Assembly: GCA_017517135.1 (NCBI GenBank)
Contig: JAFXAK010000003.1
Location: 56,754 to 120,753 of the forward strand
DNA length: 64,000 bases
Source: Clostridia bacterium
GTDB taxonomy: Bacteria; Bacillota; Clostridia; Oscillospirales; Acutalibacteraceae
Reading direction: 5' to 3'
Shown here: positions 1 to 64,000 of the stretch, piece after piece
Position numbering within the stretch: position 1 is the first letter of the stretch
Layout: each line of letters starts with the position of its first letter
Notes under the pieces: generated by a model
Databases searched by the model: none
The model's input: the letters and a program-made list of their open reading frames with translations, nothing else
What the model was told of the DNA's origin: nothing
Made by a program: the position numbers and the translations under genes

Positions 1-2730
1 TCTCATACACTCAAAACGGCTTTCGTCATAAACAAAGCCTGCAACAACAGTATTTTTGCCCTTGTGCAGTTTAACCTTTTCGGTGTTTATATCTGTCTTT
101 TCACCGTTGATGTAAAGAAAATCTGCTTTTTCCCCGTCTGTTATCATAAAGGCTTCGCAATCGGTGTCACTTGAAATATCGCTTACAAAAATGCTGTTTT
201 CGTCAAAATAGAAATTATCGTCAAATACTTTTCCCTTTAAGCCGTGAAAGCCCTGCTCGCAAAGGAAGGTTTCATCATCCTTGCCGAGATATATAAAGCC
301 GTATCGGTCGTGCAGAGATAAAATTTCACTACTGAAAAGCTCATTATCGATACAGATACCGTCTGTTTTATTTGTCTTTGCTATGAATTTACAGATTTCC
401 TGAGTTTTATCCTTTGAACGGATTATTTTAATGCTCTGAGCGTGGCAGTAGGGCAGAGAGGAAAAAGTGAATTTTTCGGGAACACAATCGCTGTTTTCCG
501 CTGCAGTACAATCAAAAAATCTTGCCTGTGCACCTATAACCCCGCCTGCGGGTAAATAGAAATCACCGTAGGTATTATCGAGTGTGGGAACTAAAGAGAA
601 TTGCCATTTCCCGTCAAGCTCAATTTTTTTTCGTGTTTTTGCAATATTGCTGTCTGATGTATCAAGAGCAGCGTCATACGGTATGGTATCATCAGTAAAT
701 AAAATCAGGGTGTCCGCATTTGCATCATTCGGCATTTTAATATAAGTATAGCCGTCAAGATATTTTGTGCCGTCAAGCTTATATATTTTACCGTTGTCAG
801 ACTCCAACATATAAACATTTCCCGTTGCTTCAAAACGGCAGAAGCTGTCTTTCTCGGCATAGCGTACAAAGAATAAATCATTATCCCCGAAATGACGGCG
901 GGTGACATAAACCTTACCTTTGCAGTCTGCTTTTTCCGGAATAAAGCTTCTCTGAATTTTGCTGTTTATAAATTCATACAGCCCGTAAAAATCCTTTACA
1001 AGGATGCAGTTTTTATGGGATGTAATTTTTTCAATATCGGCATTGAGAAGCTTATCATTTGCACCGTTAAGATCAGATGCAAAGGGGGTACAGCCCACAA
1101 AAGCCACCTTGCCGTCGCAGGAGAGAAATTCTTTTATTTTCCTTATGTTTGAATATCTGATGCAGTCAACATCACAGAAAATAAGTATCTTATATTTTTC
1201 ATCTGCAATATTCAATGTGCCGTTTTCGCAGACGGCATTATCAATGGATTGGAAGTCAATAAAATCAAAGTCAATCCCGTGATTAAAGAGTTTCTCTGCC
1301 GTATCAAAGGTTGAGTTTTTACATTTTTCACAGTTTTCTGCGTAATCAAAGGACGAAACGGGATAAAAGACAGCCGCATCGCAGAGATGTGTGCCGTAGG
1401 TCAGAATACTCGCCAGTCGCTTGTATTTCATAAGCCATTGCTGTTCATCATCCCAATACGGCATTCTGAAATGGAAATCGGGGGGAGCCCACTCGTAAAA
1501 TCCGCCGTTGGTTGAATAGTAAAGTCCGTGAAGATTGAGAAGATTGGCACCGAATATGAAGTTATCGCTTGTGGGAGCGGTAATACTTTCGAGCGTTGTG
1601 CCCCAGCCTGAGGAATGATAGCCCTCAAGCCATACTCTCGGTCTTTTATAGAGATGTGCAATGGAGCTGTTTACCTTGACCTTTATAAGGTCGGCGGCTC
1701 TTCCCGGGGTATCGTTGCCGGGAGCGGTAAACCAACGGACAGTTCTGAAATAATCGCTGAATTCGTCGGGCTGTTTACCTCTGCTTGACTGGTCACAGCC
1801 GTAAATAAGCCCTCTTGAAGCGTGAAAATCGTATATGGGCTTGAAATAGCAGTCCTCCATAAGCTGAGTTTTTACATCAGCTAAATCGAGACGGATTTTA
1901 GGCGTTATATCCGATAAATTAAAAAATGTGTGCGGAATGAAGCCTAAAATATCATAATTGAATTTTTTTATAAATTCTTCCCTGAGATTGCTTCTCCAGA
2001 GTGTGCGGTGGTCTGTGTTGAACAATAATTCATCCTGGAAAAAGTAGTTCAGCGTCCCGTTCTTTAACTGCGGATTTCTTCTTTCAAATTCCTCAAAATA
2101 AATACGGACAAGCATTTTACCGCAATCGGGATTAAGGGGACTTATTGAAAGGGGAGTAATGCGGCTTTCTATAACAAAGACCTCATCAAACGAATTCTGA
2201 ATATCAATAAAGCCCTTGCCCTTTTCAAAAAGAATAACAGGCTTGGTATAATCCTTATCTTCATAGGCAACAACAGCAAGGGTATGCTCGTTAATTCCCA
2301 TATTGTTGAAATCTGTTTTTTTGCAGTAGAGATTTTCTGCATTCATCCCGGGGGTGTTTGCTATCCGGTCCGTGAAAAATCCGTTGCCTATCCACGCTAA
2401 TGTGTAATCTCCCACACCTATTCCCATACCGAGCTTTTCGCACTCTTTGGCGGCATAGGAAAAGAAATCCCACCATTCTTCGGAAAACTGCTCAGGCTCG
2501 CCCTCAATGGACTTGCCGTGACCTCCGTAAGGCTCAGTGCTGTAGCGACTGTATTGGTGGGAATAATTTATCTGTATACCGGCGATACCTTTTTCTTTGA
2601 GAAGCTGCAATTGCTTTGACAGTCTTTCCCTGTCAAGCTTATCGCCGCCCCACCAGTAAAAAGGTACCTCGCCGTATTTGTCATTTGGTGTGAGAAATGC
2701 ATCTAAAAAATTCTTCGTAGGAGAATTCAT
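1..2730 (-). CDS. GH106-like glycoside hydrolase, cut by the left edge
   Basis: The reading frame is open from the ATG at 2728-2730 to position 1 (910 codons), so the C-terminus is missing. The N-terminal VPFYWWGGDKLDRERL resembles the opening PFWFWNG-type motif of GH106 alpha-L-rhamnosidases. The middle segment EGYHSSGWGTTLE followed by GANLLNLHGLYYS also fits that family. The visible C-terminal part (KLHKGKNTVVAGF) looks like a beta-sandwich accessory domain of the GH2/GH106 type. I see no signal peptide, so a cytoplasmic enzyme acting on imported oligosaccharides is inferred. It starts 2 nt after the SCP2-like gene and is the last visible gene of a four-gene operon. Substrate is not shown by the sequence; the family call is fairly good, rhamnosidase activity only likely. 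Confidence 0.75.
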   Translation of the reverse strand, partial: MNSPTKNFLDAFLTPNDKYGEVPFYWWGGDKLDRERLSKQLQLLKEKGIAGIQINYSHQYSRYSTEPYGGHGKSIEGEPEQFSEEWWDFFSYAAKECEKLGMGIGVGDYTLAWIGNGFFTDRIANTPGMNAENLYCKKTDFNNMGINEHTLAVVAYEDKDYTKPVILFEKGKGFIDIQNSFDEVFVIESRITPLSISPLNPDCGKMLVRIYFEEFERRNPQLKNGTLNYFFQDELLFNTDHRTLWRSNLREEFIKKFNYDILGFIPHTFFNLSDITPKIRLDLADVKTQLMEDCYFKPIYDFHASRGLIYGCDQSSRGKQPDEFSDYFRTVRWFTAPGNDTPGRAADLIKVKVNSSIAHLYKRPRVWLEGYHSSGWGTTLESITAPTSDNFIFGANLLNLHGLYYSTNGGFYEWAPPDFHFRMPYWDDEQQWLMKYKRLASILTYGTHLCDAAVFYPVSSFDYAENCEKCKNSTFDTAEKLFNHGIDFDFIDFQSIDNAVCENGTLNIADEKYKILIFCDVDCIRYSNIRKIKEFLSCDGKVAFVGCTPFASDLNGANDKLLNADIEKITSHKNCILVKDFYGLYEFINSKIQRSFIPEKADCKGKVYVTRRHFGDNDLFFVRYAEKDSFCRFEATGNVYMLESDNGKIYKLDGTKYLDGYTYIKMPNDANADTLILFTDDTIPYDAALDTSDSNIAKTRKKIELDGKWQFSLVPTLDNTYGDFYLPAGGVIGAQARFFDCTAAENSDCVPEKFTFSSLPYCHAQSIKIIRSKDKTQEICKFIAKTNKTDGICIDNELFSSEILSLHDRYGFIYLGKDDETFLCEQGFHGLKGKVFDDNFYFDENSIFVSDISSDTDCEAFMITDGEKADFLYINGEKTDINTEKVKLHKGKNTVVAGFVYDESRFECMR

Positions 2731-2732
2731 TA

Positions 2733-3182
2733 TTATGCTTCCTTTTTTGTTGATTTCTTTCTTGTTGTTTTCTTTTGAGCAGGCTTCTTTTCTTCTTCTG
2801 CAGTTTGTGTTGCTTCTGCCTTGGGGGCAGTTTTTCTTGTTCTTGTCTTTTTTACGGGTTTAAGTGCCTCAACCATCATTTTTGCGTGCTCGGCATTACC
2901 TGTAAGGAACAGCTTACCGTTTGTGAAGCACTCAACAGCATCCTCTTTGCCCTTGATGATATCCTCAAGCAAAAGAGAATTGATTGCTATAGCAACTGTG
3001 TTGTCATAATAGTTATAGGGCTCACAGGCGAAATTGCCGTCAATATAGGCAATATAGAAAATACCGTGACAGTCATCATCGGTCATTTCTATCTGTGCGG
3101 CAAAGCTCTCTGTAAGCTTTGTTGTGTCAACCTTCTTAGCGTATTTTTTGTTCAAATAATCAAATTTTTCCTGAAATGTCAT
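2733..3182 (-). CDS. SCP2 sterol-binding-like protein with Lys/Ala-rich tail
   Basis: This 149-residue protein has two parts. Residues 1 to about 108 look like a small SCP2-type lipid-binding fold: AINSLLLEDIIKGKEDAVECF, then FTNGKLFLTGNAEHAKMMVEAL. Residues 109-149 form a basic, low-complexity tail (KKTRTRKTAPKAE, then KKPAQKKTTRKKSTKKEA) resembling histone H1 or nucleic-acid-binding tails. There is no signal peptide. It lies 23 nt downstream of the UPF0210 gene and 2 nt upstream of the glycosidase, so it is co-transcribed. Ligand and role are unknown; the tail suggests a nucleic-acid or anionic-surface contact, which is inference. Confidence 0.65.
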   Translation of the reverse strand: MTFQEKFDYLNKKYAKKVDTTKLTESFAAQIEMTDDDCHGIFYIAYIDGNFACEPYNYYDNTVAIAINSLLLEDIIKGKEDAVECFTNGKLFLTGNAEHAKMMVEALKPVKKTRTRKTAPKAEATQTAEEEKKPAQKKTTRKKSTKKEA

Positions 3183-3205
3183 TTTTTATTATCCTTTCGT
3201 TTGTT

Positions 3206-4564
3206 TTAGTTCTTTAATGAGTGTATGGGAGCAGGGATTCTGCCGCCGCGGGAAATGAATTTTTCGGGTGAATTGGAATTGAGCTTTATAACGGGAGCAA
3301 AGCCTAAAAGACCGCCGAATTCAACCTCATCGCCCTCTTTTTTGCCGTATGCGGGGATAACTCTGACTGCCGTTGTTTTATTGTTTGCAACACCTATGGA
3401 AATTTCATCGGCAATTATTCCCGAAATAACAGCATCGGGAGTGTCACCGGGAATTGCAATCATATCAAGACCTACAGAGCATACTGCAGTCATAGCTTCG
3501 AGCTTTTCAATGGAGAGTGAGCCGTTTGCAACTGCTGCAATCATACCCTCGTCTTCCGAAACGGGGATGAATGCACCCGAAAGTCCGCCGACATGGGAAG
3601 AAGCCATAACACCGCCCTTTTTAACGGCATCATTGAGCATTGCAAGAGCCGCTGTTGTGCCGTGAGCACCGCAGCATTCAAGTCCCATATTTTCAAGAAT
3701 TCTTGCAACGGAGTCACCTATGGCGGGAGTGGGAGCAAGAGATAAGTCTATAATACCGAAAGGTACATTCAGTCTGTTGGCGGCTTCGCTTGCAACTAAC
3801 TGACCTACTCTTGTTATCTTGAACGCAGTTTTCTTTATTATATCTGCAAGCTGTGACAAATCACAGTCGCCTGCTCTCTGAATAGCGGAAGACACAACAC
3901 CGGGACCTGATACACCAACATTTATAACACATTCGGGCTCGCCTATACCGTGAAAAGCACCTGCCATAAATGGGTTATCCTGAGGCACATTTGCGAAAAC
4001 AACCAGCTTTGCACAGGCAATGGAATTGTTATCCCTTGTAAGGTATGCCGCCTCTTTAATTGTGGAGCCCATAAGCTTTATTGCATCCATATTTATACCG
4101 GCTTTTGTTGTTGCAACATTAACACTTGAGCAAACCTTGTTTGTTGCAGTCAGAGCTTCGGGAATAGCCGCTATAAGATTTTTTGAAGAGTTTGTAAAGC
4201 CTTTGTCAACAAGAGCTGAAAAGCCGCCTATGAAGTTAATTCCGAGAGTATCAGCTGCCTTGTCGAGTGTCTGAGCGATTTTTATATAGGATTCTTTCCC
4301 GAGACAGCCGCCTATAAGTGACACGGGAGTTACGGATATTCGTTTGTTGACAATCGGAATACCGTACTGCTTTTCAATGTCTTCGCCCGTTTTTACAAGG
4401 TGCTCGGCTTTTGTGGTTATTTTATCGTATATTTTCTGACACAGCCTGTTTTCATCTTCACTTACGCAGTCAAAGAGGGAAATTCCCATAGTTATTGTGC
4501 GTATATCAAGATTTTCCTGGCGTATCATATTTATTGTTTCCAGAATATCTGCAGTATTGAGCAT
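3206..4564 (-). CDS. UPF0210 (DUF711) family protein
   Basis: The 452-residue length and sequence ([20 protein letters not shown] at the start, then a Gly-rich core with [15 protein letters not shown]-like and [18 protein letters not shown] segments) match the UPF0210/DUF711 family, which has a pyruvate-formate-lyase-like barrel and no established reaction. Family members are nearly always next to a UPF0237 ACT protein, as here (20 nt upstream). The strong gene pairing suggests that the small ACT protein senses a ligand for this barrel protein. RBS and ATG start are ordinary. Function remains unknown; the family assignment is very secure. Confidence 0.93.
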
Positions 4565-4584
4565 AGTTTTACACCTGCCTTAAA

Positions 4585-4854
4585 TTATATATGGTGCATT
4601 GTGTTGAAGATGTCTTCATGCATAGTGTGGATTTCAAGAGAACGCGAATGTCCGTATTCACTTAAAACATCAACAAATTCGGCAAAGGGGATATTAAGCT
4701 CCTGAATATCAGCAAGCATAATCATTGCGAAGAAATCGCCTAAAACGCTCTGAGTGATGTCGAGTATATTAACACCCTTTTCGGCACAGATTGAGCTTAC
4801 ACCTGCAATTATGCCTACATTATCCTTACCGGTTACGGTTATAACAGCTTTCAT
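4585..4854 (-). CDS. UPF0237 ACT-domain protein
   Basis: An 89-residue stand-alone ACT domain: ITVTGKDNVGIIAGVSSICA gives the first strand and the helix that usually holds the small-ligand site, and ILDITQSVLGDFFAMIMLADI gives the second and third strands. ACT domains bind amino acids or similar metabolites. It is the first gene of the operon with UPF0210 (20 nt downstream). A GGAGG ribosome site lies at 4863-4867 and a good promoter at 4885-4913. The partnership with UPF0210 is typical in Firmicutes; the ligand is not known. Confidence 0.9.
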   Translation of the reverse strand: MKAVITVTGKDNVGIIAGVSSICAEKGVNILDITQSVLGDFFAMIMLADIQELNIPFAEFVDVLSEYGHSRSLEIHTMHEDIFNTMHHI

Positions 4855-4884
4855 AAAAAGAACCTCCGTTTATATAATATATCT

Positions 4885-4913
4885 ATTTTACTATAATGCT
4901 AATAATAATTCAA
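4885..4913 (-). promoter_or_regulatory. Promoter of the ACT/UPF0210 operon
   Basis: On the minus strand TTGAAT (4908-4913) and TAAAAT (4885-4890) are separated by exactly 17 bases. The predicted start near 4878 leaves a short leader with the GGAGG site of the ACT gene. It is back to back with the folP promoter. Confidence 0.5.
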
Positions 4914-4921
4914 TAATTATA

Positions 4922-4950
4922 TTGAAATATAAGAATAATTATTTTAATAT
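4922..4950 (+). promoter_or_regulatory. Possible folP promoter
   Basis: TTGAAA (4922-4927), a 17-base spacer and TAATAT (4945-4950). The predicted transcription start would fall right at the ribosome binding site (ACGGAG, 4955-4960), giving an unusually short leader, so the call is tentative. Confidence 0.35.
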
Positions 4951-4969
4951 ATATACGGAGCGTGATAAT

Positions 4970-5806
4970 ATGCGTGAGTTTATTATGAGAGACAAAAAGC
5001 TTGTTTTAGGAAATAAAACATATATAATGGGTATAGTGAATATAACTCCCGATTCATTTTCGGACGGAAATCAATTCTTTTCTGTAGAAAGTGCATTGAC
5101 ACAGTGCGAAAAGCTGATTGCGGACGGTGCGGATATAATAGATATAGGTGCCTGTTCAACCCGTCCCGACAGTACACCTGTAAGCGAAGAAGAGGAATGG
5201 GAGAGACTTAAAGGCATTTTACCCGAACTAAGAAAAATGACAGATGCTCCGATTTCTGTTGATACCTTCAGAGAGAGTATAGCCGAAGAGTGCCTTGAAA
5301 TGGGTGCCGACATAATAAACGATGTCAGCGGTGTTTATTCTTCCTCTATGGCACAGCTTATAAAAAAATACAATGCAGGCTGGATATTAATGCACGGCGG
5401 AGTTAAAACAGGAAAGACGGAAAGTATTGTTGATTTTGAAAACGGTGTTGTGCAGTCCGTTCAGGATTTCTTTGATGCGGTGCTTCTTAATGCGAAAAAT
5501 GACGGACTCAATGAATCAAATATATGTCTTGATATCGGCTTCGGTTTCTCAAAAACAAACGAACAGAATATTGAGCTTTTCAAGAATCTTGACACACTTG
5601 ACACGGGACTTTCTGCCTTACTTTCGGGACTTTCAAGAAAGCGCTTTATTGGTGCACTTTCAGAAGATACAGATGTGTCTGACCGCCTTGGCGGAACACT
5701 TGCCTCAAATGTGCTGAGTGTTGAAAAGGGTGTTGACATAGTGAGAGTACACGAGGTAGCCCTGCACAGAAAGGCACTTACATTAGCGGACAAATTATAC
5801 AGATAA
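4970..5806 (+). CDS. folP: Dihydropteroate synthase
   Basis: A 278-residue enzyme that joins p-aminobenzoate to the pterin diphosphate in folate synthesis. The diagnostic motif GIVNITPDSFSDG is at residues 22-34. The second family motif lies at DIIDIGACSTRPDS, and SVDTFR and INDVSG complete the TIM-barrel active site. I chose the ATG at 4970, after ACGGAG, rather than a far upstream in-frame ATG at 4754, because that one would overlap the divergent ACT gene and both promoters. It stands alone between a divergent operon and a shared terminator; no other folate gene is nearby. Confidence 0.93.
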   Translation: MREFIMRDKKLVLGNKTYIMGIVNITPDSFSDGNQFFSVESALTQCEKLIADGADIIDIGACSTRPDSTPVSEEEEWERLKGILPELRKMTDAPISVDTFRESIAEECLEMGADIINDVSGVYSSSMAQLIKKYNAGWILMHGGVKTGKTESIVDFENGVVQSVQDFFDAVLLNAKNDGLNESNICLDIGFGFSKTNEQNIELFKNLDTLDTGLSALLSGLSRKRFIGALSEDTDVSDRLGGTLASNVLSVEKGVDIVRVHEVALHRKALTLADKLYR

Positions 5807-5811
5807 AATAA

Positions 5812-5848
5812 AAATACAATAACCATAAAAGCTGCGGTTATTGTATTT
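5812..5848. terminator. Bidirectional terminator between folP and nadE
   Basis: A 12-13 bp inverted repeat (AATACAATAACC at 5813-5824, GGTTATTGTATT at 5836-5847) is flanked by A-runs on the left and T-runs on the right. It can therefore end both folP (plus) and nadE (minus). Confidence 0.85.
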
Positions 5849-5860
5849 TTTTTTGTATGC

Positions 5861-7780
5861 TTATCCAATGTTTTCTAAGTCTTTTACCCACAATTCAAAT
5901 GAAGCATCACTCGGCATATTCCAGTCGCCTCTGGGGGAGAGGGAAACTGAGCTTGTTTTCGGGCCGTCGGGGAGACAGGAGCGTTTGAACTGCTGGATAA
6001 AGAAGCGGCGCATAAAGGTTTTGAGCCACTTGAGGATTGTTTCACCGTCATAAATTCCGTCAAAGGTGTATTTTGCAATTCTGTAAATTTTTGACGGTGA
6101 AAAAGCATTCTCAATATGATGATACAAGAAGAAATCGTGCAGCTCATAGGGGCCTACAAGGTCTTCTGTTTTTTGCGCAATTTTGCCCTGATTGTCTGTG
6201 GGAAGAAGCTCGGGGGAGACAGGAGTGTCGAGAATATCAAGTAAAACCTCTTTGAGAGCGTTTTCGCTGTTTTCGGCAATATACTGAACAATATGTCTTA
6301 CCATTGTTTTTGTAATATCGGCATTCACGGAGTACATCGACATATGGTCGCCGTTGTAGGTCGCCCAGCCTAAAGCCAATTCAGACAAATCGCCTGTGCC
6401 TATAACCATACCGTTTTCCTTGTTTGCAATATCCATAAGCACCTGAGTACGCTCTCTTGCCTGAGCGTTTTCATAGGTGACATCGTGTACATCGCTTGAA
6501 TGCTCAATATCTCTGAAATGGATATTTACGGCTTCTTTTATATTGACTTCTCTTAAAGTAACACCGAGGCTTTCGCACATCTTAACTGCATTATCGTGAG
6601 TGCGCTCAGATGTGCCGAAGCAGGGCATTGTAACAGCAATAATCTTTTTTCTGTCGGCTTTCATCAGGTCGAATGCATTGACTGTTGCAAGGAGAGCCAG
6701 ACAGCTGTCAAGACCGCCCGAAATACCTATAACCGCACTGTCTGAACGAGCATGCTCAAGTCGCTTTTTTAAGCCGAAAGCCTGAATTTTGAGTATCGTT
6801 TCAATTTTTTCGTTGAGTTCTGTCTTGTTTTCGGGTACAAAGGGATTGAGTGCAAACTTTCTTGAAAGGGAAGTATCAATAATTTCCTGCTCAAAAAGTA
6901 TTGTCTGTACATTGCTTTCTTCTTTACTTCTGAAAAGATTTGATTTAATTCTTGCTGATGAAAGCTTGTTTACATCGATTTCACTCACAGCATTTTTCAT
7001 TTCAAAGGGAGCACTTTCAGAGAGTATGCTGCCGTTTTCAGCGATTATATTATGAGCAGAAAAAACAGTATCTCCCGTTGCTTCACCCATTGAAGCATTT
7101 GAAGTGATATAAGCACAAATATTTTTTGCACTTGCAGTTTTAATGAAAAGTCTTCTCTGTTCTGCCTTGCCGGTTGTTTCATTTGAAGAAGAGGGATTCA
7201 ATATGATGTTAGCACCATTTGCGCAAAGCTCGGACGCAGGGGAAACGGATGCGAATAAATCTTCACCGATTTCTATTCCAAAGGAATAATTTTCCATAAC
7301 GGAATGACGGAAAATAAGTCTGTTCGAGAACGGAATATTTTCTCCGTCAAAACAAAGAACTGAATCAGCCTTTATATTTACAGAGGATGTAAACTGTCTT
7401 TGATTGTAATATTCGGAAAAGCTTGCAATATTCTCTTTTGCCGTTATTCCCAAAATCGAGCCGTTAGCAATTACTGCCGCACAGTTATAAAGCTTTGAAT
7501 TGTGCTTTAACGGCAGTCCTGCAACCACTACGGGGAATTTATCCACCGTGAAGCTCTTGATTTTTTTGAGTGCTTCAACGGCACTTGTCTGAATGGCATC
7601 GGAATAAAACAAATCTCCGCAGGTGCAAGCAGTAACACAAAGCTCGGGAAGAAGCAATATGTTGACCTTTTGCTCATTCGCATCGTCTATGGCTTTTTTT
7701 ATCTGATTTGTGTTGAATTTAGTGTCGGCAACAACCGTATTCGGGGAAACTGCCGCAATTTTTATAAATCCGTCTTTCAT
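5861..7780 (-). CDS. nadE: NAD+ synthase with glutaminase-like domain lacking the catalytic Cys
   Basis: A 639-residue two-domain NadE. It catalyses the last step of NAD synthesis, amidation of deamido-NAD. The C-terminal synthetase domain has the ATP-pyrophosphatase P-loop VIGISGGLDS (about residue 350), plus GTGDLSELALGW and TYNGDHM. The N-terminal nitrilase-like domain normally frees ammonia from glutamine with a Glu-Lys-Cys triad. Glu46 (LLLPEL) and Lys115 (ITAKEN) are present, but the motif usually read as EICEDLW is EIGEDLF, with Gly172 at the Cys position. Glutamine use may therefore be lost and free ammonia used instead; this is inference. Single gene with its own TTGACA promoter. Confidence 0.92.
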   Translation of the reverse strand: MKDGFIKIAAVSPNTVVADTKFNTNQIKKAIDDANEQKVNILLLPELCVTACTCGDLFYSDAIQTSAVEALKKIKSFTVDKFPVVVAGLPLKHNSKLYNCAAVIANGSILGITAKENIASFSEYYNQRQFTSSVNIKADSVLCFDGENIPFSNRLIFRHSVMENYSFGIEIGEDLFASVSPASELCANGANIILNPSSSNETTGKAEQRRLFIKTASAKNICAYITSNASMGEATGDTVFSAHNIIAENGSILSESAPFEMKNAVSEIDVNKLSSARIKSNLFRSKEESNVQTILFEQEIIDTSLSRKFALNPFVPENKTELNEKIETILKIQAFGLKKRLEHARSDSAVIGISGGLDSCLALLATVNAFDLMKADRKKIIAVTMPCFGTSERTHDNAVKMCESLGVTLREVNIKEAVNIHFRDIEHSSDVHDVTYENAQARERTQVLMDIANKENGMVIGTGDLSELALGWATYNGDHMSMYSVNADITKTMVRHIVQYIAENSENALKEVLLDILDTPVSPELLPTDNQGKIAQKTEDLVGPYELHDFFLYHHIENAFSPSKIYRIAKYTFDGIYDGETILKWLKTFMRRFFIQQFKRSCLPDGPKTSSVSLSPRGDWNMPSDASFELWVKDLENIG

Positions 7781-7817
7781 ATCAATCGCTCCGGAAAAAA
7801 TATTTCGTTATTCTATA

Positions 7818-7846
7818 ATGATACTATTAATAAAAAAATATGTCAA
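7818..7846 (-). promoter_or_regulatory. nadE promoter
   Basis: Minus-strand TTGACA (7841-7846), a 17-base spacer and TATCAT (7818-7823), about 40 bases upstream of the nadE start. Confidence 0.6.
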
Positions 7847-7857
7847 ATATTTTTTGT

Positions 7858-7886
7858 TTGACAATGATATGTCACGGATATATAAT
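7858..7886 (+). promoter_or_regulatory. Perfect-consensus promoter of the LURP-one operon
   Basis: TTGACA (7858-7863), exactly 17 bases, TATAAT (7881-7886). This is a full sigma-A consensus match about 30 bases before the first gene, and suggests strong constitutive expression. Confidence 0.85.
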
Positions 7887-7916
7887 TAAATTATTAAAGG
7901 AAAGGGGAATTTTGAA

Positions 7917-8396
7917 ATGAAACTTTATATCCAGCAAAAGGTATTTTCTTTCAAGGATAAATTCAATATATGGAATGAAGCAGGAGATCCGAAGTATTAT
8001 GCAGAGGGTGAAATTTTCACTTTGGGTAAAAAGCTTCATATCTATGATGCTGCAGGCAATGAAGTGATATATATAGCACAGAAGCTTTTCAGGTTTTTGC
8101 CTACTTACGAGTTTTCTGTAAACGGTTCTGCTCCCGTGGAAATGAAAAAGAATTTCACCTTCTTCCGTCAGGAGTATTCCATTCCTGCATACGGCCTTAC
8201 CATTCACGGTGATTTCTTTGCGCACGAATATGAGGTTGAAAGAAACGGACAGATAATAGCCACTCTTTCAAAGCAATGGTTTACATTCGGGGATGCTTAT
8301 GAAATCAATATAGCAAATCCCGAGGACGAGCTTTTAGCACTTGCCGCAATTCTTGTTGTGGATTGCTGTATGGCACAGGCACAGAATAACAACTGA
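7917..8396 (+). CDS. LURP-one-related (tubby/scramblase-like) protein
   Basis: The 159-residue sequence starts MKLYIQQKVFSFKDKFNIWN and carries on with alternating short strands (YAEGEIFTLGKKLHIYD, EVIYIAQKLFRFLPTYEF), as in the LURP-one/YxjI family. These proteins form a 12-strand barrel around a central hydrophobic helix, here LLALAAILVVDCCMAQA at the C-terminus. The bacterial function is unknown; a membrane or phospholipid contact is suspected from the tubby relationship. First gene of a three-gene operon, with AAAGGAAAGGGG as ribosome site. Confidence 0.85.
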   Translation: MKLYIQQKVFSFKDKFNIWNEAGDPKYYAEGEIFTLGKKLHIYDAAGNEVIYIAQKLFRFLPTYEFSVNGSAPVEMKKNFTFFRQEYSIPAYGLTIHGDFFAHEYEVERNGQIIATLSKQWFTFGDAYEINIANPEDELLALAAILVVDCCMAQAQNNN

Positions 8397-8408
8397 TAAG
8401 GGGAAAAC

Positions 8409-9569
8409 ATGAAGCTTAAATTCAATAACGGAAAATTTGTAATATTACAGGTAAGTGATGCTCAGGATTTGCAGTTTGTCCGTCACACAATGATAAGAAT
8501 GCTCAATAAGGCATATGACACCGTGAACCCCGATTTGGTTGTTTTTACGGGTGATAATATTCTGGGTAATCATCTTCGTGATGCAAGATTCGGTTCAAGA
8601 AAGGTTGTTCACACAAAACAGGGCGAGCTTGAGAGAATGAAAACTGCAATTAATCACATAATTGCACCTGTTGAAAAGCGCGGTATACCCTTTGCAATGC
8701 TTTACGGCAACCACGACGATATGAACTGGATAACTAAAGACGAGCAAGCCGATATTTACCGTTCATACACAATGTGCCGCGGACTTGATAATCCCGATAA
8801 AACTGTGGATTGCGATACATATAATATGCCCGTTTATTCCTCCGACGGTGAAAAAATTGTCTATAATATATGGATGATGGACACCGCCTGGAAAGACAAG
8901 GAAGAGGATAAGTGCTATACCGGTGTCAAAAAAGAAGCAGTCGACTGGTATAAAAGAACGAGTGATGAACTCAAAAAGCAAAACGACGGAAAGGTTGTCC
9001 CCTCATTGATGTTCCAGCATATCCCGTTGCCCGAATGTATGGATTTGATGGAAGAATGCAAGAAAACAGATGATGGTGCATTGAGATTTTTCCGCGACGG
9101 TGAAGAGGAGAGATATGTCCGCCTTGATAAAAAGAAAGCGGACGGCTTCCTCGGTGAGCCTATTATGGGCTACGATATAGATAACGGACAGTTTGAAGCG
9201 GTTAAGGAAAAGGGCGATGTTCAGGCAATAGTTTTAGGCCATGAGCATGTGAATAATTATATAGGTGTAACTCAGGGTGTAAAAATCATACAGTCCTCTG
9301 CGGCATCCTTCCGTTGCTACGGTGACAGATTAAGAGGTGTGCGTGTTTTTGTGCTTGATGAAAACGATTTGAGTGATGTAAACACCTATTTCCTCACTTA
9401 TAACGAGCTTTGCGGTAAAAATCTTTTCACCGAGCTTGCATACATCTGGGATGCAGACGGAGAGGGCAAGAAAAAAGCCGCTTTGATTGCGGGTGCAGGT
9501 GTTGCCACAGCAGCCGTAACCGCGGCAGCGGTAAGCTGTGCAAAAAAGAAAAAGGGTGAAAGACAATGA
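8409..9569 (+). CDS. Metallophosphoesterase with C-terminal membrane anchor
   Basis: A 386-residue calcineurin-like phosphoesterase. Metal-site motifs are in order: VSDAQDLQF (in place of the usual D-x-H), VVFTGDNI, YGNHDD, FQHIPL and LGHEHVNNY. The C-terminus (AALIAGAGVATAAVTAAAV followed by KKKKGERQ) is a single hydrophobic segment with a basic end, so the catalytic domain is probably held at the inner membrane face. It starts 12 nt after the LURP-one gene and overlaps the NUDIX gene by 4 nt (ATGA). Substrate unknown. The replaced first motif is odd and may alter the metal site. Confidence 0.85.
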   Translation: MKLKFNNGKFVILQVSDAQDLQFVRHTMIRMLNKAYDTVNPDLVVFTGDNILGNHLRDARFGSRKVVHTKQGELERMKTAINHIIAPVEKRGIPFAMLYGNHDDMNWITKDEQADIYRSYTMCRGLDNPDKTVDCDTYNMPVYSSDGEKIVYNIWMMDTAWKDKEEDKCYTGVKKEAVDWYKRTSDELKKQNDGKVVPSLMFQHIPLPECMDLMEECKKTDDGALRFFRDGEEERYVRLDKKKADGFLGEPIMGYDIDNGQFEAVKEKGDVQAIVLGHEHVNNYIGVTQGVKIIQSSAASFRCYGDRLRGVRVFVLDENDLSDVNTYFLTYNELCGKNLFTELAYIWDADGEGKKKAALIAGAGVATAAVTAAAVSCAKKKKGERQ

Positions 9570-10108
9570 ATCTTACCGAAAAAACAGTAAAAGAAAATGA
9601 AGTTTACAAAGGAAAGCTGCTTCATGTTTTCTGTGACGATATCGAACTTCCCGACGGAAATCCTGCAACAAGGGAATATATAAAGCATGTAGGTGCGGTG
9701 TGTGTTGTCCCCGTAACAGATGACGGCAAGGTCGTTGTTGAAAAGCAGTACCGCTACCCGTTCAGAGCAGTACTCACAGAAATCCCCGCAGGCAAGCTTG
9801 ACAGCAAAGAAGAGCCCCACCTTGAAGCCGCAGAAAGAGAACTCAGAGAAGAAACAGGCGCAAAGGCCGAAAAGCTCATATACATGGGTGGCTTCATCCC
9901 CACCTGTGCCTATTCCGACGAGGTTATCCATATGTACCTCGCAACGGGAATCACATTCGGCGAAAGAGAGCTTGACGAGGACGAGTTTTTGGATGTTGAA
10001 TTAGTACCCTTAGAAGACCTCGTAAAAGACATAATGGACGGTAAAATACAAGACGGCAAAACCCAGACCGCCATTCTTAAAGCATATATGCTGCTTAATA
10101 ACAAATAA
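9566..10108 (+). CDS. NUDIX hydrolase (ADP-ribose pyrophosphatase-like)
   Basis: A 180-residue protein with a full NUDIX box (G, then AAERELREETGAKAE) at about residues 75-98. The preceding EKQYRYPFRAVLTEIPAGK segment is typical of ADP-ribose pyrophosphatases of the NudF type, which split ADP-ribose to AMP and ribose phosphate. It is translationally coupled to the phosphoesterase by an ATGA overlap and ends at a strong terminator. Exact substrate not proven. Confidence 0.9.
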   Translation: MNLTEKTVKENEVYKGKLLHVFCDDIELPDGNPATREYIKHVGAVCVVPVTDDGKVVVEKQYRYPFRAVLTEIPAGKLDSKEEPHLEAAERELREETGAKAEKLIYMGGFIPTCAYSDEVIHMYLATGITFGERELDEDEFLDVELVPLEDLVKDIMDGKIQDGKTQTAILKAYMLLNNK

Positions 10109-10116
10109 AACAAAAC

Positions 10117-10148
10117 GGAGCTGACTCAGAAAATGAAGAGTCAGCTCC
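10117..10148 (+). terminator. Rho-independent terminator
   Basis: Perfect 11-bp stem GGAGCTGACTC (10117-10127) and GAGTCAGCTCC (10138-10148), then an A/T-rich run with TTTTTGTTTT. It closes the LURP-NUDIX operon and may also serve the convergent carbonic anhydrase gene. Confidence 0.85.
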
Positions 10149-10166
10149 TTAAAATTTTTGTTTTAT

Positions 10167-10685
10167 TTAATCCTGCGCCTTTTTATAAGCCTTTGCAAGT
10201 GTTGCGTAGGATGTTGCATTCATTTTTGTTCCCGCAAGCTGTGTTGCGCCGATTTCCTTAACTACCTTACCGGGAGTTCCGAGAACGAGGGATTTTTTCG
10301 GAATGATTGTGCCCTCTGTAACAACCGCACCTGCACCGATTATTGAGCCTTCGCCTACTACTGCGCCGTCAAGAACAACTGCACCCATACCGACTAAAAC
10401 ATCGTCTTCAATCTTTGCACCGTGAACAACTGCGCTGTGACCTATTGTAACACCGTCACCGATAACAGCAGGTGTTGTAAGTCCCGTGTGGATAACTGCG
10501 TTATCCTGAATGTTTGAGTTTTTGCCTATTTTTATTGAATTTATATCGCCTCTTAAAACTGCACCGAACCATACGGAAGAATTTTTTTCAATTTCAACCT
10601 TACCGATAACACTTGCATTGTCTGCAATAAAGCAGGAATCATCAATGTCGGGCTTGAATTTCAGAAAGGGTATTATCATTTTCAT
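10167..10685 (-). CDS. Gamma-class carbonic anhydrase-like protein
   Basis: The 172-residue left-handed beta-helix protein is built of hexapeptide repeats (IGKVEIEKNSSVWFGAVLRG, IGDGVTIGHSAVVHGAKI, LVGMGAVVLDGAVVGEGSII). The metal-binding histidines of the family are visible at NAVIHTG and IGHSAVVHG. Members interconvert CO2 and bicarbonate or act as metal-dependent acyl-type scaffolds; activity of a given member is uncertain. It is a single gene with ribosome site AAAGGAGAAG, convergent with the NUDIX operon. Confidence 0.88.
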   Translation of the reverse strand: MKMIIPFLKFKPDIDDSCFIADNASVIGKVEIEKNSSVWFGAVLRGDINSIKIGKNSNIQDNAVIHTGLTTPAVIGDGVTIGHSAVVHGAKIEDDVLVGMGAVVLDGAVVGEGSIIGAGAVVTEGTIIPKKSLVLGTPGKVVKEIGATQLAGTKMNATSYATLAKAYKKAQD

Positions 10686-10748
10686 CTTCTCCTTTTATAA
10701 AGTAAATTTATTTTAACATAAAAAATAAGACAAAATCAATCAGTTTGT

Positions 10749-10760
10749 GTGAAATTTCAC
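10749..10760. promoter_or_regulatory. 12-bp palindrome, possible operator
   Basis: GTGAAATTTCAC is a perfect palindrome 8 bases upstream of the -35 box of the ketopantoate-reductase-like gene, so it is placed as an activator or repressor site. No regulator gene is adjacent. Confidence 0.35.
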
Positions 10761-10767
10761 AAAATTG

Positions 10768-10796
10768 TTGACTTGATTTATTTTTTAATGTATTCT
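10768..10796 (+). promoter_or_regulatory. Promoter of the ketopantoate-reductase-like gene
   Basis: TTGACT (10768-10773), a 17-base spacer, TATTCT (10791-10796). The ATG follows about 32 bases later with AGGGGA as ribosome site. Confidence 0.6.
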
Positions 10797-10828
10797 ATTA
10801 TAAATGAAATATTTTAGGGGATGTTGAA

Positions 10829-11836
10829 ATGAAAATTATTCTTGTCGGCGCAGGCTCAATCGGCGGCACAACCGCAACTCTGATGAAGGAAAACGGTTAT
10901 GATGTTGAGGTTGTTGAAGCTAATGTTCAGAGAGCTGAAAAGATAAGCACAGAGGGTATCACTCTCACAGGTGCATTAGGCACACATACACAGAAATTCA
11001 AAACATATAACAGCATTGATGAACTTACAGAGACATATGATGTCTGCATAATCGCAACAAAGTATTTTGCATTGGGTGCAGTTGCTCAGGCAATTCTTCC
11101 TTATGTTAAAAAGGACGGTCTCTTTGTTTGTATGCAGAACGGTATCTGCACAAAGATTCTTTCTGATGTTGTCGGTGTCGACAATGCAGTAGGCTGTATG
11201 ATAGGCTTCGGTGCAACAATGCTTCCCAACGGAGATGTTAATGTAACAAGTGGCGGCGAATTTAAGATAGGCAGAGTAAACGGTAAAACAGATGCTAAGA
11301 TTGAAGAGCTCGCAAAGGCTTATAGCTGTGTTCTTCCCACAAAGGTTGTAACAAACATTGATGCTCAGCTTTATTCCAAGCTTATCATCAATTCCTGTAT
11401 AAACTCCATAGCACCCCTCACAGGTCAGTCTGTAGGTGTTATGCTCAGCGAAGATAAGGCTAAGGATATTTTCCTTGAAATTGCAAGAGAAGCTACATAT
11501 GTTTCAAAGAAAATGGGACTTAAGGTTCCTCCCTATGCAACAGTTCTTAACTATAATCTTCTGCTTATATCGGAAGCAAAATGGTTTAAGTCAATCTGTA
11601 AAGCGGTTGTAAGCATTGTGGGTAAGAAGTTTGGTGATGTCCGTCCCTCAACTCTTCAGTCACTTGACAGAGGCGAAAAGACCGAAATCGATATCTTCAA
11701 CGGTTACATCGTTGAACAGGGCAAAATTTACGGCGTTGAAACACCCGTAAATGAACAGATCTGGAAGTTCATCAAGAAGATTGAAAACGGCGAAGAGGTT
11801 TCCTCAATGGATAATCTTAATAAAATTAAGCTGTAA
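10829..11836 (+). CDS. Ketopantoate reductase (ApbA/PanE) family protein
   Basis: A 335-residue NADPH-dependent reductase with the N-terminal dinucleotide motif VGAGSIGGTTA (residues 5-15). It also has the family segments CMQNGICTK and KLIINSCINSIAPLTGQSVG, whose Lys and Asn/Ser residues sit at the active site. The classical reaction reduces 2-dehydropantoate to pantoate for coenzyme A synthesis. However, the C-terminus and length fit a broad subfamily whose substrates are often unknown, and no other pantothenate gene is nearby. Monocistronic, own promoter and terminator. Confidence 0.85.
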   Translation: MKIILVGAGSIGGTTATLMKENGYDVEVVEANVQRAEKISTEGITLTGALGTHTQKFKTYNSIDELTETYDVCIIATKYFALGAVAQAILPYVKKDGLFVCMQNGICTKILSDVVGVDNAVGCMIGFGATMLPNGDVNVTSGGEFKIGRVNGKTDAKIEELAKAYSCVLPTKVVTNIDAQLYSKLIINSCINSIAPLTGQSVGVMLSEDKAKDIFLEIAREATYVSKKMGLKVPPYATVLNYNLLLISEAKWFKSICKAVVSIVGKKFGDVRPSTLQSLDRGEKTEIDIFNGYIVEQGKIYGVETPVNEQIWKFIKKIENGEEVSSMDNLNKIKL

Positions 11837-11849
11837 AATACAAAAGTTA

Positions 11850-11882
11850 AAGGTGTTCCTGCTGTCTGCAAAGGAACACCTT
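11850..11882. terminator. Terminator shared by convergent genes
   Basis: Perfect 11-bp stem AAGGTGTTCCT (11850-11860) with AGGAACACCTT (11872-11882), followed by CTTTTCTTTG. It lies between the convergent reductase and aminotransferase genes. Confidence 0.8.
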
Positions 11883-11894
11883 CTTTTCTTTGTA

Positions 11895-13103
11895 TTATTT
11901 CATAATTTCGTGAAGCTTGTTACCTAAAAGCTTCACACCGAGCTGTATGTTTTCGTTGCTCATTGTTGAGAAATTAAGTCTGAATGCAGAGCTTCTTTCA
12001 TTCGGATTTATTGTAAAGGGAGCACCGGGGACAAATGCAACCTTTTCCTTGATGCATTCCTTATAAACCTGAATAGTGTCGTATTCTCCGCCCATATCAC
12101 ACCACATAAACAAGCCGCCTGTGGGAACGGTATGCCATACTGCTTCGGGGAAATATTCGTCAACGCTGTCAAGCAATACCTTGCACTTTGATTTGTACAG
12201 CGTTCTCATTTTTTCGATATTTTCACCGATATCAAAGCGTTTGAGGAATTCATATGTCATAACCTGAGTGAGCATAGGGGAGTGAGTATCGTTTGACTGT
12301 TTAGCTTCCGCCATTTTTTTGATGATCTTCTTGTTTGCAACTATATAGCCCACTCTGATTCCGGGGGCAAGTATCTTTGAGAATGAACCGCAGTAGATAA
12401 CAATACCCTCAGTGTCCATTGATTTGAGTGTCTTAAACTTATTGCCGTCAAAGGTAAGCTCACCGTAGGGGTTATCCTCTATGATAAGAATGGAATTTTC
12501 GGCACAGATTTTATAAAGTCTTTCTCTCTTTTCCTGAGAAAGAGTTATGCCTGTGGGATTCTGGAAAGAGGGAATAGTATAGAGTAATTTTATGTTCTTT
12601 TTAGTTTTTACTATTTTCTCGAACTGTTCAATATCCATACCGTCATTTTCCATTCTCACGCCCTCAAAGTGTGCACCGTAGCCCGAAAAACAGCTCAATG
12701 CACCAAGGAAGGTCGGATTTTCAACAACAACGGTTTCACCCTCATTCAACAAGCATTTGGTTGCAAAATCTATACCCTGCTGACTGCCCGATGTGATGAT
12801 TATATCATCCTCGGGATTGTTTATATTATCTCTTTCCTTGATCATCTCTTTGATTTTTTCTCTCAAGGGAAGATAACCCTGTGCTACGGAATACTGCAAT
12901 GTAAGTACAGGCTCATTCAGCAGTAAATCGTGTGCAATCTCTGCCAATTCCTCATTCGGGAAAAGCTCGCTTGCGGGATTACCGCCTGCAAGTGAAATTA
13001 TTGAAGGGTCCGCTGATGCTTTAAGTATTTCGGCAATAGCCTCACCGTCAACTCCCTTGATTCTGTTTGAAAAAATATAATCCATAAGTTTTTGCCTCGC
13101 CAT
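11895..13103 (-). CDS. PLP-dependent class I/II aminotransferase
   Basis: A 402-residue fold-type I aminotransferase. The PLP lysine lies in YCGSFSKILAPGIRVGYI (about residue 245). The phosphate and ring contacts are seen at TSGSQQGID, NPTGITLSQEKR and EDNPYGEL. The sequence is closest in style to the broad 2-aminoadipate/aromatic aminotransferase (LysN/ARO8-like) group without a MocR DNA-binding domain. Amino-donor specificity cannot be read from sequence. Monocistronic; the promoter diverges from proB inside one inverted repeat. Confidence 0.88.
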   Translation of the reverse strand: MARQKLMDYIFSNRIKGVDGEAIAEILKASADPSIISLAGGNPASELFPNEELAEIAHDLLLNEPVLTLQYSVAQGYLPLREKIKEMIKERDNINNPEDDIIITSGSQQGIDFATKCLLNEGETVVVENPTFLGALSCFSGYGAHFEGVRMENDGMDIEQFEKIVKTKKNIKLLYTIPSFQNPTGITLSQEKRERLYKICAENSILIIEDNPYGELTFDGNKFKTLKSMDTEGIVIYCGSFSKILAPGIRVGYIVANKKIIKKMAEAKQSNDTHSPMLTQVMTYEFLKRFDIGENIEKMRTLYKSKCKVLLDSVDEYFPEAVWHTVPTGGLFMWCDMGGEYDTIQVYKECIKEKVAFVPGAPFTINPNERSSAFRLNFSTMSNENIQLGVKLLGNKLHEIMK

Positions 13104-13118
13104 AAAAAATATAATAAA

Positions 13119-13147
13119 AATTTAACACAATAAAGCAATAAAGTCAA
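13119..13147 (-). promoter_or_regulatory. Aminotransferase promoter
   Basis: Minus-strand TTGACT (13142-13147), 17 bases, TAAATT (13119-13124). Its -35 box is the left arm of the inverted repeat shared with the proB promoter. Confidence 0.55.
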
Positions 13148-13165
13148 TAGTATATTTATTGACTT
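13141..13165. repeat. Inverted repeat holding both divergent -35 boxes
   Basis: AAGTCAATA (13141-13149) and TATTGACTT (13157-13165) are perfect 9-bp arms. Each arm contains the TTGACT -35 box of one divergent promoter. A single protein bound here could control both the aminotransferase and proBAC. Confidence 0.6.
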
Positions 13166-13187
13166 ACTTAAATTTGCGGTGTATAAT
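13159..13187 (+). promoter_or_regulatory. proBAC promoter
   Basis: TTGACT (13159-13164), 17 bases, TATAAT (13182-13187). The predicted start near 13194 leaves a leader of about 25 bases, too short for a T-box or riboswitch. Confidence 0.75.
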
Positions 13188-13218
13188 AGATTAAATATTT
13201 TTATAAGAAGGTTTCATA

Positions 13219-13992
13219 ATGCGAATTGTTGTAAAGGTGGGCACTTCAACCCTGGCTCACAAAACAGGTCATCTTAATATCCGCAGAGTAGAGGAATTGT
13301 GTAAGGTTTTAAGCGATCTCAAAAACAGCGGTGAAGAGGTTATATTGGTTTCCTCGGGCGCAATAGGAATGGGTGTCGGAAAATTGTCCTTAAAAGAAAG
13401 ACCGTCCGATATTCCCACGAAGCAGGCAGCTGCCGCAGTAGGGCAGTGTGAGCTTATGTATACATACGACAAGCTTTTTTCTGAATATAATCACACCGTA
13501 GCACAGCTTCTTATGACAGGAGCAGATTTTTCATCAGAGGAAAGACACAATAATTTCAGCAACACAATGATGCGTTTGCTCGAATTGGATGTTTTGCCTG
13601 TTATCAATGAAAATGACACCGTTGCAACGGAAGAAATCAAGGTAGGCGATAATGATACCTTGTCCGCTTTGGTGGCTGTAAGCATAAATGCGGATTTATT
13701 GGTGCTTCTGTCTGATATAGACGGTCTGTTTTCTGCCGATCCGAGAAAAAATCCCGATGCACGGCTTATAAGTGAGGTAAGAGAGATTACCGACGAAATT
13801 ATGGCTTTGGCGGGGGATAACGGTTCAGCTCTCGGAACGGGAGGTATGAAAACAAAAATACACGCGGCTGAAATCTGTACAGATAACGGCTGTGATATGA
13901 TAATAGCAAACGGTGAAAAGCCGTCACTTCTCTATGATATTGCCGACGGCAAGAAAACGGGAACCCGTTTTTATGCAAAAAAGCAGATGTGA
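13219..13992 (+). CDS. proB: Glutamate 5-kinase, short form without PUA domain
   Basis: A 257-residue amino-acid kinase catalysing the first step of proline synthesis, phosphorylation of glutamate. Motifs are KVGTSTLAHK at residues 4-13, VSSGAIGMG, NENDTVATEEIKVGDND and GTGGMKTKIHAA. The C-terminal PUA domain found in the approximately 367-residue enzymes is absent; the frame stops cleanly after the kinase domain, so this is the naturally short form rather than a truncation. It opens the proBAC operon (9 nt to proA). Confidence 0.95.
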   Translation: MRIVVKVGTSTLAHKTGHLNIRRVEELCKVLSDLKNSGEEVILVSSGAIGMGVGKLSLKERPSDIPTKQAAAAVGQCELMYTYDKLFSEYNHTVAQLLMTGADFSSEERHNNFSNTMMRLLELDVLPVINENDTVATEEIKVGDNDTLSALVAVSINADLLVLLSDIDGLFSADPRKNPDARLISEVREITDEIMALAGDNGSALGTGGMKTKIHAAEICTDNGCDMIIANGEKPSLLYDIADGKKTGTRFYAKKQM

Positions 13993-14001
13993 GGTAAAGT
14001 T

Positions 14002-15252
14002 ATGATAACAACACAGGAAATTCTTATAAATGCAAAAAAAGCGGCTTCGTTTATGTTCACAATGAATAGTGACACAAAAAACAAAGCACTTTTAGCAATG
14101 GCAGATGCTCTGGAGGAAAACGAAGCGGAAATTCTTGAAGCAAATGCACTTGATGTAAAAGAAGCCGAAAAAAATATGAACTCTGTTATGATAGACAGAC
14201 TTCTTCTTACCTCTGCCCGTATAAAGTCAATGGCAGACGGCATCAGAGATGTTGTAGCCCTGCCCGATCCTGTGGGTGAGGTGCTCGAAAGAGTGGTAAG
14301 ACCTAACGGTATCGTAATAGAAAAAACATCCGTTCCTATGGGTGTTGTTGCCATTATTTATGAGAGCCGTCCCAATGTAACCTCGGATGCGGCTGCATTG
14401 TCGCTTAAAAGCGGTAATGTCTGTGTGCTTCGTTCAGGTAAAGAGGCTTTCAGATCTTCCGATGCTATTGTTGAGGCTATGAGAAAGGGACTCGAAAAGC
14501 TGTCTCTTCCCAGAGAGCTTATAAATCTTATTCAGGACACATCGAGAAACAGCGCAAACGAGCTTATGACCGCTGTTAAATATGTTGACCTGCTCATTCC
14601 CCGAGGCGGTGCAGGACTTATAAATGCCTGTGTGCAGAATGCAAAGGTGCCCTGTATACAGACGGGAACAGGTATATGCCATATCTATATAGACGAATCT
14701 GCAGACATCGAAAAGGGACTTGAGATAGTAAATAATGCAAAAACGAGCCGTCCGTCTGTATGTAATGCGGCTGAGGTGCTTTTAGTCAATGAAAAAATAG
14801 CCGAAAGCTTTTTGCCGAAATTAAAGGAAAAATTGGTTGACAAAAAAGAAGAAAACAGGGTTGAACTTCGTCTGTGCGAAAAAGCAGCCGAGATTATAGA
14901 CGGCACTTTGGCAACAGACACAGATTTTGACACGGAATTTCTGAATTACATTCTTGCCGTTAAGGTCGTAAAGGATGTAAATGAAGCAATAGAGCATATT
15001 TCTGTACATTCCACACATCACAGCGATGCAATTATTTCGGAAAATGAAAATAATACAGCTCTTTTCGTTGCAAGTGTTGACAGTGCCGCAGTTTATGTCA
15101 ATGCATCAACCCGTTTCACAGACGGCGGTGAGTTCGGCTTGGGCTGTGAAATCGGTATTTCCACACAGAAGCTTCACGCAAGAGGCCCTATGGGCTTGAA
15201 GGAGCTTACAACTTATAAATATATAGTCCGAGGAAACGGACAAATCAGATAA
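14002..15252 (+). CDS. proA: Gamma-glutamyl phosphate reductase (glutamate-5-semialdehyde dehydrogenase)
   Basis: A 416-residue aldehyde dehydrogenase-superfamily enzyme that reduces glutamyl-5-phosphate with NADPH. The catalytic Cys is in [13 protein letters not shown] (about residue 256). Family signatures [22 protein letters not shown] (given here in part) and [20 protein letters not shown] are intact. Length is normal. It sits between proB and proC with 9- and 15-base gaps, so the three enzymes of the glutamate route to proline are made together. Confidence 0.96.
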
Positions 15253-15267
15253 CACGGGAGAGATTTT

Positions 15268-16071
15268 ATGAAATATACATTTGGCTTTATCGGCTGCGGT
15301 AATATGGGCTCTGCTCTTGTTTCGGCCGTTGCAACGGGAAACAAGGATGCGGCTATTGCTCTTGCCGATTATGATAAAAGCAAGGTAGATACTCTTGTTG
15401 AAAAGTATTCAGCCGCAGCTTCAACTGCAAAGGAAATTGCCACCGAGGCAAAATATATCTTCATCGGTGTAAAACCGCAGATGCTCGGTGACCTGTTCGA
15501 CGAAATCAGAGAAGAGCTTAAAAGCCGTACAGATGACTTTGTGCTTGTTTCAATGGCGGCAGGTGTTGAAATTTTTACATTAGAAAGAATGGCAGAGCTT
15601 GATTGTGCAATTATAAGAATTATGCCCAACACCCCCGTTGCAGTCGGTAAAGGCGTTATTCTCTATTGCTCAAATGAAAACACAAGCAAAGAGGATGTTG
15701 ACTTTTTTGTTGCATCTCTTAACAATGCAGGCTTTGTTGATGAAATCCCCGAAGGCAAAATAGATGCCGCAAGTGCCGTTTCAGGCTGCGGCCCCGCATT
15801 CGTTTATATGTTTGCCGAGGCTCTTGCAGACGGTGCTGTTGAGTGCGGCTTGCCGAGAGACAAGGCATTGAAATATGCCGCTCTGACCTTAGAGGGGGCC
15901 GCAAGGAAAATGCTCGAAAGCACAGAGCATCCCGGTGCACTTAAAGATGCCGTATGTTCCCCCGGCGGAACTACTATAGCAGGAGTTCACGCCTTAGAGA
16001 AAAACGGCTTCAGAAACTCAGCAATGGATGCCGTTGTGAGTTCATACGAAAGAACACTTGAATTGAAATAA
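15268..16071 (+). CDS. proC: Pyrroline-5-carboxylate reductase
   Basis: A 267-residue enzyme making proline from pyrroline-5-carboxylate. The N-terminal Rossmann motif FGFIGCGNMGSALVSA is at residues 4-19. IRIMPNTPVAVGKG and the C-terminal signature running from DAVCSPGGTTIAGVHALE are present. It is the last gene of proBAC and is followed at once by a terminator. Confidence 0.96.
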   Translation: MKYTFGFIGCGNMGSALVSAVATGNKDAAIALADYDKSKVDTLVEKYSAAASTAKEIATEAKYIFIGVKPQMLGDLFDEIREELKSRTDDFVLVSMAAGVEIFTLERMAELDCAIIRIMPNTPVAVGKGVILYCSNENTSKEDVDFFVASLNNAGFVDEIPEGKIDAASAVSGCGPAFVYMFAEALADGAVECGLPRDKALKYAALTLEGAARKMLESTEHPGALKDAVCSPGGTTIAGVHALEKNGFRNSAMDAVVSSYERTLELK

Positions 16072-16081
16072 AAAGTAAACA

Positions 16082-16113
16082 GCACCTTTATTGCTTGATT
16101 GCAGTAAAGGTGC
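16082..16113 (+). terminator. proBAC terminator
   Basis: Perfect 9-bp stem GCACCTTTA (16082-16090) and TAAAGGTGC (16105-16113), followed by CGTATTTTTTTC. Confidence 0.85.
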
Positions 16114-16132
16114 CGTATTTTTTTCTGAAATA

Positions 16133-17191
16133 TTATCTTACTATATCAACAGATTTTCCTGTTTCGGCTGAGAGATAAATTGCATCAAGTATTCTCATAA
16201 GCTCAACGCCGTCGTCGGCTGTTGCTTTGCATTCGGCTTTGCCGTTTACGCTGTCTACGAAGTTTTTGATTTCTCTTCTGAAATCGCGCTCAAAGTCAAA
16301 ATCGTTATGTCCGTGAAGTGATATGTCTGCAAGCTGATTGTTTACCTCTGTGTAAATTTCAAAGGGATCGAGATTAAGTCCTGCTTTATCTCCGAAGAAA
16401 ATAATATCTCCGCAGTTGTTTTTTGTGTTAAGATTAAAAGATGCTTCAACCTGAAGAACTGCTCCGTTGTCAAATCTTATCATAGCGGTTGCGAGGTCTT
16501 CAACCGTAAACACGGGCTTTTCAAGCTTGGTTTCACTCTGCCATTCAGTACCTCTTATATGGCTTCTTGCACCGATTTTATTAAATGTTGCACCGAATAC
16601 GGTCACAGGCTTGGGACAGCCCATAATATATCTTGAAAGGTCAATAACATGCACACCGAGGTCAATAAGCGGTCCGCCGCCTGAGAGTGTTTTATCGCCG
16701 AACCAACCGCCGGGGAAACCGCAGCGGCGAAGATATGTAGCCTTGGCATAATAAATATCTCCCAGTCCGCCCTTGTTTATATAGTCTATAGCCATAGCCG
16801 CATCGTTACCGTGACGGCGTACAAAGCCTATCATAAGAAGCTTGCCGTTTTTCTCTGCAGCCTCCTTCATTTTGAGAGCCTCATCCGTATTCATAGCCAT
16901 AGGCTTTTCACAGATAACATTGCAGCCCGCATTGAGAGCCGCGATAGAACACTCAGCGTGAGCATTGTTCCATGTGCATACGCTTACAATATCAAGCTGA
17001 TGATTTTTGAGCATATCATAGCAGTTGTCATAACAATTCGGGAAGCCGTATTTTTCGGCAAAAGCCTCGGCTTTCGGGAAATTGATGTCACAGCAGGCAA
17101 CAAGCTCAATCTCATCTCCTAATGCTAAATATCCGTCCATATGAGCATTAGCAATACCGCCGTTACCGATTATACCTAATTTAAGTGCCAT
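16133..17191 (-). CDS. Gfo/Idh/MocA family oxidoreductase
   Basis: A 352-residue NAD(P)-dependent oxidoreductase. The nucleotide site LGIIGNGGIANAHMDGYL is at the N-terminus. The catalytic lysine motif is CEKPMAMN, and the C-terminal substrate-domain segment GGGPLIDLGVHVIDLSRYIMG (shown in part) is typical. Members act on sugars, inositols or related polyols, but the substrate cannot be assigned here. Single gene, ribosome site AAAGGAGATAT, convergent with proC. Confidence 0.9.
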   Translation of the reverse strand: MALKLGIIGNGGIANAHMDGYLALGDEIELVACCDINFPKAEAFAEKYGFPNCYDNCYDMLKNHQLDIVSVCTWNNAHAECSIAALNAGCNVICEKPMAMNTDEALKMKEAAEKNGKLLMIGFVRRHGNDAAMAIDYINKGGLGDIYYAKATYLRRCGFPGGWFGDKTLSGGGPLIDLGVHVIDLSRYIMGCPKPVTVFGATFNKIGARSHIRGTEWQSETKLEKPVFTVEDLATAMIRFDNGAVLQVEASFNLNTKNNCGDIIFFGDKAGLNLDPFEIYTEVNNQLADISLHGHNDFDFERDFRREIKNFVDSVNGKAECKATADDGVELMRILDAIYLSAETGKSVDIVR

Positions 17192-17267
17192 TTTTTATAT
17201 CTCCTTTAACTTTTATATGTTTATTCTACATTGTTATAAGAAATAAATCAATATAAAAACAAAAAGA

Positions 17268-17299
17268 AAAACCAAGAAAGAAAAATCCTTCTTGGTTTT
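17268..17299 (-). terminator. guaB terminator
   Basis: Perfect 11-bp stem (AAAACCAAGAA at 17268-17278, TTCTTGGTTTT at 17289-17299). On the minus strand the hairpin runs into TTTTTCTTTTTG, so it ends guaB. Confidence 0.8.
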
Positions 17300-17309
17300 C
17301 AATTATTGA

Positions 17310-18815
17310 TTATGTGCCTGATTTAGTGGTTGTTTTGAGTGTTACATCGTGATATCCGCCTTCAACAATACTTGTTGCGGAAACAAGAGTAAGCTTTGCT
17401 TTTTCGTGAAGGTCGGGGATAGTGATAACACCGCAGTTGCACATTGTTGACTTAACCTTATAAAGGCTCATTTCAACATTGTCGTGTAAAGGACCGGCAT
17501 AGGTTACATAAGAGTCAACGCCTTCTTCGAATGAAAGCTTTGATGAACCGCCTAGGTCATATCTCTGCCAGTTTCTTGCTCTGTTGGAGCCTTCACCCCA
17601 ATATTCCTTAACATAAGCACCGTTTACCATAAGCTTGTTTGTGGGGCTTTCGTCAAAACGGGCAAAATATCTGCCGAGCATAACGAAATCTGCACCCATA
17701 GCAAGGGCTAATGTGATGTGGTAATCGTGAACGATACCGCCGTCTGAGCAAACGGGAATATAAATACCGGTCTTTTCATAGTATTCATTTCTTGCTTCAA
17801 CAACATCGATAAGTGCTGTAGCCTGACCTCTGCCTATACCCTTTGTTTCTCTTGTGATACATATTGAGCCACCGCCGATACCGACCTTAATAAAGTCTGC
17901 ACCTGCTTGGGCAAGGAAAAGGAAGCCTTCCTTGTCAACAACATTACCTGCACCGATTTTAACTGAATCACCGTATTTTTCTCTTACGAAATCAATAGTC
18001 TTTTTCTGCCAGCAGGTATAGCCTTCGGAAGAGTCAATGCAAAGTACATCTGCACCTGCTTCAACAAGGGCGGGAATTCTCTGTTCGTAGTCTCTTGTGT
18101 TGACACCTGCACCTGTCATATATCTCTTGTTTGTGTCAAGAAGCTCATCAGGATGTCTCTTGTGAGAGGAATAGTCCTTTCTGAAAACGAAATACATAAG
18201 ATTGCCGTTATCGTCAACAATGGGAAGAGAATTGAGCTTGTTATCCCAGATAATATCGTTAGCTTCCTTGAGTGTTGTGCTTGCGGGAGCTGTGATGAGT
18301 TTTTCAAGGGGAGTCATAAACTCGGAAACCTTGAGATCAAGCTCCATACGGCTTACTCTGTAGTCACGGCTTGTAACGATACCTAAAAGCTTGCCGTTTG
18401 AGGTGCCGTCTGCAGTAACTGCAACGGTGGAGAAGCCGTTGCGCTCCTTTAACTCAATAACATCCTTTAATGTGTTATCGGGTGTGAGGTTAGATGCGCT
18501 TACAACAAAGCCTGCTTTATAATTCTTAACTCTTGCAACCATAGCAGCTTCGTCTTCAATAGACTGGTTGCCGTAAATAAAGGACATACCGCCCTCTTTT
18601 GCCAAAGCAATAGCAAGAGTGTCATTTGAAACGGACTGCATTATTGCAGAAACCATAGGAATATTAAGAGAAATTGCGGGTTCTTCACCTTTTCTGAATT
18701 TAACAAGAGGCGTTTTCAGAGAAACATTTGCGGGAATGCAAGATTCGTCTGTGTAGCCCGGAACGAGAAGATACTCGCTAAAGGTGTGAGAAGGTTCACT
18801 GTAAAAATATGCCAT
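17310..18815 (-). CDS. guaB: IMP dehydrogenase
   Basis: A 501-residue enzyme oxidising IMP to XMP, the committed step of GMP synthesis. The active-site loop [17 protein letters not shown] has the catalytic Cys (about residue 318). CBS-domain sequence lies at about residues 95-220 ([37 protein letters not shown]). The phosphate site is [20 protein letters not shown]. Monocistronic with its own promoter and terminator; no purine riboswitch is seen in the short leader. Confidence 0.94.
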
Positions 18816-18849
18816 ATACTATCCCATCCTTGCATTAAATTTATATTAA

Positions 18850-18878
18850 ATCATAACATAATACACCCGTTTAGTCAA
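18850..18878 (-). promoter_or_regulatory. guaB promoter
   Basis: Minus-strand TTGACT (18873-18878), 17 bases, TATGAT (18850-18855), about 35 bases before the guaB start. Confidence 0.65.
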
Positions 18879-18910
18879 CATTAAAAATGCATATATCGAC
18901 GAAAAATTGA

Positions 18911-18947
18911 CAGGTATTTTTCGGCAAAAAGTGTTGAAAAATACCTG
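18911..18947. promoter_or_regulatory. 12-bp inverted repeat, probable operator for the DUF554 gene
   Basis: CAGGTATTTTTC (18911-18922) and GAAAAATACCTG (18936-18947) are perfect inverted copies separated by 13 bases. The right arm overlaps the -35 box at 18934, so a bound repressor would block the promoter. Confidence 0.5.
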
Positions 18948-18962
18948 CCTGTATGATATATT
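18934..18962 (+). promoter_or_regulatory. Promoter of the DUF554/peptidase-E operon
   Basis: TTGAAA (18934-18939), a 17-base spacer, TATATT (18957-18962). Confidence 0.55.
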
Positions 18963-18991
18963 GTTTTCCTGTAAAAGAAAGAAGGGTTGTT

Positions 18992-19723
18992 ATGCCGGGA
19001 CTTGGTACAGTTGTGAATGTTGTTGCTGTAATTCTGGGCGGAATAGTCGGTATTTTGTTCGGCAAAAAAATAAAAGAAACGCTCAGAGCATCACTTATGA
19101 GGGTATTGGGAATTGCCGTTCTTTTTGTCGGAATGGCAGGGGCTTTCAGTGGGATGCTTAGAATTAATGCAGGTAAGATAGAAACCTACGGTACAATGAT
19201 GATGATAATTTCGCTTGTTGTAGGTACTCTTATCGGAGAGCTTATAAGAATTGAAGACAGACTTGAAACCTTCGGGGAGTTCTTAAAGCGTAAAATCAAT
19301 GCAAAGAATGACCAAGGCTTTGTGTCTGCTTTTGTTAATACTTCCCTTGTTATATGTGTGGGTGCAATGGCTGTTGTAGGCTCGATTGAAGACGGTCTGA
19401 AAGGAGAGCATACAACACTTTTTGCAAAGGCTCTGCTCGATTTTCTGATTGTTATTGTAATGTCCTCAACTCTGGGCCTCGGCAGTCTGTTCAGCTTTAT
19501 TCCGATAGGTATTTTTCAGGGTAGTATAACACTTCTTGCCAGATTTGCCGAGCCGCTTTTCTCTTACGGGAACATAATAACGGATATGTCGCTTGTGGGG
19601 AACATAATGATAGCGTGTGTCGGTATAAATCTTTGCTTCGGTAAAACCATCAGAGTGGGTAATATGTTGCCGTCACTTATTATTGCAATAATATATTCTG
19701 CGATAACTACATTTTTGAATTAA
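18992..19723 (+). CDS. DUF554 family membrane protein
   Basis: A 243-residue polytopic membrane protein matching DUF554 (YdfK/YqgA type). The N-terminus GLGTVVNVVAVILGGIVGIL and the later IGELIRIEDRLETFGEFLK and GAMAVVGSIEDGL segments are family hallmarks, with about six or seven hydrophobic helices. The ATG at 18992 follows GAAGGG and gives the typical start; an upstream in-frame ATG at 18953 lies inside the promoter and is rejected. Function unknown. It is followed 12 nt later by the peptidase-like gene. Confidence 0.9.
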   Translation: MPGLGTVVNVVAVILGGIVGILFGKKIKETLRASLMRVLGIAVLFVGMAGAFSGMLRINAGKIETYGTMMMIISLVVGTLIGELIRIEDRLETFGEFLKRKINAKNDQGFVSAFVNTSLVICVGAMAVVGSIEDGLKGEHTTLFAKALLDFLIVIVMSSTLGLGSLFSFIPIGIFQGSITLLARFAEPLFSYGNIITDMSLVGNIMIACVGINLCFGKTIRVGNMLPSLIIAIIYSAITTFLN

Positions 19724-19735
19724 GGAGCCGTAATT

Positions 19736-20437
19736 ATGGGTAAAATAGTTGCTTTGGGCGGAGGCAGATTTGATAACGGTGAAATGGATAATGTCACCGA
19801 GCATATAATTTCACTTACGGGGAAGAAAAATCCGTTGATTTTAATTATCCCCACCGCAAGCTATGATAATATGACAGATGATGACGATGTGAAGCTGTGC
19901 TTTGAAAAATTCGGCTGTACAACAGATATTCTGTTTTTAACTCATAGTGATGTTGATGAGAATGTTATTTCTGAAAAAATAAATGCCTGTGACGGTATTT
20001 TTGTTCAGGGCGGTAATCTTCTGTTTCTTATGGAAATATGGAAAAAAACAGGTGCAGATAAGTATTTAATCAAAGCCTTTGAAGACGGCAAGGTGCTTTC
20101 GGGTGTTTCCTCGGGAGCAATGTGCTGGTTCAGCGAGGGCTATGACGACTGCCTTGAGAACAATGAATTTGCATTTGTTGAGGGCTTGGGACTTATAAAG
20201 GGCTATATAAACTGTCCGCACTATCAGAGCGAATACTGGCAGAGCTTTGAAAAGGCACTTCCCACAAGAACATTGTCGGGTATAGCCTGCGATAACGGAG
20301 CAGGACTTTGTTTTGCAGACGGCAGCTTCTACACTGTCTGCGGCAACGAAGACGGAGATTGCTTCTTATACGACATAAATGATAATTACAAAAAAATCAA
20401 CCTCACCGAACACCCCGAGGTGTTAGGAACTTTATAA
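19736..20437 (+). CDS. Peptidase E-like protein (peptidase S51, class I GATase fold)
   Basis: A 233-residue protein with the S51 layout: VALGGGRFDNGEMDNVTEHI at the start, GIFVQGGNLLFLMEIW, the nucleophile elbow SGVSSGAMCWF with the candidate catalytic Ser, and YINCPHYQSEYW carrying a His. Members of S51 hydrolyse alpha-aspartyl dipeptides or cyanophycin fragments; this branch is annotated only as peptidase E-like. Second gene of a two-gene operon with DUF554, ribosome site AAGGAG. Confidence 0.85.
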   Translation: MGKIVALGGGRFDNGEMDNVTEHIISLTGKKNPLILIIPTASYDNMTDDDDVKLCFEKFGCTTDILFLTHSDVDENVISEKINACDGIFVQGGNLLFLMEIWKKTGADKYLIKAFEDGKVLSGVSSGAMCWFSEGYDDCLENNEFAFVEGLGLIKGYINCPHYQSEYWQSFEKALPTRTLSGIACDNGAGLCFADGSFYTVCGNEDGDCFLYDINDNYKKINLTEHPEVLGTL

Positions 20438-20449
20438 TAAGACAATAAG

Positions 20450-20476
20450 AAAAGGACGGCGATTGACCGTCCTTTT
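20450..20476. terminator. Terminator between convergent genes
   Basis: Stem AAAAGGACGG (20450-20459) with CCGTCCTTTT (20467-20476) and T-run. The A-run on the left lets it serve the minus-strand DUF2804 gene too. Confidence 0.85.
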
Positions 20477-20480
20477 TTTA

Positions 20481-21539
20481 TCAGAACAACAATGATTTAT
20501 CTTCCCCGATACCCGTCATACCGTCAAGACAGTATTTTGTGCCATCGGGGGTGCAGACGAAGCCGGAAAGCTCGCCGAAGGTGATGTGATAATCTATATT
20601 GATAATTCCCGTGGTAAGCTTCATTAAGAATTCGTCGCCGATTTCAAAGTGTACATCCACCATACCGTGTGTATCGGTTATGTGCCAACGCTTGTCTGTT
20701 TCGTGCTTGAAAACAACGGGAGTCAGAAGAGTTGTTTTACCCTCAAACCAGATAAGATTTTCGTTGAAATCATCCTGATTGATTGACTGATTTCTTGTGA
20801 GATTGAAGCCGAAATATTGTTCTCTTCCGTCAATTTCTTTTTTGCCCATAGTAGTAACCCAGTCATAGTGGGCTTTTCTCGGGTAATATCCTCTGTGGTC
20901 GTCAATGATTGCGGTTGTGCTTGAATCGGCAACAAATCTTTCGCCGTTTACTTCGAGGTAGCCTTCCACCTTAAACAGGTCTTTTTGAGTATATAAAGGT
21001 CTGTTTGCACCGAAGGGGATATTTACAACGCTGGGCAGAGATACTCTTGTGAGCTTTACTCTGTAATCAATCGTGCCGGCTTTTTTGTTGCTTGCGAAAC
21101 CAGAAACAATAGCCAGACCGTTCTGGAAATCGTTTATATAATTTATTTTCACTTTCTTGCCTTTTGAAACGGTTTCGGCAGAATTTATAAGTGTTTTTGA
21201 TATGCAGGCCTTTGAAGCGGGGAGCATTTCTTGCCAGTATGTAGCCTTTTTTGTACGCTTGTCATATAAAACGGTAAGAGCGGTGCCGAAAATACCCATA
21301 TTGCATACTGCGGTAAGAAGCACAACCTTGTCAAAATTGATTTCCGTTGCCTCCCATTCGGTGAGCTTGAATTTATTGAATATATTGGGTAAAGAAGACG
21401 GACGGTTTACTTTCAGAAAATCCATCTTAGGAAATTCCTTGTCAAATGTACCGAACTGACAGTTGCCGAATTCGTCAATTACATTTTCGGGTGTAGGTAC
21501 TGCAATTCTTTTTTCGGAAAGAACATCTGTAAAGCTCAT
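20481..21539 (-). CDS. DUF2804 family protein
   Basis: A 352-residue protein matching DUF2804. The ordered segments DEFGNCQFGTFDKEF, GYYPRKAHYDWVTTMGKKEI, GFNLTRNQSINQDDFNENL and TPVVFKHE are characteristic. It has no signal peptide or membrane helix. The fold is thought to be lipocalin/hydroxyneurosporene-synthase-like, and the role is unknown. Single gene, convergent with the peptidase E-like gene. Confidence 0.9.
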   Translation of the reverse strand: MSFTDVLSEKRIAVPTPENVIDEFGNCQFGTFDKEFPKMDFLKVNRPSSLPNIFNKFKLTEWEATEINFDKVVLLTAVCNMGIFGTALTVLYDKRTKKATYWQEMLPASKACISKTLINSAETVSKGKKVKINYINDFQNGLAIVSGFASNKKAGTIDYRVKLTRVSLPSVVNIPFGANRPLYTQKDLFKVEGYLEVNGERFVADSSTTAIIDDHRGYYPRKAHYDWVTTMGKKEIDGREQYFGFNLTRNQSINQDDFNENLIWFEGKTTLLTPVVFKHETDKRWHITDTHGMVDVHFEIGDEFLMKLTTGIINIDYHITFGELSGFVCTPDGTKYCLDGMTGIGEDKSLLF

Positions 21540-21611
21540 ATATCAGCACTCCTTAAAGCATTTTTTTATTAATTAAAGTATATTCTTATTGGCAGTTTTT
21601 GTCAACCGTAG

Positions 21612-21641
21612 AAAAAGAGCTACAGCGATTGCCGTAGCTCT
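21612..21641 (-). terminator. Terminator of the PAP2 gene
   Basis: Minus strand: AGAGCTAC (21641-21634), a short loop, GTAGCTCT (21623-21616), then TTTTTC. Confidence 0.75.
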
Positions 21642-21649
21642 GATATGTT

Positions 21650-22336
21650 TTATGCCTTGTTTTTCTTTTTCTTGATAAATTCACCCAGATCAGAATAAAG
21701 AATAGTTCTTCCGAGCTTGTTCTTGGGGAAAACTCTGTGGTAGAGGAAATCGAAAAGAAAGTATGCAATAAGACCTGCAAGACAGCCGATTATAATACCG
21801 CCGAGAATATCTGAAGGGTAGTGAACAAGAATATAGTTTCTTGAAGCACCCATAAGTACGATAAGCGGGAATACTATCCAGCTCTTTTTCTTATCCCAAC
21901 CGAGGAAAACGGGGAATAATGCAGCCGCAGTTGATGTTGTGTGACCTGAGGGGAAGGAATATTCGCTTTCAAGACCGTGAGCTACCGAATTCCACCAGTT
22001 ATAGAAGGTTTCTGTTGTAGCATAAGGACGGGGACGGGCCACAAGAGGCTTGATTGTTATGTTTGTGAATAATGCACCGATAATAATACCGCCGAGCATT
22101 CCGAAACCGAGCTTTCTTGTTTTCTTGAAAAGCATCATTATGAGGGAAAGAACGATGAAGAGTATGCCTTCATCACCGAGACGGGTGTATATTTCAAAGA
22201 ATACATCTAAAATACCACCGATAGGACTGGAGTGAAGGTTATAGTAAAATTCAAGAATGTTGTAGTCGAATGTTGCAAATGTTTCATTCAACCATTGTGC
22301 CGCAGCACTCATCTGTTCAACGGGTACAAGTTCCAT
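21650..22336 (-). CDS. PAP2-family membrane phosphatase
   Basis: A 228-residue integral membrane protein with the three acid-phosphatase motifs: KPLVARPRPY, PSGHTTS and SRNYILVHYPSD. About five hydrophobic helices surround them. Such enzymes remove phosphate from undecaprenyl diphosphate or phosphatidic acid; a role in recycling the cell-wall lipid carrier is plausible but not shown. A lysine-rich C-terminus (FIKKKKNKA) is cytoplasmic. Monocistronic, ribosome site AAAAGGAGAT. Confidence 0.9.
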   Translation of the reverse strand: MELVPVEQMSAAAQWLNETFATFDYNILEFYYNLHSSPIGGILDVFFEIYTRLGDEGILFIVLSLIMMLFKKTRKLGFGMLGGIIIGALFTNITIKPLVARPRPYATTETFYNWWNSVAHGLESEYSFPSGHTTSTAAALFPVFLGWDKKKSWIVFPLIVLMGASRNYILVHYPSDILGGIIIGCLAGLIAYFLFDFLYHRVFPKNKLGRTILYSDLGEFIKKKKNKA

Positions 22337-22398
22337 TGTTTTATCTCCTTTTGATTAATTTGTCTTATTTTAACATATATGCAGAATAAATGCAATTA

Positions 22399-24849
22399 TT
22401 ATTCTTCGTTTTCTCTGAGGAAAGCCTGAGAATTCAATGCAAAGTTCAGAACATTCTTTGCGCATTGCTGCATTTCACCCAAGGTTATGCCGTCTTCCTT
22501 GCAGAATGAGGCGAGCAAGGTGCCGTCGGGCTTTCTTTTACCTGATCTTGAACCGCCCGGCATAAGCACATCGACCTGTGCGCGTACTCTGTATGCCTGA
22601 TTTTTAAGAAGCGGGAATTCGGGAGATGCACTCGGCTGCATCCACCAGTCTGTCATAACACATCCTGTGTAGCCCCATTCCTTGCGGAGAATAGTGGTGC
22701 ATAAATCGTAGTTATAATGTCCCCACACACCGTTTATTTTGTTGTAGGAGGTCATTATGTTTTTAGGCTTTGCGGTTTTTACACAGATTTCGAAGCCCTT
22801 GAGATATATTTCTCTTAACGCTCTTTCGGAAAGTATGGAATTGTTTACAGTACGCTTTGTTTCCTGATTGTTACACGCAAAATGCTTCGGACAAGCCGAA
22901 ACACCCGAAGACTGCAAGCCGTTTACAACAGCCGCCGCAATATTTCCGCAAAGGAAAGGATCCTCCGAGAAATATTCAAAGTTTCTTCCGCAAAGGGGAT
23001 TTCTGTGAATGTTCATACCGGGAGCGAGAAGCACATCGGAGCCTCTTACAATCATTTCCGTGCCCAATGCGGCATATACATCGCTGACGAGCTTTGTGTT
23101 CCATGTGCTTGCAAGGGATGTTCCCGAGGGTAACAAAGCAGATGTCGCGGAAAGTCTTATACCCGAGGGGCCGTCTGTACAGGTGATTGCAGGGATGCGT
23201 TTTTCTCTCAGAGAGGGGAGTACACCGCCGAATACACTTGCATTACCCTTTGCTCCTAAGGGGGAGTTCATAACATAGTCGCCTCTTGTGATAGCTTCAA
23301 GCTCAACAGGTGTCAGCTGGGCTACAAACTCATCAAGCGTATTTATGCCGTCTTTTACATCCTTGAGTGTGATACCCATATCGCCCGTGAGAGGAATGTC
23401 TTTGGGTAAATTATATTTGATTATGCTTCTGAGAGATGCTGTTCTTGTGGGTACGGGCTTGTATTTTTTGATTATTTTACCGTCAACACAAACAGCCGTC
23501 AGTCTGTTATATGCCTCCTCCGGCTCAACAGCACTTGTTTCTGTTAGTTGTTGAGTGACAACGGTTTCCTTTTGCTCAAATGAGCCGATTACCTTGTTGT
23601 CTCTGACAGAGAATCCGAGACAGAATTTGTATGTACCCTCTTCAAGGACATATGCACTCTTATTTCCCGTCTGACCTGCATCGTCATATGATGCTAATTC
23701 TGCCTTTTTAACGCCGAGTGTTACCGTACAGCTTCCCTTGGGCTTAAGAATATCTGTTTTGCTGAAAGCACACAGATGCATTGCACTTTTACCGAGAACA
23801 CCCTGAGGAGCACTGCAATATAACTGCACAACCTCTTTAGCTGCTGCTTTACCCGTATTTGTAATTTTTGCCTGAACTTTTACACAGTCTTTGTCTTCGC
23901 TGAACTTTACATCAGAAATACAGAAATCCGAATATGTAAGACCGTGACCGAAGCAGAAAAGCACATCATCGGGGGAGAAGGTTTCAAAATATCTGTAGCC
24001 TACAAAAATGTCTTCCGTATACTTGTTTTTCTGCTTGTCACCGAAATGCTCGGCCGAGGGGTAGCACTCATATTTTTTTGCGATTGATGAGCTTAATTTA
24101 CCGCTCGGAGATACCTTGCCGCTTATAATATCCGCAAGTGCATTGCCTGTTTCCATGCCTCCCTGCCAGAGGATAAGCACACAGCCTATGTTGTATTTTT
24201 CAACCCAGGAGAAATCGAATATGCTGCCGATATTAAGCACAACAACTGTTTTTTCAAAGCTTGTGCTTACCTTCTTCAACAGCTCATCCTCTTCATCTGT
24301 GAGATAGAAGCTGCCCTTTGTCAGGGTATTTTCTCTGTCTTCACCTGCGGCTCTGCCGATAACAACCATTGCAGTATCTGAATTTTTAGCTGCATTTTCC
24401 ACAATGCTGTTATCAACGGGCATTTCGTCATAGCACATAGGCCAATGTCCCCAAAAGCCGTCATTTACGGGGTTTTCCTTGCACCAATCAGCATAAATCT
24501 GAGAAAGAACGGGATTTATTGTTATATCATTGCTGTTTTGCAGAGCTTCCATAATGCTTACATTGTAATGAGCATTTACATCCCCGCCCGAGCCGTAGCC
24601 CACAAAAAAGGTGTTGTTCTGCACTCTGCCGAAAACAGAGAGAGTTCGTTCCTTTGATAAGGGGAGAATGTTGTTTTCATTTTTAAGCAAAACACAGCCC
24701 TCAGCCGCACTCAGTCTGCAAAGCTCGGCAATCCCGTCTGCAGGAGGAATTTCAATGCGTTCCTTTGCATTCGAAGTCTGAGTAACAGCAGCTGTAACAA
24801 AATTGACAGTCTTACTTATAAGCCTTTCGGCAGCCTTCGGAATTTTCAT
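22399..24849 (-). CDS. GH3 beta-glucosidase with permuted domain order
   Basis: An 816-residue GH3 enzyme. In most GH3 proteins the TIM barrel comes first. Here the alpha/beta sandwich is N-terminal (LCRLSAAEGCVLLKNENNIL, then ILWQGGMETGNALADIISGK) and is followed by a fibronectin-III-like domain. The barrel is C-terminal (ITCTDGPSGIRL, CGRNFEYFSEDP, KHFACNNQE, with nucleophile Asp in YTGCVMTDWW). The same inverted order is known in Ruminococcus albus and Butyrivibrio glucosidases. No signal peptide, so it cleaves imported oligosaccharides in the cytoplasm. The start is set at the ATG at 24849 after GAGG. Confidence 0.92.
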   Translation of the reverse strand: MKIPKAAERLISKTVNFVTAAVTQTSNAKERIEIPPADGIAELCRLSAAEGCVLLKNENNILPLSKERTLSVFGRVQNNTFFVGYGSGGDVNAHYNVSIMEALQNSNDITINPVLSQIYADWCKENPVNDGFWGHWPMCYDEMPVDNSIVENAAKNSDTAMVVIGRAAGEDRENTLTKGSFYLTDEEDELLKKVSTSFEKTVVVLNIGSIFDFSWVEKYNIGCVLILWQGGMETGNALADIISGKVSPSGKLSSSIAKKYECYPSAEHFGDKQKNKYTEDIFVGYRYFETFSPDDVLFCFGHGLTYSDFCISDVKFSEDKDCVKVQAKITNTGKAAAKEVVQLYCSAPQGVLGKSAMHLCAFSKTDILKPKGSCTVTLGVKKAELASYDDAGQTGNKSAYVLEEGTYKFCLGFSVRDNKVIGSFEQKETVVTQQLTETSAVEPEEAYNRLTAVCVDGKIIKKYKPVPTRTASLRSIIKYNLPKDIPLTGDMGITLKDVKDGINTLDEFVAQLTPVELEAITRGDYVMNSPLGAKGNASVFGGVLPSLREKRIPAITCTDGPSGIRLSATSALLPSGTSLASTWNTKLVSDVYAALGTEMIVRGSDVLLAPGMNIHRNPLCGRNFEYFSEDPFLCGNIAAAVVNGLQSSGVSACPKHFACNNQETKRTVNNSILSERALREIYLKGFEICVKTAKPKNIMTSYNKINGVWGHYNYDLCTTILRKEWGYTGCVMTDWWMQPSASPEFPLLKNQAYRVRAQVDVLMPGGSRSGKRKPDGTLLASFCKEDGITLGEMQQCAKNVLNFALNSQAFLRENEE

Positions 24850-25142
24850 AGTAGTACCTCGAAAAGTTTTATTTGATTTAATTATATAGGAATACAGGAA
24901 TAAAAGCAATAAAAAAGTAATGTTAAGCAAAAATCAAGGCGAAGCCTTGTATGCAATCCGTCGCAGACGGAATGTAATCACACCGCAGGTGTGTATGTAA
25001 TCCTTTCGCAGAAAGGAATGTAATCATCCCGAAGGGATGTATGTAATCAATCCGAAGGAAATACACGCTGACGCGTGATGACATCCAGCTTCGCTGATTA
25101 CATACACGCTACCGCGTGATTACATACCAATCCTTCGGATTG
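24850..25142. other. Gene-free stretch upstream of the GH3 gene
   Basis: No credible ORF. It holds the GH3 leader (24850 to about 24930) and the array of small hairpins described separately. Confidence 0.7.
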
Positions 25143-25143
25143 G
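24936..25143. repeat. Array of about ten short hairpins joined by ATGTAATC-type linkers
   Basis: Ten units can be read. Each has a perfect or near-perfect stem of 3-7 bp round a GAA/GCA-type loop, for example CCGTC-GCA-GACGG (24958-24970), CACACC-GCA-GGTGTG (24979-24993), CCTTTC-GCA-GAAAGG (25002-25016) and CATCCC-GAA-GGGATG (25025-25039). Stems differ completely between units, yet pairing is kept. Linkers are constant (GTATGTAATC or GAATGTAATCA). From about 25064 the linker turns into its reverse complement (GATTACATAC) and the loop into TTC, ending in CCAATCC-TTC-GGATTGG (25127-25143). Spacers are too short for CRISPR. Confidence 0.8.
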
Positions 25144-25150
25144 ATAAAAA

Positions 25151-25176
25151 AATACCAAGTCTTGCGACTTGGTATT
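25151..25176. terminator. Terminator of the tRNA-Ser gene
   Basis: AATACCAAGTC (25151-25161), loop TTGC, GACTTGGTATT (25166-25176) with A-run before and T-run after. It works in both directions and directly follows the 3' end of the tRNA fragment on the minus strand. Confidence 0.85.
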
Positions 25177-25182
25177 TTTTTT

Positions 25183-25253
25183 TGGCGGAGCAGGAGAGAC
25201 TCGAACTCTCGCGCCGGGGTTTAGCCGACCTACGCCCTTAGCAGGGGCGTAGG
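25183..25253 (-). pseudogene. 3' half of a tRNA-Ser(GCT) gene
   Basis: Reading the minus strand, the anticodon stem-loop CGCCC-CTGCTAA-GGGCG (anticodon GCT at 25242-25240), a long serine-type variable arm, the T arm GAGAG-TTCGAGT-CTCTC, the acceptor strand CTGCTCC, discriminator G and encoded CCA (ends at 25183) are all present. The 5' half (which should begin GGAGCAG) is absent; phage-type DNA stands in its place. This is the displaced host 3' fragment left by integration. Confidence 0.85.
25229..25253. other. attL core site
   Basis: CCTACGCCC (25229-25237) and GGGCGTAGG (25245-25253) are perfect 9-bp inverted arms around the 7-base anticodon loop. Tyrosine integrases commonly exchange strands across such a 7-base overlap in an anticodon loop. 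The outer four pairs go beyond the tRNA stem, so phage DNA supplies part of the left core arm. Confidence 0.7.
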
Positions 25254-25296
25254 AAGGGACAAAAAGCGTTGAAAAATAAGGGATTTTCAGAGGTTT

Positions 25297-25319
25297 GTAT
25301 GCTATAGTGTATGCCATAG
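25297..25319. repeat. Direct repeat between int and attL, possible integrase arm sites
   Basis: GTATGCTATAG (25297-25307) and GTATGCCATAG (25309-25319) differ at one base and lie 12 bp apart, about one helical turn, just downstream of int. Position and spacing fit arm-type binding sites, without proof. Confidence 0.4.
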
Positions 25320-25347
25320 GATATAATTTAAGGTGACTTGTGGTGAT

Positions 25348-26466
25348 TTATTTTAGTGTGTTGACGGCGGATTGGATGGCGTTCTGGAGGATATCGGTGT
25401 TTATGTGGATGTAGCGTTGTGTGGTGGTTATTTTGGCGTGGCGCATTGCTTCCTGAATTATTGCAGGTGATATGTTTTTGTTTGCGAGAAGTGTTGCTGT
25501 TGTGTGGCGGCAGGAGTAGGGGCGAAGAGCGTTGTTGCAGTTTGTCCGCTTTATCATTTCGGAAAAGTACGAATAAAAGCTATCTCTTACATCAGGATAG
25601 AAGCGGTCTTTTGTTGAGCTTTGCAGGAGTGTTTCAATCAGCGGGATGATAATTTCGGGGATTACTATTGCTGTTTCTTTTCGCTTTTTGGTTTTTATGC
25701 CGCAGCCTGTTATCACTCGTTTTTGAATGTCTATCATTTCAGGTCTCAGACGCAGCAGTTCTCCCGGCATCATTCCTGTGTATATCATCAACAGGAAATA
25801 GCCCGTCGGGATGAAGCCGTTTGAATAATCCTCCCAGAGCTTCAGAATTTCCTTTTCAGTAAACGGTACTGTTTCGGTTTCGTTCAGCTCGGGCAGAACT
25901 ATGTACTTTGCAAGATTGACGGTGACGAGCTGCTCTGCGATTGCTCTTTCATACAGGATTGAGAGCAGGTCCCTCATATCCTTGGCGGGGTAGTAAGTTT
26001 CGACCTCAGTGTCAACAATGTTCTGCAGGTCGGCTATTCCTAAATCCTTTATGTTGAAATTAAAAATTCTTTCAAGCCGTCTTTTTGCCGTTCTGTAGTG
26101 TGTCTGTTTGGATTTTGAGAGCTTGACAAAAGAGGAGGTTTCATATACTGCCCAGATGTCCTGCAGAGAGCTTGTCTTTATCAGAGCGGGTTTGTTTTCT
26201 CTTAATATCGGGATATATTCGAGGGCTTCTTTCTTTGTTTTGAAGCCGCCTTTGCTTCTTCTGATAGCGTTCCCCTCAAGGGTGTAGCCTACAGTTATGA
26301 TTGCCGTCCATGTCTTGCCTCTTTTTTTTGCAGTACCTTGACCGTTTCCTCTTGATTTCGTTTTTTGCGGTTTGTCGGATGATGTTTGCCGACTTCCGCA
26401 GAACGGGCAAAATGAGGCTTTTTCGGGCAAAAAAGAGCTGCATTTTTTGCAGGTGTATTCTGTCAT
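25348..26466 (-). CDS. int: Tyrosine recombinase (prophage integrase) with N-terminal zinc ribbon
   Basis: A 372-residue integrase. The catalytic set is visible: Arg in TGMMPGELLRLRPEM, HxxR in YSCRHTTATLL, His in MRHAKITTTQ and Tyr in QRYIHI. A SAM-like core-binding domain precedes it (about residues 100-185), and an AP2-like arm-binding stretch (WTAIITVGYTLEGNAIRRSK) lies before that. The N-terminus adds a CxxC...CxxC zinc ribbon (C6, C9, C20, C23), an unusual extra. The start is the ATG at 26466 after GAAAGGA, not the longer in-frame start at 26505. Its 3' end faces attL. Confidence 0.93.
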   Translation of the reverse strand: MTEYTCKKCSSFLPEKASFCPFCGSRQTSSDKPQKTKSRGNGQGTAKKRGKTWTAIITVGYTLEGNAIRRSKGGFKTKKEALEYIPILRENKPALIKTSSLQDIWAVYETSSFVKLSKSKQTHYRTAKRRLERIFNFNIKDLGIADLQNIVDTEVETYYPAKDMRDLLSILYERAIAEQLVTVNLAKYIVLPELNETETVPFTEKEILKLWEDYSNGFIPTGYFLLMIYTGMMPGELLRLRPEMIDIQKRVITGCGIKTKKRKETAIVIPEIIIPLIETLLQSSTKDRFYPDVRDSFYSYFSEMIKRTNCNNALRPYSCRHTTATLLANKNISPAIIQEAMRHAKITTTQRYIHINTDILQNAIQSAVNTLK

Positions 26467-26491
26467 AAAAAACATCCTTTCGTAAAAAAAG

Positions 26492-26520
26492 TTGACTTTT
26501 ACCAAAGGATGACATATTAT
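26492..26520 (+). promoter_or_regulatory. Plus-strand promoter divergent from int
   Basis: TTGACT (26492-26497), 17 bases, TATTAT (26515-26520). It points away from int into a region with no good gene and a terminator 70 bases later. Confidence 0.6.
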
Positions 26521-26537
26521 ATATGTGCCATCCTTTG
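26503..26537. promoter_or_regulatory. Inverted repeat over the int control region
   Basis: CAAAGGATG (26503-26511) and CATCCTTTG (26529-26537) are perfect inverted arms covering the spacer, -10 box and start of the plus promoter. A third copy of the core (CATCCTTT, 26473-26480) overlaps the int ribosome site. A regulator binding here could set both int and the divergent transcript. Confidence 0.5.
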
Positions 26538-26618
26538 TGTACTTATATTTGTTGCTTTCTTATAGGTCAGGGGTGGTTCCTTTCGGTCCTCGATGGTGGT
26601 GCGTCGAGGGCTTTTTTT
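26527..26618 (+). ncRNA. Candidate small RNA of about 90 nt
   Basis: A consensus-like promoter (26492-26520) predicts a start near 26527. A hairpin CCTCGA (26588-26593) with TCGAGG (26604-26609) and CTTTTTTTG ends it near 26618. The only ORF across it lacks a ribosome site and would run through the terminator. Function unknown; it could also be a short attenuated leader. Confidence 0.4.
26588..26618 (+). terminator. Terminator of the candidate small RNA
   Basis: CCTCGA/TCGAGG stem with a 10-base loop, then C and seven T. On the opposite strand no T-run follows, so it acts on plus-strand transcripts only. Confidence 0.65.
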
Positions 26619-26652
26619 GTTATTAAATGCATCTTTGCGAAAAAGGTGCATG

Positions 26653-27402
26653 TTAATCGCAGCAAAATCTGCAAGGGGAGTGACCTCTATATTGTGCGAA
26701 TTCTACATTGAATATCCAATAGTCATATATGTATATATTACAATATTTGCAGCCGTAAATGTGATATTTGTTGGTGTTATCATCGGGAACTATTACGGTA
26801 GATTGTTCATAGAAAGCAATCTTTTTTTCATAGGAGTTTTTTAATTCATAGATCTCATTTTTTAATTCATAGATTTCGTCACGATATTTAAGAAGATTCT
26901 GATTTTTCGTGGCAAGATCCTGTTGCATCGTGGTAATTTTGTTTTCGTTTTTAGTAATAGTATCTTGCAGCGTGGTATTAATTTGAGCTTGATAAATGTT
27001 ACCGACTACTGAAGAAGCGAGCAACAGGGAGATAATGATGAGTGCGGCTGTTGTGCCTTTGCCTATATGCAGTTTTCTGAAAGAATGTTTTGTGTCATCT
27101 CCTCCGACAAATTCTGCTTCTACTTTGGGTATATCGGAAATTTCTGCAACAACAGTGTAGTCGCTTTCAGATGTATCTGTGTTTTCAGTGTTCTCTGTGT
27201 TTTGTATGTTGTCTGTTTTGATATCTTTTTTATTTGCTTTGTGTTCATCCCATTTTTTGCACAGAGCTTTTGCTGTTGCGTATGCGGCTCCTGACAGCAG
27301 TACGGTAGGGATAGCACCGAATTTCAGCCCGAATGGAATTATTATTGCATTGGGAATGCCGACTATAATAAAAAATGAGGATATCCAGATTAGTATTTTC
27401 AA
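26653..27402 (-). CDS. Phage membrane protein with coiled coil and Cys-rich C-terminus
   Basis: A 249-residue protein of unknown function. Two hydrophobic helices lie at the N-terminus (about residues 3-22 and 28-45). An acidic linker follows, then a third helix (TTAALIIISLLLASSVVGNI), a coiled coil (about residues 140-195, with repeat YELKNEIYELKN) and a C-terminal H...CKYC...CRFCC segment. The last part recalls a small Ada-like or competence-type metal-binding end (YHxxGCxYC...PCxxC). It lies between int and the repressor, where temperate phages often keep exclusion or defence genes; that role is inference. Confidence 0.6.
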   Translation of the reverse strand: MKILIWISSFFIIVGIPNAIIIPFGLKFGAIPTVLLSGAAYATAKALCKKWDEHKANKKDIKTDNIQNTENTENTDTSESDYTVVAEISDIPKVEAEFVGGDDTKHSFRKLHIGKGTTAALIIISLLLASSVVGNIYQAQINTTLQDTITKNENKITTMQQDLATKNQNLLKYRDEIYELKNEIYELKNSYEKKIAFYEQSTVIVPDDNTNKYHIYGCKYCNIYIYDYWIFNVEFAQYRGHSPCRFCCD

Positions 27403-27407
27403 TTTTA

Positions 27408-28373
27408 TCAGTCCTTTTTTGTTTCATTTGTGAGAGTATTTTGATTGTATGATTCCGGGATATCTCTGTATTGGTTATCACATTTTTCTATTCGATTATT
27501 TGTTAATATAAAGTTTCCATTTTCATCCATATCTAACTCGCCTATGAGATATACTCTTGTTCCCGGATCGTGCTCAATTAATCTCCATTTTGATTGAATG
27601 AAAGCCTTTGTTTGCATATTCAGATAGGCATTTCGTAATTTTGCATCAGATGTAAAAAGCACCAAATGGTGATTTTTTATATATACTGTTTTTTGGTTTA
27701 TTGTTGTTTCATAAATAGTAAAATAATCATCCATTATGTCAGTTTTGCTGAACTCGTGAAGAGGATAGGCAACAAAAAGAAACGAGCCGTAGGGAGCAGA
27801 ATATGCAAATCCGATTGTGCATACTGTTTTTCCTTTGTATTGCTCCCAATTTTCTTTTATTTTGTCTTCAAAACTTGCAAGTGAATAAAAGGTTAAGAGG
27901 CCTTTAGACCAGAAATTGTCAATGGAACGCTTAATATAAAAATTAAACCAATTTTTTTTGATAATTGCGGAGTACGCCCGACCTAAATTTTCATAAGTAT
28001 TAGATTCTATCATTGAAAAGGGAGAATCGGGAATGATTCCATTATAAGGTTCAAAGTCTTTCAGGTCGTTTGCTTCGAGGGATTTTTCCAGTTTTTTAAT
28101 ATAGTTATCGTGCTTTACTTTTTTGTTTTCGGGATCTATTTCGTGGATAAATCTATATATATAAAACAAAACAACTAAAGCAAGAATAAACGGAGTTGTT
28201 GTAATAAGCTCCCTGTAGCCTGATAACAGCCAGGATAGTTTTTCATTTTTGCTGAAGCTAAGGATAAAGAGAATTGTTCCGACAAAGAGCAATATTCGTA
28301 AGGAAAGTATTATATAGTGTTTTATTTTAGCTTTTCTCTTGGCTTTAAGATATTCCTCAACGGTCATAGCCAT
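27408..28373 (-). CDS. Two-helix membrane protein of unknown function
   Basis: A 321-residue protein. Two hydrophobic segments (YIILSLRILLFVGTILFIL and TPFILALVVLFYIYRF) lie in the first 90 residues. A cytoplasmic domain of about 230 residues follows, with no motif I recognise (features: PYNGIIPDSPFSMIESNTYE, KTVCTIGFAYSAPYGSFLF). It is 5 nt from the neighbouring membrane gene and 7 nt from the repressor gene, and all read the same way, so it is probably expressed in the lysogen. Lysogenic conversion, exclusion or defence is plausible but unproven. Confidence 0.6.
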   Translation of the reverse strand: MAMTVEEYLKAKRKAKIKHYIILSLRILLFVGTILFILSFSKNEKLSWLLSGYRELITTTPFILALVVLFYIYRFIHEIDPENKKVKHDNYIKKLEKSLEANDLKDFEPYNGIIPDSPFSMIESNTYENLGRAYSAIIKKNWFNFYIKRSIDNFWSKGLLTFYSLASFEDKIKENWEQYKGKTVCTIGFAYSAPYGSFLFVAYPLHEFSKTDIMDDYFTIYETTINQKTVYIKNHHLVLFTSDAKLRNAYLNMQTKAFIQSKWRLIEHDPGTRVYLIGELDMDENGNFILTNNRIEKCDNQYRDIPESYNQNTLTNETKKD

Positions 28374-28380
28374 TACCTCT

Positions 28381-29043
28381 TCACTTTATAATACTTGTAA
28401 ATGCAACGGCTTTGCCGAGGATACGGATGTTGTTGCATTGTTCTTCCATATATATCAAATCATCATATACAGGGTTACAGGGGCTTAATACTATTTTGTT
28501 TGGGAACTTATATACTTTTTTTAAGGTTGCTTCGTTGTCGATAAGGACAGCTGCTATCTCACCGTTCTCCACATCGGGCTGCTGACGTATGTATACTATA
28601 TCACCGTCAAATATGCGGGCAGTAATCATGCTGTCGCCTTTGCATCTAAGAGCGAAGTCTGCCGGTATATCTTTATCTAATTTAACAAAATCTTCTATAT
28701 TCTCCTCTGCCAGGATAGGCTCGCCGCAGGCGATGCTCCCGAGCAGGGGGATTTTTTTTGTTTGGGGTAGGGGGATGATATTATCGGCATATAATTCAGG
28801 TGATAATATATCAACCGGCATATCATCTGCCGCAGAAAACAACTGATGAAGTGTCATATTCATTCCACTTGCTAATTTGGTTAGAACGGGAATTGTCGGT
28901 GTTACAGGTAATTTTGTATTCGGATTAATTCCTTTTTCTAACATAGATATATAGCCATTGGAAAGATTACATTTTTGTGCAAATTGTCTTTGAGAAAGAT
29001 TGTTTCTTTCTCTGTATGAAATTAATAAATCTTTTAATGTCAA
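28381..29043 (-). CDS. CI/LexA-type phage repressor (XRE HTH plus S24 peptidase)
   Basis: A 220-residue repressor. The N-terminal helix-turn-helix is NLSQRQFAQKCNLSNGYISM (residues 15-34). The C-terminal S24 domain has the nucleophile Ser in CKGDSMITA and the general-base Lys in EATLKKVYKF. The likely self-cleavage site is in GSIACGEP, with Cys-Gly in place of Ala-Gly. DNA damage should therefore induce the prophage by RecA-aided cleavage. Translation starts at TTG (29043) after AGAAGGAG, from a perfect-consensus promoter. Confidence 0.92.
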   Translation of the reverse strand: MTLKDLLISYRERNNLSQRQFAQKCNLSNGYISMLEKGINPNTKLPVTPTIPVLTKLASGMNMTLHQLFSAADDMPVDILSPELYADNIIPLPQTKKIPLLGSIACGEPILAEENIEDFVKLDKDIPADFALRCKGDSMITARIFDGDIVYIRQQPDVENGEIAAVLIDNEATLKKVYKFPNKIVLSPCNPVYDDLIYMEEQCNNIRILGKAVAFTSIIK

Positions 29044-29075
29044 GGGAAAAACTCCTTCTTTTTGATGTCAAATTT

Positions 29076-29104
29076 ATTATACATATCAATAGCACCGTTG
29101 TCAA
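29076..29104 (-). promoter_or_regulatory. Repressor maintenance promoter (PRM-like)
   Basis: Minus-strand TTGACA (29099-29104), 17 bases, TATAAT (29076-29081). Perfect consensus; an operator starts 7 bases upstream of its -35 box. Confidence 0.8.
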
Positions 29105-29110
29105 GAAAAA

Positions 29111-29128
29111 TGTGTAATTTGTTAAACA
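29111..29128. promoter_or_regulatory. Operator 1
   Basis: TGTGTAATTTGTTAAACA, one of three copies of the pattern TGTKTAA-nnnn-TTAAACA. It lies between the repressor promoter and the early promoter, and is followed by TTTTGTTCAA, also repeated after operator 2. Confidence 0.65.
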
Positions 29129-29144
29129 ATTTTGTTCAAAGTAC

Positions 29145-29173
29145 TTGACAATGGAGTTTTTTGTGTGTATTAT
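29145..29173 (+). promoter_or_regulatory. Early lytic promoter (PR-like)
   Basis: TTGACA (29145-29150), 17 bases, TATTAT (29168-29173), driving the Cro-like gene and early operon. Confidence 0.8.
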
Positions 29174-29176
29174 TTG

Positions 29177-29194
29177 TGTGTAATCAATTAAACA
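29177..29194. promoter_or_regulatory. Operator 2
   Basis: TGTGTAATCAATTAAACA at the predicted start of the early promoter; one mismatch to operator 3. It is placed to block early transcription. Confidence 0.7.
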
Positions 29195-29217
29195 GTTTTG
29201 TACAAGGAGGTGTGATA

Positions 29218-29409
29218 ATGGGATACCGAATCAAAGAAATCAGAGAGGAAAGAAAAATGTCTCAGCAGGAGCTTGTCCGTAAAAGCGGGGTGAGCCGAGG
29301 TACTATTTCTGCACTTGAAAACGGTACTATGCGTGCAACTACAACCAAAACATTGGTTGCAATAGCGGATGCATTGGAAGTTACCGTTGATCAAATTTTT
29401 TTAACATAA
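29218..29409 (+). CDS. Cro-like XRE regulator
   Basis: A 63-residue single-domain helix-turn-helix protein (KMSQQELVRKSGVSRGTISA is the HTH, residues 14-33). The ATG at 29218 is preceded by AGGAGGTG, an excellent ribosome site; the longer in-frame start at 29161 would begin inside the promoter. It is divergent from the CI-like repressor and is first in the early operon, so it is the natural candidate for lytic control at the three shared operators. Confidence 0.88.
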   Translation: MGYRIKEIREERKMSQQELVRKSGVSRGTISALENGTMRATTTKTLVAIADALEVTVDQIFLT

Positions 29410-29410
29410 G

Positions 29411-29428
29411 TGTTTAATCAATTAAACA
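29411..29428. promoter_or_regulatory. Operator 3
   Basis: TGTTTAATCAATTAAACA, the most symmetrical copy (8-bp arms), directly after the Cro-like stop codon. Confidence 0.65.
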
Positions 29429-29457
29429 AAAAAACTAAAAAGTGAGGTGGTCCCGAT

Positions 29458-29652
29458 ATGGAACAGGTTAAGAAATTACAGCTCCCGCGCCGAAAGGACG
29501 GGAAGTGCGAAGAACACAAGAAGATACGGGTACGGGTTGACAACACTATGGATATTCAGCTCAAGGCTCTGTGCTTCGATACCGGCTTACCGATGGAGGT
29601 GCTGGCAGGGAAGCTGCTGAAATTTGCCCTTGAGAATTGTGAGGTGGTGTAA
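29458..29652 (+). CDS. Small ribbon-helix-helix-like protein
   Basis: A 64-residue protein. The order IRVRVD (strand), TMDIQLKALCFDTG (helix), PMEVLAGKLLKFAL (helix) fits a ribbon-helix-helix DNA-binding fold after a basic N-terminus (LPRRKDGK). Ribosome site GTGAGGTGG. It is probably a second early regulator; no close family is recognised. Confidence 0.6.
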   Translation: MEQVKKLQLPRRKDGKCEEHKKIRVRVDNTMDIQLKALCFDTGLPMEVLAGKLLKFALENCEVV

Positions 29653-29655
29653 AAA

Positions 29656-29886
29656 ATGAATGCTTACTATGAGCAGATAAAAAACAGCTCTGATACCTAT
29701 ATCAGACCTGAGCTTGCAGCAAGGGCTATCAATATAGCTCCGCAGGGGCTCAGGGTTCAGGCGAGAACAGCCCCCGATTTGCTCGGCTTTCCCGTTTCGG
29801 TGGTTGGCAACAGAGTGCTTATTCCCAGAAAGCCCTTTATAGCGTTTTTTGAGGGGACTGAGGACGAGGAAGGAGATGAGAAATAA
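29656..29886 (+). CDS. Excisionase-like small HTH protein
   Basis: A 76-residue protein with a likely winged-helix of the HTH_17/excisionase type: RPELAARAINIAPQGLRVQA, then GFPVSVVGNRVLIPRKPFIAF, which gives the wing. The acidic C-terminus ends the gene 3 nt from its neighbour. It could be the excisionase, since no other candidate is seen, or a general early DNA-binding protein. Confidence 0.5.
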   Translation: MNAYYEQIKNSSDTYIRPELAARAINIAPQGLRVQARTAPDLLGFPVSVVGNRVLIPRKPFIAFFEGTEDEEGDEK

Positions 29887-29888
29887 AT

Positions 29889-30092
29889 ATGGATTTATGG
29901 TTAGCTATCGTTATTATTTTTGAGGCACTTGTTGTAGGCTTTGTTCTCGGCTGGTTGGGTGTGCACGGTATTGCGGATAAGGTTAATTCTTTTATCTGTA
30001 GTGTAAAGATGTTTCTGGTTCAGAAGTGGCTGCAGGATTGCGGATATACGGTGCGTATTAATGAAGCTGAAGCAAAGGAGAATAAATTTTGA
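29889..30092 (+). CDS. Small membrane protein
   Basis: A 67-residue protein with one clear hydrophobic helix at residues 3-25 (LAIVIIFEALVVGFVLGWLG) and a basic, partly amphipathic C-terminus. It is translated in the early operon after a tight junction. Function unknown. Confidence 0.55.
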   Translation: MDLWLAIVIIFEALVVGFVLGWLGVHGIADKVNSFICSVKMFLVQKWLQDCGYTVRINEAEAKENKF

Positions 30093-30109
30093 TTAAGAAA
30101 AAAGGAAAA

Positions 30110-30171
30110 GACCGCAACGGAATAAGCGGTTCCGTTACGGTCGGGGATGAAGTGTTTTGCAAGTACTTCAT
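30110..30171 (+). repeat. Tandem hairpin module A
   Basis: Hairpin 1: GACCGCAACGGAA (30110-30122) with TTCCGTTACGGTC (30130-30142), one mismatch. Hairpin 2: ATGAAGT (30147-30153) with ACTTCAT (30165-30171). No T-run follows, so it is not a normal terminator. The hairpin 1 stem recurs at 31690-31717. Confidence 0.6.
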
Positions 30172-30213
30172 TCCTATTTTATCACACATTTTGGTAAAAA
30201 GGAAGTGTTTTTT

Positions 30214-30549
30214 TTGCAATATTTCTTAAAAGGTAAATTTCTTTTCATTGATTCACAGCGATATACGCACGCTGTGTTTATGGGGGACAGGCTATTGTTC
30301 CGAAGTAAATCGTATGAGCAGGCTGTTAAGGATTGCGAGCGGGTGAAGCTCGAGCGTATAAACTGGCTTAATAAACTCAAAGAGGCTCAGGTGAAGACGG
30401 TTACATGTATGCCCAAGGCCAGCGAAAAGGTGACGGCTACGGATGTTAAGAAGCTGTATCCCACCGATGCACTGCTGTATGCCGCTATTGAACGTCAGAA
30501 AAAGATTATCGATTCTATCAGGATTGAAGAATTGACGGTTAAGGAATGA
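30214..30549 (+). CDS. Phage early protein of unknown function
   Basis: A 111-residue protein starting at TTG (30214), eight bases after GGAAG. The longer in-frame start at 30157 would begin inside the second hairpin and is rejected. The N-terminus is beta-rich (FLFIDSQRYTHAVFMGDRLL) and the rest is helical, basic and charged, with LYPTDALLYAAIERQKKIIDS near the end. No motif recognised. Confidence 0.6.
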   Translation: MQYFLKGKFLFIDSQRYTHAVFMGDRLLFRSKSYEQAVKDCERVKLERINWLNKLKEAQVKTVTCMPKASEKVTATDVKKLYPTDALLYAAIERQKKIIDSIRIEELTVKE

Positions 30550-30563
30550 GAGGGGATTTATTT

Positions 30564-30908
30564 ATGAAAAATACATTAACTGATTTAAATAACTACTTAT
30601 TTGAAAGCATTGAACGCTTGCAGGATGATGAGCTTGATGCCGAAGCACTTGAAAAAGAAATTAAGAGAAGTGAAGCTGTTCAGAAGATAGCGAAAACTAT
30701 TATTGACAACGGCGCATTGGCAATTCAGGCGCAAAAAATGATGTACGACCAGGGCTTGGACAAAAATGTCGATATGCCTCTGCTGGGAATCACCGATTCT
30801 TGCCTCATCAAAGAAAATGCAGACCTTAAACAAACAGTAGAAAATCTGCAGGAAAGGGTGAAAAGATTTGAGCAGTGGAAAAAAAAGATATACTCAGGAG
30901 CTCTATGA
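30564..30908 (+). CDS. Phage early coiled-coil protein
   Basis: A 114-residue, mainly helical protein beginning MKNTLTDLNNYLFESIERLQ. The C-terminal helix (ENADLKQTVENLQERVKRFE) is a likely coiled coil. I chose the ATG at 30564 after GAGGGG; an in-frame ATG at 30546 overlaps the previous stop. It overlaps the HNH gene by 41 nt. Function unknown; small phage proteins of this shape often travel with HNH or recombination genes. Confidence 0.55.
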   Translation: MKNTLTDLNNYLFESIERLQDDELDAEALEKEIKRSEAVQKIAKTIIDNGALAIQAQKMMYDQGLDKNVDMPLLGITDSCLIKENADLKQTVENLQERVKRFEQWKKKIYSGAL

Positions 30909-31695
30909 GTTTGTCAAGGAAAATGTTGCAGGCCGTACTTCAAAAGAGCTTGCCGCTATGGTAAGTGAGCATTTCGGAATTGAAATGACTGAATCAAGAA
31001 TCAAAGCGTACAAAAGCAATTATAAGCTTAAAAGCGGCACGCCGAAAGGCACACCAAAAGGACAAGCAAGCGCACTTTATCCTCAACCTGTTATTGATTT
31101 TATAAAGGCCAACTATAAAGGAACCGGACATCAGAAGATGGCCGAGCTTGTCAATGAAAAATTCGGGACCGTATACACGAAGGAGCAGATTAAAAGTTTT
31201 TATCACAATCGCCATCTTAACAGTGGGCTTACAGGCAGATTTGAAAAGGGGCATATTCCTGCAAACAAGGGAACGCATCCGCCAACGGTAGGCAGAATGA
31301 GCGAAACGCAATTTAAGAAAGGACATTTGCCTCACAACACAAAGCCTATCGGGTATGAGCGCATTTCAAAAGACGGTTATATAGAGGTAAAAGTTAAGAT
31401 GCGACCGAGCGGGCCTGATTGTAATGATAATTTTGTTTCAAAGCATCGACTGGTGTGGGAACAGACATACGGGCCGATACCGGAAGGACAGAAAATAATG
31501 TTTCTTGACGGTGACAAACTCAATTGTGATATTACGAATCTTACCTTGGTATCAGAAGAGGAATTGCTTGAAGTCAACAGACAGAAACTTATCTGTAAAA
31601 ATGCAGATTTAACACAAACAGGACTTCTTATAGCAAAAGCTTGTATTGCAGGCAGGAAGCGAAAAAAAGTATTAAAACAAAAAAAAGAACCGTAA
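30868..31695 (+). CDS. HNH endonuclease with tandem N-terminal DNA-binding repeats
   Basis: A 275-residue nuclease with a TTG start. The HNH core is SKHRLVWEQTYGPIPEG, then FLDGDKLNCDITNLTLVS, with conserved His, Asn and Asn. The N-terminal half has two related HTH-like repeats: ELYEFVKENVAGRTSKELAA with IKAYKSNYKLKSG, and VIDFIKANYKGTGHQKMAEL with IKSFYHNRHLNSG. Each ends in a similar basic helix. This layout resembles NUMOD/HNH mobile endonucleases. It may be a free-standing homing enzyme or a phage DNA-processing enzyme; it is followed by a hairpin module like the one at 30110. Confidence 0.85.
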   Translation: MSSGKKRYTQELYEFVKENVAGRTSKELAAMVSEHFGIEMTESRIKAYKSNYKLKSGTPKGTPKGQASALYPQPVIDFIKANYKGTGHQKMAELVNEKFGTVYTKEQIKSFYHNRHLNSGLTGRFEKGHIPANKGTHPPTVGRMSETQFKKGHLPHNTKPIGYERISKDGYIEVKVKMRPSGPDCNDNFVSKHRLVWEQTYGPIPEGQKIMFLDGDKLNCDITNLTLVSEEELLEVNRQKLICKNADLTQTGLLIAKACIAGRKRKKVLKQKKEP

Positions 31696-31762
31696 CAGAA
31701 CAGCCATTCCGTTACGGCAAGCGGATATGTGATATCCGTCAGGTTGTATTTAAGATATCACA
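31690..31762 (+). repeat. Tandem hairpin module B with alternative pairing
   Basis: CCGTAACAGAA (31690-31700) pairs with TTCCGTTACGG (31707-31717), the same stem as in module A. Then CGGATAT (31722-31728) can pair with ATATCCG (31732-31738). Alternatively, TGTGATATC (31728-31736) can pair with GATATCACA (31754-31762). The last two are mutually exclusive, as in attenuators. Confidence 0.55.
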
Positions 31763-31804
31763 ATCCTTCAGCAAAATCTATACAAAAGAAAGGATTTTTA
31801 AAAA

Positions 31805-32356
31805 ATGACACATTGGAAGAAATTGACTAATCCGGATTATTTAGGAGCTTATGCTCTGGAGAAGGGGCAGAGGCTGACACTTACTATTAAATATATTCAG
31901 GAGGAAACGGTTGTAGGACCTGACGGGAAGAAGGAGAATTGTCCCGTTTGTCACTTTGCCGAAAAGGATGTAAAGCCGATGATCCTCAATGCTACGAACA
32001 TGAAAGCTATAACAGCACTTCTCGGTACTCCCTATATCGAGGAATGGGCGAACAGACAGATTACCGTTGCTGCAGAAAAGGTAAAGGCATTCGGTGAAAT
32101 AGTTGAGGCTCTGAGAGTGCAGAAGACTGTTGATAAGGGCGAGAAAATTCTGTGCGAGAAGTGCGGAAAGCCTATTCTGCCTACAACGAAAATGACCGCC
32201 GCTGAGGTGGCAAAATACACTAAATCCAACACCGGCACCGAAATGTGTCTTGACTGTGCGAGAGAATATGCAGCACAGAAAAAGAAGCAGCAGGAAGAAA
32301 CGGCGCAGAAAACAAATCAGGAAGTAAAGGAGAGCACAGAAGATGAAAACAACTAA
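31805..32356 (+). CDS. Phage zinc-ribbon protein of the recombination operon
   Basis: A 183-residue protein. The N-terminal domain begins THWKKLTNPDYLGAYALEKG and contains CPVCHF. The C-terminal part has a four-Cys zinc ribbon (CEKCGKPI ... MCLDCARE) and a charged tail. The same kind of protein is seen beside phage ATPase/nuclease recombination genes, but its biochemical role is not established. It overlaps the next gene by 14 nt, so it is made together with the ATPase. Confidence 0.6.
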   Translation: MTHWKKLTNPDYLGAYALEKGQRLTLTIKYIQEETVVGPDGKKENCPVCHFAEKDVKPMILNATNMKAITALLGTPYIEEWANRQITVAAEKVKAFGEIVEALRVQKTVDKGEKILCEKCGKPILPTTKMTAAEVAKYTKSNTGTEMCLDCAREYAAQKKKQQEETAQKTNQEVKESTEDENN

Positions 32357-33773
32357 AATTATAATTAAAAATCTTTTCGGAATAACCGAAACACAGCTTG
32401 ACGGACAGAGCGTTGAGCTTTCCGGAAAAAACGGTGTGGGTAAGTCCTCTGTGCTGGATGCGGTCAGATATGCTCTTACAAATCGTTCTGACCGTGATTA
32501 CATAATCAGAAACGGTGAAAAAGAGGGCGAAATCCTTATTGAAACCGATACGGGGTTATCCATTACCCGTAAGAAGCGAAACGGCAAGAGCGACTATAAA
32601 ATGATAAAAGCCAACGAAAGAGAGGTGCATTCTCCCGAGAGCTTTCTTTCAGAGCTTTTCACTCCCTTACAGCTCAATCCTGTTGAGTTCCTGTCCTTGC
32701 CCGCTAAGGAGCAGAACAGGGAAATACTTAATCTTATAGATTTTGAATGGGACCTTTCGTGGATACAGCAGCAGTTCGGGGAAATCCCCGAGGGTGTTGA
32801 TTATTCGCAGCACATCCTTCAGGTTCTTAACGACATTCAGAGTGAGAACGGTGTTTATTATCTTCGCCGTCAGGAGCTTAACCGTGATATCCGAAACAAG
32901 AGAGCATTTATTGCCGAGATTGCCGCCGGTATACCCGACGGCTACAAGGCGGACAAATGGGAGGAATACGACCTCGGAGCGAAATACAGAGAGCTTGCCG
33001 AAAAGGAAAAGCACAACTCTCAGGTGCTCAGAGCAAAGGCTTTTCAGGAGAGCTATAACAACAAGATAAGAGGGCTCGAGGCTGACAGGGAGCTTGAAAA
33101 ATCTGCTTTCAGGAAGACTATGGCAGCCCAAAGAGAGGACCTTCAGAGCATGATTGAAAAGGCCAGGGAGCAGATATACAGAGCTGAAAGGGAAATTGCC
33201 TCGATGGATGAGAAAATCAGTGCTAATGATGCCGTGCTTGATGCCAACTTTGAGGCTGCAAAGGCAAAGCTTGACGGGGATATGAATGTTGCTGCCGAGT
33301 ATTCGGGCAGGGAAGTGTTTGATGTTTCGTCACTTCAGGCTGAGATTAACGAAGCAGAGCAGATGAAGAAGCTCATCAATGAATACTGCCGTATGAAGAA
33401 GATGCAGGGCGAGCTTGATGAGCTTGAGAATTCGTCCTCGGCTCTTACGGAAAAAATTGAGCTTGCGAGAAGTCTGCCCGGGGAAATTCTCAAGGAGGCT
33501 GTTATTCCCGTTGCCGGTCTTACTGTTGAGGACGGACTGCCGCTTGTGAACGGTCTTCCCGTTTCAAATCTTTCTGAGGGTGAAAAATTTGATTTATGTA
33601 TCAATATAGCTCTGAGCAGACCGAACAGTCTGCAGCTGATTCTTCTCGACGGTATGGAGAAGTTTTCGCTTGAAAACCGTATGAAGCTCTATGAAAAATG
33701 CAAGGCGAAGGGCTTACAGTTTATCGCTACAAGAACGGATAATTCAAACGAGCTGGAGGTTACGGCTTTATGA
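32343..33773 (+). CDS. RecF/SbcC-like AAA ATPase
   Basis: A 476-residue ABC-type ATPase. Walker A is ELSGKNGVGKSSVLDAVRYA (about residues 26-45). The C-terminal signature and Walker B lie at NLSEGEKFDLCINIALS and LQLILLDGMEKF. Between them is a coiled coil of about 200 residues without a CxxC zinc hook, so it is a small SMC/Rad50-type protein. With the PD-(D/E)XK nuclease overlapping its 3' end (ATGA) it probably forms a DNA-end-processing complex for phage recombination. Confidence 0.82.
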   Translation: MKTTKIIIKNLFGITETQLDGQSVELSGKNGVGKSSVLDAVRYALTNRSDRDYIIRNGEKEGEILIETDTGLSITRKKRNGKSDYKMIKANEREVHSPESFLSELFTPLQLNPVEFLSLPAKEQNREILNLIDFEWDLSWIQQQFGEIPEGVDYSQHILQVLNDIQSENGVYYLRRQELNRDIRNKRAFIAEIAAGIPDGYKADKWEEYDLGAKYRELAEKEKHNSQVLRAKAFQESYNNKIRGLEADRELEKSAFRKTMAAQREDLQSMIEKAREQIYRAEREIASMDEKISANDAVLDANFEAAKAKLDGDMNVAAEYSGREVFDVSSLQAEINEAEQMKKLINEYCRMKKMQGELDELENSSSALTEKIELARSLPGEILKEAVIPVAGLTVEDGLPLVNGLPVSNLSEGEKFDLCINIALSRPNSLQLILLDGMEKFSLENRMKLYEKCKAKGLQFIATRTDNSNELEVTAL

Positions 33774-34549
33774 TAAGAGTTACGGCTGAAAATTACTATT
33801 CAAAAGAGGTCGCACAGGAATATATGAGTGCTTCACAGTATAAGGCTTTTCTTGACTGTGAAGCCGCCGCTCTGGCCCAAATCCGGGGAGAATATGTCCG
33901 TCCCGTGACGACTGCCTTGCTGATAGGCTCATATGTTGACGCTCATTTCGAGGGAACGCTTGATTTATTTATTGCGAAGCATCCCGAAATCTTCAAGCGT
34001 GACGGCTCTCTCAAGAGTGAATATGAGCATGCGGACTACATAATAAGCCGCATTGAAGCACAAAGAGAAATGATGTACTACTTTGACGGTGAAAAGCAGA
34101 AAATTTTCACGGGAGAGATAGCCGGCGTGCCGTTTCGCTGCAAGGTTGACATATTCAAGGAAGCCGAAGCTATCGTTGACGGCAAGATAATGAAGGACTT
34201 TGAGGATGTGTATGTCCCCGAGCAGGGCCGTCTTCCCTGGTACGAAGCCTGGGGCTATGACAAGCAGGGAGCTATATATCAGGAGCTTGTGCGACAGAAT
34301 GCGGGTGCAAAGCTGCCGTTTATTCTCAATGCGGCAACGAAGGAAACAGAGCCTGACCTTGATTTGCTGCAACTTAATCAGTCCATTCTCGATTTTGAGC
34401 TTGAGAAGGTAGAGGAGAACGCTCCCCGCTTTGACGGCATTAAAAAGGGGATTTTCGAGCCTGTCCGCTGTGAGAAGTGCGCATACTGCCGCAGAACAAA
34501 AAAGGTTAAATTGAGAATGCAGGAGGTGCTGTGCGATGGCGGCGAATAA
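33770..34549 (+). CDS. PD-(D/E)XK nuclease-like protein (DUF3799/RecE-type)
   Basis: A 259-residue nuclease of the RecB/exonuclease VIII type. The core is LIGSYVDAHF (His motif), RCKVDIF, the catalytic AIVDGKI (Asp, Lys) and the downstream WGYDKQGAIYQELV helix. A C-terminal VRCEKCAYCRR cluster could hold a metal. It overlaps the ATPase by 4 nt and ssb by 14 nt, a coupled block for making and protecting single-stranded ends. Confidence 0.82.
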   Translation: MIRVTAENYYSKEVAQEYMSASQYKAFLDCEAAALAQIRGEYVRPVTTALLIGSYVDAHFEGTLDLFIAKHPEIFKRDGSLKSEYEHADYIISRIEAQREMMYYFDGEKQKIFTGEIAGVPFRCKVDIFKEAEAIVDGKIMKDFEDVYVPEQGRLPWYEAWGYDKQGAIYQELVRQNAGAKLPFILNAATKETEPDLDLLQLNQSILDFELEKVEENAPRFDGIKKGIFEPVRCEKCAYCRRTKKVKLRMQEVLCDGGE

Positions 34550-34925
34550 CAGTGTTAATCTTATAGGCCGTCTTGTGCGTGATCCCGAAATGAGGGTGAC
34601 ACAGAATGCGAATGAGGTAGTGTCCTTTTGCATAGCTGTTGAAAACGGATACGGGGACAGCAAGCGGACAGCTTTCATAAATTGCGTAGCGTGGCGAAAA
34701 ACGGCTGTATTTATCGAGAAGTATTTTTGCAAGGGAAATATGATTGCAGTGCAGGGAATTCTTGATACGAGGGAATATACCGAAAAAAACGGCTATAAAA
34801 GAACTGTTACAGAGGTGACGGTTGATTCTGCTTCATTCTGCGGCGGGCAGACACCCAAGCCGCCTGCTGATAATGAGCCCTATGTTCCGCCTGAAATTGT
34901 TGACGACGAAGATTTGCGGTTTTAA
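34536..34925 (+). CDS. ssb: Single-stranded DNA-binding protein
   Basis: A 129-residue OB-fold SSB: SVNLIGRLVRDPEMRVTQNA at the start, FINCVAWRKTAVFIEKYFCKG in the centre, GILDTREYTEKNGYKR and TEVTVDSASF. The acidic tail ends EIVDDEDLRF, a variant of the usual D-D-(I/L)PF end that recruits partner proteins. It is made from the recombination/replication operon and protects phage single strands. Confidence 0.94.
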   Translation: MAANNSVNLIGRLVRDPEMRVTQNANEVVSFCIAVENGYGDSKRTAFINCVAWRKTAVFIEKYFCKGNMIAVQGILDTREYTEKNGYKRTVTEVTVDSASFCGGQTPKPPADNEPYVPPEIVDDEDLRF

Positions 34926-34937
34926 GGGGGTGCTGAA

Positions 34938-35396
34938 ATGAATATATTTGTTGACACCCGGGAAAAGCAGCGTGCCATTAAAAAGATAGTTGCCGAATTC
35001 GAAAAGCAGGGTGTTGGTTATGCGAGCACGAAGCTCTTTGTGGGCGACTATCAGAGGGCGGACAACTCTCTTCTTGTTATCGACCGCAAGCAGAATCTTC
35101 TTGAGGTCTGCACCAATGTGGGACAGGACCGTGAAAGGTTCGTCAGGGAGCTTAAAAGAGCCCGTGAAATGGGCGTTAAAATCATTTTTCTTGTTGAGCA
35201 CGGTAAAGATGTCAATTCTCTTGAAGAGGTTAAAAAATGGCAAAATCCGCGGCTTAAAGACAGTCCGCTTGCATTGTCCGGAGAGAGGCTTTACAAGATT
35301 TTAAGCGTACTCGAAAAAAACTACGGCTGTGAATTTCAGTTTTGCACAAAAAATGAAACGGGAACCAGGATAATTCAGCTGCTCGGAGGTGAATAA
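34938..35396 (+). CDS. ERCC4-domain nuclease
   Basis: A 152-residue XPF/ERCC4-type nuclease domain: NIFVDTREKQ (first Asp/Arg-Glu-Lys), KLFVGDYQRADNSLLVIDRK (GDY and the Asp-Arg-Lys form of the ERK motif), RFVRELKRAREMGVKIIFLVE. Such stand-alone phage enzymes cut flaps or branched DNA. It lies between ssb and the replication initiator, 12 and 3 nt from its neighbours, which fits a role in resolving replication or recombination intermediates. Confidence 0.85.
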   Translation: MNIFVDTREKQRAIKKIVAEFEKQGVGYASTKLFVGDYQRADNSLLVIDRKQNLLEVCTNVGQDRERFVRELKRAREMGVKIIFLVEHGKDVNSLEEVKKWQNPRLKDSPLALSGERLYKILSVLEKNYGCEFQFCTKNETGTRIIQLLGGE

Positions 35397-35399
35397 CAT

Positions 35400-36263
35400 T
35401 TGAAGCCGAGCACATTTATAAAGCTGGACCGTAATATTCTTGATTCTTCTTATTTTGATGATGCGGAAGTGCTCCGTGTCTGGATTACTTTACTTATTCT
35501 TGCTGCCCATAAGAACACCGAGGTAAACGGTATTGAGCTTTTAAGAGGGCAGCTGCTGACAACATATGCTGCCCTGTGTGAGCGGCTCGGTCTTTCTTTG
35601 AAAAAAATCCGTATCATTCTTGACCGCTTCGAGGCGGACGGCTCTATTTTCCGTGAGAGTGTGAAAAACAGATACACAATCATTACGATTGTGAATTATG
35701 AGCTTTATCAGGGAGGGGCAAACCAAACGGCAAACCAAATCGAAAAAAAGGGCAAACCAAACGGCAAACCGAAAAATGCCGATGAAGCCTTGAAAAATAA
35801 CGGTTTTTGTTCCGACAATGAGCCTATTAGGGCAAACCAAACGGCAAACCAAATCGAAAAAAAGGGCAAACCAAACGGCAATGATACAAGAATATTTAAA
35901 GAATATTTAAAAGAATCTCATAAAGAAGGTAAGTGTGTAGTAGTTAATAACTTACCTGAAGAAACTAAAGATAAACAAAATAATAATAAAGATTTATACG
36001 ACGGCGACGAACCTCCCCTCCTGAGTGGGGATGAGTATTATCAGATACAGCCGATTTACGGAGTATGGACCGATTCGGCGGTGATGCTTTCTCCTTATCA
36101 GTCGGACAAGCTTGGGGAAATACTTTCTTTTGAAGAGTATATGATTTACACCGAGAGGCTTTCGAATTTTCTTGAAAAGGTAGCTTGTGAAACGGGGGAG
36201 CCTCCGAACATAAACCATTACAGGACGATTCTGAAGTGGGTTAAAGAGGATCGTCGGGCATAG
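35400..36263 (+). CDS. Phage replication initiator/replisome organiser-like protein
   Basis: A 287-residue protein with a TTG start. The N-terminus (FIKLDRNILDSSYFDDAEVL, then ERLGLSLKKIRIILDRFEADG) is a winged helix of the phage replisome-organiser/DnaD-N type. The C-terminal part is DnaD-like and helical. The middle (about residues 105-165) is low complexity and carries the repeat ANQTANQIEKKGKPNG twice, encoded by DNA iterons. Initiator genes that contain their own origin are known (phage lambda O). It should load the host helicase. Confidence 0.78.
   Translation: MKPSTFIKLDRNILDSSYFDDAEVLRVWITLLILAAHKNTEVNGIELLRGQLLTTYAALCERLGLSLKKIRIILDRFEADGSIFRESVKNRYTIITIVNYELYQGGANQTANQIEKKGKPNGKPKNADEALKNNGFCSDNEPIRANQTANQIEKKGKPNGNDTRIFKEYLKESHKEGKCVVVNNLPEETKDKQNNNKDLYDGDEPPLLSGDEYYQIQPIYGVWTDSAVMLSPYQSDKLGEILSFEEYMIYTERLSNFLEKVACETGEPPNINHYRTILKWVKEDRRA
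35716..35881 (+). repeat. Iteron cluster, candidate phage replication origin
   Basis: GGCAAACC occurs seven times, at 35717, 35729, 35751, 35763, 35831, 35843 and 35865, all in one orientation with 12- and 22-base spacing. A block of 52 bases (35716-35767) returns unchanged at 35830-35881, exactly 114 bases (38 codons) later. An A/T-rich stretch with AGAATATTTAAA twice (from about 35889) follows, as expected for a duplex-unwinding element. Confidence 0.75.
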
Positions 36264-36281
36264 GAAAGGTGAGAAAATAGG

Positions 36282-36815
36282 ATGAATGATAGAAAAGTTA
36301 ATCCCGAGATTGAAAGAGATCAACCGTCTTTTGAAGTAAGGGCAGAATCTTTGAAGAAAAGAACAAAAGAATTCTTCTCTACATATGAAAATCCAGACGG
36401 TAGTGAAGACCGGCTTGAAATATGTTTAATCCGCGAGGGGCACAGGACTGTATTGCTGGCAGAAGAAGAAATCAAACGCTTAAAGACAGAACTTAAAAGG
36501 TTGAACGAGGAATACATGAGCCTTGAAGCAGCATACAGAGAACAGGAAGACTATGAAAGTCAGATTCTTGAGGGTGTAGAAGTTTGTGCCTGTTGTCACG
36601 AAAAATATGACGAAAAGATAAAACAAGCAAAAACCGAAGCAATAAAAGAGTTTGCGAAACGAGCAAACAAAATGATAACCGAGGTTTATAATAAGCATAT
36701 ATTCGGTTCTAACGATTTAGATGATGCGGAAAAAGATGCAGTGATAAACTTTTCTGATGATGTCACATATGGTCTTGCTAACCTCTTAAAAGAAATGGCA
36801 GGTGAAACGGAATGA
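36282..36815 (+). CDS. Phage accessory protein, coiled coil with CxxC
   Basis: A 177-residue charged protein. A coiled coil runs through LLAEEEIKRLKTELKRLNEE, a CACCHEKY motif (two close Cys pairs) follows, then AKTEAIKEFAKRANKM. The end NLLKEMAGETE is shared with the product of 38227-38445. Function unknown. It begins an array of small accessory genes joined by stop-start overlaps. Confidence 0.6.
   Translation: MNDRKVNPEIERDQPSFEVRAESLKKRTKEFFSTYENPDGSEDRLEICLIREGHRTVLLAEEEIKRLKTELKRLNEEYMSLEAAYREQEDYESQILEGVEVCACCHEKYDEKIKQAKTEAIKEFAKRANKMITEVYNKHIFGSNDLDDAEKDAVINFSDDVTYGLANLLKEMAGETE
36790..36814 (+). repeat. 25-base gene-junction repeat, copy 1
   Basis: The bases from 36790 to 36814 (core GAAATGGCAGGTGAAACGG, then AATG) match 38408-38432 exactly. 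Each copy holds the 3' end of one gene, the ribosome site AGGTGA and the ATG of the next gene. Confidence 0.7.
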
Positions 36816-37051
36816 GTGAATTGAAACCTTGTCCGTTCTGTGGCAGTACAAGCCTTAAAATCGAAAGCAAGCATCACGGAACACATTATTACAGCGGAAC
36901 ACACAGTGTAACCGTTAGATGTAATAAATGTCATGCAAGAGGTGGAACGGCATCCTGCAAAGTTGAAAAAGGTAAATATAGTGCTGATAACGAAACGGAG
37001 CAGAAAGCCATTGAAAAATGGAACACTCGCCTACAAACAGAAAGGCGGTGA
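36812..37051 (+). CDS. Lar-type restriction alleviation protein
   Basis: A 79-residue zinc-ribbon protein: LKPCPFCGSTSLKIES with a second pair in VRCNKCHARGGTAS, and the closing AIEKWNTR typical of the Lar_restr_allev family. Family members blunt type I restriction in lambdoid phages, although many homologues are untested. It overlaps the preceding stop by 4 nt. A plausible antirestriction gene expressed early. Confidence 0.85.
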   Translation: MSELKPCPFCGSTSLKIESKHHGTHYYSGTHSVTVRCNKCHARGGTASCKVEKGKYSADNETEQKAIEKWNTRLQTERR

Positions 37052-37057
37052 GGGGTG

Positions 37058-37282
37058 ATGGCTGAATTTGAGGTAAGAGATGTTGTATGCGATTATGGTG
37101 TGTATGAAGATGGCGAATTGAAATTGATACTTAATTCAAGACGAATTGCGTTACAAATTGTTGAATTGTTAAAAGAAGATGAACGCATACACAGAGAATT
37201 AAATCCTATCAAAGATTATCCGCCATATTTGGATTGTCCAAAGCACGCACGCACACCAAAAGAAAGAGGTGCAGAAGAATGA
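37058..37282 (+). CDS. Small phage accessory protein
   Basis: A 74-residue protein (AEFEVRDVVCDYGVYEDGEL, then LNSRRIALQIVELLKEDERI). It resembles small phage proteins with a short beta-hairpin followed by one long helix. The start could be the GTG at 37055 or the ATG at 37058; I prefer ATG, four bases after GGTGAGG. It overlaps the next gene by 4 nt. No function assigned. Confidence 0.55.
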   Translation: MAEFEVRDVVCDYGVYEDGELKLILNSRRIALQIVELLKEDERIHRELNPIKDYPPYLDCPKHARTPKERGAEE

Positions 37283-37545
37283 CCTTTGAAGATGTAAAAC
37301 GAATAAGAAATAACCCGACAGAACCTTGTGACATCAAGGAGCTGCAAAAGCTGATTGATATTGCCGTTGAAAAGCAGATTCCGCAGAAACCGAACTTTCA
37401 AGGTGACGGATATGCAGACGGTGAGCTTGTATATGATTTTGCAGAATGTCCCGTTTGCGGATGCGATTTTGAAGAAGAAACAAGGGATTGGGGCTGTAAG
37501 CATTGCCCCGATTGCGGACAGGCTTTGGATTGGGGGGATTCATAA
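37279..37545 (+). CDS. Small zinc-ribbon phage protein
   Basis: An 88-residue protein with a helical N-terminus (TFEDVKRIRNNP, IKELQKLIDIAVEKQ) and two Cys pairs (CPVCGCDFEEE ... CKHCPDCGQALDWGD) forming a rubredoxin-like zinc ribbon. The ATG at 37279 overlaps the preceding TGA; an upstream in-frame start lies inside that gene. Function unknown. Confidence 0.6.
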   Translation: MTFEDVKRIRNNPTEPCDIKELQKLIDIAVEKQIPQKPNFQGDGYADGELVYDFAECPVCGCDFEEETRDWGCKHCPDCGQALDWGDS

Positions 37546-37706
37546 TGGATAAGTACTGTTGTTCATTTGTCTGCGGTTCAGAACACAACTGTACTTTTGA
37601 TTGTGTAGGATGTGAATTTCAATATGACTGTGAGTTTTGCAATAACGAGGCTTGCGAACATCACGGCAAGAGTGAAGATGAAATTGACTGGGGGGATTTA
37701 GAATGA
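37545..37706 (+). CDS. Tiny Cys-rich phage protein
   Basis: A 53-residue protein with nine cysteines (KYCCSFVCGSEHNC, DCVGCEF, YDCEFCNNEAC), likely to bind one or two metal ions. Its ATG shares one base with the previous stop (TAATG). The last residues (EIDWGDLE) resemble the end of the preceding protein (ALDWGDS), hinting at an old duplication. Confidence 0.55.
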   Translation: MDKYCCSFVCGSEHNCTFDCVGCEFQYDCEFCNNEACEHHGKSEDEIDWGDLE

Positions 37707-38230
37707 CCGAAGCAGAGATTATAAAATCTTATGAATTGTGTTTTGCTGAAAAGGGTACAACCTATACTTGTGCTGTATGTCCTTATCATAGCTTTGGAGA
37801 GCTTTGCAAGGTCGAGAGAGACAAAGATGCTTTTGAGTTTATCAAAAACTACAAGGCAAACATTGATAAGTGTATAAGCATTATATGCAAAAAAGAAGAT
37901 ATGGAACAGCTTATATCCAGAGAAAGACAACAGTATTATGATGAGCTTCAGGCGGCAAAGGCAGAGAATGAAAGGTTGAAAGCAGAAAATGGGATACTTT
38001 CAAAAAATGCGGATACGGCTTTTCAAGACGGATTGAATGAAGCTCAAGAGGTATACGCAGAGCAGATTAAAAAAGAGGTCAAAGCCGAAGCCGTCAAAGA
38101 GTTTTCGGAGAGGTTGAAAGAGGCATTGAACAATGTTGCAAGAGTGAATGTTGATGATTTCGATTACTTTGTCATTAGTCTTGGTTTTATCGACAACCTC
38201 GTAAAAGAAATGGTGGGTGATTCAGAGTGA
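37703..38230 (+). CDS. Phage accessory protein, coiled coil
   Basis: A 175-residue protein. The N-terminal part has four Cys (CAVCPYHSFGELC and others). A long coiled coil follows (QQYYDELQAAKAENERLKAE), then AEAVKEFSERLKEALNN and the end NLVKEMVGDSE, like the 36282 gene product. The two are probably distant paralogues. It overlaps both neighbours by 4 nt. Function unknown. Confidence 0.55.
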   Translation: MTEAEIIKSYELCFAEKGTTYTCAVCPYHSFGELCKVERDKDAFEFIKNYKANIDKCISIICKKEDMEQLISRERQQYYDELQAAKAENERLKAENGILSKNADTAFQDGLNEAQEVYAEQIKKEVKAEAVKEFSERLKEALNNVARVNVDDFDYFVISLGFIDNLVKEMVGDSE

Positions 38231-38445
38231 GAAAAAAAGGCAAGGCAATAGCGATAGTTAAAGACATTACAAGTGATAGATTTACTGATGAAGAAAAGGC
38301 AGAAGCAATCTATCTTGTTATGAATATGGCAACTCATATGAGTATTACAAAAGATGAACTTATCAACGCTATAAAATGGCTTTGGCATAATGCTTATGAA
38401 TATGTTGAAGAAATGGCAGGTGAAACGGAATGCAAGATAGATTGA
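38227..38445 (+). CDS. Small phage accessory protein, GTG start
   Basis: A 72-residue protein starting at GTG (38227) inside the preceding stop region. Mostly helical (TDEEKAEAIYLVMNMATHMS, KDELINAIKWLWHN). Its C-terminal EEMAGETE is encoded by the junction repeat at 38408-38432, so it shares its tail with the 36282 gene product. It overlaps the next gene by 16 nt. Confidence 0.5.
   Translation: MRKKGKAIAIVKDITSDRFTDEEKAEAIYLVMNMATHMSITKDELINAIKWLWHNAYEYVEEMAGETECKID
38408..38432 (+). repeat. 25-base gene-junction repeat, copy 2
   Basis: Identical to 36790-36814. The ATG of the downstream gene (38430) is the last triplet of the repeat, as the ATG at 36812 is in copy 1. Confidence 0.7.
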
Positions 38446-38735
38446 TTGAGTTGTTGGAAGACACTCTACACGAATGGGAATGCGATGCACAGCCCGAAAC
38501 AATATCACAAATTGCCGAACATCTTCTTGAAAACGGTGTAATTGTGCCGCCTTGTAAAGTGGGTGATACAGTGTTTCAAGTAGGAACAGACAGAAAAATT
38601 TATCAATTCACAATTTCAAAATTGATTTATGACACAGACGGAATTGCTTTTGATGAAAGGGCAATCGGCAAAAGTATTTTCCTCACCAAAGCAGAAGCCG
38701 AACAGGCATTGAGAAAGGAAGATGAGGGGAAATGA
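38430..38735 (+). CDS. Phage accessory protein with SH3-like segment
   Basis: A 101-residue protein. The helical N-terminus (LIELLEDTLHEWECDAQPE) leads to IVPPCKVGDTVFQVGTDRKI and FTISKLIYDTDGIAF, a small beta-barrel common in phage accessory proteins. The C-terminus KSIFLTKAEAEQALRK, with sequence of the 'FLTREEAEKAL' kind, is also widespread in gut Clostridia phages. Role unknown. Confidence 0.6.
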   Translation: MQDRLIELLEDTLHEWECDAQPETISQIAEHLLENGVIVPPCKVGDTVFQVGTDRKIYQFTISKLIYDTDGIAFDERAIGKSIFLTKAEAEQALRKEDEGK

Positions 38736-39070
38736 ACAAAAACGAGCTTTATGACCTTGAAATAGAGGTACACAAAAAAGTCGATATTATAAAGAATGAA
38801 CAAGCCGAATATGTGCGAGGGGTTGAAAAGGGTATTGATTTGATGTTTGATGCCGTGAGAACATTTCTTCGCAAAGAAGCGGAGCGAGACCACCCAACCG
38901 AGAAAGGCGGGGAGGATATGTCTGAAAAGATGATTTATTGCAACAATCTGGAATGTGTGAAAGAGGAATGTCCTCGTCATTATAAGCAAATTGAAGAGTG
39001 TTATAAGCCTCAGGAGGCTCGGGACTTTTCGGGTTCGGATGAATGTCTGAAGATGAAAGAAAGCAGGTGA
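38732..39070 (+). CDS. Phage accessory protein
   Basis: A 112-residue protein: a charged helical N-terminal half (NKNELYDLEIEVHKKVDIIK) followed by a Cys-containing C-terminal half (IYCNNLECVKEECPRHYKQ). It could be two short proteins fused, since an internal ATG follows GGCGGGGAGGAT near 38917. No function recognised. Confidence 0.5.
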   Translation: MNKNELYDLEIEVHKKVDIIKNEQAEYVRGVEKGIDLMFDAVRTFLRKEAERDHPTEKGGEDMSEKMIYCNNLECVKEECPRHYKQIEECYKPQEARDFSGSDECLKMKESR

Positions 39071-39162
39071 TTATTAATCCCTTGCCGGGTGTTCCGAAAA
39101 ATGCATTTATAGGAGGAGAAGAACAGCACCCGGCAGGGGAGAAAACAAAAGGAGGGATTTGA
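39043..39162 (+). CDS. Possible 39-residue ORF over a strong hairpin
   Basis: ATG at 39043 (MSEDERKQVIINPLPGVPKN at the start) to TGA at 39162, sharing two bases with the next ATG. It lacks a near ribosome site, and most of it is covered by a stable inverted repeat (39079-39139). The coding call is therefore weak; the DNA may be regulatory only. Confidence 0.3.
   Translation: MSEDERKQVIINPLPGVPKNAFIGGEEQHPAGEKTKGGI
39079..39139 (+). promoter_or_regulatory. Long hairpin with a ribosome-site-like loop
   Basis: CCCTTGCCGGGTG (39079-39091) pairs with CACCCGGCAGGGG (39127-39139), with one G-T pair. The loop holds TAGGAGGAGAA. There is no T-run. It lies just before the gene at 39162 and could control its translation or RNA processing. 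Confidence 0.45.
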
Positions 39163-39392
39163 TGAAAGGGAACATATCGATTGATATTAAGGTGAATTGT
39201 CCGTTCTATGACAGGAATGTCAACGGAGATTCTTTCAGATGTGAAAGCACTCTCAAATCAGCGAAGTTTGATGTTGTTGTTTTCGATTCGTCCGAAAAGA
39301 AACGGCAGTTTATGAAACGGCATTGCTTTTTTATTGACGGCAAGAGCTGTGCAAGAGCTAAGGCTCTTTTAGCAAAATATGAGGAAAAATAG
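39162..39392 (+). CDS. Small Cys-containing phage protein
   Basis: A 76-residue protein (KGNISIDIKVNCPFYDRNVN, then FMKRHCFFIDGKSCARAKAL). The pattern of C-PFY-D near the start and a later H-C...C resembles small phage zinc-binding proteins of unknown role. ATG at 39162 after AAAGGAGGG, a strong site. It is the last gene before the early-region terminators. Confidence 0.6.
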   Translation: MKGNISIDIKVNCPFYDRNVNGDSFRCESTLKSAKFDVVVFDSSEKKRQFMKRHCFFIDGKSCARAKALLAKYEEK

Positions 39393-39420
39393 CCCCTGTG
39401 GAGTTCGGCTTCCACGGGGG
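39393..39420 (+). terminator. Hairpin after the early region
   Basis: CCCCTGTGGA (39393-39402) with TCCACGGGGG (39411-39420). The T-run is poor, so termination may be partial; a better terminator follows at 39486. Confidence 0.5.
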
Positions 39421-39485
39421 TGATATATTTCTCTCTTTGCATTAAAAACAGTTTTAAGGCAGAAAAACAGAACATTTTTTTATTT

Positions 39486-39521
39486 CCGCTCCCGAAATGG
39501 GGGAGTGGTTTTATTTTTTTT
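39486..39521 (+). terminator. Terminator between early and packaging genes
   Basis: CCGCTCCC (39486-39493) with GGGAGTGG (39501-39508), then TTTTATTTTTTTT. It separates the early operon from terminase. I see no consensus promoter between it and the terminase start, so late genes may need read-through or a special late promoter. Confidence 0.7.
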
Positions 39522-39562
39522 GTTAATATTTCATCAAGAGAAGAAAAAAGGAGTGAGGACAG

Positions 39563-40081
39563 GTGGAACAGAAGGCGAATATAAATTGGGATGAACTGAG
39601 GATAGATTATATCATTAACGGCTTATCTTATTCCGAATTGTCCGAAAAACACGGCGTTTCGAGGTCTACTATATCCCAGTGCGGGAAGCGTGAAAAGTGG
39701 GTTGAGCAGAGAAAACAGCATAGTGCTGAACTTGTGACGAATGCTGCGGATTTTGCACTTAAAAACGGCACACAGCAGCTGGAGAAGATAGGCGAGTGTG
39801 TGGATAAGGTTCTGAACAGAGTGTATACGATTGTTTTTTCTGAGGATACATTGACTGTCAAGACGCTTACTCAGCTGACGGCGGCGCTTCGGGAGCTTAA
39901 GAATATTACCCGAGACCTGGGCGGTCTGCCTACAGTACTCGAAAGAGAGCAGCTGAAGCTTGCAAGGAAGCGGCTCAAGGTTGAGGAGGAGCGTCTGAAA
40001 CTCGAAAAGGGCAAGGTTAAGACGGATGAGAGCAGAGAGATTACTGTAATTTTTGAGGGCGGTGAGGATTTTGTCGAGTAG
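39563..40081 (+). CDS. Terminase small subunit
   Basis: A 172-residue protein with a GTG start after AAAGGAGTGAGG. The N-terminal HTH (IINGLSYSELSEKHGVSRST) is the usual DNA-recognition domain of phage small terminases. The helical C-terminus (LKLARKRLKVEEERLKLEKG) fits oligomerisation. It overlaps the large subunit by up to 29 nt. It should recognise the packaging site, which is often in or near this gene. Confidence 0.82.
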   Translation: MEQKANINWDELRIDYIINGLSYSELSEKHGVSRSTISQCGKREKWVEQRKQHSAELVTNAADFALKNGTQQLEKIGECVDKVLNRVYTIVFSEDTLTVKTLTQLTAALRELKNITRDLGGLPTVLEREQLKLARKRLKVEEERLKLEKGKVKTDESREITVIFEGGEDFVE

Positions 40082-41438
40082 GACTGAATTGAGGATTCCT
40101 GCACCGTCTGCACGGCAGAGGCTGTTTCTTTCCGACAAGCACCGATATGTTGCATTCGGGGGAGCGAGAGGCGGCGGTAAGAGCTGGGCTGTGAGAATAA
40201 AGGCTGTCTTGCTTGCATTCGGCTTTCCCGGAATAAAGATTATGATAGTACGCCGTACCTATCCTGAACTGAGGGCAAACCACATAGGGCCTCTGAGACA
40301 GCTTTTAGGGGATTTTGCCGTTTATAAGGACAGCACGAAGGAGCTTTCCTTTCCCAACGGCTCGGTTATTCTTTTCAGGCATTGCCAGACACAAAGCGAT
40401 ATTGACAAGTACCAGGGTACCGAGGTTGATGTTCTTTTCATTGACGAAGCGACACAGTTCACCGAGGAGCAGTACGACCGATTCAAGGCGTGTGTTCGAG
40501 GTGTTAACAGCTTTCCGAAGCGTATATATCTGACCTGCAACCCCGGAGGAGTGGGACACGCATTCGTAAAGCGGCTTTTTGTTGACAGAGCATATAAAGA
40601 GAGTGAGAACGGTGAGGATTATTCCTTCATCCGCTCTCTTGTGACCGACAACAAGGCTCTTATGGAAACGAATCCCGATTATGTAGCACAGCTTAAAGCC
40701 TTACCGCCGAAGCTCAGGAAGGCGTGGCTCGAGGGGGACTGGAACATATTTGACGGACAGTTCTTTGAGGAGTTCAGAGATATTCCCGAGCATTATAAGG
40801 ACAGAAAATTCACCCATGTAATTGAGCCCTTTGAGGTTCCCCGTGAGTGGAATATCGTAAGGAGCTTTGACTTTGGTTTTGCAAAGCCATTTTCATGTGA
40901 CTGGTGGGCTATAGATTATGACGGCAGGGCCTATCTTATTTTACAGCTCTACGGCGGCACGGCTACACCTAATGAGGGTGTTAAATGGCATCCCGACAAG
41001 ATTTTTTCGGAGATACACCGTATTGAGAGTACACACCGTTGGCTTAAAGGTAAGCAGATAACGGGTGTTGCCGATCCGTCTATATGGGATGTTTCGAGAG
41101 GTGAGAGCGTATACGATACAGCCTGCTCGAATTTCGTTTATTTTAATAAAGGCGACAACAAGAGAATTCCCGGGTGGATGCAGTGTCATTACCGTATGTC
41201 CTTTGACGAAAACGGCTTGCCGATGGTGTATTTCTTCAACACCTGTACTCACGCTATCCGCACTCTGCCGCTTCTGCAGTTTTCGGAAACACTGCCCGAG
41301 GACCTCGACACATCACAGGAGGATCACTTTGCCGATTCGTTCAGATACTTCTGTATGTCAAGACCTATTGCACCGAGGAAAATGCCCGAAAATAAGACGA
41401 TTGAAAAGGACCCGCTAAACTTACTATCAGGAGGATAA
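40053..41438 (+). CDS. Terminase large subunit
   Basis: A 461-residue packaging motor. Walker A-type AFGGARGGGKSW and Walker B VLFIDEAT lie in the ATPase half. The RNase H-like nuclease half has acidic residues in SFDFGFAKPFSCDWW, GVADPSIWD and EDHFADSFRY. Together they pump DNA into the head and cut it. The TTG start at 40053 is the longest choice; a later TTG at 40093 with AGTAGGA in front is also possible. Confidence 0.93.
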   Translation: MRAVRILSSRTELRIPAPSARQRLFLSDKHRYVAFGGARGGGKSWAVRIKAVLLAFGFPGIKIMIVRRTYPELRANHIGPLRQLLGDFAVYKDSTKELSFPNGSVILFRHCQTQSDIDKYQGTEVDVLFIDEATQFTEEQYDRFKACVRGVNSFPKRIYLTCNPGGVGHAFVKRLFVDRAYKESENGEDYSFIRSLVTDNKALMETNPDYVAQLKALPPKLRKAWLEGDWNIFDGQFFEEFRDIPEHYKDRKFTHVIEPFEVPREWNIVRSFDFGFAKPFSCDWWAIDYDGRAYLILQLYGGTATPNEGVKWHPDKIFSEIHRIESTHRWLKGKQITGVADPSIWDVSRGESVYDTACSNFVYFNKGDNKRIPGWMQCHYRMSFDENGLPMVYFFNTCTHAIRTLPLLQFSETLPEDLDTSQEDHFADSFRYFCMSRPIAPRKMPENKTIEKDPLNLLSGG

Positions 41439-41439
41439 A

Positions 41440-43380
41440 ATGGAATTTACAGCAGAAAATCAGAAGAATTCAAACATTTTCACACAGAACATCAATGTGC
41501 AGGATATGTACACAGCCGAGCTTGCTGCTCAGTCAGGCTCGGGAGAGAAGCTGAACAACATCACACAGGACCATATCAGAACCGCTATGTCCGTTCTGCA
41601 GAGATACAAGAACGGCAAGGCGAACCTTGAGCAGCGTATAATCACAAACGAGGAATGGTTCCGCCTGCAGCACTGGAGCAAGGAGAGAAATGCAAAGCAG
41701 GGGGCTCAGACCAAGAGAGCAACGGGGTGGCTTTTTAACTCCATTGACAACAAGCACGCGGACTTTATGGATAACTTCCCCGGACTTACCGTGTTACCCA
41801 GAGAGAAAAGCGACGAGCAGGCTGCTCAGGAGCTGAGCAACATAATCCCTGCCGTGCTTGAGAGGAACGATTTTAAGGAAGTGTACAGCTCTGTGTGTAC
41901 ATATAAGCTCAAGAACGGTACAGGTATATACGGTGTTTACTGGGATCCTTCCAGGGAGAACGGAATCGGAGATATATCCGTACAGCTTGTTGATGCTCTC
42001 AATCTGTTCTGGGAGCCGGGGATTACAGATATTCAGCACTCGGAAAATGTGTTCTTTGTTGAGCTTGTCAATAACAACACCCTCAAGGCTGTTTATCCCG
42101 ACATTGATTTGGATAAGCTCGGCGGTGAGAGCTTTACCGTTGCAAGATATCAGTACAACGAAAATGTTGACACCTCCGACAAGTCCTCGGTTGTTTCCTG
42201 GTACTACAAGAAGAAAGTGAACGGCAAAACGGTGCTGCATTACTGCCGATTTGTCAATGATATCATTCTTTTTGCTTCCGAGAATGACAGCAGATATGCC
42301 GATACGGGCTGGTATGCACACGGAAAATATCCGTTTGTGTTCGATACGCTCTATGAAGATGTCGGTACCCCGTTCGGCTTCGGGCTTATCGATGTAAACA
42401 AGGAATCGCAGGAGGACATTGACGAGATGTCTTCTCTTATTCTCAGGAATGCTAAGGCTGCTTTGAGGAGGAGATATTTTATTTCTGCATCGGCGAATGT
42501 GAATCCTAATGAATATGCCGACCTTGACAAGGATTTTGTGACCGTCCAGGGAGATGTTGACGACAGCCGTGTCAAGGAAATATCCGTTTCCACCTTGCCC
42601 GGAACATATGTTGAGGTGCTTAATAACAAGATACAGGAGCTCAAAGAAATAAGTTCGAACAGAGATGTTACTGCCGGCAGTACAAGCTCATCCGTTACTG
42701 CCGCTTCTGCTATTGCAGCATTGCAGGAATCGGGAAACAAGACCTCCCGAGCTATGATTTCAAAGACATACACAGCCTTCAGAAAGGTATGCGAGCTTAT
42801 TATCGAGCTTATGCGACAGTTCTATGATGCGCCGAGGACATTCCGTATCACGGGGGAAAACGGAGCAACACAGTTTCAGAGCTTTTCAAACGAGAAGATA
42901 AAGGGCGGACAGAGCTTTTCCGAATTCGGTCTGACATTTTCAGAAAAAGCTCCTGTGTTTGACCTGTCTGTGCAGATTTATAAGCAGAATCCCTGGAGTA
43001 AGGCGGCACAGAATCAGGATGCTATAAGCTTCTACAACATGGGACTGTTCAATCCGAACAATGAACTGCAGGCTATGGCTTGTATGCAGATGCTTGACTT
43101 TGAGAACAAGGATAAGGTGATGAGAAGCATTCAGCAGAACGGTGTGATGTCGAAAATGCTTCCTGTTATGCTTCAGGCCGTGCAGATAGTGGATGCACAG
43201 AACGGGACAAATAATGCCGAGATGTTTGCTGCTCAGTTAGGGATGAGCTTACCGCAGACCACCGTGCAGAGTGCTCAGACCGGAACGGGAAACGAGATGG
43301 CACAGGCTGAGGGAGAAAACAGAACGCTTGTTGATAAAGCCAAGGCACGAACGGCGGCGACTACCGCAGCGAGGGCGTAA
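41440..43380 (+). CDS. Portal protein, P22-like
   Basis: A 646-residue protein in the portal position with P22/podovirus-like features: SVLQRYKNGKANLEQRIITN near the start, the wing/stem segment GFGLIDVNKESQEDIDEMSS, then TLPGTYVEVLNNKIQELKEI and the SVTAASAIAALQESGNKTSR segment common in these portals. It forms the dodecameric ring through which DNA passes. It starts 1 nt after the terminase stop. Length is longer than the usual siphovirus portals and closer to P22 gp1. Confidence 0.88.
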   Translation: MEFTAENQKNSNIFTQNINVQDMYTAELAAQSGSGEKLNNITQDHIRTAMSVLQRYKNGKANLEQRIITNEEWFRLQHWSKERNAKQGAQTKRATGWLFNSIDNKHADFMDNFPGLTVLPREKSDEQAAQELSNIIPAVLERNDFKEVYSSVCTYKLKNGTGIYGVYWDPSRENGIGDISVQLVDALNLFWEPGITDIQHSENVFFVELVNNNTLKAVYPDIDLDKLGGESFTVARYQYNENVDTSDKSSVVSWYYKKKVNGKTVLHYCRFVNDIILFASENDSRYADTGWYAHGKYPFVFDTLYEDVGTPFGFGLIDVNKESQEDIDEMSSLILRNAKAALRRRYFISASANVNPNEYADLDKDFVTVQGDVDDSRVKEISVSTLPGTYVEVLNNKIQELKEISSNRDVTAGSTSSSVTAASAIAALQESGNKTSRAMISKTYTAFRKVCELIIELMRQFYDAPRTFRITGENGATQFQSFSNEKIKGGQSFSEFGLTFSEKAPVFDLSVQIYKQNPWSKAAQNQDAISFYNMGLFNPNNELQAMACMQMLDFENKDKVMRSIQQNGVMSKMLPVMLQAVQIVDAQNGTNNAEMFAAQLGMSLPQTTVQSAQTGTGNEMAQAEGENRTLVDKAKARTAATTAARA

Positions 43381-43383
43381 GCT

Positions 43384-43668
43384 ATGATTAAGGCTAAATT
43401 TTCAGAGGGTAAGACAGATATTCTGCTGACTGTTTCGGGACATTCGGGAAAAAGAGGAGAGAGCCTTGTCTGTGCCAGTGTGTCTACTCTTATGTTTGCA
43501 CTCGAAAGAACGCTGAAAGAATCGGGATTCGTTTATGAAAAAGTGATTTCGGACGGCTTATTTCAGCTTGTTTCAGGAAAAGATGCACGGCCCTTTTTTG
43601 AGGTGGTGCTGAACGGTCTGATGTTGTTGTCAGAAAAATATCCCGATGAAGTTAAATTGAAGATGTGA
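43384..43668 (+). CDS. prp: Prp-type ribosomal-processing cysteine protease, phage copy
   Basis: A 94-residue protein of the Prp family. The catalytic pair is His20 in SGHSGKRGE and Cys30 in LVCASVSTLMFAL. Host Prp removes an N-terminal extension from ribosomal protein L27 at the motif NLQFFA. Here the gene lies between portal and scaffold, and both the scaffold and capsid proteins begin with a close match (DLQLFA, DIQLFA). I infer a head-maturation protease. The His-Cys spacing (10 residues) is slightly shorter than in the bacterial enzymes I know. Confidence 0.85.
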   Translation: MIKAKFSEGKTDILLTVSGHSGKRGESLVCASVSTLMFALERTLKESGFVYEKVISDGLFQLVSGKDARPFFEVVLNGLMLLSEKYPDEVKLKM

Positions 43669-43675
43669 TACATGG

Positions 43676-43704
43676 CTTCTCGCTTCGGCGGGGAGCTTTT
43701 TTCT
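43676..43704 (+). terminator. Terminator after prp
   Basis: A stem GCTTCTCGC with GCGGGGAGC (several G-T pairs) followed by TTTTTTC. It may lower expression upstream relative to scaffold and capsid. Confidence 0.6.
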
Positions 43705-43889
43705 TCTTAATAATCACAAGCGATTGGGATTTCAAGTAAAAAAAACAAGCGGAATTTTTTAGTTGTGAGAAAAATTTTTAAGTTTTTTGAAAAAATTTTT
43801 AATTAACGGCACTAAAAAGGGGTAGTGATGAAAAGAAAAATGCTAAATTAAATATGACACTTCGGAAAGACGATGGAAGGAGCTTTAAT
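43705..43889 (+). promoter_or_regulatory. A/T-rich leader of the scaffold gene
   Basis: No gene except a 7-codon ORF (ATGAAAAGAAAAATGCTAAA from 43828). It contains AATTAACGGCACTAAAAAGG (from 43800), which recurs with small changes at 60585 before another structural gene. No -10/-35 consensus pair is clear. Confidence 0.35.
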
Positions 43890-44849
43890 ATGGCTGACAA
43901 ACATTTTTTTGACCTGCAGCTTTTCGCTGACGGCGGTGCAGACGGAGAGGGTACTGCCGCTGCGGTGAGCTCATCAGGTCTCTCGGGCGATTTCAATGCT
44001 GATTACAGCAAGTACATTTTAGGCAAGGAGGACGCCGCTCCTGCGAAAACAACAGAGGTGATTTCTTCAGATGATGTGAAGACAGCTGATTCACATTCGG
44101 ATGATGCCACAGACGGTGCGGACACCTCGGCACAGGACAACACGGCAGATATCGATGCTGAATTCGAGGAGCTTATCAAGGGTAAGTTTAAAGAGCAGTT
44201 CGGGAAGCGTACACAGAATATCATAAATCAGCGTTTCAGGGCCGCAAAGAATACTCAGGAGAATCTCGAATCTCTGCAGAGTGCTATCGCGCCGCTGTTC
44301 GACAAGTACGACATCAAAACGGACGATTTTCAGGCTCTCAAGGATGCTATTCTCAATGACGAATCGACCTTTGCAAGAAAGGCAATGAGCGTCAATAAGT
44401 CTACTGAGGAGTATAAAGCGGATTTTGAAGCAAAGCAGAAGCAGGATGCTCAGGCTCAGGCGGATGCAATGGCTTCAATGAAAGAAACCTATGCGAAATG
44501 GAAGGCTGAGGAAGCAGAATTGCAGAAAATTTATCCCGGCTTTGACCTTGCAAAGGCTATTTCGGGGAGTGAGGAATTCAGGACTGCTATTGAAAACGGA
44601 ACATCTGTGGCTCTTGCTTATAAGGGGGCATTCTTTGACGATATCACAGCAGGTCTTGTTTCTGCGACAATGCATAAGTCTGCTGAAAAGACAGTCAAAG
44701 CTATTGCTGCAAATGCTAAAAGACCTCCCGAGGGCGGTGTGAACGCTGCGGGCGGTGCGACACAGAAGATTGATGTCAATTCCCTCTCCGAAAAACAGAT
44801 TCTGGATATTATTGAAAGAAGTGCAAGAGGAGAAAGAATCTCCTTTTAA
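43890..44849 (+). CDS. Scaffold protein with N-terminal Prp-type cleavage motif
   Basis: A 319-residue acidic, helix-rich protein just before the capsid gene, with the make-up of a scaffold (QTQ-type low-complexity start, coiled coil EEYKADFEAKQKQDAQAQAD, basic/hydrophobic end SLSEKQILDIIERSARGERI). The N-terminus HFFDLQLFADGGADGE has the L27/Prp motif ending at Ala13. The start is the ATG at 43890 after GAAGGAG; a longer in-frame start at 43854 has no good ribosome site and would bury the motif. Confidence 0.8.
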   Translation: MADKHFFDLQLFADGGADGEGTAAAVSSSGLSGDFNADYSKYILGKEDAAPAKTTEVISSDDVKTADSHSDDATDGADTSAQDNTADIDAEFEELIKGKFKEQFGKRTQNIINQRFRAAKNTQENLESLQSAIAPLFDKYDIKTDDFQALKDAILNDESTFARKAMSVNKSTEEYKADFEAKQKQDAQAQADAMASMKETYAKWKAEEAELQKIYPGFDLAKAISGSEEFRTAIENGTSVALAYKGAFFDDITAGLVSATMHKSAEKTVKAIAANAKRPPEGGVNAAGGATQKIDVNSLSEKQILDIIERSARGERISF

Positions 44850-44872
44850 GCACGAAAAAGGAGAGAAAGTAA

Positions 44873-46168
44873 TTGAAAAAGTTTGATTTTGATTTCGATA
44901 TTCAGCTTTTCGCCGACGGCGGTGCTGACTATGTTGTAAACTCTACAGGCGGACATATTGAGGGCGGTGCCGTGACAAATGCGGGCGCTCTTTCCGCCGA
45001 AATGAAAACCTTTTATGACAAAACGCTCATCACACTTGCAAGTGCCAATCTTGTGCATGAGCAGTTCGGTCAGAAGCGTCCTATCCCTAAAAACGGCGGT
45101 AAGACCATTGAGTTCAGACGCTTCTCAAGACTTCCCAAGGCATTAAAGCCCATCACAGAGGGTGTTACTCCTGCAGGTAACAAGCTCAATGTTACTGCTA
45201 TGACCTGTTCTGTTGATCAGTACGGCGACTACATTGAGCAGACAGATATGCTCGAGCTTACCGCAATCGACAACACTATAGTTGAAGCTACAAAGGAGCT
45301 TGCGGCTCAGGCAGGTCTTACTCTTGATACCGTTGTGAGAAACGAGCTTGTGGGCGGTACCAATGTAATGTATGCTCCCGAGGTTGACGCTGACGGAGAG
45401 GAAACAGAGGTTCTTTCCCGTGCTGATATTTCAGCAGCCTGCAGACTTCGTGTGAAGGATGTTTTCAAGGCCGCAGCAGAGCTCAAGGCAGTGAATGCTC
45501 CCAAAATCAACGGCTCGTATGTGGCTATCATTCATCCCTATATCGCATACGACCTTATGCAGGATGCCAAGGAGCAGTGGATGGGTATTCAGAAATATGC
45601 CGATCCCGAAAAAATCCTCAAGGGTGAAATCGGAACTCTCGGCGGTGTCCGCTTCGTTGAATCAACCGAGGCTAAAATCTTCGGTCCCGAAAAAATCACT
45701 GAGGATTATTCAAGATTTACCGTTGCGGCTACAGCTACAAAGGGTGCAACCGCTATCAAGGTGGCAGAACCCGTTGAGGCGCATCAGCTTGCTTCTCCCG
45801 TCCCTGTTTATGTTGACGGCACAGAAAACACCGTTACAGCTATCGCTGCAGACGGCACTCTTACTCTCGGCACAGCTTTAGCAAACGATGTTGCAGCTGA
45901 TGCTGTTATCTGCGGTCAGGGTGCAGGCAGGGACGGCAGTGCAGTTTTCTGTACACTCTTCATCGGTGAGAACGCATACGGTGTAACCGACATTACAGGC
46001 GGCGGTCTTGAGCATATCGTGAAGCAGAAGGGCTACGGCAACGATCCTCTTAATCAGAGAAGCTCTGTCGGCTGGAAGGCAACAAAGGTCGCAAAAAGAC
46101 TTCTTGAGGAATACCTCCTCAGAGTTGAATCAGCTTCAGAGTTCTCTGATGTAGTTGAAAGCAACTAA
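44873..46168 (+). CDS. Major capsid protein, N4-gp56 family
   Basis: A 431-residue capsid protein. The segments FGQKRPIPKNGGKTIEFRRF, YGDYIEQTDMLELTAID and VAIIHPYIAYDLMQD match the N4-gp56 family of HK97-fold capsids. Residues about 285-350 form an extra Ala/Val-rich beta domain (VPVYVDGTENTVTAIAADG) that could sit on the capsid surface. The N-terminus FDFDIQLFADGGADY carries the same Prp-type site as the scaffold (motif ends at Ala14). TTG start after AAAGGAGAG. Confidence 0.92.
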   Translation: MKKFDFDFDIQLFADGGADYVVNSTGGHIEGGAVTNAGALSAEMKTFYDKTLITLASANLVHEQFGQKRPIPKNGGKTIEFRRFSRLPKALKPITEGVTPAGNKLNVTAMTCSVDQYGDYIEQTDMLELTAIDNTIVEATKELAAQAGLTLDTVVRNELVGGTNVMYAPEVDADGEETEVLSRADISAACRLRVKDVFKAAAELKAVNAPKINGSYVAIIHPYIAYDLMQDAKEQWMGIQKYADPEKILKGEIGTLGGVRFVESTEAKIFGPEKITEDYSRFTVAATATKGATAIKVAEPVEAHQLASPVPVYVDGTENTVTAIAADGTLTLGTALANDVAADAVICGQGAGRDGSAVFCTLFIGENAYGVTDITGGGLEHIVKQKGYGNDPLNQRSSVGWKATKVAKRLLEEYLLRVESASEFSDVVESN

Positions 46169-46184
46169 GCTCTGATATCCCCGC

Positions 46185-46228
46185 GGGGGAAAAGGTTTTT
46201 TACCACCTTTCACCTTTTCCCCCTTTTT
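46185..46228 (+). terminator. Terminator after the capsid gene
   Basis: Perfect 12-bp stem GGGGGAAAAGGT (46185-46196) and ACCTTTTCCCCC (46212-46223), then TTTTT. Its strength would keep capsid RNA levels above those of downstream genes. Confidence 0.85.
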
Positions 46229-46253
46229 GATTTTATTTAAGGAGTGATTTTTC

Positions 46254-46469
46254 TTGGCAAAAAAGAAAGTTAAAGATATCAAGGAGACCGTTTTTATCCC
46301 CAAAGAGGCAAAAGGCGACGATTCCCTTTATGTTGCCGTGAACGGCAAAAGAATCCTTGTGAAAAAGGGTGAGGCGGTAAGCCTTCCCAAGGAATTTGCG
46401 GAGGTTGTAAACAACTCTCTGAAGCAGAAAACAGCAGCGGATGCTTATATCGAATCGACTGCGAAATAA
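46254..46469 (+). CDS. Small basic head protein
   Basis: A 71-residue protein with TTG start after AAGGAGTG. Sequence KETVFIPKEAKGDDSLYVAV, then NGKRILVKKGEAVSLPKEFA is a small beta-barrel often found after the capsid gene in N4-gp56 phages; it may be a head-decoration or completion protein. No experimental role is known. Confidence 0.65.
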   Translation: MAKKKVKDIKETVFIPKEAKGDDSLYVAVNGKRILVKKGEAVSLPKEFAEVVNNSLKQKTAADAYIESTAK

Positions 46470-46477
46470 GAAAACCA

Positions 46478-46506
46478 AGAGGGCAGTTGCGAAACTGCTC
46501 TTTTTT
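46478..46506 (+). terminator. Terminator after the small head protein
   Basis: AGAGGGCAGTT, loop GCGA, AACTGCTCT, then TTTTTT. Confidence 0.7.
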
Positions 46507-46523
46507 AATAGGACGGTGAAAAA

Positions 46524-46910
46524 ATGACTATTCAGAACATCAAAGATAAGCTTCAGTTCAGGAAACAAACGAACATCGATACCGACAGGCTGATTGAGTT
46601 TGTTAATACGGTTGAAATGCAAATCAAAAAGGAAATCATTGATACTCACGAGGGGGCTGAGAAATATGTCTTCAACGGCTATACAACAGATGATGTTGAA
46701 GGCACACAGCTTATAGCTCCCGCACCTTATTCGGAGATGTATGTTTTCTATGTTTCAGCACAGATTTCTCTTGCGGAAAACAATATTGCAAGCTTCAACA
46801 ATGAAATGGCTTTGTTTAATCAGTGGTACGGTGACTTTACCGGCTACTATACGAGGAACAATATGCCCTTGCCGAAAAAAAATATGTTTTTGAGGGGGTA
46901 TAACATATGA
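46524..46910 (+). CDS. Head-tail connector (adaptor) protein
   Basis: A 128-residue, mostly helical protein: IQNIKDKLQFRKQTNIDTDR, then MYVFYVSAQISLAENNIASF and FNQWYGDFTGYYTRN. Size, helical make-up and place after capsid fit the adaptor (gp6/gp4-like) ring that sits under the portal. No sequence motif proves this. It overlaps the next gene by 4 nt. Confidence 0.6.
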   Translation: MTIQNIKDKLQFRKQTNIDTDRLIEFVNTVEMQIKKEIIDTHEGAEKYVFNGYTTDDVEGTQLIAPAPYSEMYVFYVSAQISLAENNIASFNNEMALFNQWYGDFTGYYTRNNMPLPKKNMFLRGYNI

Positions 46911-49063
46911 GCCTTTCTGTTCCTGCAAAAAACAGGATTATGATTGACACCTTTTTGGGGATTAACAGAAGAGAGAGGATTTCTTCGGGGGAGCTTGCAG
47001 ATTGTGTGAATGTGACGGCTGATAAGTATCCTTGTCTTGCTACCCGTGCTCCGAGAGGTATTGTACGCTTCAGGGATGAAGATAAGAATATTGTAAGTCC
47101 TATGTGCCCGGGAAAGCCTGTTGCGGCTTTAACTGACGGGGATGATATTGTTTTTGTCAGCGAGAACAGCACTTTTATTAAGGGCGATAAGGTATATGAA
47201 TTTTTTAACGGACGGGCAAAGCAGCTTGTTGCTTTTAACGACCGCTATGTTGTGGCTCCTTTTGTTGCTTCTGTTGCAAGTGACCTGAGTGAGGTGAAGA
47301 CTGCTCTGGCTGTTGTTTCGGGGAAGATGACTATATCTCTGTTGGCAGAGCCCGAGGGCTCGGGAATAGAATATGTTTCAGCCGAAGAAGCTCCGACTGA
47401 CGGCACAAAATACTGGTTTTCAACCAAGGAAAACGGGCTTTATTGTTGGTCAGAGGATGAAAGCAAATATATTGCATGGCCGACTACATATATTAAGTTT
47501 GCAAATTCTTCTTTGGATTTTTCGGATTTTGCTGTAGGTGATACTGTCAGTCTTATGAGTGGTGAAACACAGGCAGATGCTGCTATCACCTCTTACACAG
47601 TAAAAAAAGCCGGATTAAATTATATAGTGGTTACGGGTATCTGTAATCCCGCTGAATGTGATGAGGAAACTGTTTATACCTTGTGCAGAGAGGCACCGCA
47701 GCTTGACTATATTGTCGCCCACAAAAACAGAATATGGGGCTGTCATTACGGTTTGGTAACAACGAGCGACGGCGATAAATTTATTAATGAAATTTATGCA
47801 AGTAAACTCGGAGATGCAACAAACTGGTATTCGTATCAGGGAATTTCGACGGATTCATATACTGTGAGTGTTGGTGAGGGCGGAGCTTTCACGGGTTGCG
47901 GTATCGTGGGCGACAATGTTGTTTTCTTCAAGGAAAACTGTATGTATACCATATACGGCTCCCTGCCTTCAAGTTATCAGGTGTCAAAGACCGATTGCTT
48001 CGGTATTCAGGACGGCTCTTTCAGGAGTGCCGTTACTATTAACGGTGTGCTTTATTACAAATCCAATCACGGCATTATGCGACTTGAAAGCGGCAGTCTG
48101 CCCGTCTGCATTTCTTCTGCTCTCGGGACTGACATATGGAGTGAAGCTATAGCAGGAACTGACGGAGAAAAGTATTACATTCAGATGAAAACACCCTCGG
48201 GAGAATATCAGCTGTTTGTTTATGATACAGCGACGGGCTTCTGGTACAGGGAAAGCACCGAGAGTAACAAGGAAATACTGTGCTTTGTTAACTACAAAAA
48301 TAATCTCATTTATGTTACCGGTAATCAGACAGATATTGAATGTTCAAAAAAATGCGGCTTTTATTACGATTTGCATCCCGAAGCTAAACCGCAGCCTCCC
48401 GAAAGTTTCACCGGAAAAATTCTTTATTTACTGGCTCTTGTTTTTTACGGCATTACTGTGCTGCGAGCAAGGACATTATATAACCTTTTCAGCTTTATGC
48501 CTGAAAAGGATGCAAGAAAGGCTATTGCTGAAAAATTGGGTAAGGACAATATAACAGACGAGGAATTCAATGAATTTATCCAAGCTTTTATGGAGCCTGT
48601 GGGCTATGTATATTATTGGAGCTGTGATTTTGTTTATGCTTCGGGGGAGCTCGGCTGTAACACGGAGTTACCGTGTTCATTGATGGAATATAATGCCGAT
48701 ACGGATGAGTATGAGAAGATTTCGCTTGTGCCCGAATTAAGAACGGAAAGAGGCTTTCAATGGCTTGCCGAAACGGGAGATTTCGGTATGAATTATTCGG
48801 ATTTCAAGCATGTTTCTGCTATTCAGATTCGAATGAAACTCGAAGAAGGCTCTTCGGTGAGCGTGGATATATCGTATGACGGTGAAAGCTATCGGCATCT
48901 TAAATGCTTTGATAAGCCGATGAAGAGCACGGGGAGAATTGATATTCGCCCGTTCGTAAAATGCGATAATTTCCGTTTACGCTTCAAGGGCAAGGGGCAG
49001 TGTGTTATTTATTCAATAACTATCACATACGAAGACGGAGGGGATAAGAATGTCGGATTTTAA
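46907..49063 (+). CDS. Large virion protein, probable tail-hub/stabilisation protein
   Basis: A 718-residue beta-rich protein with repeated Trp/Tyr/Gly-Asp strands (IWGCHYGLVTTSDGDKF, NVVFFKENCMYTIYG, GVLYYKSNHGIMRLESG, EYQLFVYDTATGFWYRES) suggesting a beta-propeller, as in P22 gp10-type packaged-DNA stabilisation proteins. The ordering after the adaptor fits. Odd feature: a hydrophobic stretch ILYLLALVFYGITVLRARTL at about residue 508 with a small helical insert after it. The C-terminal beta domain (SVSVDISYDGESYRHLKCF) may contact other tail parts. Confidence 0.65.
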   Translation: MSLSVPAKNRIMIDTFLGINRRERISSGELADCVNVTADKYPCLATRAPRGIVRFRDEDKNIVSPMCPGKPVAALTDGDDIVFVSENSTFIKGDKVYEFFNGRAKQLVAFNDRYVVAPFVASVASDLSEVKTALAVVSGKMTISLLAEPEGSGIEYVSAEEAPTDGTKYWFSTKENGLYCWSEDESKYIAWPTTYIKFANSSLDFSDFAVGDTVSLMSGETQADAAITSYTVKKAGLNYIVVTGICNPAECDEETVYTLCREAPQLDYIVAHKNRIWGCHYGLVTTSDGDKFINEIYASKLGDATNWYSYQGISTDSYTVSVGEGGAFTGCGIVGDNVVFFKENCMYTIYGSLPSSYQVSKTDCFGIQDGSFRSAVTINGVLYYKSNHGIMRLESGSLPVCISSALGTDIWSEAIAGTDGEKYYIQMKTPSGEYQLFVYDTATGFWYRESTESNKEILCFVNYKNNLIYVTGNQTDIECSKKCGFYYDLHPEAKPQPPESFTGKILYLLALVFYGITVLRARTLYNLFSFMPEKDARKAIAEKLGKDNITDEEFNEFIQAFMEPVGYVYYWSCDFVYASGELGCNTELPCSLMEYNADTDEYEKISLVPELRTERGFQWLAETGDFGMNYSDFKHVSAIQIRMKLEEGSSVSVDISYDGESYRHLKCFDKPMKSTGRIDIRPFVKCDNFRLRFKGKGQCVIYSITITYEDGGDKNVGF

Positions 49064-49199
49064 TATACCCGTTCCCGACCTTGTTAATAAGAGTGAAGCG
49101 GAACGGGCGAAGGCTATAGAAAACTGGATGCGTGAGGTTAACAGACAGATACGGTTCTGTCTTGAAAAAATCGAAAAGGAGTTAAAAAAGAATGGCTGA
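49050..49199 (+). CDS. 49-residue phage protein
   Basis: A short frame overlapping the ends of both neighbours (14 nt before, 8 nt after): SDFNIPVPDLVNKSEAERAK at the start and an amphipathic helix VNRQIRFCLEKIEKELKK at the end. The GGAGGGGATAAGA site in front is good. Coding is likely because the overlaps follow the pattern of this operon. Function unknown, perhaps a small virion chaperone. Confidence 0.6.
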   Translation: MSDFNIPVPDLVNKSEAERAKAIENWMREVNRQIRFCLEKIEKELKKNG

Positions 49200-50685
49200 T
49201 ACAACAACAAAGAAAAAGAAAATTGATGCAAATGAGGTTTTAGCTGTAGGCGAAAGCGACACAAGCCTGAACAGTACGGATGCCGTTACTGCTTCAAATA
49301 ACAAGGCGGCAGACTGGCAGGCTCAGAGTGATGCTTATTCAAAGCAGGCTGATGAATATCTTGAAAAATATTCAAACAACGGTAATTTCAGCTATGACTT
49401 CAATGTTGATCCCGTTTTTCAGGCGGCCAAGCAGGCTTATGAGAGAAGTGCCAAGCTTGCAGCAGAGGATGTGCAGGGTAAGGCTGCCGTTCTTTCGGGC
49501 GGTTATGCCAACTCTTACGGAGTTACTGCGGCACAGCAGGCTTATAATCAGAGTATTGACAATCTGTATGATACCATTCCTGAGCTTGAAGCTGCCGCAT
49601 ATAACCGTTATCAGAACGAGCAGCAAAGAAATCTTACCTTGTATGAAGCGTATCAGGGCAAGGCGGATTCAGCCGAAAATAAGGCAATTAATGCAGAGAA
49701 CAAGGCCTACTCGTATGCTTTACAGCTTGCAGAAATGGGGCAGTACGGGAAGCTCGGGGAATTCCTCGGGGTGGATTTGTCGGCGGTACAGAATGATGCA
49801 GAATATCAGAAGAAGCTCAATGTAGCACTTCAGAAAGCAGAAGTGGGCGATTACAGCGGACTTGTTGATCTGGGGATTGATGTAAGCAAGCTGGAAGCTA
49901 AAGATACACTCGAAAAAGCACAGATTGCGGCAACATACGGTGATTTCACCTTATTAAAAAATGCAGGAATTGATACATCTGCACTTGAATATGAGAGAAA
50001 TTTCACTAATGCATTGCAGATGGCACAGTACGGGGATTATTCGGGGCTTGAGGCTCTCGGGTATGATATGAGCACACAGAAGAACAGGGATTTGCTCGCA
50101 TGGGCACAGGCGGCAGCGGAAACAGGGGATTATTCACTCTTTAAGGAGCTTGGATTTGATACATCTGCGATTGAATATGAACAGAAATTGAATACTGCAT
50201 TACAGTTGGCACAGGTCGGGGATAATTCTGCATTGAAGGCATTGGGGGTTGATGTGTCGGCGTTGACGACGAAGTCAAGCTCCTCGGGTTCTTCGTCTTC
50301 GTCAAAAAGCAGCAGCGGAAAAATGACGGCTTCACAGATTTCTTCTGCTGCGAAGACTGTCAAAAGCAATTTTCTCGGAGATTATGAAGCGAATTATACC
50401 GAGGGTGCTGTTACGACGGAAGAAATTAATGCCTTTAACAGTGCACTTGTAATGGCAAATTATGATGCAGATACGGTTGATTCAATTCTTGTTCAGGCGG
50501 GCATTCCTACCTCAAGAATCGATGCATTGTGGGATTACGCTATTAACGGTTCAACGGGTGAACCAAAGACTAATAATTCTGCCGGCAAAGGTGCTACCGG
50601 TAATAAAATCACATATACACCGCCTGCTTCTCAGCCTGCAGACTTGACAACGGATGATGCAAGAAAAGAAAAATTCCGAAAGTAA
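49192..50685 (+). CDS. Repeat-containing virion (ejection) protein
   Basis: A 497-residue protein. After a Lys-rich start and a helical region, about six repeats of 30-35 residues run from roughly residue 175 to 360: ALQLAEMGQYGKLGEFLGVD, ALQKAEVGDYSGLVDLGIDV, AQIAATYGDFTLLKNAGIDT, ALQMAQYGDYSGLEALGYDM, AQAAAETGDYSLFKELGFDT and ALQLAQVGDNSALKALGVDV. A Ser-rich linker and helical end follow. The repeats look like an alpha-solenoid. Place before the giant gene suggests an internal, ejected protein. Confidence 0.65.
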   Translation: MADTTTKKKKIDANEVLAVGESDTSLNSTDAVTASNNKAADWQAQSDAYSKQADEYLEKYSNNGNFSYDFNVDPVFQAAKQAYERSAKLAAEDVQGKAAVLSGGYANSYGVTAAQQAYNQSIDNLYDTIPELEAAAYNRYQNEQQRNLTLYEAYQGKADSAENKAINAENKAYSYALQLAEMGQYGKLGEFLGVDLSAVQNDAEYQKKLNVALQKAEVGDYSGLVDLGIDVSKLEAKDTLEKAQIAATYGDFTLLKNAGIDTSALEYERNFTNALQMAQYGDYSGLEALGYDMSTQKNRDLLAWAQAAAETGDYSLFKELGFDTSAIEYEQKLNTALQLAQVGDNSALKALGVDVSALTTKSSSSGSSSSSKSSSGKMTASQISSAAKTVKSNFLGDYEANYTEGAVTTEEINAFNSALVMANYDADTVDSILVQAGIPTSRIDALWDYAINGSTGEPKTNNSAGKGATGNKITYTPPASQPADLTTDDARKEKFRK

Positions 50686-50698
50686 GGACGGTTAAAAT

Positions 50699-53600
50699 AT
50701 GGCTATTGACAGAGAAAAATTACAGCAGGCTTATCAGCAGAGAAAGAGATTGTCTGCGGTTTCAGGTTCAAGCGGTACGATTGACAGAGATAAGCTGCAG
50801 CAGGCTTATTCGCAGAGAAAGAGGCTGACACCGAAGAAAGAGGAAGAGGAAGAAAAGAAGGAGCAGGTTGTAAGCCAGACGGTGAATAAAACTGCTGTCA
50901 GCACTGTTCCCGAAAAGAATGCTATAAATAATGCCGTTAAGGATGCGGTCACCTCGGGTTGGACTGAGAAAGGAATCAGCACGAAGGATGCGCGTTCTAT
51001 TCTTCGTGCGGCGAGCGGGATGAGCTCAGACCATACGATTGACGAAAAGGGCAATGTTTATAAAAATATTACTGTTGAGGACTACGATAATGCTATCAAT
51101 AAGGTAAGCGAGGAAATGCAGGCTCTTGTTGAAGAGAAGCCGTATGCGGATAATCGGCAGCCTTGGACCTCTCTTTTGTCGGGGGAACTTTCGTGGAAAA
51201 AGGAAGTTTTGAAAGGAAAATATCTTGAAGCAAAGGACGAATATACCAAATTACTGCAGCAGAAAACGGCTTTAGAGCAGGAGAGGGAGCAGCTGAAAAA
51301 TCAGAAGCTTGTACAGAAAGCAGAAAAAGACGGGTATGCAGATATACTTTCACAGTTGTATGATGCGGATTATTTATCACAGGGAAATAAGCTTTCAGGT
51401 CTTATGACGAGTACTTCTGACGGCTTGAATTTTGTACAGACAAATGAGGCTTATTCTCTGCAAAAGAAAAAAGAAAATTTAATGCAGAAGCTTACCGAAT
51501 CGGGAGTAAATGCAAATGAGGTCTATGCAGCATATAAGAGTGTACGCAATGCCGAAAGTCAGGAAGAAAGAAATAAGGCTTTTGAGGAATTCGCAAAAGA
51601 ACACAAGGTTGCTTCATCCGTTCTCTCTGTTCTGGCTTCTCCGGTTCAGGGAGCAGCTTCGGCAGTCGGAGCATTAATGGGAGAGGACAGCTCCTCTCCT
51701 TACAATGCTGTTGCAGATTTCAACGAAACTACACGAAACACCGTCGCACAGGAGCTTAAGGAAAGTGACAACAAGCTGGTTGCTACTGTTATGCCTACAT
51801 TGTACCAGGCGGGAATGTCCGCTGCGGACAGCCTCATTACAATGGGTACCTTCGGGAAATTAGGTGAGGCTGTAATGGGCCTTAATTCCGCTATGTCAAC
51901 CTACAATGCCGCAAAGGAAAAGGGCGTAAGTCAGGCACAGGCTATAGCAAGCGGATTTGCTGCAGGTGTGTTTGAAGCTGTGTTTGAACATATCTCTCTC
52001 GGAAATCTTCGTGCTTTTCAGAGCAATCCCGATGAGCTTGTGAAAGGTATCCTGAAGCAGTTTGTTGCAGAGGGCAGCGAGGAGGTTTTTACCGATATTG
52101 CAAACGAGATAACAGACTATCTTATTAACGGCGGACTTTCCGAATATGAATTATATGTTCAGAACGCTATGAAAGACGGAAAAAGCCGTGCAGATGCCGA
52201 TTTGGAATATACCAAGGAATTCGGTTTACAGCTTCTTGAAACAGGCTTAATCGGCGGAATTTCGGGCGGTATGATGGTTAGTACTGTTTCGGGTGTTAAT
52301 AAAGTGAGCTCAACTGCACAGAAGGCTGTCGGAACGGCTCTCGAAAATTATGTCACCGGGCAGACAGTAAAGAAAAGCGGCTCAGTTCAGACTACTCTTG
52401 AACGACTTTCTGAAGAAGGCTCGGAAGAGGTGCAGAAGAACTCGAAGCAGCTGCAGCAGAAGACTGCCGGGAAGAACAAGATAAATCTTATTGATACCTA
52501 TAAAATCGGCAAGACTTATAATCAGTACACGGACAGCATTATTGAGGATGCCGCAACACAGCGTATTTCTAAGATTGAGGGGCTGAATGACAGCACAAAA
52601 ACTGCTCTCATTCAGGGAACAGTTAATGTTATCAAGGGTAAGGCTCTTTCTTCTAAGCAGCAGGAGGCCTTCACGGAAACCAAAGCCGGCAAGGATATTT
52701 TCTCGGAGATAGCGGGATATACTGAGGCTGAGTGGGTAAGTGATGCCATACAGAAAATCAGCGAGAGCAACAGTAAGCTCACAGTATCTGATGCTGAAAT
52801 CAGTCAGCAGAGGGCGGCTGAGGAAACCGACAAGAAAATTGCAGAGCAGGAAGAAAGCATTATTGAGGCTATCAATACTGATACCGTAGATTCGCTCGTA
52901 AAAAGCACATTTGAGGCTGAAAGCGTTGAGGGGTATACAGTTCAGGTCGGTGCGGTCAAGTCGATTATTGACGGCGATTTTGAGGTCGTACAGGACATGG
53001 AAAGCGGCGCAACAGAGAAGCTCAGCAAGCTTAACATTAAAAATGAACAGGCAAAGGAGCTGTATGCTACCTTACAGGAGACGGCAAATTCACAATCGCT
53101 TCTGAATATGGAAAAAGAGCACAATATACCTATGAGCATTAAGGGTGTTAATGCGGCACTTTCGATGTATAATCCCGAGGCAAACAAGGATGCAAAACTC
53201 TATGCTATGTGGGCTCATGATGCTTTTACTGCAGGTAAATTCGGTGAATTGGAATTCAGTGAATTTCTTGATTATTTCCAGAAAGACTGGGACGGATATA
53301 TCTCAGAGGAACAGCTCAGACAGATGTTTGCCGTCGGACTTGCCGAGACTGAGCTCAAGGCAGGTATTACCCGTATTGGACATGCTAAGCTTTCGGATAT
53401 TCAGCTTGAGATGCTGGTTGTTCTGAACCGTGTTTTCAAGGATTTGGGTATGGCCGGTGCTGCTGTTGATTCTCTTTATGATTCGGACGGCAACAAGCTG
53501 AACGGTCTGCTTAAGAGCGGTGACAGAATTCTTATTTCACTCGATAGTGAATTCGGTCTTACTTCTGTGTCTGCCGGTCATGAGCTTTTCCATTGGTTAA

Positions 53601-56600
53601 AACAAGTGGATCCTGAAGCTGCAAAGCGTTTGCAGGGTATTGTTATCGGCATTATGCAGCAGAACGGTACATACGAGGAGGCTTATAAGCAGAGAGCCGA
53701 AGTATATGCCGGACTTTCCCAAGATGCGATAAACGAGGAAGTTGCAGCGCAGTATTTCGGTGTTGTGTTCTCATCGGAGAGCAACATAAGAAAAGTAATC
53801 GAAAACAGCTCTCAGCAGGAGCTTTCGATGTGGCAGAAGATTGTTGAGCATCTCAAAGACTTTGTAAAGAGAATAAAGGATGCCATTGAAAGATATGCTC
53901 TGCAGGATAAGACAGTCCGTGCCGCCCTTAAAGCTGATGCAGATACCGTTGAGGAGCTTGCAAGGCAGTTTGATGTGTGCCTGAAGGAGGCTGCGAAAAA
54001 CAAAAAGCCCGCCGAGCAGGTGCAGGGCGGGGAGAAGTATTCTTATGCAGGTGTTAAAGCAAAGACAACAGATATAAAAGCTTTTGATTATGCAATAAGG
54101 CTTGAGGATGTCGGCAAGGCTACAGCCGAAGAAATAAGACAGCAGACAGGTTGGTTCAGAGGCTATGACAATAAGTGGCGTTTTGAAATCAGCGACAGGG
54201 ATATGGAAATTGATACTACAGGTAAGTTTTCATCAAATCCCGATATAAGAAGATATACTGAATTATTCGAGAAGGCTTATGTGGATATGTCGGCAACCGA
54301 GGCTGAAATTGAGGAGCTGAAAGCGCTTGATAAAAACCTCAAGGGTGTAAGCACAGAGCCTAAAACTTTAGGTGAGCTTATCAGACATGATTTGCTGTTT
54401 TCTGCATATCCGCAACTCAAGGATATGAAAATACATTTTGCTGATATTGATGTGCGCGGTGCGTATGATCCTATGCTCAAAGAGTTTATTTTTCAGAAGA
54501 AGCTTAAAGTTGATAAAAGCAAGCTTACAAAAACTCTTATTCATGAAATTCAGCATGCGATACAGGATATCGAAGGCTTTGCAAGTGGCACGAATCTTGA
54601 CTACTGGCGTGATATGGGTATTCCTGAAGATAAAGTAAGAGAATACTATGAAAATACAGCCGGTGAAATAGAAGCAAGAGATGCTGCTGCAAGAGAGTGG
54701 CGTACAGACGAAGCACGAAAAGAAAAACGCCCTGATATTGACAGGACGGATGTGGTGTTTGCTGATAGTGCGGATAAAGCTTCGAAGCAGATGTCTGTAG
54801 CTAAAAAACGAGATGCGGAGTATCTGGAGCTTGCAAAGGACACAGAAAAGAATGCTGTGCAGCTTCGTTCTTTGGTGGAAGGTGCCGCAAGAGATGCAGG
54901 GTATACAAGAAAAATGTTTCACGAAACAAATGCGGAAAATATTCATATATTTGATATTTCCAGAAGTGACCATGCAGGAAACGATAATGAGACACCTTTT
55001 GGCATATTCACAAAGTCAAGACCGGACAATATAGGACTTGGAAGCAGACAGCTTTCTCTTTATGTTAAAGCAGATAAAACATTCATCGTAAAAAACAGAG
55101 AGGAAATAAAAAATAAAATTCCGGGGCTTCTTCCTTTATATGAAAAAATATCTGAAATTGACAGAAAATACGGACAGCTTGCGGAAGAACTTGAGGATGA
55201 AGAGTTTGATGCCCTTTCCGAATGGATGGATGAGCATCCTGATGCTGAAATGGATAAGGTTTATCCGAATTCGTATCTCATTGAAAAGAAGCCTGCTGAT
55301 ATAGATTCAGATAGATATCATGCAGCATTTAAGAAATACGAAGAAAACATGCAGGAATGGGAAGCTTCCTCAAGATCAGTTGCAGTACAATCAAAAGAAT
55401 TTATAACTGAATTTCTTCGCAAAAATGAATACGATTCAATGTATATCGAGGTAGATAAAGGAAGTTTTGGCAGAAAAACCGATAGTTTTATTGTACTGAA
55501 TGAAAATCAGGTTAAGTCTGCAGAACTTTTGACCTATGCTGACAATGGTGACATTGTGCCTTTATCTGAACGATTCAATCCGAAAAAGGTTGATATCAGA
55601 TACTCAAAGCAGATGTCACAGTCCGAAGCAAGGGACAGTACGGATATTGACCGTATGTCACTTAAGGATTATAATAACAGAGGATGGGCTTACAGTCTTT
55701 TGAACAAAGAAGACATCAGACTTTTCAACGAGAAAGTGTTTGAAACAATGAGCCCGAAAGCAAAAACTTCTGTAAAAAAACTTGCAGACGGAACGAAGAT
55801 TTTTGATATCAACAATAAAATTCTTTTTGTTGGCGGTACATTTGCAAATCCGATAATTGAGTTTGCTGTTGCTATTAATGCAGAATCTGCAACAGAAGCG
55901 GAAATTATAAAAAATATTTGTTTTGAGAGGTTAGAATATGGAGATTACACGAATTCAGGACTTGCGCGCTGGTTCAAGACTCGAGCAGATTATTATGGAG
56001 AAAAATATTTCGTTTGCTACGGAAGAAAAGATTTTGTCGCCGCTTCTGAGGCAGAAAAAGGCAATATCAAAAGAGCAGCATTACCGCACGGTTTTGCTTC
56101 TTACGGATATACTCGAGAGAGCTACAGACGAAGCGGAAGCAATCAGAATGATAACGGAGAAATATCCGGAGGTGTCAAGTTTTCAAAACAAATAACCCAG
56201 CAGACCGAGGACAATATTGAGCAGTTGGCTTTGGAGAATGAGGCTCTGAGGGAACTGCTTGATTCGGCAAAGGATGTTGAGGCTGAATTGAGAGAGCGTC
56301 TTGATACTGCCAAGAAGATGAACAGAACGACGAGAGGGCTTATTCCTGACAAGACGGAGCTGTTCAGAATTGTCCGTAAATATAATCACAGTAAGTCAGG
56401 ATATACCAATACGGAGCTTGTTAAGTATATCGACGGCATTATGTGGGATTTGAGAGATAAGCAGGGCGATTCTAATACTCTTATAAGCTCTCTGACGGCT
56501 TTGATGCAGGATTTACTTGAAACCTCGGAAACCGTAAACCGTGATTTGTATGAGCAGTATGCTGATTTCAGAAAGTATTTCAGAGGCAGTACGCTGTATG

Positions 56601-59600
56601 TAAATCAGGATGTATACGATTTCCTGCTTGAGGAATACGGCTCGAAGAAGAACCTGCGAAATGCAACACTCGGCAAGCTCAATATAAAACCTATGACCGA
56701 AACGGATTCGGGGACTACACTCACTCAGGCTTATCAGGATATTGTTCAGCATTTCCCCGAGCTTCTTAATCCCGATGTGGATGAATATCATATCGTCGAG
56801 GAAATTCTTTCAGCGTGGAGAGCTATTCAGCCGACTGTAACTACCGAAATTGACGGAATGAAAACCGAGGCAGAGGTTCACGAGGCGGCCATGCTTATGG
56901 CTTATGAGGTGCAGAGCGAGCTGTTCAATGCTCCTGCACTGGTGACTAATGCTGACCGATATATTGAGAAAATCAATGCGGTAAAAGAGCATTACAAGGC
57001 GAGAGAAAAGGAATTGAGAGCCGAGAAGAATGAGCGTATCCGTCAGACGAAGGAACGCTATCAGAAGAGTATCAAGGATGCACGCGACAAGAGAAACGAA
57101 ACCGAGGAAAAGAATAAAATTCTCAAGCGCATCAGAAAACAGACCTTTAGTATTAAAAGGATGCTGTTGAGCCCGTCTGATACTAAGCATATCCCCGAGG
57201 AGCTTAAGGAAAGTATGATTGCTTTCGTTGCTCTCGTTGACGATAAGAGCTTTGTCTTCCAGGGGGAAAGAAACAGAGTGCAGCTTAAGAAGGTGCTTGA
57301 GACATATGCTCGTAATTACGGTGCAAATCTGCCGAACAGTGACGGCAGTATTGATCAGACCACAAGTGATTACAGCCGACTTATAACATCTCTTAATCTC
57401 GATCCTCAGCTGAAGGCAAATATGGATGAGCTGAACAGCAGGCTTTCGGGCGATAAGTTCTCGGAAATAACACTCGAGGATATGAGAATAATCGAAAATG
57501 CCGTCAAGAACATACACAAGATAGTTGAGGACAGCAATTCCGCATTTGTGAACGGCAAAAAGCAGAAATTTGAGAGCCTTTGCGAGAGTGCACTGAATCA
57601 GCTTGCAGAGCACGGTAAGAGAACTCCCGGAGAAAAGCTGTTTGATTCAACTCCTATGGCGTGGATAACTACACCGTGGATGTTCTTCAAGGAGAGAATG
57701 GGCGGTGTGTTCGGTCAGTTATTTGACGATTTTATATCGGGACAGAATAAGTATGCATTGAACATTGCCGCTGCGAAGAAGACCATTGCTGAGACTAAAG
57801 AAAAATTCAGTTATGACGAATGGTGTGAGGGCGGAAAGAATGCTCACTCTGAAACGGTTGTTCTTGAAAGAGGTCAGGAGGTAACATTCACGGCAGAGCA
57901 GATGCTGAGTATATATGCCACATTTGAACGAGAAAAGGCACTCGGTAAGGATTCCTCTCACCTTATGAACGGCGGTATTGTTTTTGCCGACGCTTATAAA
58001 AAAGAGCTTAAAAAGCAGCTCAAGAATAAGCAGAAAAACGATAAGCAGAAGCTCGGTGAAAAGGATGTCAGTCTTGCAGTTGATAACCTTACAAGTGAAG
58101 CCATACCTTTGACACTTTCAGATATCGAGAATATCACGGGAAGACTTACCGAGCAGGAAAAGGCGTATGCAGACGCTTTGGTTGAGTTTCTTTCGTCTGA
58201 TATGGCAAAGCTCGGTAATGAGGTTGCAATGTCCCTTTACGGCTACGAGAAATTCAATGAGAAAAAATATTTCCCGTTTGAAAGTTCGGGACTGTATCTT
58301 TCAATGCAGTTGGGTGTTGTTCAGACCGAGAACAGAATCAAGCATCTTTCTTTCACTCATCAGCTTGTTGAGAATGCATCGAATCCCGTTGTGCTCAATG
58401 ATTTTTCCCAGATTTGTGCACAGCACATTGATCTGATGTGTACATATAATGCTTTCACTCTGCCTCTTGATAACTTAACCCGAGTGTTTAACTACAAAAC
58501 GAGTGAGTATGAAACGCAGACCGTGACAGACGAGAACGGCGAGCCTGAAAAATACAAGAGAGATACAAAATATCACAAAAAGGGCGAAGAAAAAACAAAA
58601 CAGGTCAAGCTCGGAGAAAAGGACAACATGCGAGTTGCTATCCGCAATGCTCTCGGTGCGAATGCGGAGCAGTATATTATCCGTTTTGCTCAGAGTGCAA
58701 ACGGCGGTGTGCAGAGTGATAAAGCGGAAACGGTTTATCAGCAGCTGTTTTCGAAATTCAAAAAGATTGCAGTTCTTGGCAATTCATCTGTTGTTGTTCA
58801 GCAGGTATCTTCAATCGCCCGTGCATTCGCTCTCATTGATGTGAAATACTTTATTCCCGAGGCCTTTGATTTTAACGATTACAATGAATGCATGCAGTAT
58901 TGCGGTGAAGCTGTCATCAAGGATATGGGCGGTTTCGACACAAGCCTCGGCAAATCTGCCGCACATTGGATTTTAGATGCTCCCGAAAAGACTGTCCGCA
59001 AGAAGATTCTTAAGGTGACAGATTCTGCATTGTCTTCGGGGGCGGAAACGGCGGACAAGATTGTGTGGAGTGTAATCTGGAACACCGTCAAGCGTGAGCA
59101 GGCGGCAAAGAATCCGACTTTGGATACAGACAGCACGGAATTTATGAACGAATGCGCAAAGCGTTTCAGTGAGGTTATAAATACCACTCAGGTGTACGAT
59201 TCTGTATTCGCAAAAACTCCCATTATGAACAGCAAGAGCTTCGCTGCAAAGACTATGACGGCATTTATGGCCGAGCCGTTGCTTTCTCTTAATCTGCTTA
59301 TGAATGCAGCTCTGCAGACTGATAGAAAGAATATAAGATATGCGGGCCGTGCTGTTTCGGCGTTTATGTTGCAGGTGGTTGTGAATAATCTGCTCAAGAA
59401 TTTAATCGGTGCATTGAGGGATACCGACGAGGATCAGACATATTGGGAAAAATATGTTGAGGGACTTACAGAGGATCTTCTCGGAAGTGCCATTACGGTG
59501 AACGGACGAAAGATATGGATTCCCGTGTTTCTGACAAGTGATTTTTCCGTGCTCGGAATGATTCCGCTTGTCAAGGAGATAATGTCGCTTCTTGAGGGCT

Positions 59601-60580
59601 ATGAACTGAACAGACCTGAAACCGAGGTTGTGACGGATATAATTAACACCGTGCAATCGTTGATACCGTCTGAGGATGCCGATATCAGGAGTGCAAGGGA
59701 TTATGTTGAGTATCTCGGTGTCTGGGGTGTTGTTGATGTTGCAACTATGATATCGAAGCTGTGCGGAGTGCCTCTTGATTCAATAATAAAGGACATCAAG
59801 GGCGGCTGGCATCTTATTAACAGGTTTGCTATACAGAAGGATTATTCTGATTTTGTTTTTGATATTACAAAAGGCACTATGTGGGAGGCTGCTTTGTCCG
59901 GAACAGGCTTTTCCGGAAACAATGCTCAAAAGGCTTACAGGGCAGTAATTCAGAAGAATAAAGAAACTGTGCGCCGAATGCAGCTGTATGACTGGGAAGA
60001 AGCAAAGCAGTATATTCGAGGCGGATATGATGAGGTTACATCAATCGAGCTTGCGAAAGAGACTGCAATGCAGAAATGGAACAGCTTTGAAAAGGCAGGA
60101 CTTATGAAATGCGATGAGCGAATCGGGGAAGCAGCTGAAGCAAAATATAACCTGCAGTTCGGAGAATACGAAAAGCTGCTTGAAGATATTGTTGCTGACG
60201 GCTTTGACCGTTCAAATGTAATCAAAGCTATCAATACAACAATGGATTCTTTTGAAGAGGAAGAATATAAGCTTTCCGAAACAAAGGAAGAGCCTGATTA
60301 TGAATATGCTGACCTGCACAGAGCTGTTGAGGCGGAGGATATTGAAGCTGTACGATATGTCATTGATGAGCTTATTTCTGCCGGAAAAAAGGAAGAAAAT
60401 ATCAAATCTTCTCTTACTTCAAAATTCAAGAATGAGTATCTCGAATACTATGTCAGCGAAGATACTGCTGCCATGGAAAGCCTTAAGGAGATGCTTATTG
60501 ATGCAGATGTCGGCTTTAAGCACAGTACTTTCAGCGGTTGGGTTTCTGATTACAGAAAAAAATTAAGAGAATCCGATTAA
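50699..60580 (+). CDS. Giant polyvalent virion protein (3,293 residues)
   Basis: One open frame of 9,882 nt. In order: two N-terminal copies of IDREKLQQAYQQRKRL (residues 3-18) or its variant (28-43); hydrophobic/helical region at about 300-540; zinc-peptidase motif SAGHELFHWL (about 958); second HEIQHAIQDIEGFASG (about 1280); ADP-ribosyltransferase-like segment from FHETNAENIHIFDISRSD (about 1407); domain ending ALPHGFASYGYTRESYR (about 1800); two coiled coils (about 1835-1880 and 2100-2150); and a C-terminal hydrophobic region from SFAAKTMTAFMAEPLLSLNL (about 2845), like LPD38. The linker ends (DIRYSKQ, GVKFSKQ) are typical of phage polyvalent proteins ejected into the cell. I find no T7-type RNA polymerase motifs. 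Confidence 0.85.
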   Translation: MAIDREKLQQAYQQRKRLSAVSGSSGTIDRDKLQQAYSQRKRLTPKKEEEEEKKEQVVSQTVNKTAVSTVPEKNAINNAVKDAVTSGWTEKGISTKDARSILRAASGMSSDHTIDEKGNVYKNITVEDYDNAINKVSEEMQALVEEKPYADNRQPWTSLLSGELSWKKEVLKGKYLEAKDEYTKLLQQKTALEQEREQLKNQKLVQKAEKDGYADILSQLYDADYLSQGNKLSGLMTSTSDGLNFVQTNEAYSLQKKKENLMQKLTESGVNANEVYAAYKSVRNAESQEERNKAFEEFAKEHKVASSVLSVLASPVQGAASAVGALMGEDSSSPYNAVADFNETTRNTVAQELKESDNKLVATVMPTLYQAGMSAADSLITMGTFGKLGEAVMGLNSAMSTYNAAKEKGVSQAQAIASGFAAGVFEAVFEHISLGNLRAFQSNPDELVKGILKQFVAEGSEEVFTDIANEITDYLINGGLSEYELYVQNAMKDGKSRADADLEYTKEFGLQLLETGLIGGISGGMMVSTVSGVNKVSSTAQKAVGTALENYVTGQTVKKSGSVQTTLERLSEEGSEEVQKNSKQLQQKTAGKNKINLIDTYKIGKTYNQYTDSIIEDAATQRISKIEGLNDSTKTALIQGTVNVIKGKALSSKQQEAFTETKAGKDIFSEIAGYTEAEWVSDAIQKISESNSKLTVSDAEISQQRAAEETDKKIAEQEESIIEAINTDTVDSLVKSTFEAESVEGYTVQVGAVKSIIDGDFEVVQDMESGATEKLSKLNIKNEQAKELYATLQETANSQSLLNMEKEHNIPMSIKGVNAALSMYNPEANKDAKLYAMWAHDAFTAGKFGELEFSEFLDYFQKDWDGYISEEQLRQMFAVGLAETELKAGITRIGHAKLSDIQLEMLVVLNRVFKDLGMAGAAVDSLYDSDGNKLNGLLKSGDRILISLDSEFGLTSVSAGHELFHWLKQVDPEAAKRLQGIVIGIMQQNGTYEEAYKQRAEVYAGLSQDAINEEVAAQYFGVVFSSESNIRKVIENSSQQELSMWQKIVEHLKDFVKRIKDAIERYALQDKTVRAALKADADTVEELARQFDVCLKEAAKNKKPAEQVQGGEKYSYAGVKAKTTDIKAFDYAIRLEDVGKATAEEIRQQTGWFRGYDNKWRFEISDRDMEIDTTGKFSSNPDIRRYTELFEKAYVDMSATEAEIEELKALDKNLKGVSTEPKTLGELIRHDLLFSAYPQLKDMKIHFADIDVRGAYDPMLKEFIFQKKLKVDKSKLTKTLIHEIQHAIQDIEGFASGTNLDYWRDMGIPEDKVREYYENTAGEIEARDAAAREWRTDEARKEKRPDIDRTDVVFADSADKASKQMSVAKKRDAEYLELAKDTEKNAVQLRSLVEGAARDAGYTRKMFHETNAENIHIFDISRSDHAGNDNETPFGIFTKSRPDNIGLGSRQLSLYVKADKTFIVKNREEIKNKIPGLLPLYEKISEIDRKYGQLAEELEDEEFDALSEWMDEHPDAEMDKVYPNSYLIEKKPADIDSDRYHAAFKKYEENMQEWEASSRSVAVQSKEFITEFLRKNEYDSMYIEVDKGSFGRKTDSFIVLNENQVKSAELLTYADNGDIVPLSERFNPKKVDIRYSKQMSQSEARDSTDIDRMSLKDYNNRGWAYSLLNKEDIRLFNEKVFETMSPKAKTSVKKLADGTKIFDINNKILFVGGTFANPIIEFAVAINAESATEAEIIKNICFERLEYGDYTNSGLARWFKTRADYYGEKYFVCYGRKDFVAASEAEKGNIKRAALPHGFASYGYTRESYRRSGSNQNDNGEISGGVKFSKQITQQTEDNIEQLALENEALRELLDSAKDVEAELRERLDTAKKMNRTTRGLIPDKTELFRIVRKYNHSKSGYTNTELVKYIDGIMWDLRDKQGDSNTLISSLTALMQDLLETSETVNRDLYEQYADFRKYFRGSTLYVNQDVYDFLLEEYGSKKNLRNATLGKLNIKPMTETDSGTTLTQAYQDIVQHFPELLNPDVDEYHIVEEILSAWRAIQPTVTTEIDGMKTEAEVHEAAMLMAYEVQSELFNAPALVTNADRYIEKINAVKEHYKAREKELRAEKNERIRQTKERYQKSIKDARDKRNETEEKNKILKRIRKQTFSIKRMLLSPSDTKHIPEELKESMIAFVALVDDKSFVFQGERNRVQLKKVLETYARNYGANLPNSDGSIDQTTSDYSRLITSLNLDPQLKANMDELNSRLSGDKFSEITLEDMRIIENAVKNIHKIVEDSNSAFVNGKKQKFESLCESALNQLAEHGKRTPGEKLFDSTPMAWITTPWMFFKERMGGVFGQLFDDFISGQNKYALNIAAAKKTIAETKEKFSYDEWCEGGKNAHSETVVLERGQEVTFTAEQMLSIYATFEREKALGKDSSHLMNGGIVFADAYKKELKKQLKNKQKNDKQKLGEKDVSLAVDNLTSEAIPLTLSDIENITGRLTEQEKAYADALVEFLSSDMAKLGNEVAMSLYGYEKFNEKKYFPFESSGLYLSMQLGVVQTENRIKHLSFTHQLVENASNPVVLNDFSQICAQHIDLMCTYNAFTLPLDNLTRVFNYKTSEYETQTVTDENGEPEKYKRDTKYHKKGEEKTKQVKLGEKDNMRVAIRNALGANAEQYIIRFAQSANGGVQSDKAETVYQQLFSKFKKIAVLGNSSVVVQQVSSIARAFALIDVKYFIPEAFDFNDYNECMQYCGEAVIKDMGGFDTSLGKSAAHWILDAPEKTVRKKILKVTDSALSSGAETADKIVWSVIWNTVKREQAAKNPTLDTDSTEFMNECAKRFSEVINTTQVYDSVFAKTPIMNSKSFAAKTMTAFMAEPLLSLNLLMNAALQTDRKNIRYAGRAVSAFMLQVVVNNLLKNLIGALRDTDEDQTYWEKYVEGLTEDLLGSAITVNGRKIWIPVFLTSDFSVLGMIPLVKEIMSLLEGYELNRPETEVVTDIINTVQSLIPSEDADIRSARDYVEYLGVWGVVDVATMISKLCGVPLDSIIKDIKGGWHLINRFAIQKDYSDFVFDITKGTMWEAALSGTGFSGNNAQKAYRAVIQKNKETVRRMQLYDWEEAKQYIRGGYDEVTSIELAKETAMQKWNSFEKAGLMKCDERIGEAAEAKYNLQFGEYEKLLEDIVADGFDRSNVIKAINTTMDSFEEEEYKLSETKEEPDYEYADLHRAVEAEDIEAVRYVIDELISAGKKEENIKSSLTSKFKNEYLEYYVSEDTAAMESLKEMLIDADVGFKHSTFSGWVSDYRKKLRESD
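55938..56195 (+). CDS. Possible gene nested in the giant gene (+1 frame)
   Basis: An 85-residue frame with an ATG preceded by GAGAGGTTA. Unlike other out-of-frame ORFs here, which are rich in Arg, Ser and Leu, it has balanced charge and helices: RLEQIIMEKNISFATEEKIL, then LLLTDILERATDEAEAIRMI and TEKYPEVSSF. It may be a real overlapping gene (such as an antidote to the adjacent toxin-like domain) or chance. No homologue is recognised. Confidence 0.35.
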   Translation: MEITRIQDLRAGSRLEQIIMEKNISFATEEKILSPLLRQKKAISKEQHYRTVLLLTDILERATDEAEAIRMITEKYPEVSSFQNK

Positions 60581-60584
60581 ATTT

Positions 60585-60622
60585 TAATTAACGCACTAAA
60601 AGGGGGGAGTCGTCCCTCCTTT
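60585..60622 (+). repeat. Copy of the scaffold-leader motif plus hairpin
   Basis: AATTAACGCACTAAAAGGGG (from 60587) resembles the motif at 43800 before the scaffold gene. It is followed by GGGGGAGTCGTCCCTCCTTTTTTG, a short hairpin and T-run that can end transcription of the giant gene. Confidence 0.5.
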
Positions 60623-60653
60623 TTTGTTATTATCTTTTTGAGGAGTGAGAAAT

Positions 60654-62450
60654 ATGAAAATTGAAACTATACAGAATACTTATATCGCAGCCGAGATTGT
60701 GCTTGCCGACAGAAGACTGAAAGCGGGGGAAAAGGTACAGCTCAGATGTGTGCTTGATTCGAAGCTCGGGCCTGTGTATCTGGCGGAGCAGCTTACTGTT
60801 GATGCAGAAAAATCGACATTGAATGATACATATTGCAGATGGAATTATGTGCTTCAGGAGAAGTGCATTCTTCCCGGTACTTATAACTTTGAGATTGTTG
60901 TTGTTCAGAGCTCGGGGCTTGTTATCCCCGTCAGCAGCAAGGCGGAGAACTGCCTGATTATTGTGCCGGCGGAAAGAGGGGAGTGTTTCCTGAATCATGA
61001 TCAGCCTGCGATTCCGAAGCCGGGTGTGAAATATCCGACATTGACCATTGAGCAGAAATCGCAGATACAGAAGTTGATAGACGACTATTTCAATGTAAGG
61101 AGGACATTGTTCTATTACACAGGCGCGGTAAGACGAGAAAATTATGTTTATCCGGAAGCAATTACAAATCAAGGTTATTCATCTAAAACCGAGCCCGGAT
61201 GTGTTTTGAAATTTCAGAATGACGAATTAGACACAAAGATTTACTCTGAGAGGGGGGTTGCGGTTCCTGCAAAATCGGACAGATACTATTACAAATATAT
61301 GATCAACTGTGGAGTATATTGTCAGATGATCTGGATGGGCAGACCGATATCTGATTTTATAGAAAAGGGAGAGGGTAAATCGCTTACCGGCTCAGATGAT
61401 AATGATCTGTTATGGTATGTTGAAAACGGGAAAGAAGCCCCTGTTCATCACGCTCTTCAGTCTTCCCCTGCTTCCATCAAAAAAGCTATCAACTCTGTGT
61501 TTGTTGCTGACAAAAAGCCGTGGGGATATTATTTTGATTTTGAAGCTTCAAAAAGGGCATATGGTGCTATGAGCTCAAGTGTGGATGCAGACGGAAACAC
61601 TATTAAAACATACTATGCCTACAATACATTTTATCAATACAAAAGCAATCCGGTTGAAATCGAAATGGATACAGGGGCAGAGTATGCGGTCACAAAAATT
61701 GCAGGCAGTACAATTACTTTCAATCCTTTGGCAAATCAAGTGGTTGTTTCTTGTCGATTCAGAATTACTCCGACAGAAAACATCCCTGCCGGAACGAGTA
61801 TTCATCTGGGGACATTGAAGACACACAGACCGAATCTTAAAATAGCTTTATCTGTTAACCATGCCAGCAAAGATTTTACCGGCATGCTTTATGATGGGGC
61901 GGATAAAAATTATCCCGGAAATATTGTTGTGAGATGCAACGAAGAGTTGGCACAGGGCACACATTATATCTCAATCAGTACAGTATATGCTATGGAAACT
62001 GCCGGGGAAAACATTTTTATGGGATTTGACGGAGCTGCAAATATGGCTGAAGAGTTGTATGCGATGGGATGCGAAGTGCCCTATTCAGAAATAGATGTTG
62101 GCGATTTGGTGTTCTTCAGATCTTCCGATATCAGCAATGATTTCAGGAACAAATCAAATTCTGACGATGATGATGCAATGTGCAACAAGCTTTTCAGATA
62201 TATATCACATGTGGGTATAGTTTACGGTTTTGATGATGAGGGATATCCTATCATTTCTGATTGTACCAATGCTTATTTATCGCCAATAGTAATCGGACAG
62301 ACAAGCATGGCGGATGATTCTTCGTTCAGAAGAATTAAAGCATGTTCTGAACGCAATAACACGGTTATGGTAGCCCGTCATCCTGCAGCTTTCGGATTGG
62401 GCGGCAATGTGCCGGCAGAATTTGAGCCGTACAGAGGTATTTTGGTTTAG
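60654..62450 (+). CDS. NlpC/P60-type cell-wall protein with large inserted domain
   Basis: A 598-residue protein starting at ATG 60654 after GAGGAGTGAG. The first 110 residues look like a beta-sandwich of the phage baseplate (BppU-like) type (IAAEIVLADRRLKAGEKVQL). A candidate nucleophile Cys is in INCGVYCQMIWMGRP (about 219-223). The downstream NlpC/P60 half is DVGDLVFFRSSD and YISHVGIVYGF (His about 519). The usual spacing is near 50 residues; here about 300 residues, partly a jelly-roll-like domain, lie between. Likely a tail-tip peptidoglycan hydrolase or receptor-binding enzyme. Confidence 0.65.
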   Translation: MKIETIQNTYIAAEIVLADRRLKAGEKVQLRCVLDSKLGPVYLAEQLTVDAEKSTLNDTYCRWNYVLQEKCILPGTYNFEIVVVQSSGLVIPVSSKAENCLIIVPAERGECFLNHDQPAIPKPGVKYPTLTIEQKSQIQKLIDDYFNVRRTLFYYTGAVRRENYVYPEAITNQGYSSKTEPGCVLKFQNDELDTKIYSERGVAVPAKSDRYYYKYMINCGVYCQMIWMGRPISDFIEKGEGKSLTGSDDNDLLWYVENGKEAPVHHALQSSPASIKKAINSVFVADKKPWGYYFDFEASKRAYGAMSSSVDADGNTIKTYYAYNTFYQYKSNPVEIEMDTGAEYAVTKIAGSTITFNPLANQVVVSCRFRITPTENIPAGTSIHLGTLKTHRPNLKIALSVNHASKDFTGMLYDGADKNYPGNIVVRCNEELAQGTHYISISTVYAMETAGENIFMGFDGAANMAEELYAMGCEVPYSEIDVGDLVFFRSSDISNDFRNKSNSDDDDAMCNKLFRYISHVGIVYGFDDEGYPIISDCTNAYLSPIVIGQTSMADDSSFRRIKACSERNNTVMVARHPAAFGLGGNVPAEFEPYRGILV

Positions 62451-62465
62451 GAGGATTGATTTGTT

Positions 62466-62774
62466 ATGAGTGCGTTGACGGAAACGATTATAGCTATCTC
62501 TGCGGTTCTGGGGGCTATCGGTGTGATAGTCACTACCATTGTGGCTTGTTACAAATTTATCCGTAAATGGGATAAATGGAGAGAAGATAAGGACAAGCAC
62601 GACAGGGAGCAGTACACGGATATTCTGCGTATCAAAATTATGATGCCTGAAATGCCCCTTTCTGAAAGGATTGCCGCCGGGGACAAATATGTCAATATGC
62701 TGCATCAAAACGGTTGCGTGAAACAGAAATACTTAGAACTTTTGCAAATTTACTCTAACGAACATAAGGAGTAG
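62466..62774 (+). CDS. Small membrane protein of the lysis module
   Basis: A 102-residue protein with one hydrophobic helix near the N-terminus (IIAISAVLGAIGVIVTTIVA) and a highly charged cytoplasmic coil (KFIRKWDKWREDKDKHDREQ). It resembles holin-associated or haemolysin XhlA-like proteins. Place between the cell-wall protein and the holin supports a lysis role; exact function is unknown. Confidence 0.6.
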   Translation: MSALTETIIAISAVLGAIGVIVTTIVACYKFIRKWDKWREDKDKHDREQYTDILRIKIMMPEMPLSERIAAGDKYVNMLHQNGCVKQKYLELLQIYSNEHKE

Positions 62775-62838
62775 ATATAAGTTTGTTAGGCGCAAAAAAA
62801 CGCTTAAAAATACAAAAATAAGAAAAGGAATGATGTTT

Positions 62839-63060
62839 ATGAGTAACAACACTAACACTAACACAAATCAGAGCCGTTGGAAGTCCTGGGCATTATGGGT
62901 TTCAGTTCTCGGTCTTGTCGGTCTGATATTGCAGACAACAGGTGTTTTTGAGATGATAGGGCTTGACGGTGAGGAGTGGGACAGTATAGTCACTTCTCTG
63001 GGAACTATCCTGACGGCTTTCGGTATTCTCAATAATCCTACGGATAAGACAAGCTTTTAA
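62839..63060 (+). CDS. Phage holin, LC3-like
   Basis: A 73-residue protein with two hydrophobic stretches (SWALWVSVLGLVGLILQTTG and SIVTSLGTILTAFGIL) and the end NNPTDKTSF, matching the 'ILxxPTTxG' closing of phi LC3-type holins. The Asn/Thr-rich N-terminus (SNNTNTNTNQSRW) is low complexity. ATG at 62839 lies nine bases after AAAAGGA; two earlier ATGs at 62830 and 62833 are less well placed and might give a dual-start product. Confidence 0.82.
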   Translation: MSNNTNTNTNQSRWKSWALWVSVLGLVGLILQTTGVFEMIGLDGEEWDSIVTSLGTILTAFGILNNPTDKTSF

Positions 63061-63075
63061 GGAAAGTGAGGAAAA

Positions 63076-63987
63076 ATGAATATGAGTAAAAGCATTTCAA
63101 CGGGCTATATCTCTACAAAGATTAACGGTATTGCGGTTAAAGCAAACATCAAAAGTCATTCAGGCAATTATGATAACGAAGCAAAGCGCAATGTTTCATA
63201 CATAGTAATGCACTACACAGGCAATAAAGACGATACAGCAATGAACAATGCAAAGTTTTTCAACACCAACGATGTCAATGTTTCAGCACACTTCTTTGTT
63301 GATGAAACAAACATCTATCAGAGTGTTGAGCTTCGTGATGAAGCCTGGCATTGCGGAACAAAGGGCAAGTATTATCATTCAAAATGTAGAAATGAAAATT
63401 CTTTCGCTATCGAAATGACAACGGCGGGAAATTATAAGATTTCTGCAAAGACAATCGAAAATTCGGCTTATCTTTGTGCTTACCTTTGTGAAATACTGAA
63501 CATAAAAGCAAGTGAGGTTGACACCTATGTTTTAAGACACTACGATGTCACTCACAAGAAATGTCCTGCTCAAATGGTTGATAATGCTGATGAATGGGAA
63601 TCATTCAAAGCAACGGTTAAAAATATTCTTAAATCAAAAGAAAAGAAAGAGGTTTACCGTGTCCGTAAGTCGTGGGAAGAAGAAGAGTCACAAACGGGTG
63701 CTTTCAGCGTTCTTGACAATGCTATTGCGCAGGCGCAAGAAGACAAACTGAATGTGTACGATTCGAGCGGTAAAGAGGTTTACACCTACAAAGTAACCAC
63801 AAAGGCGGTCACAAAAGGCTGCAAAGTTAAAATTAAGAAAGGTGCAAAGGACTACAACGGTCAAAAGGTTGCTTCTTTCGTATACAATAATGTATACAAG
63901 GTTGACGAGCTTAACGGCAAAAGAGCCGTGCTTGATAAGAAGGGGATTTGCACAGCCTTTCATATTGACAATCTTATTGTGCAGTAA
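63076..63987 (+). CDS. N-acetylmuramoyl-L-alanine amidase (endolysin)
   Basis: A 303-residue amidase_2 endolysin that cuts the bond between muramic acid and the stem peptide. Zinc ligands are His in YIVMHYTGN, His in DEAWHCG or AHFFVDE, and the CPAQM region (DVTHKKCPAQM). The C-terminus has a SPOR-like part (YRVRKSWEEEESQTGAFSVL, AIAQAQEDKLNVYDSSGKEV) and a final small SH3-like barrel for wall binding. It follows the holin by 15 nt. Confidence 0.92.
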   Translation: MNMSKSISTGYISTKINGIAVKANIKSHSGNYDNEAKRNVSYIVMHYTGNKDDTAMNNAKFFNTNDVNVSAHFFVDETNIYQSVELRDEAWHCGTKGKYYHSKCRNENSFAIEMTTAGNYKISAKTIENSAYLCAYLCEILNIKASEVDTYVLRHYDVTHKKCPAQMVDNADEWESFKATVKNILKSKEKKEVYRVRKSWEEEESQTGAFSVLDNAIAQAQEDKLNVYDSSGKEVYTYKVTTKAVTKGCKVKIKKGAKDYNGQKVASFVYNNVYKVDELNGKRAVLDKKGICTAFHIDNLIVQ

Positions 63988-64000
63988 CGGAGTTCCAGAA

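Follow-up and report, generated by a model that had tools for sequence, protein, structure and literature searches.

A Prp-family protease gene beside L27-type tags on the scaffold and capsid proteins of a Clostridia prophage

The prophage described here bears on why phages tag their head proteins with the cut site of ribosomal protein L27, and on how they would cope in hosts that lack the protease Prp. Host Prp cuts both the capsid and the scaffold of phage 80alpha, according to excerpts of the published study (PMC5744158). The window analysed here is a stretch of 64,000 nt from Clostridia bacterium GCA_017517135.1 (contig JAFXAK010000003.1, forward-strand positions 56,754 to 120,753). It is an integrated prophage, and its prp gene sits in the head operon, between the portal and scaffold genes and not between rplU and rpmA (Table 1). 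In the open-access literature, searched by title and abstract opening, we found no account of a phage that combines a Prp with tags on its own scaffold and capsid. A phage-borne enzyme whose matching tags vary would supply many natural protease-substrate pairs for direct measurement of specificity. Such pairs would also allow the importance of cutting for heads to be tested, and could shed light on the origin of ribosomal Prp. Because Prp is an antibiotic target, loop variants that are possibly changed in specificity also bear on inhibitor design.

The protease and the tags in the window

The window protease is a 94-residue open reading frame that matches Pfam PF04327 (Peptidase_Prp; E 2.2e-10, with 41 bits where the curated cut-off is 27) and the phrog_4478 peptidase. 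Its G19, H20, C30 and S34 have aligned counterparts in the host Prp from the same genome, the Ser lying at C+4. By profile it thus belongs to the same family as ribosomal Prp (S. aureus Prp, MEROPS C108, PF04327), with His, Cys and Ser at the same positions. Two features speak against calling it simply "Prp": its loop is two residues shorter, with a His-to-Cys spacing of 10 where the ribosomal, L27-cleaving type has 12, and Ser27 replaces the Asp three residues before the Cys that is a hallmark of ribosomal Prp. An Ala mutant of this Asp in S. aureus Prp is inactive, according to excerpts of PMC9405229, and activity of the window enzyme could be reduced. On the NCBIfam Prp equivalog it scores 39.9 against a cut-off of 136, and the host's own Prp also falls below (58.3 against 135). 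When the PDB was searched with the sequence of the window Prp by itself, the Prp matches were weak (2idl, E 0.038; 2g0i, 0.14; 4peo/7kld, 0.33), and designed proteins outranked all of them.

The first-pass annotation had placed this Prp beside scaffold and capsid proteins with an L27-type motif, a description borne out both by the PF04327 match and by the N-termini. Read from the ATG at 43890, the scaffold begins MADKHFFDLQLFADGG, with AAGGAG just upstream; the mechanical open reading frame begins at 43854, and we judged 43890 the better start. That this protein is a scaffold is suggested by its position between portal and capsid and by its conservation in relatives. The capsid, an N4-gp56 family member (TIGR04387, 249.4 bits against a cut-off of 60), starts at TTG 44873 with MKKFDFDFDIQLFADGG. 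The tags read FDLQLF/ADGG in the scaffold and FDIQLF/ADGG in the capsid, the slash marking the predicted cut, and have the motif xLQxF/A in common with the substrate of ribosomal Prp. Of the 110 window open reading frames that span at least 80 residues and have an RBS-like start, none but these two shows the motif close to its N-terminus at the chosen threshold. A cut between F and A would remove 12 residues from the scaffold and 13 from the capsid, in place of the 13-14 that had been anticipated.

Table 1. Features of the prophage head region and its integrase (window coordinates; a slash marks a predicted cut)
Feature	Position	Strand	Evidence
Integrase, left part of prophage	25348..26505	-	phrog_1 integrase, E 2.2e-39
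Terminase small subunit-like	39563..40081	+	phrog_1206, E 5.8e-10
Terminase large subunit	40053..41438	+	PF04466, E 2.5e-14; phrog_979
P22-like portal protein	41440..43380	+	PF16510, E 7.4e-24
Phage-encoded Prp cysteine protease, GHSGKRGESLVCASVS, His20/Cys30/Ser34	43384..43668	+	PF04327, phrog_4478, alignments
Intrinsic-terminator-like hairpin between prp and scaffold	43674..43697	+	10-bp stem then T run; fold z-score -3.9
Scaffold-like protein, predicted cut MADKHFFDLQLF/ADGG	43890..44849	+	phrog_13908 (function unknown there)
Tag DLQLFA in scaffold (P5 to P1')	43911..43928	+	sequence; 20.3 bits
Major capsid protein, N4-gp56 family, predicted cut MKKFDFDFDIQLF/ADGG	44873..46168	+	TIGR04387; phrog_1357
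Tag DIQLFA in capsid (P5 to P1')	44897..44914	+	sequence; 17.6 bits

We propose that the phage Prp would recognise the short tag FD[LI]QLF/ADGG on newly made scaffold and capsid and would cut after the Phe, shortening the two proteins by 12 and 13 residues, respectively. Trimming may occur during head assembly, and the tag may first serve folding or assembly, like the essential N-terminus of the 80alpha scaffold. We infer both the cleavage and its place in the procapsid pathway from the sequences. The first-pass idea that cleavage may time head assembly is not supported; 80alpha with an uncleavable capsid or scaffold is still viable, according to excerpts of PMC5744158. Nor is there support for the first-pass suggestion that host L27 may be a further target.

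Co-occurrence of protease and tag among relatives

The best 80 of 539 viral and the best 80 of 269 genome capsid matches were fetched as relatives. A survey of whether phage prp genes and the motif co-occur in N4-gp56 phages, proposed at the first pass, shows a systematic association: in 79 loci recruited by capsid alone, the tag is present in 59 of 63 with a Prp and in 4 of 16 without. After dereplication, 111 loci, partly recruited by Prp, show the whole interval; a Prp was found in 92 of these, and the tag accompanies it in 88 of the 92, against 5 of the 19 Prp-less loci. The exceptions are these five tagged, Prp-less loci and four Prp loci that score under the motif threshold. One Prp, that of L193, was missed by the profile, recognised by eye and included in the counts by hand. 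With a position matrix at a threshold of at least 7 bits, the motif was detected in 70/88 scaffolds and 71/88 capsids, fractions that are partly by construction because the matrix was trained on the same loci; the background was 1.3% of 1494 control N-termini and 1.4% of 3520 shuffles. Chance co-occurrence was rejected on the strength of these controls and of Fisher tests, the latter ignoring ancestry. One group of relatives bears the tag on the capsid only. Some tail-tube proteins bear the tag as well.

The idea that the Prp-less prophages hide a divergent Prp was rejected for the gaps that could be scanned. When the stretch between portal and scaffold was searched by pattern in 27 loci, L225 and L202 proved unscannable (portal or scaffold missing), L238 gave an empty stretch, and the others gave nothing but a spurious, low-complexity match in L009.

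Matched variation of loop and tag

At P5, P3, P2, P1 and P1', scaffold and capsid of the same phage share residues to a degree that none of 5000 permutations reached (84 loci). P1 alone is identical in the two proteins at 83 of the 84 loci, though permutation by itself gives 80.1. At 15 loci, spread over 5 capsid clusters, Prp is fused in frame to the scaffold, and in all 15 the motif starts 11-27 residues after the Prp domain; these junction tags make most sense as candidate cut sites. L064 and L083 are examples of such fusions.

Both observations bear on an account in which scaffold and capsid share the tag as a signal for assembly or chaperone binding and Prp is mainly a chaperone or binder, with cutting incidental. 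Excerpts of PMC5744158, where cleavage of the 80alpha capsid and scaffold is dispensable and the scaffold N-terminus essential, would fit it, as would a chaperone role for Prp that excerpts of PMC9405229 discuss. We nevertheless find it rather unlikely, given the junction tags, the P1 agreement (with its high permutation baseline) and the invariance of His and Cys in 44 aligned phage Prps, all of which count against it.

The enzyme, too, varies with the tag. P3 Gln touches the loop whose His-to-Cys spacing varies, as described for S. aureus Prp in excerpts of PMC9405229. Among the phages, a capsid P3 Gln is found in 0 of 15 cases at a spacing of 8 or less versus 58 of 62 at a spacing of 12. 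Short-loop relatives such as L145 and L206 have LFD tags, while L017 has a Gln-type Prp. Minority combinations occur (Gln with 10-11; non-Gln with 12), and the window phage is itself an exception to the rule, having a spacing of 10 and Ser for Asp, yet tags that retain Gln and Ala.

It might be argued that gene order and N-termini were simply ancestral to one phage group, so that the correlation of loop with tag would reflect shared clade membership. Most loci do come from one capsid family, many forks of the capsid tree are open, and few independent contrasts are fully supported: a spacing of 8 or less yields two such pairs with the tag, which agree in nearly all random pairings and are too few for significance, and a spacing below 12 yields 7 supported pairs that mostly show no difference. 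We consider neighbourhood inheritance very unlikely all the same, since the capsid tree requires at least 5 loop changes and at least 12 tag changes, the tag is absent in 14 of the 19 Prp-less relatives in view, and the same arrangement is found with Phage_cap_E, HK97-type and phrog_840 head proteins, besides the tag on some tail-tube proteins.

Prophages in named genomes whose tags are wholly non-Gln carry their own Prp in 20 of 23 cases (one by eye), and the other three (L168, L169 and L176) are without a portal in view. When these three loci were scanned whole, on both strands, no Prp was detected by a pattern that recovered the known L193, L172 and L214. The sole PF04327 match in their genomes is a host gene (G004, G029), or there is none (G006); the PF04327 model misses short-loop Prps. 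At L168, 4.1 kb is in view upstream of the scaffold.

Because enzyme and tag have shifted jointly from host specificity in many relatives, phages with such shifted pairs can probably manage independently of host Prp. The pattern suggests that they own a private protease-and-tag pair for head building.

Host enzymes and known phage systems

In the source genome, a host prp gene lies next to rpmA, and the L27 is long, MLKINIQLFAHKK. Since the host Prp is normal and the host L27 bears a similar tag, the host enzyme might cut the window tags too. Host Prp could then do the cutting as in 80alpha, leaving the phage prp redundant or decaying in the window prophage, and the short loop and missing Asp of the window Prp would suit this. 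So would L194, L196, L208 and L217, which lack Prp and retain Gln-type tags in Prp-bearing hosts; all four Prp-less tagged prophages whose host is known and whose portal and scaffold could both be seen are of this kind, and their hosts have a long L27 as well as Prp. Reliance on the host is still quite unlikely in our judgement. The frequency of Prp among the dereplicated loci speaks against it, as does the retention of His, Cys, Ser34 and Gly in the Prps of the window, L004 and L099. Further counter-evidence comes from the non-Gln relatives with their own Prp and from tagged, portal-in-view prophages of short-L27 hosts. In such hosts, 6 prophages have their own Prp, 5 have neither Prp nor motif and 2 are not in view; some prophages with non-Gln tags inhabit hosts whose L27 is short and in which no host enzyme was found. 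The first-pass claim that the phage need not borrow the host enzyme is supported for these two sets of relatives; for this prophage, whose host could provide the enzyme, it stays a conjecture.

Phage Prps part from 50 host Prps at one branch (SH-aLRT 95.6) and are, as judged from their sequences, a lineage apart. Besides this separate descent and its loop, the window gene differs from ribosomal Prp in not lying beside rpmA and in its presumed substrates, which are head proteins. We conclude that the window phage likely carries a self-contained module, in which its own Prp would cut the scaffold and capsid tags, and that the enzymes and tags of many relatives have left host specificity. A broader reading, to which we give even chances, is that phages of gut Clostridia have an old, separate Prp lineage that acts as a portable protease-plus-tag system. 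Its tag would sit on scaffold, capsid and tail-tube proteins that are not homologous to one another, sometimes with the protease delivered as a self-processing Prp-scaffold polyprotein, and loop and tag would have repeatedly co-changed into pairs orthogonal to host Prp and L27, letting phages work in Prp-free hosts; the phage system may also have a common origin with ribosomal Prp and the L27 extension.

A close phage parallel is 80alpha, both of whose head proteins bear an L27-type tag cut after Phe (excerpts of PMC5744158, and Table 1 of PMC9405229), as is predicted for the window. In contrast, 80alpha borrows the host enzyme whereas the window phage encodes its own, and the tags of many relatives have left the host type. 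A clan CR protease of Streptococcus phage Cp-1 takes 48 residues off the N-terminus of the major head protein, according to excerpts of PMC12445089. The first 120 residues of the Cp-1 head protein contain no xLQxFA tag. The Cp-1 protease, which we take to be orf13, is encoded ~2.3 kb from the capsid gene, unlike the window prp, and its Pfam score of 18.5 is below the cut-off of 27. Orf13 aligns to the phage Prp profile with an hhalign probability of 96%, reading GHGDDTDQSCARVS with a His-to-Cys spacing of 8.

Prp and tagged head proteins in the window genome

The window holds an integrated prophage. The first-pass annotation had placed a Prp protease here beside a scaffold and a capsid protein that both begin with an L27-type Prp cut site (the tag). 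Profile matches bear out the enzyme, and among 110 window ORFs scanned the tag occurred at the N-terminus of two, the scaffold and the capsid. The hairpin behind prp would make the enzyme dose separate from the structural genes; a simple scan of the prp-scaffold gap found no sigma-70-like promoter.

Features of the window prophage
Feature	Position	Remarks
Integrase	25348-26505	prophage left part
Terminase, portal, Prp, scaffold-like protein, N4-gp56 capsid	39563 to 46168	in this order
Peptidase_Prp ORF	43384-43668	PF04327, E 2.2e-10; phrog_4478
Terminator-like hairpin	43674-43697	directly after prp, between prp and scaffold
Scaffold	start 43890	AAGGAG upstream; N-terminal FDLQLFADGG
Capsid, N4-gp56	start TTG 44873	N-terminal FDIQLFADGG
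3293-residue ORF	50699-60580	sole Pfam match LPD23 (domain of large polyvalent proteins)

A profile search of the whole genome gave four PF04327 matches. One is the host Prp, which adjoins rpmA, and the host L27 starts with MLKINIQLFAHKK. The other three stand behind phage portal genes, in the window and on contigs 17 and 20. The second prophage, on contig 17, carries FDIQMFAEG on its scaffold and FDIQMFAAG on its capsid. The contig 20 remnant (L315, 5067-8590) comprises terminase, portal and a Prp whose loop is of the 12 type, and no scaffold or capsid was found within 10.5 kb.

Co-occurrence and covariation of enzyme and tag

Relatives were drawn from IMG/VR with the window capsid (13 loci), a Prp alignment (69 loci) and a capsid alignment (best 80 of 539), and from GTDB genomes with an alignment of capsids whose phages have diverged motifs (best 80 of 269). 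Local profiles placed a Prp in 131 of 165 sequences, a set that includes several views of the window genome and Prp-recruited loci. Dereplication at 85% capsid identity left 149 representatives, 111 of them with portal, scaffold and capsid in view. These comprised 88 with Prp and motif, 4 with Prp and no motif reaching 7 bits, 5 with motif and no Prp, and 14 with neither (Fisher p 1.4e-10; partly Prp-recruited). Since part of this set came via Prp, we recounted the 79 loci recruited by capsid alone and obtained 59, 4, 4 and 12 in the same classes. The co-occurrence survey of N4-gp56 phages proposed at first pass thus gave a motif in 59 of 63 Prp loci vs 4 of 16 Prp-less loci (p 5e-8).

The four Prp loci below the motif threshold are L231, L167, L200 and L166. 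By eye, all of these but L166 show a different word that recurs in similar form on scaffold and capsid (for example SLYLLEGE and SLYLLDGE in L231). All five Prp-less loci with a motif (L194, L098, L208, L103 and L009) have Gln at P3, and four carry it on only one of the two proteins. Both proteins were tagged in 70 of 92 Prp loci vs 1 of 19 Prp-less loci. In a group of seven loci with Prp (L181, L186, L187, L189-L191 and L195), DLQLFG or NLQLFG stands on the capsid and no scaffold tag was found. L200 and L229, prophages of this Clostridia type, come from bins assigned to Heimdallarchaeota and Muribaculaceae, where their contigs were probably mis-binned.

Within one phage the two tags resemble each other. 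Of the 84 representatives in which both proteins carry a motif, the residue was identical between scaffold and capsid at P5 in 42 (mean of 5000 permutations, 20.3), at P4 in 74 (67.5), at P3 in 55 (34.2), at P2 in 70 (44.2), at P1 in 83 (80.1) and at P1' in 55 (33.9). No permutation reached the observed count except at P4 (2 of 5000), a significance inflated by relatedness of the loci. Matched pairs include QHFA/QHFA, QRFA/QRFA, FIQLFA/FIQLFA and LTKFD/LTKFD.

The tag also varies with the active-site L2 loop. In Staphylococcus aureus Prp, according to PMC9405229, the substrate P3 Gln bonds this loop (Gly29, Asp31), D31A is inactive, and shorter loops tend to go with Prps that do not cut L27. 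The spacing from catalytic His to Cys could be read in 99 dereplicated phage Prps; it was 12 in 64, 11 in 12, 10 in 3, 8 in 10, 7 in 7, and 6, 13 and 15 in one each. Among scored motifs, P3 was Gln in none of 15 capsids at spacing 8 or less vs 58 of 62 at spacing 12 (p 1e-12), and in none of 15 scaffolds vs 46 of 53 (p 4e-10). Intermediate loops were mixed, with Gln in 4/10 capsids and 0/7 scaffolds at spacing 11, and in 2/3 of each at spacing 10. Capsid P3 was Gln in 62 of 74 cases with Asp three residues before the Cys vs 2 of 17 with another residue, these two being the window and L099. In L090 and L092 (5329-6912) the Prp has Ser in place of this Asp; there FDIQLFE and FDLQLFE, with Glu at P1', open the capsid (of HK97 type by PF05065 in L090) and the neighbour upstream of it.

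The capsid tree requires a minimum of 5 changes for the short-loop state (spacing of 8 or less) and of 12 for P3. Only two fully supported independent pairs bear on the short-loop state; over 200 random pairings their mean agreement was 1.9 of 2, with no disagreement, a number too small for significance. For spacing below 12 against P3, seven supported pairs averaged 1.8 in the same direction, 0.3 opposite and 4.9 without difference.

Host enzymes as an alternative

From these sequence comparisons, the most likely mechanism is that scaffold and capsid would be trimmed by the phage's own Prp. The host enzyme is the alternative, and it has a precedent: PMC5744158 reports that host Prp cuts the 80alpha capsid and scaffold, that cutting is dispensable and the scaffold N-terminus essential, and that phage 80 capsid and a phi13 tail protein bear the tag.

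We sought L27 and Prp in 75 host genomes, mostly MAGs, so that an absence may be a gap. L27 was long and Gln-type in 50 of 67 loci read and short in 13; host Prps adjoining rpmA had spacing 12 in 48 of 51 and 14 in 3. The longer loop, of GHSTANAEDELGRIVCSAVS type, belongs to G052, G053 and G055 (L271, L272 and L293), whose fetched prophages (L209, L211 and L212) showed no tag. In none of the 13 short-L27 loci, some of them incomplete, did a Prp appear next to rpmA; the single weak match in G031 lies away from that gene. PF04327 gave no match in 9 of 13 short-L27 genomes, and three of these nine nonetheless have a phage Prp, found by local profile (L172, L214) or by eye (L193).

We sorted 78 placed prophages by host L27 class. 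In long-L27 hosts, prophages with their own Prp had Gln tags in 17, mixed in 1 and non-Gln in 13; Prp-less ones had a Gln tag in 4 and no motif in 7; and 11 with the Prp interval out of view gave 2 Gln, 2 non-Gln and 7 none. In short-L27 hosts, six had their own Prp (4 scored non-Gln tags, 2 below threshold), five had neither Prp nor motif, and two were not in view (1 non-Gln). Twelve had unclassified hosts: eight with own Prp (3 non-Gln, 2 Gln, 3 unscored), one with neither and three not in view. The four tagged Prp-less prophages with portal in view and a known host all carry Gln tags in hosts with Prp, and own Prp was present in 20 of 23 prophages with wholly non-Gln tags. Three loci with non-Gln capsid tags and no portal in view (L168, L169 and L176) could be counterexamples: a pattern scan found no Prp in them, and PF04327, which misses short-loop Prps, matched only the host gene (G004, G029) or nothing (G006) in their genomes. 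Trimming by the phage's own Prp is the preferred reading overall; in the window, given the unusual Prp loop and a compatible host Prp, the host enzyme may be the cutter.

Lineage, other tagged proteins and fusions

Cp-1 orf13, hypothetical in its sequence record and presumably the Cp-1 protease, aligns to the phage Prp profile (96%) with spacing 8. PMC12445089, citing Martin 1998, has a clan CR protease of Cp-1 taking 48 residues off the head protein. By this likeness, phage-owned Prp-like proteases are not new in kind. The open-access literature searched yielded nothing on the paired enzyme and scaffold/capsid tag, Prp-scaffold fusions, loop/tag covariation or the host pattern. In a quick tree built on 110 columns from 100 phage and 50 host Prps, with 81 of its 147 forks open, one branch divides phage from host enzymes (SH-aLRT 95.6).

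Among Prp loci with no N4-gp56 capsid in view, 13 of 21 had at least one tagged ORF in the stretch starting 1.5 kb upstream of Prp; some are near-copies, and two (L032, L047) are cut-off members of the main group. Several of the 8 untagged loci end near Prp. Eleven tagged proteins looked up were head scaffolds (phrog_172), head proteins of other families (phrog_840, phrog_29/PF03864, phrog_10/PF05065), tail-tube proteins (PF06199) and one of unknown function (L074); the tag thus occurs on non-homologous proteins. Since the tail-tube proteins with an N-terminal tag or near variant (L061, 8539-9135; L081, 4669-5307, DLQLFT; L086, 3796-4335) lie in Prp loci, the system is wider than heads.

Prp runs in frame, with no stop, into the scaffold in 15 loci (5 capsid clusters), and in all 15 the motif starts 11-27 residues beyond the Prp domain. 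Lacking a stop codon of its own, Prp would stay joined to the scaffold unless cut. Many fusions have an ATG immediately ahead of the motif, so a separate scaffold could also arise from an internal start. One fusion (L077, 3316-4695) carries two tags, 13 and 60 residues past the Prp domain.
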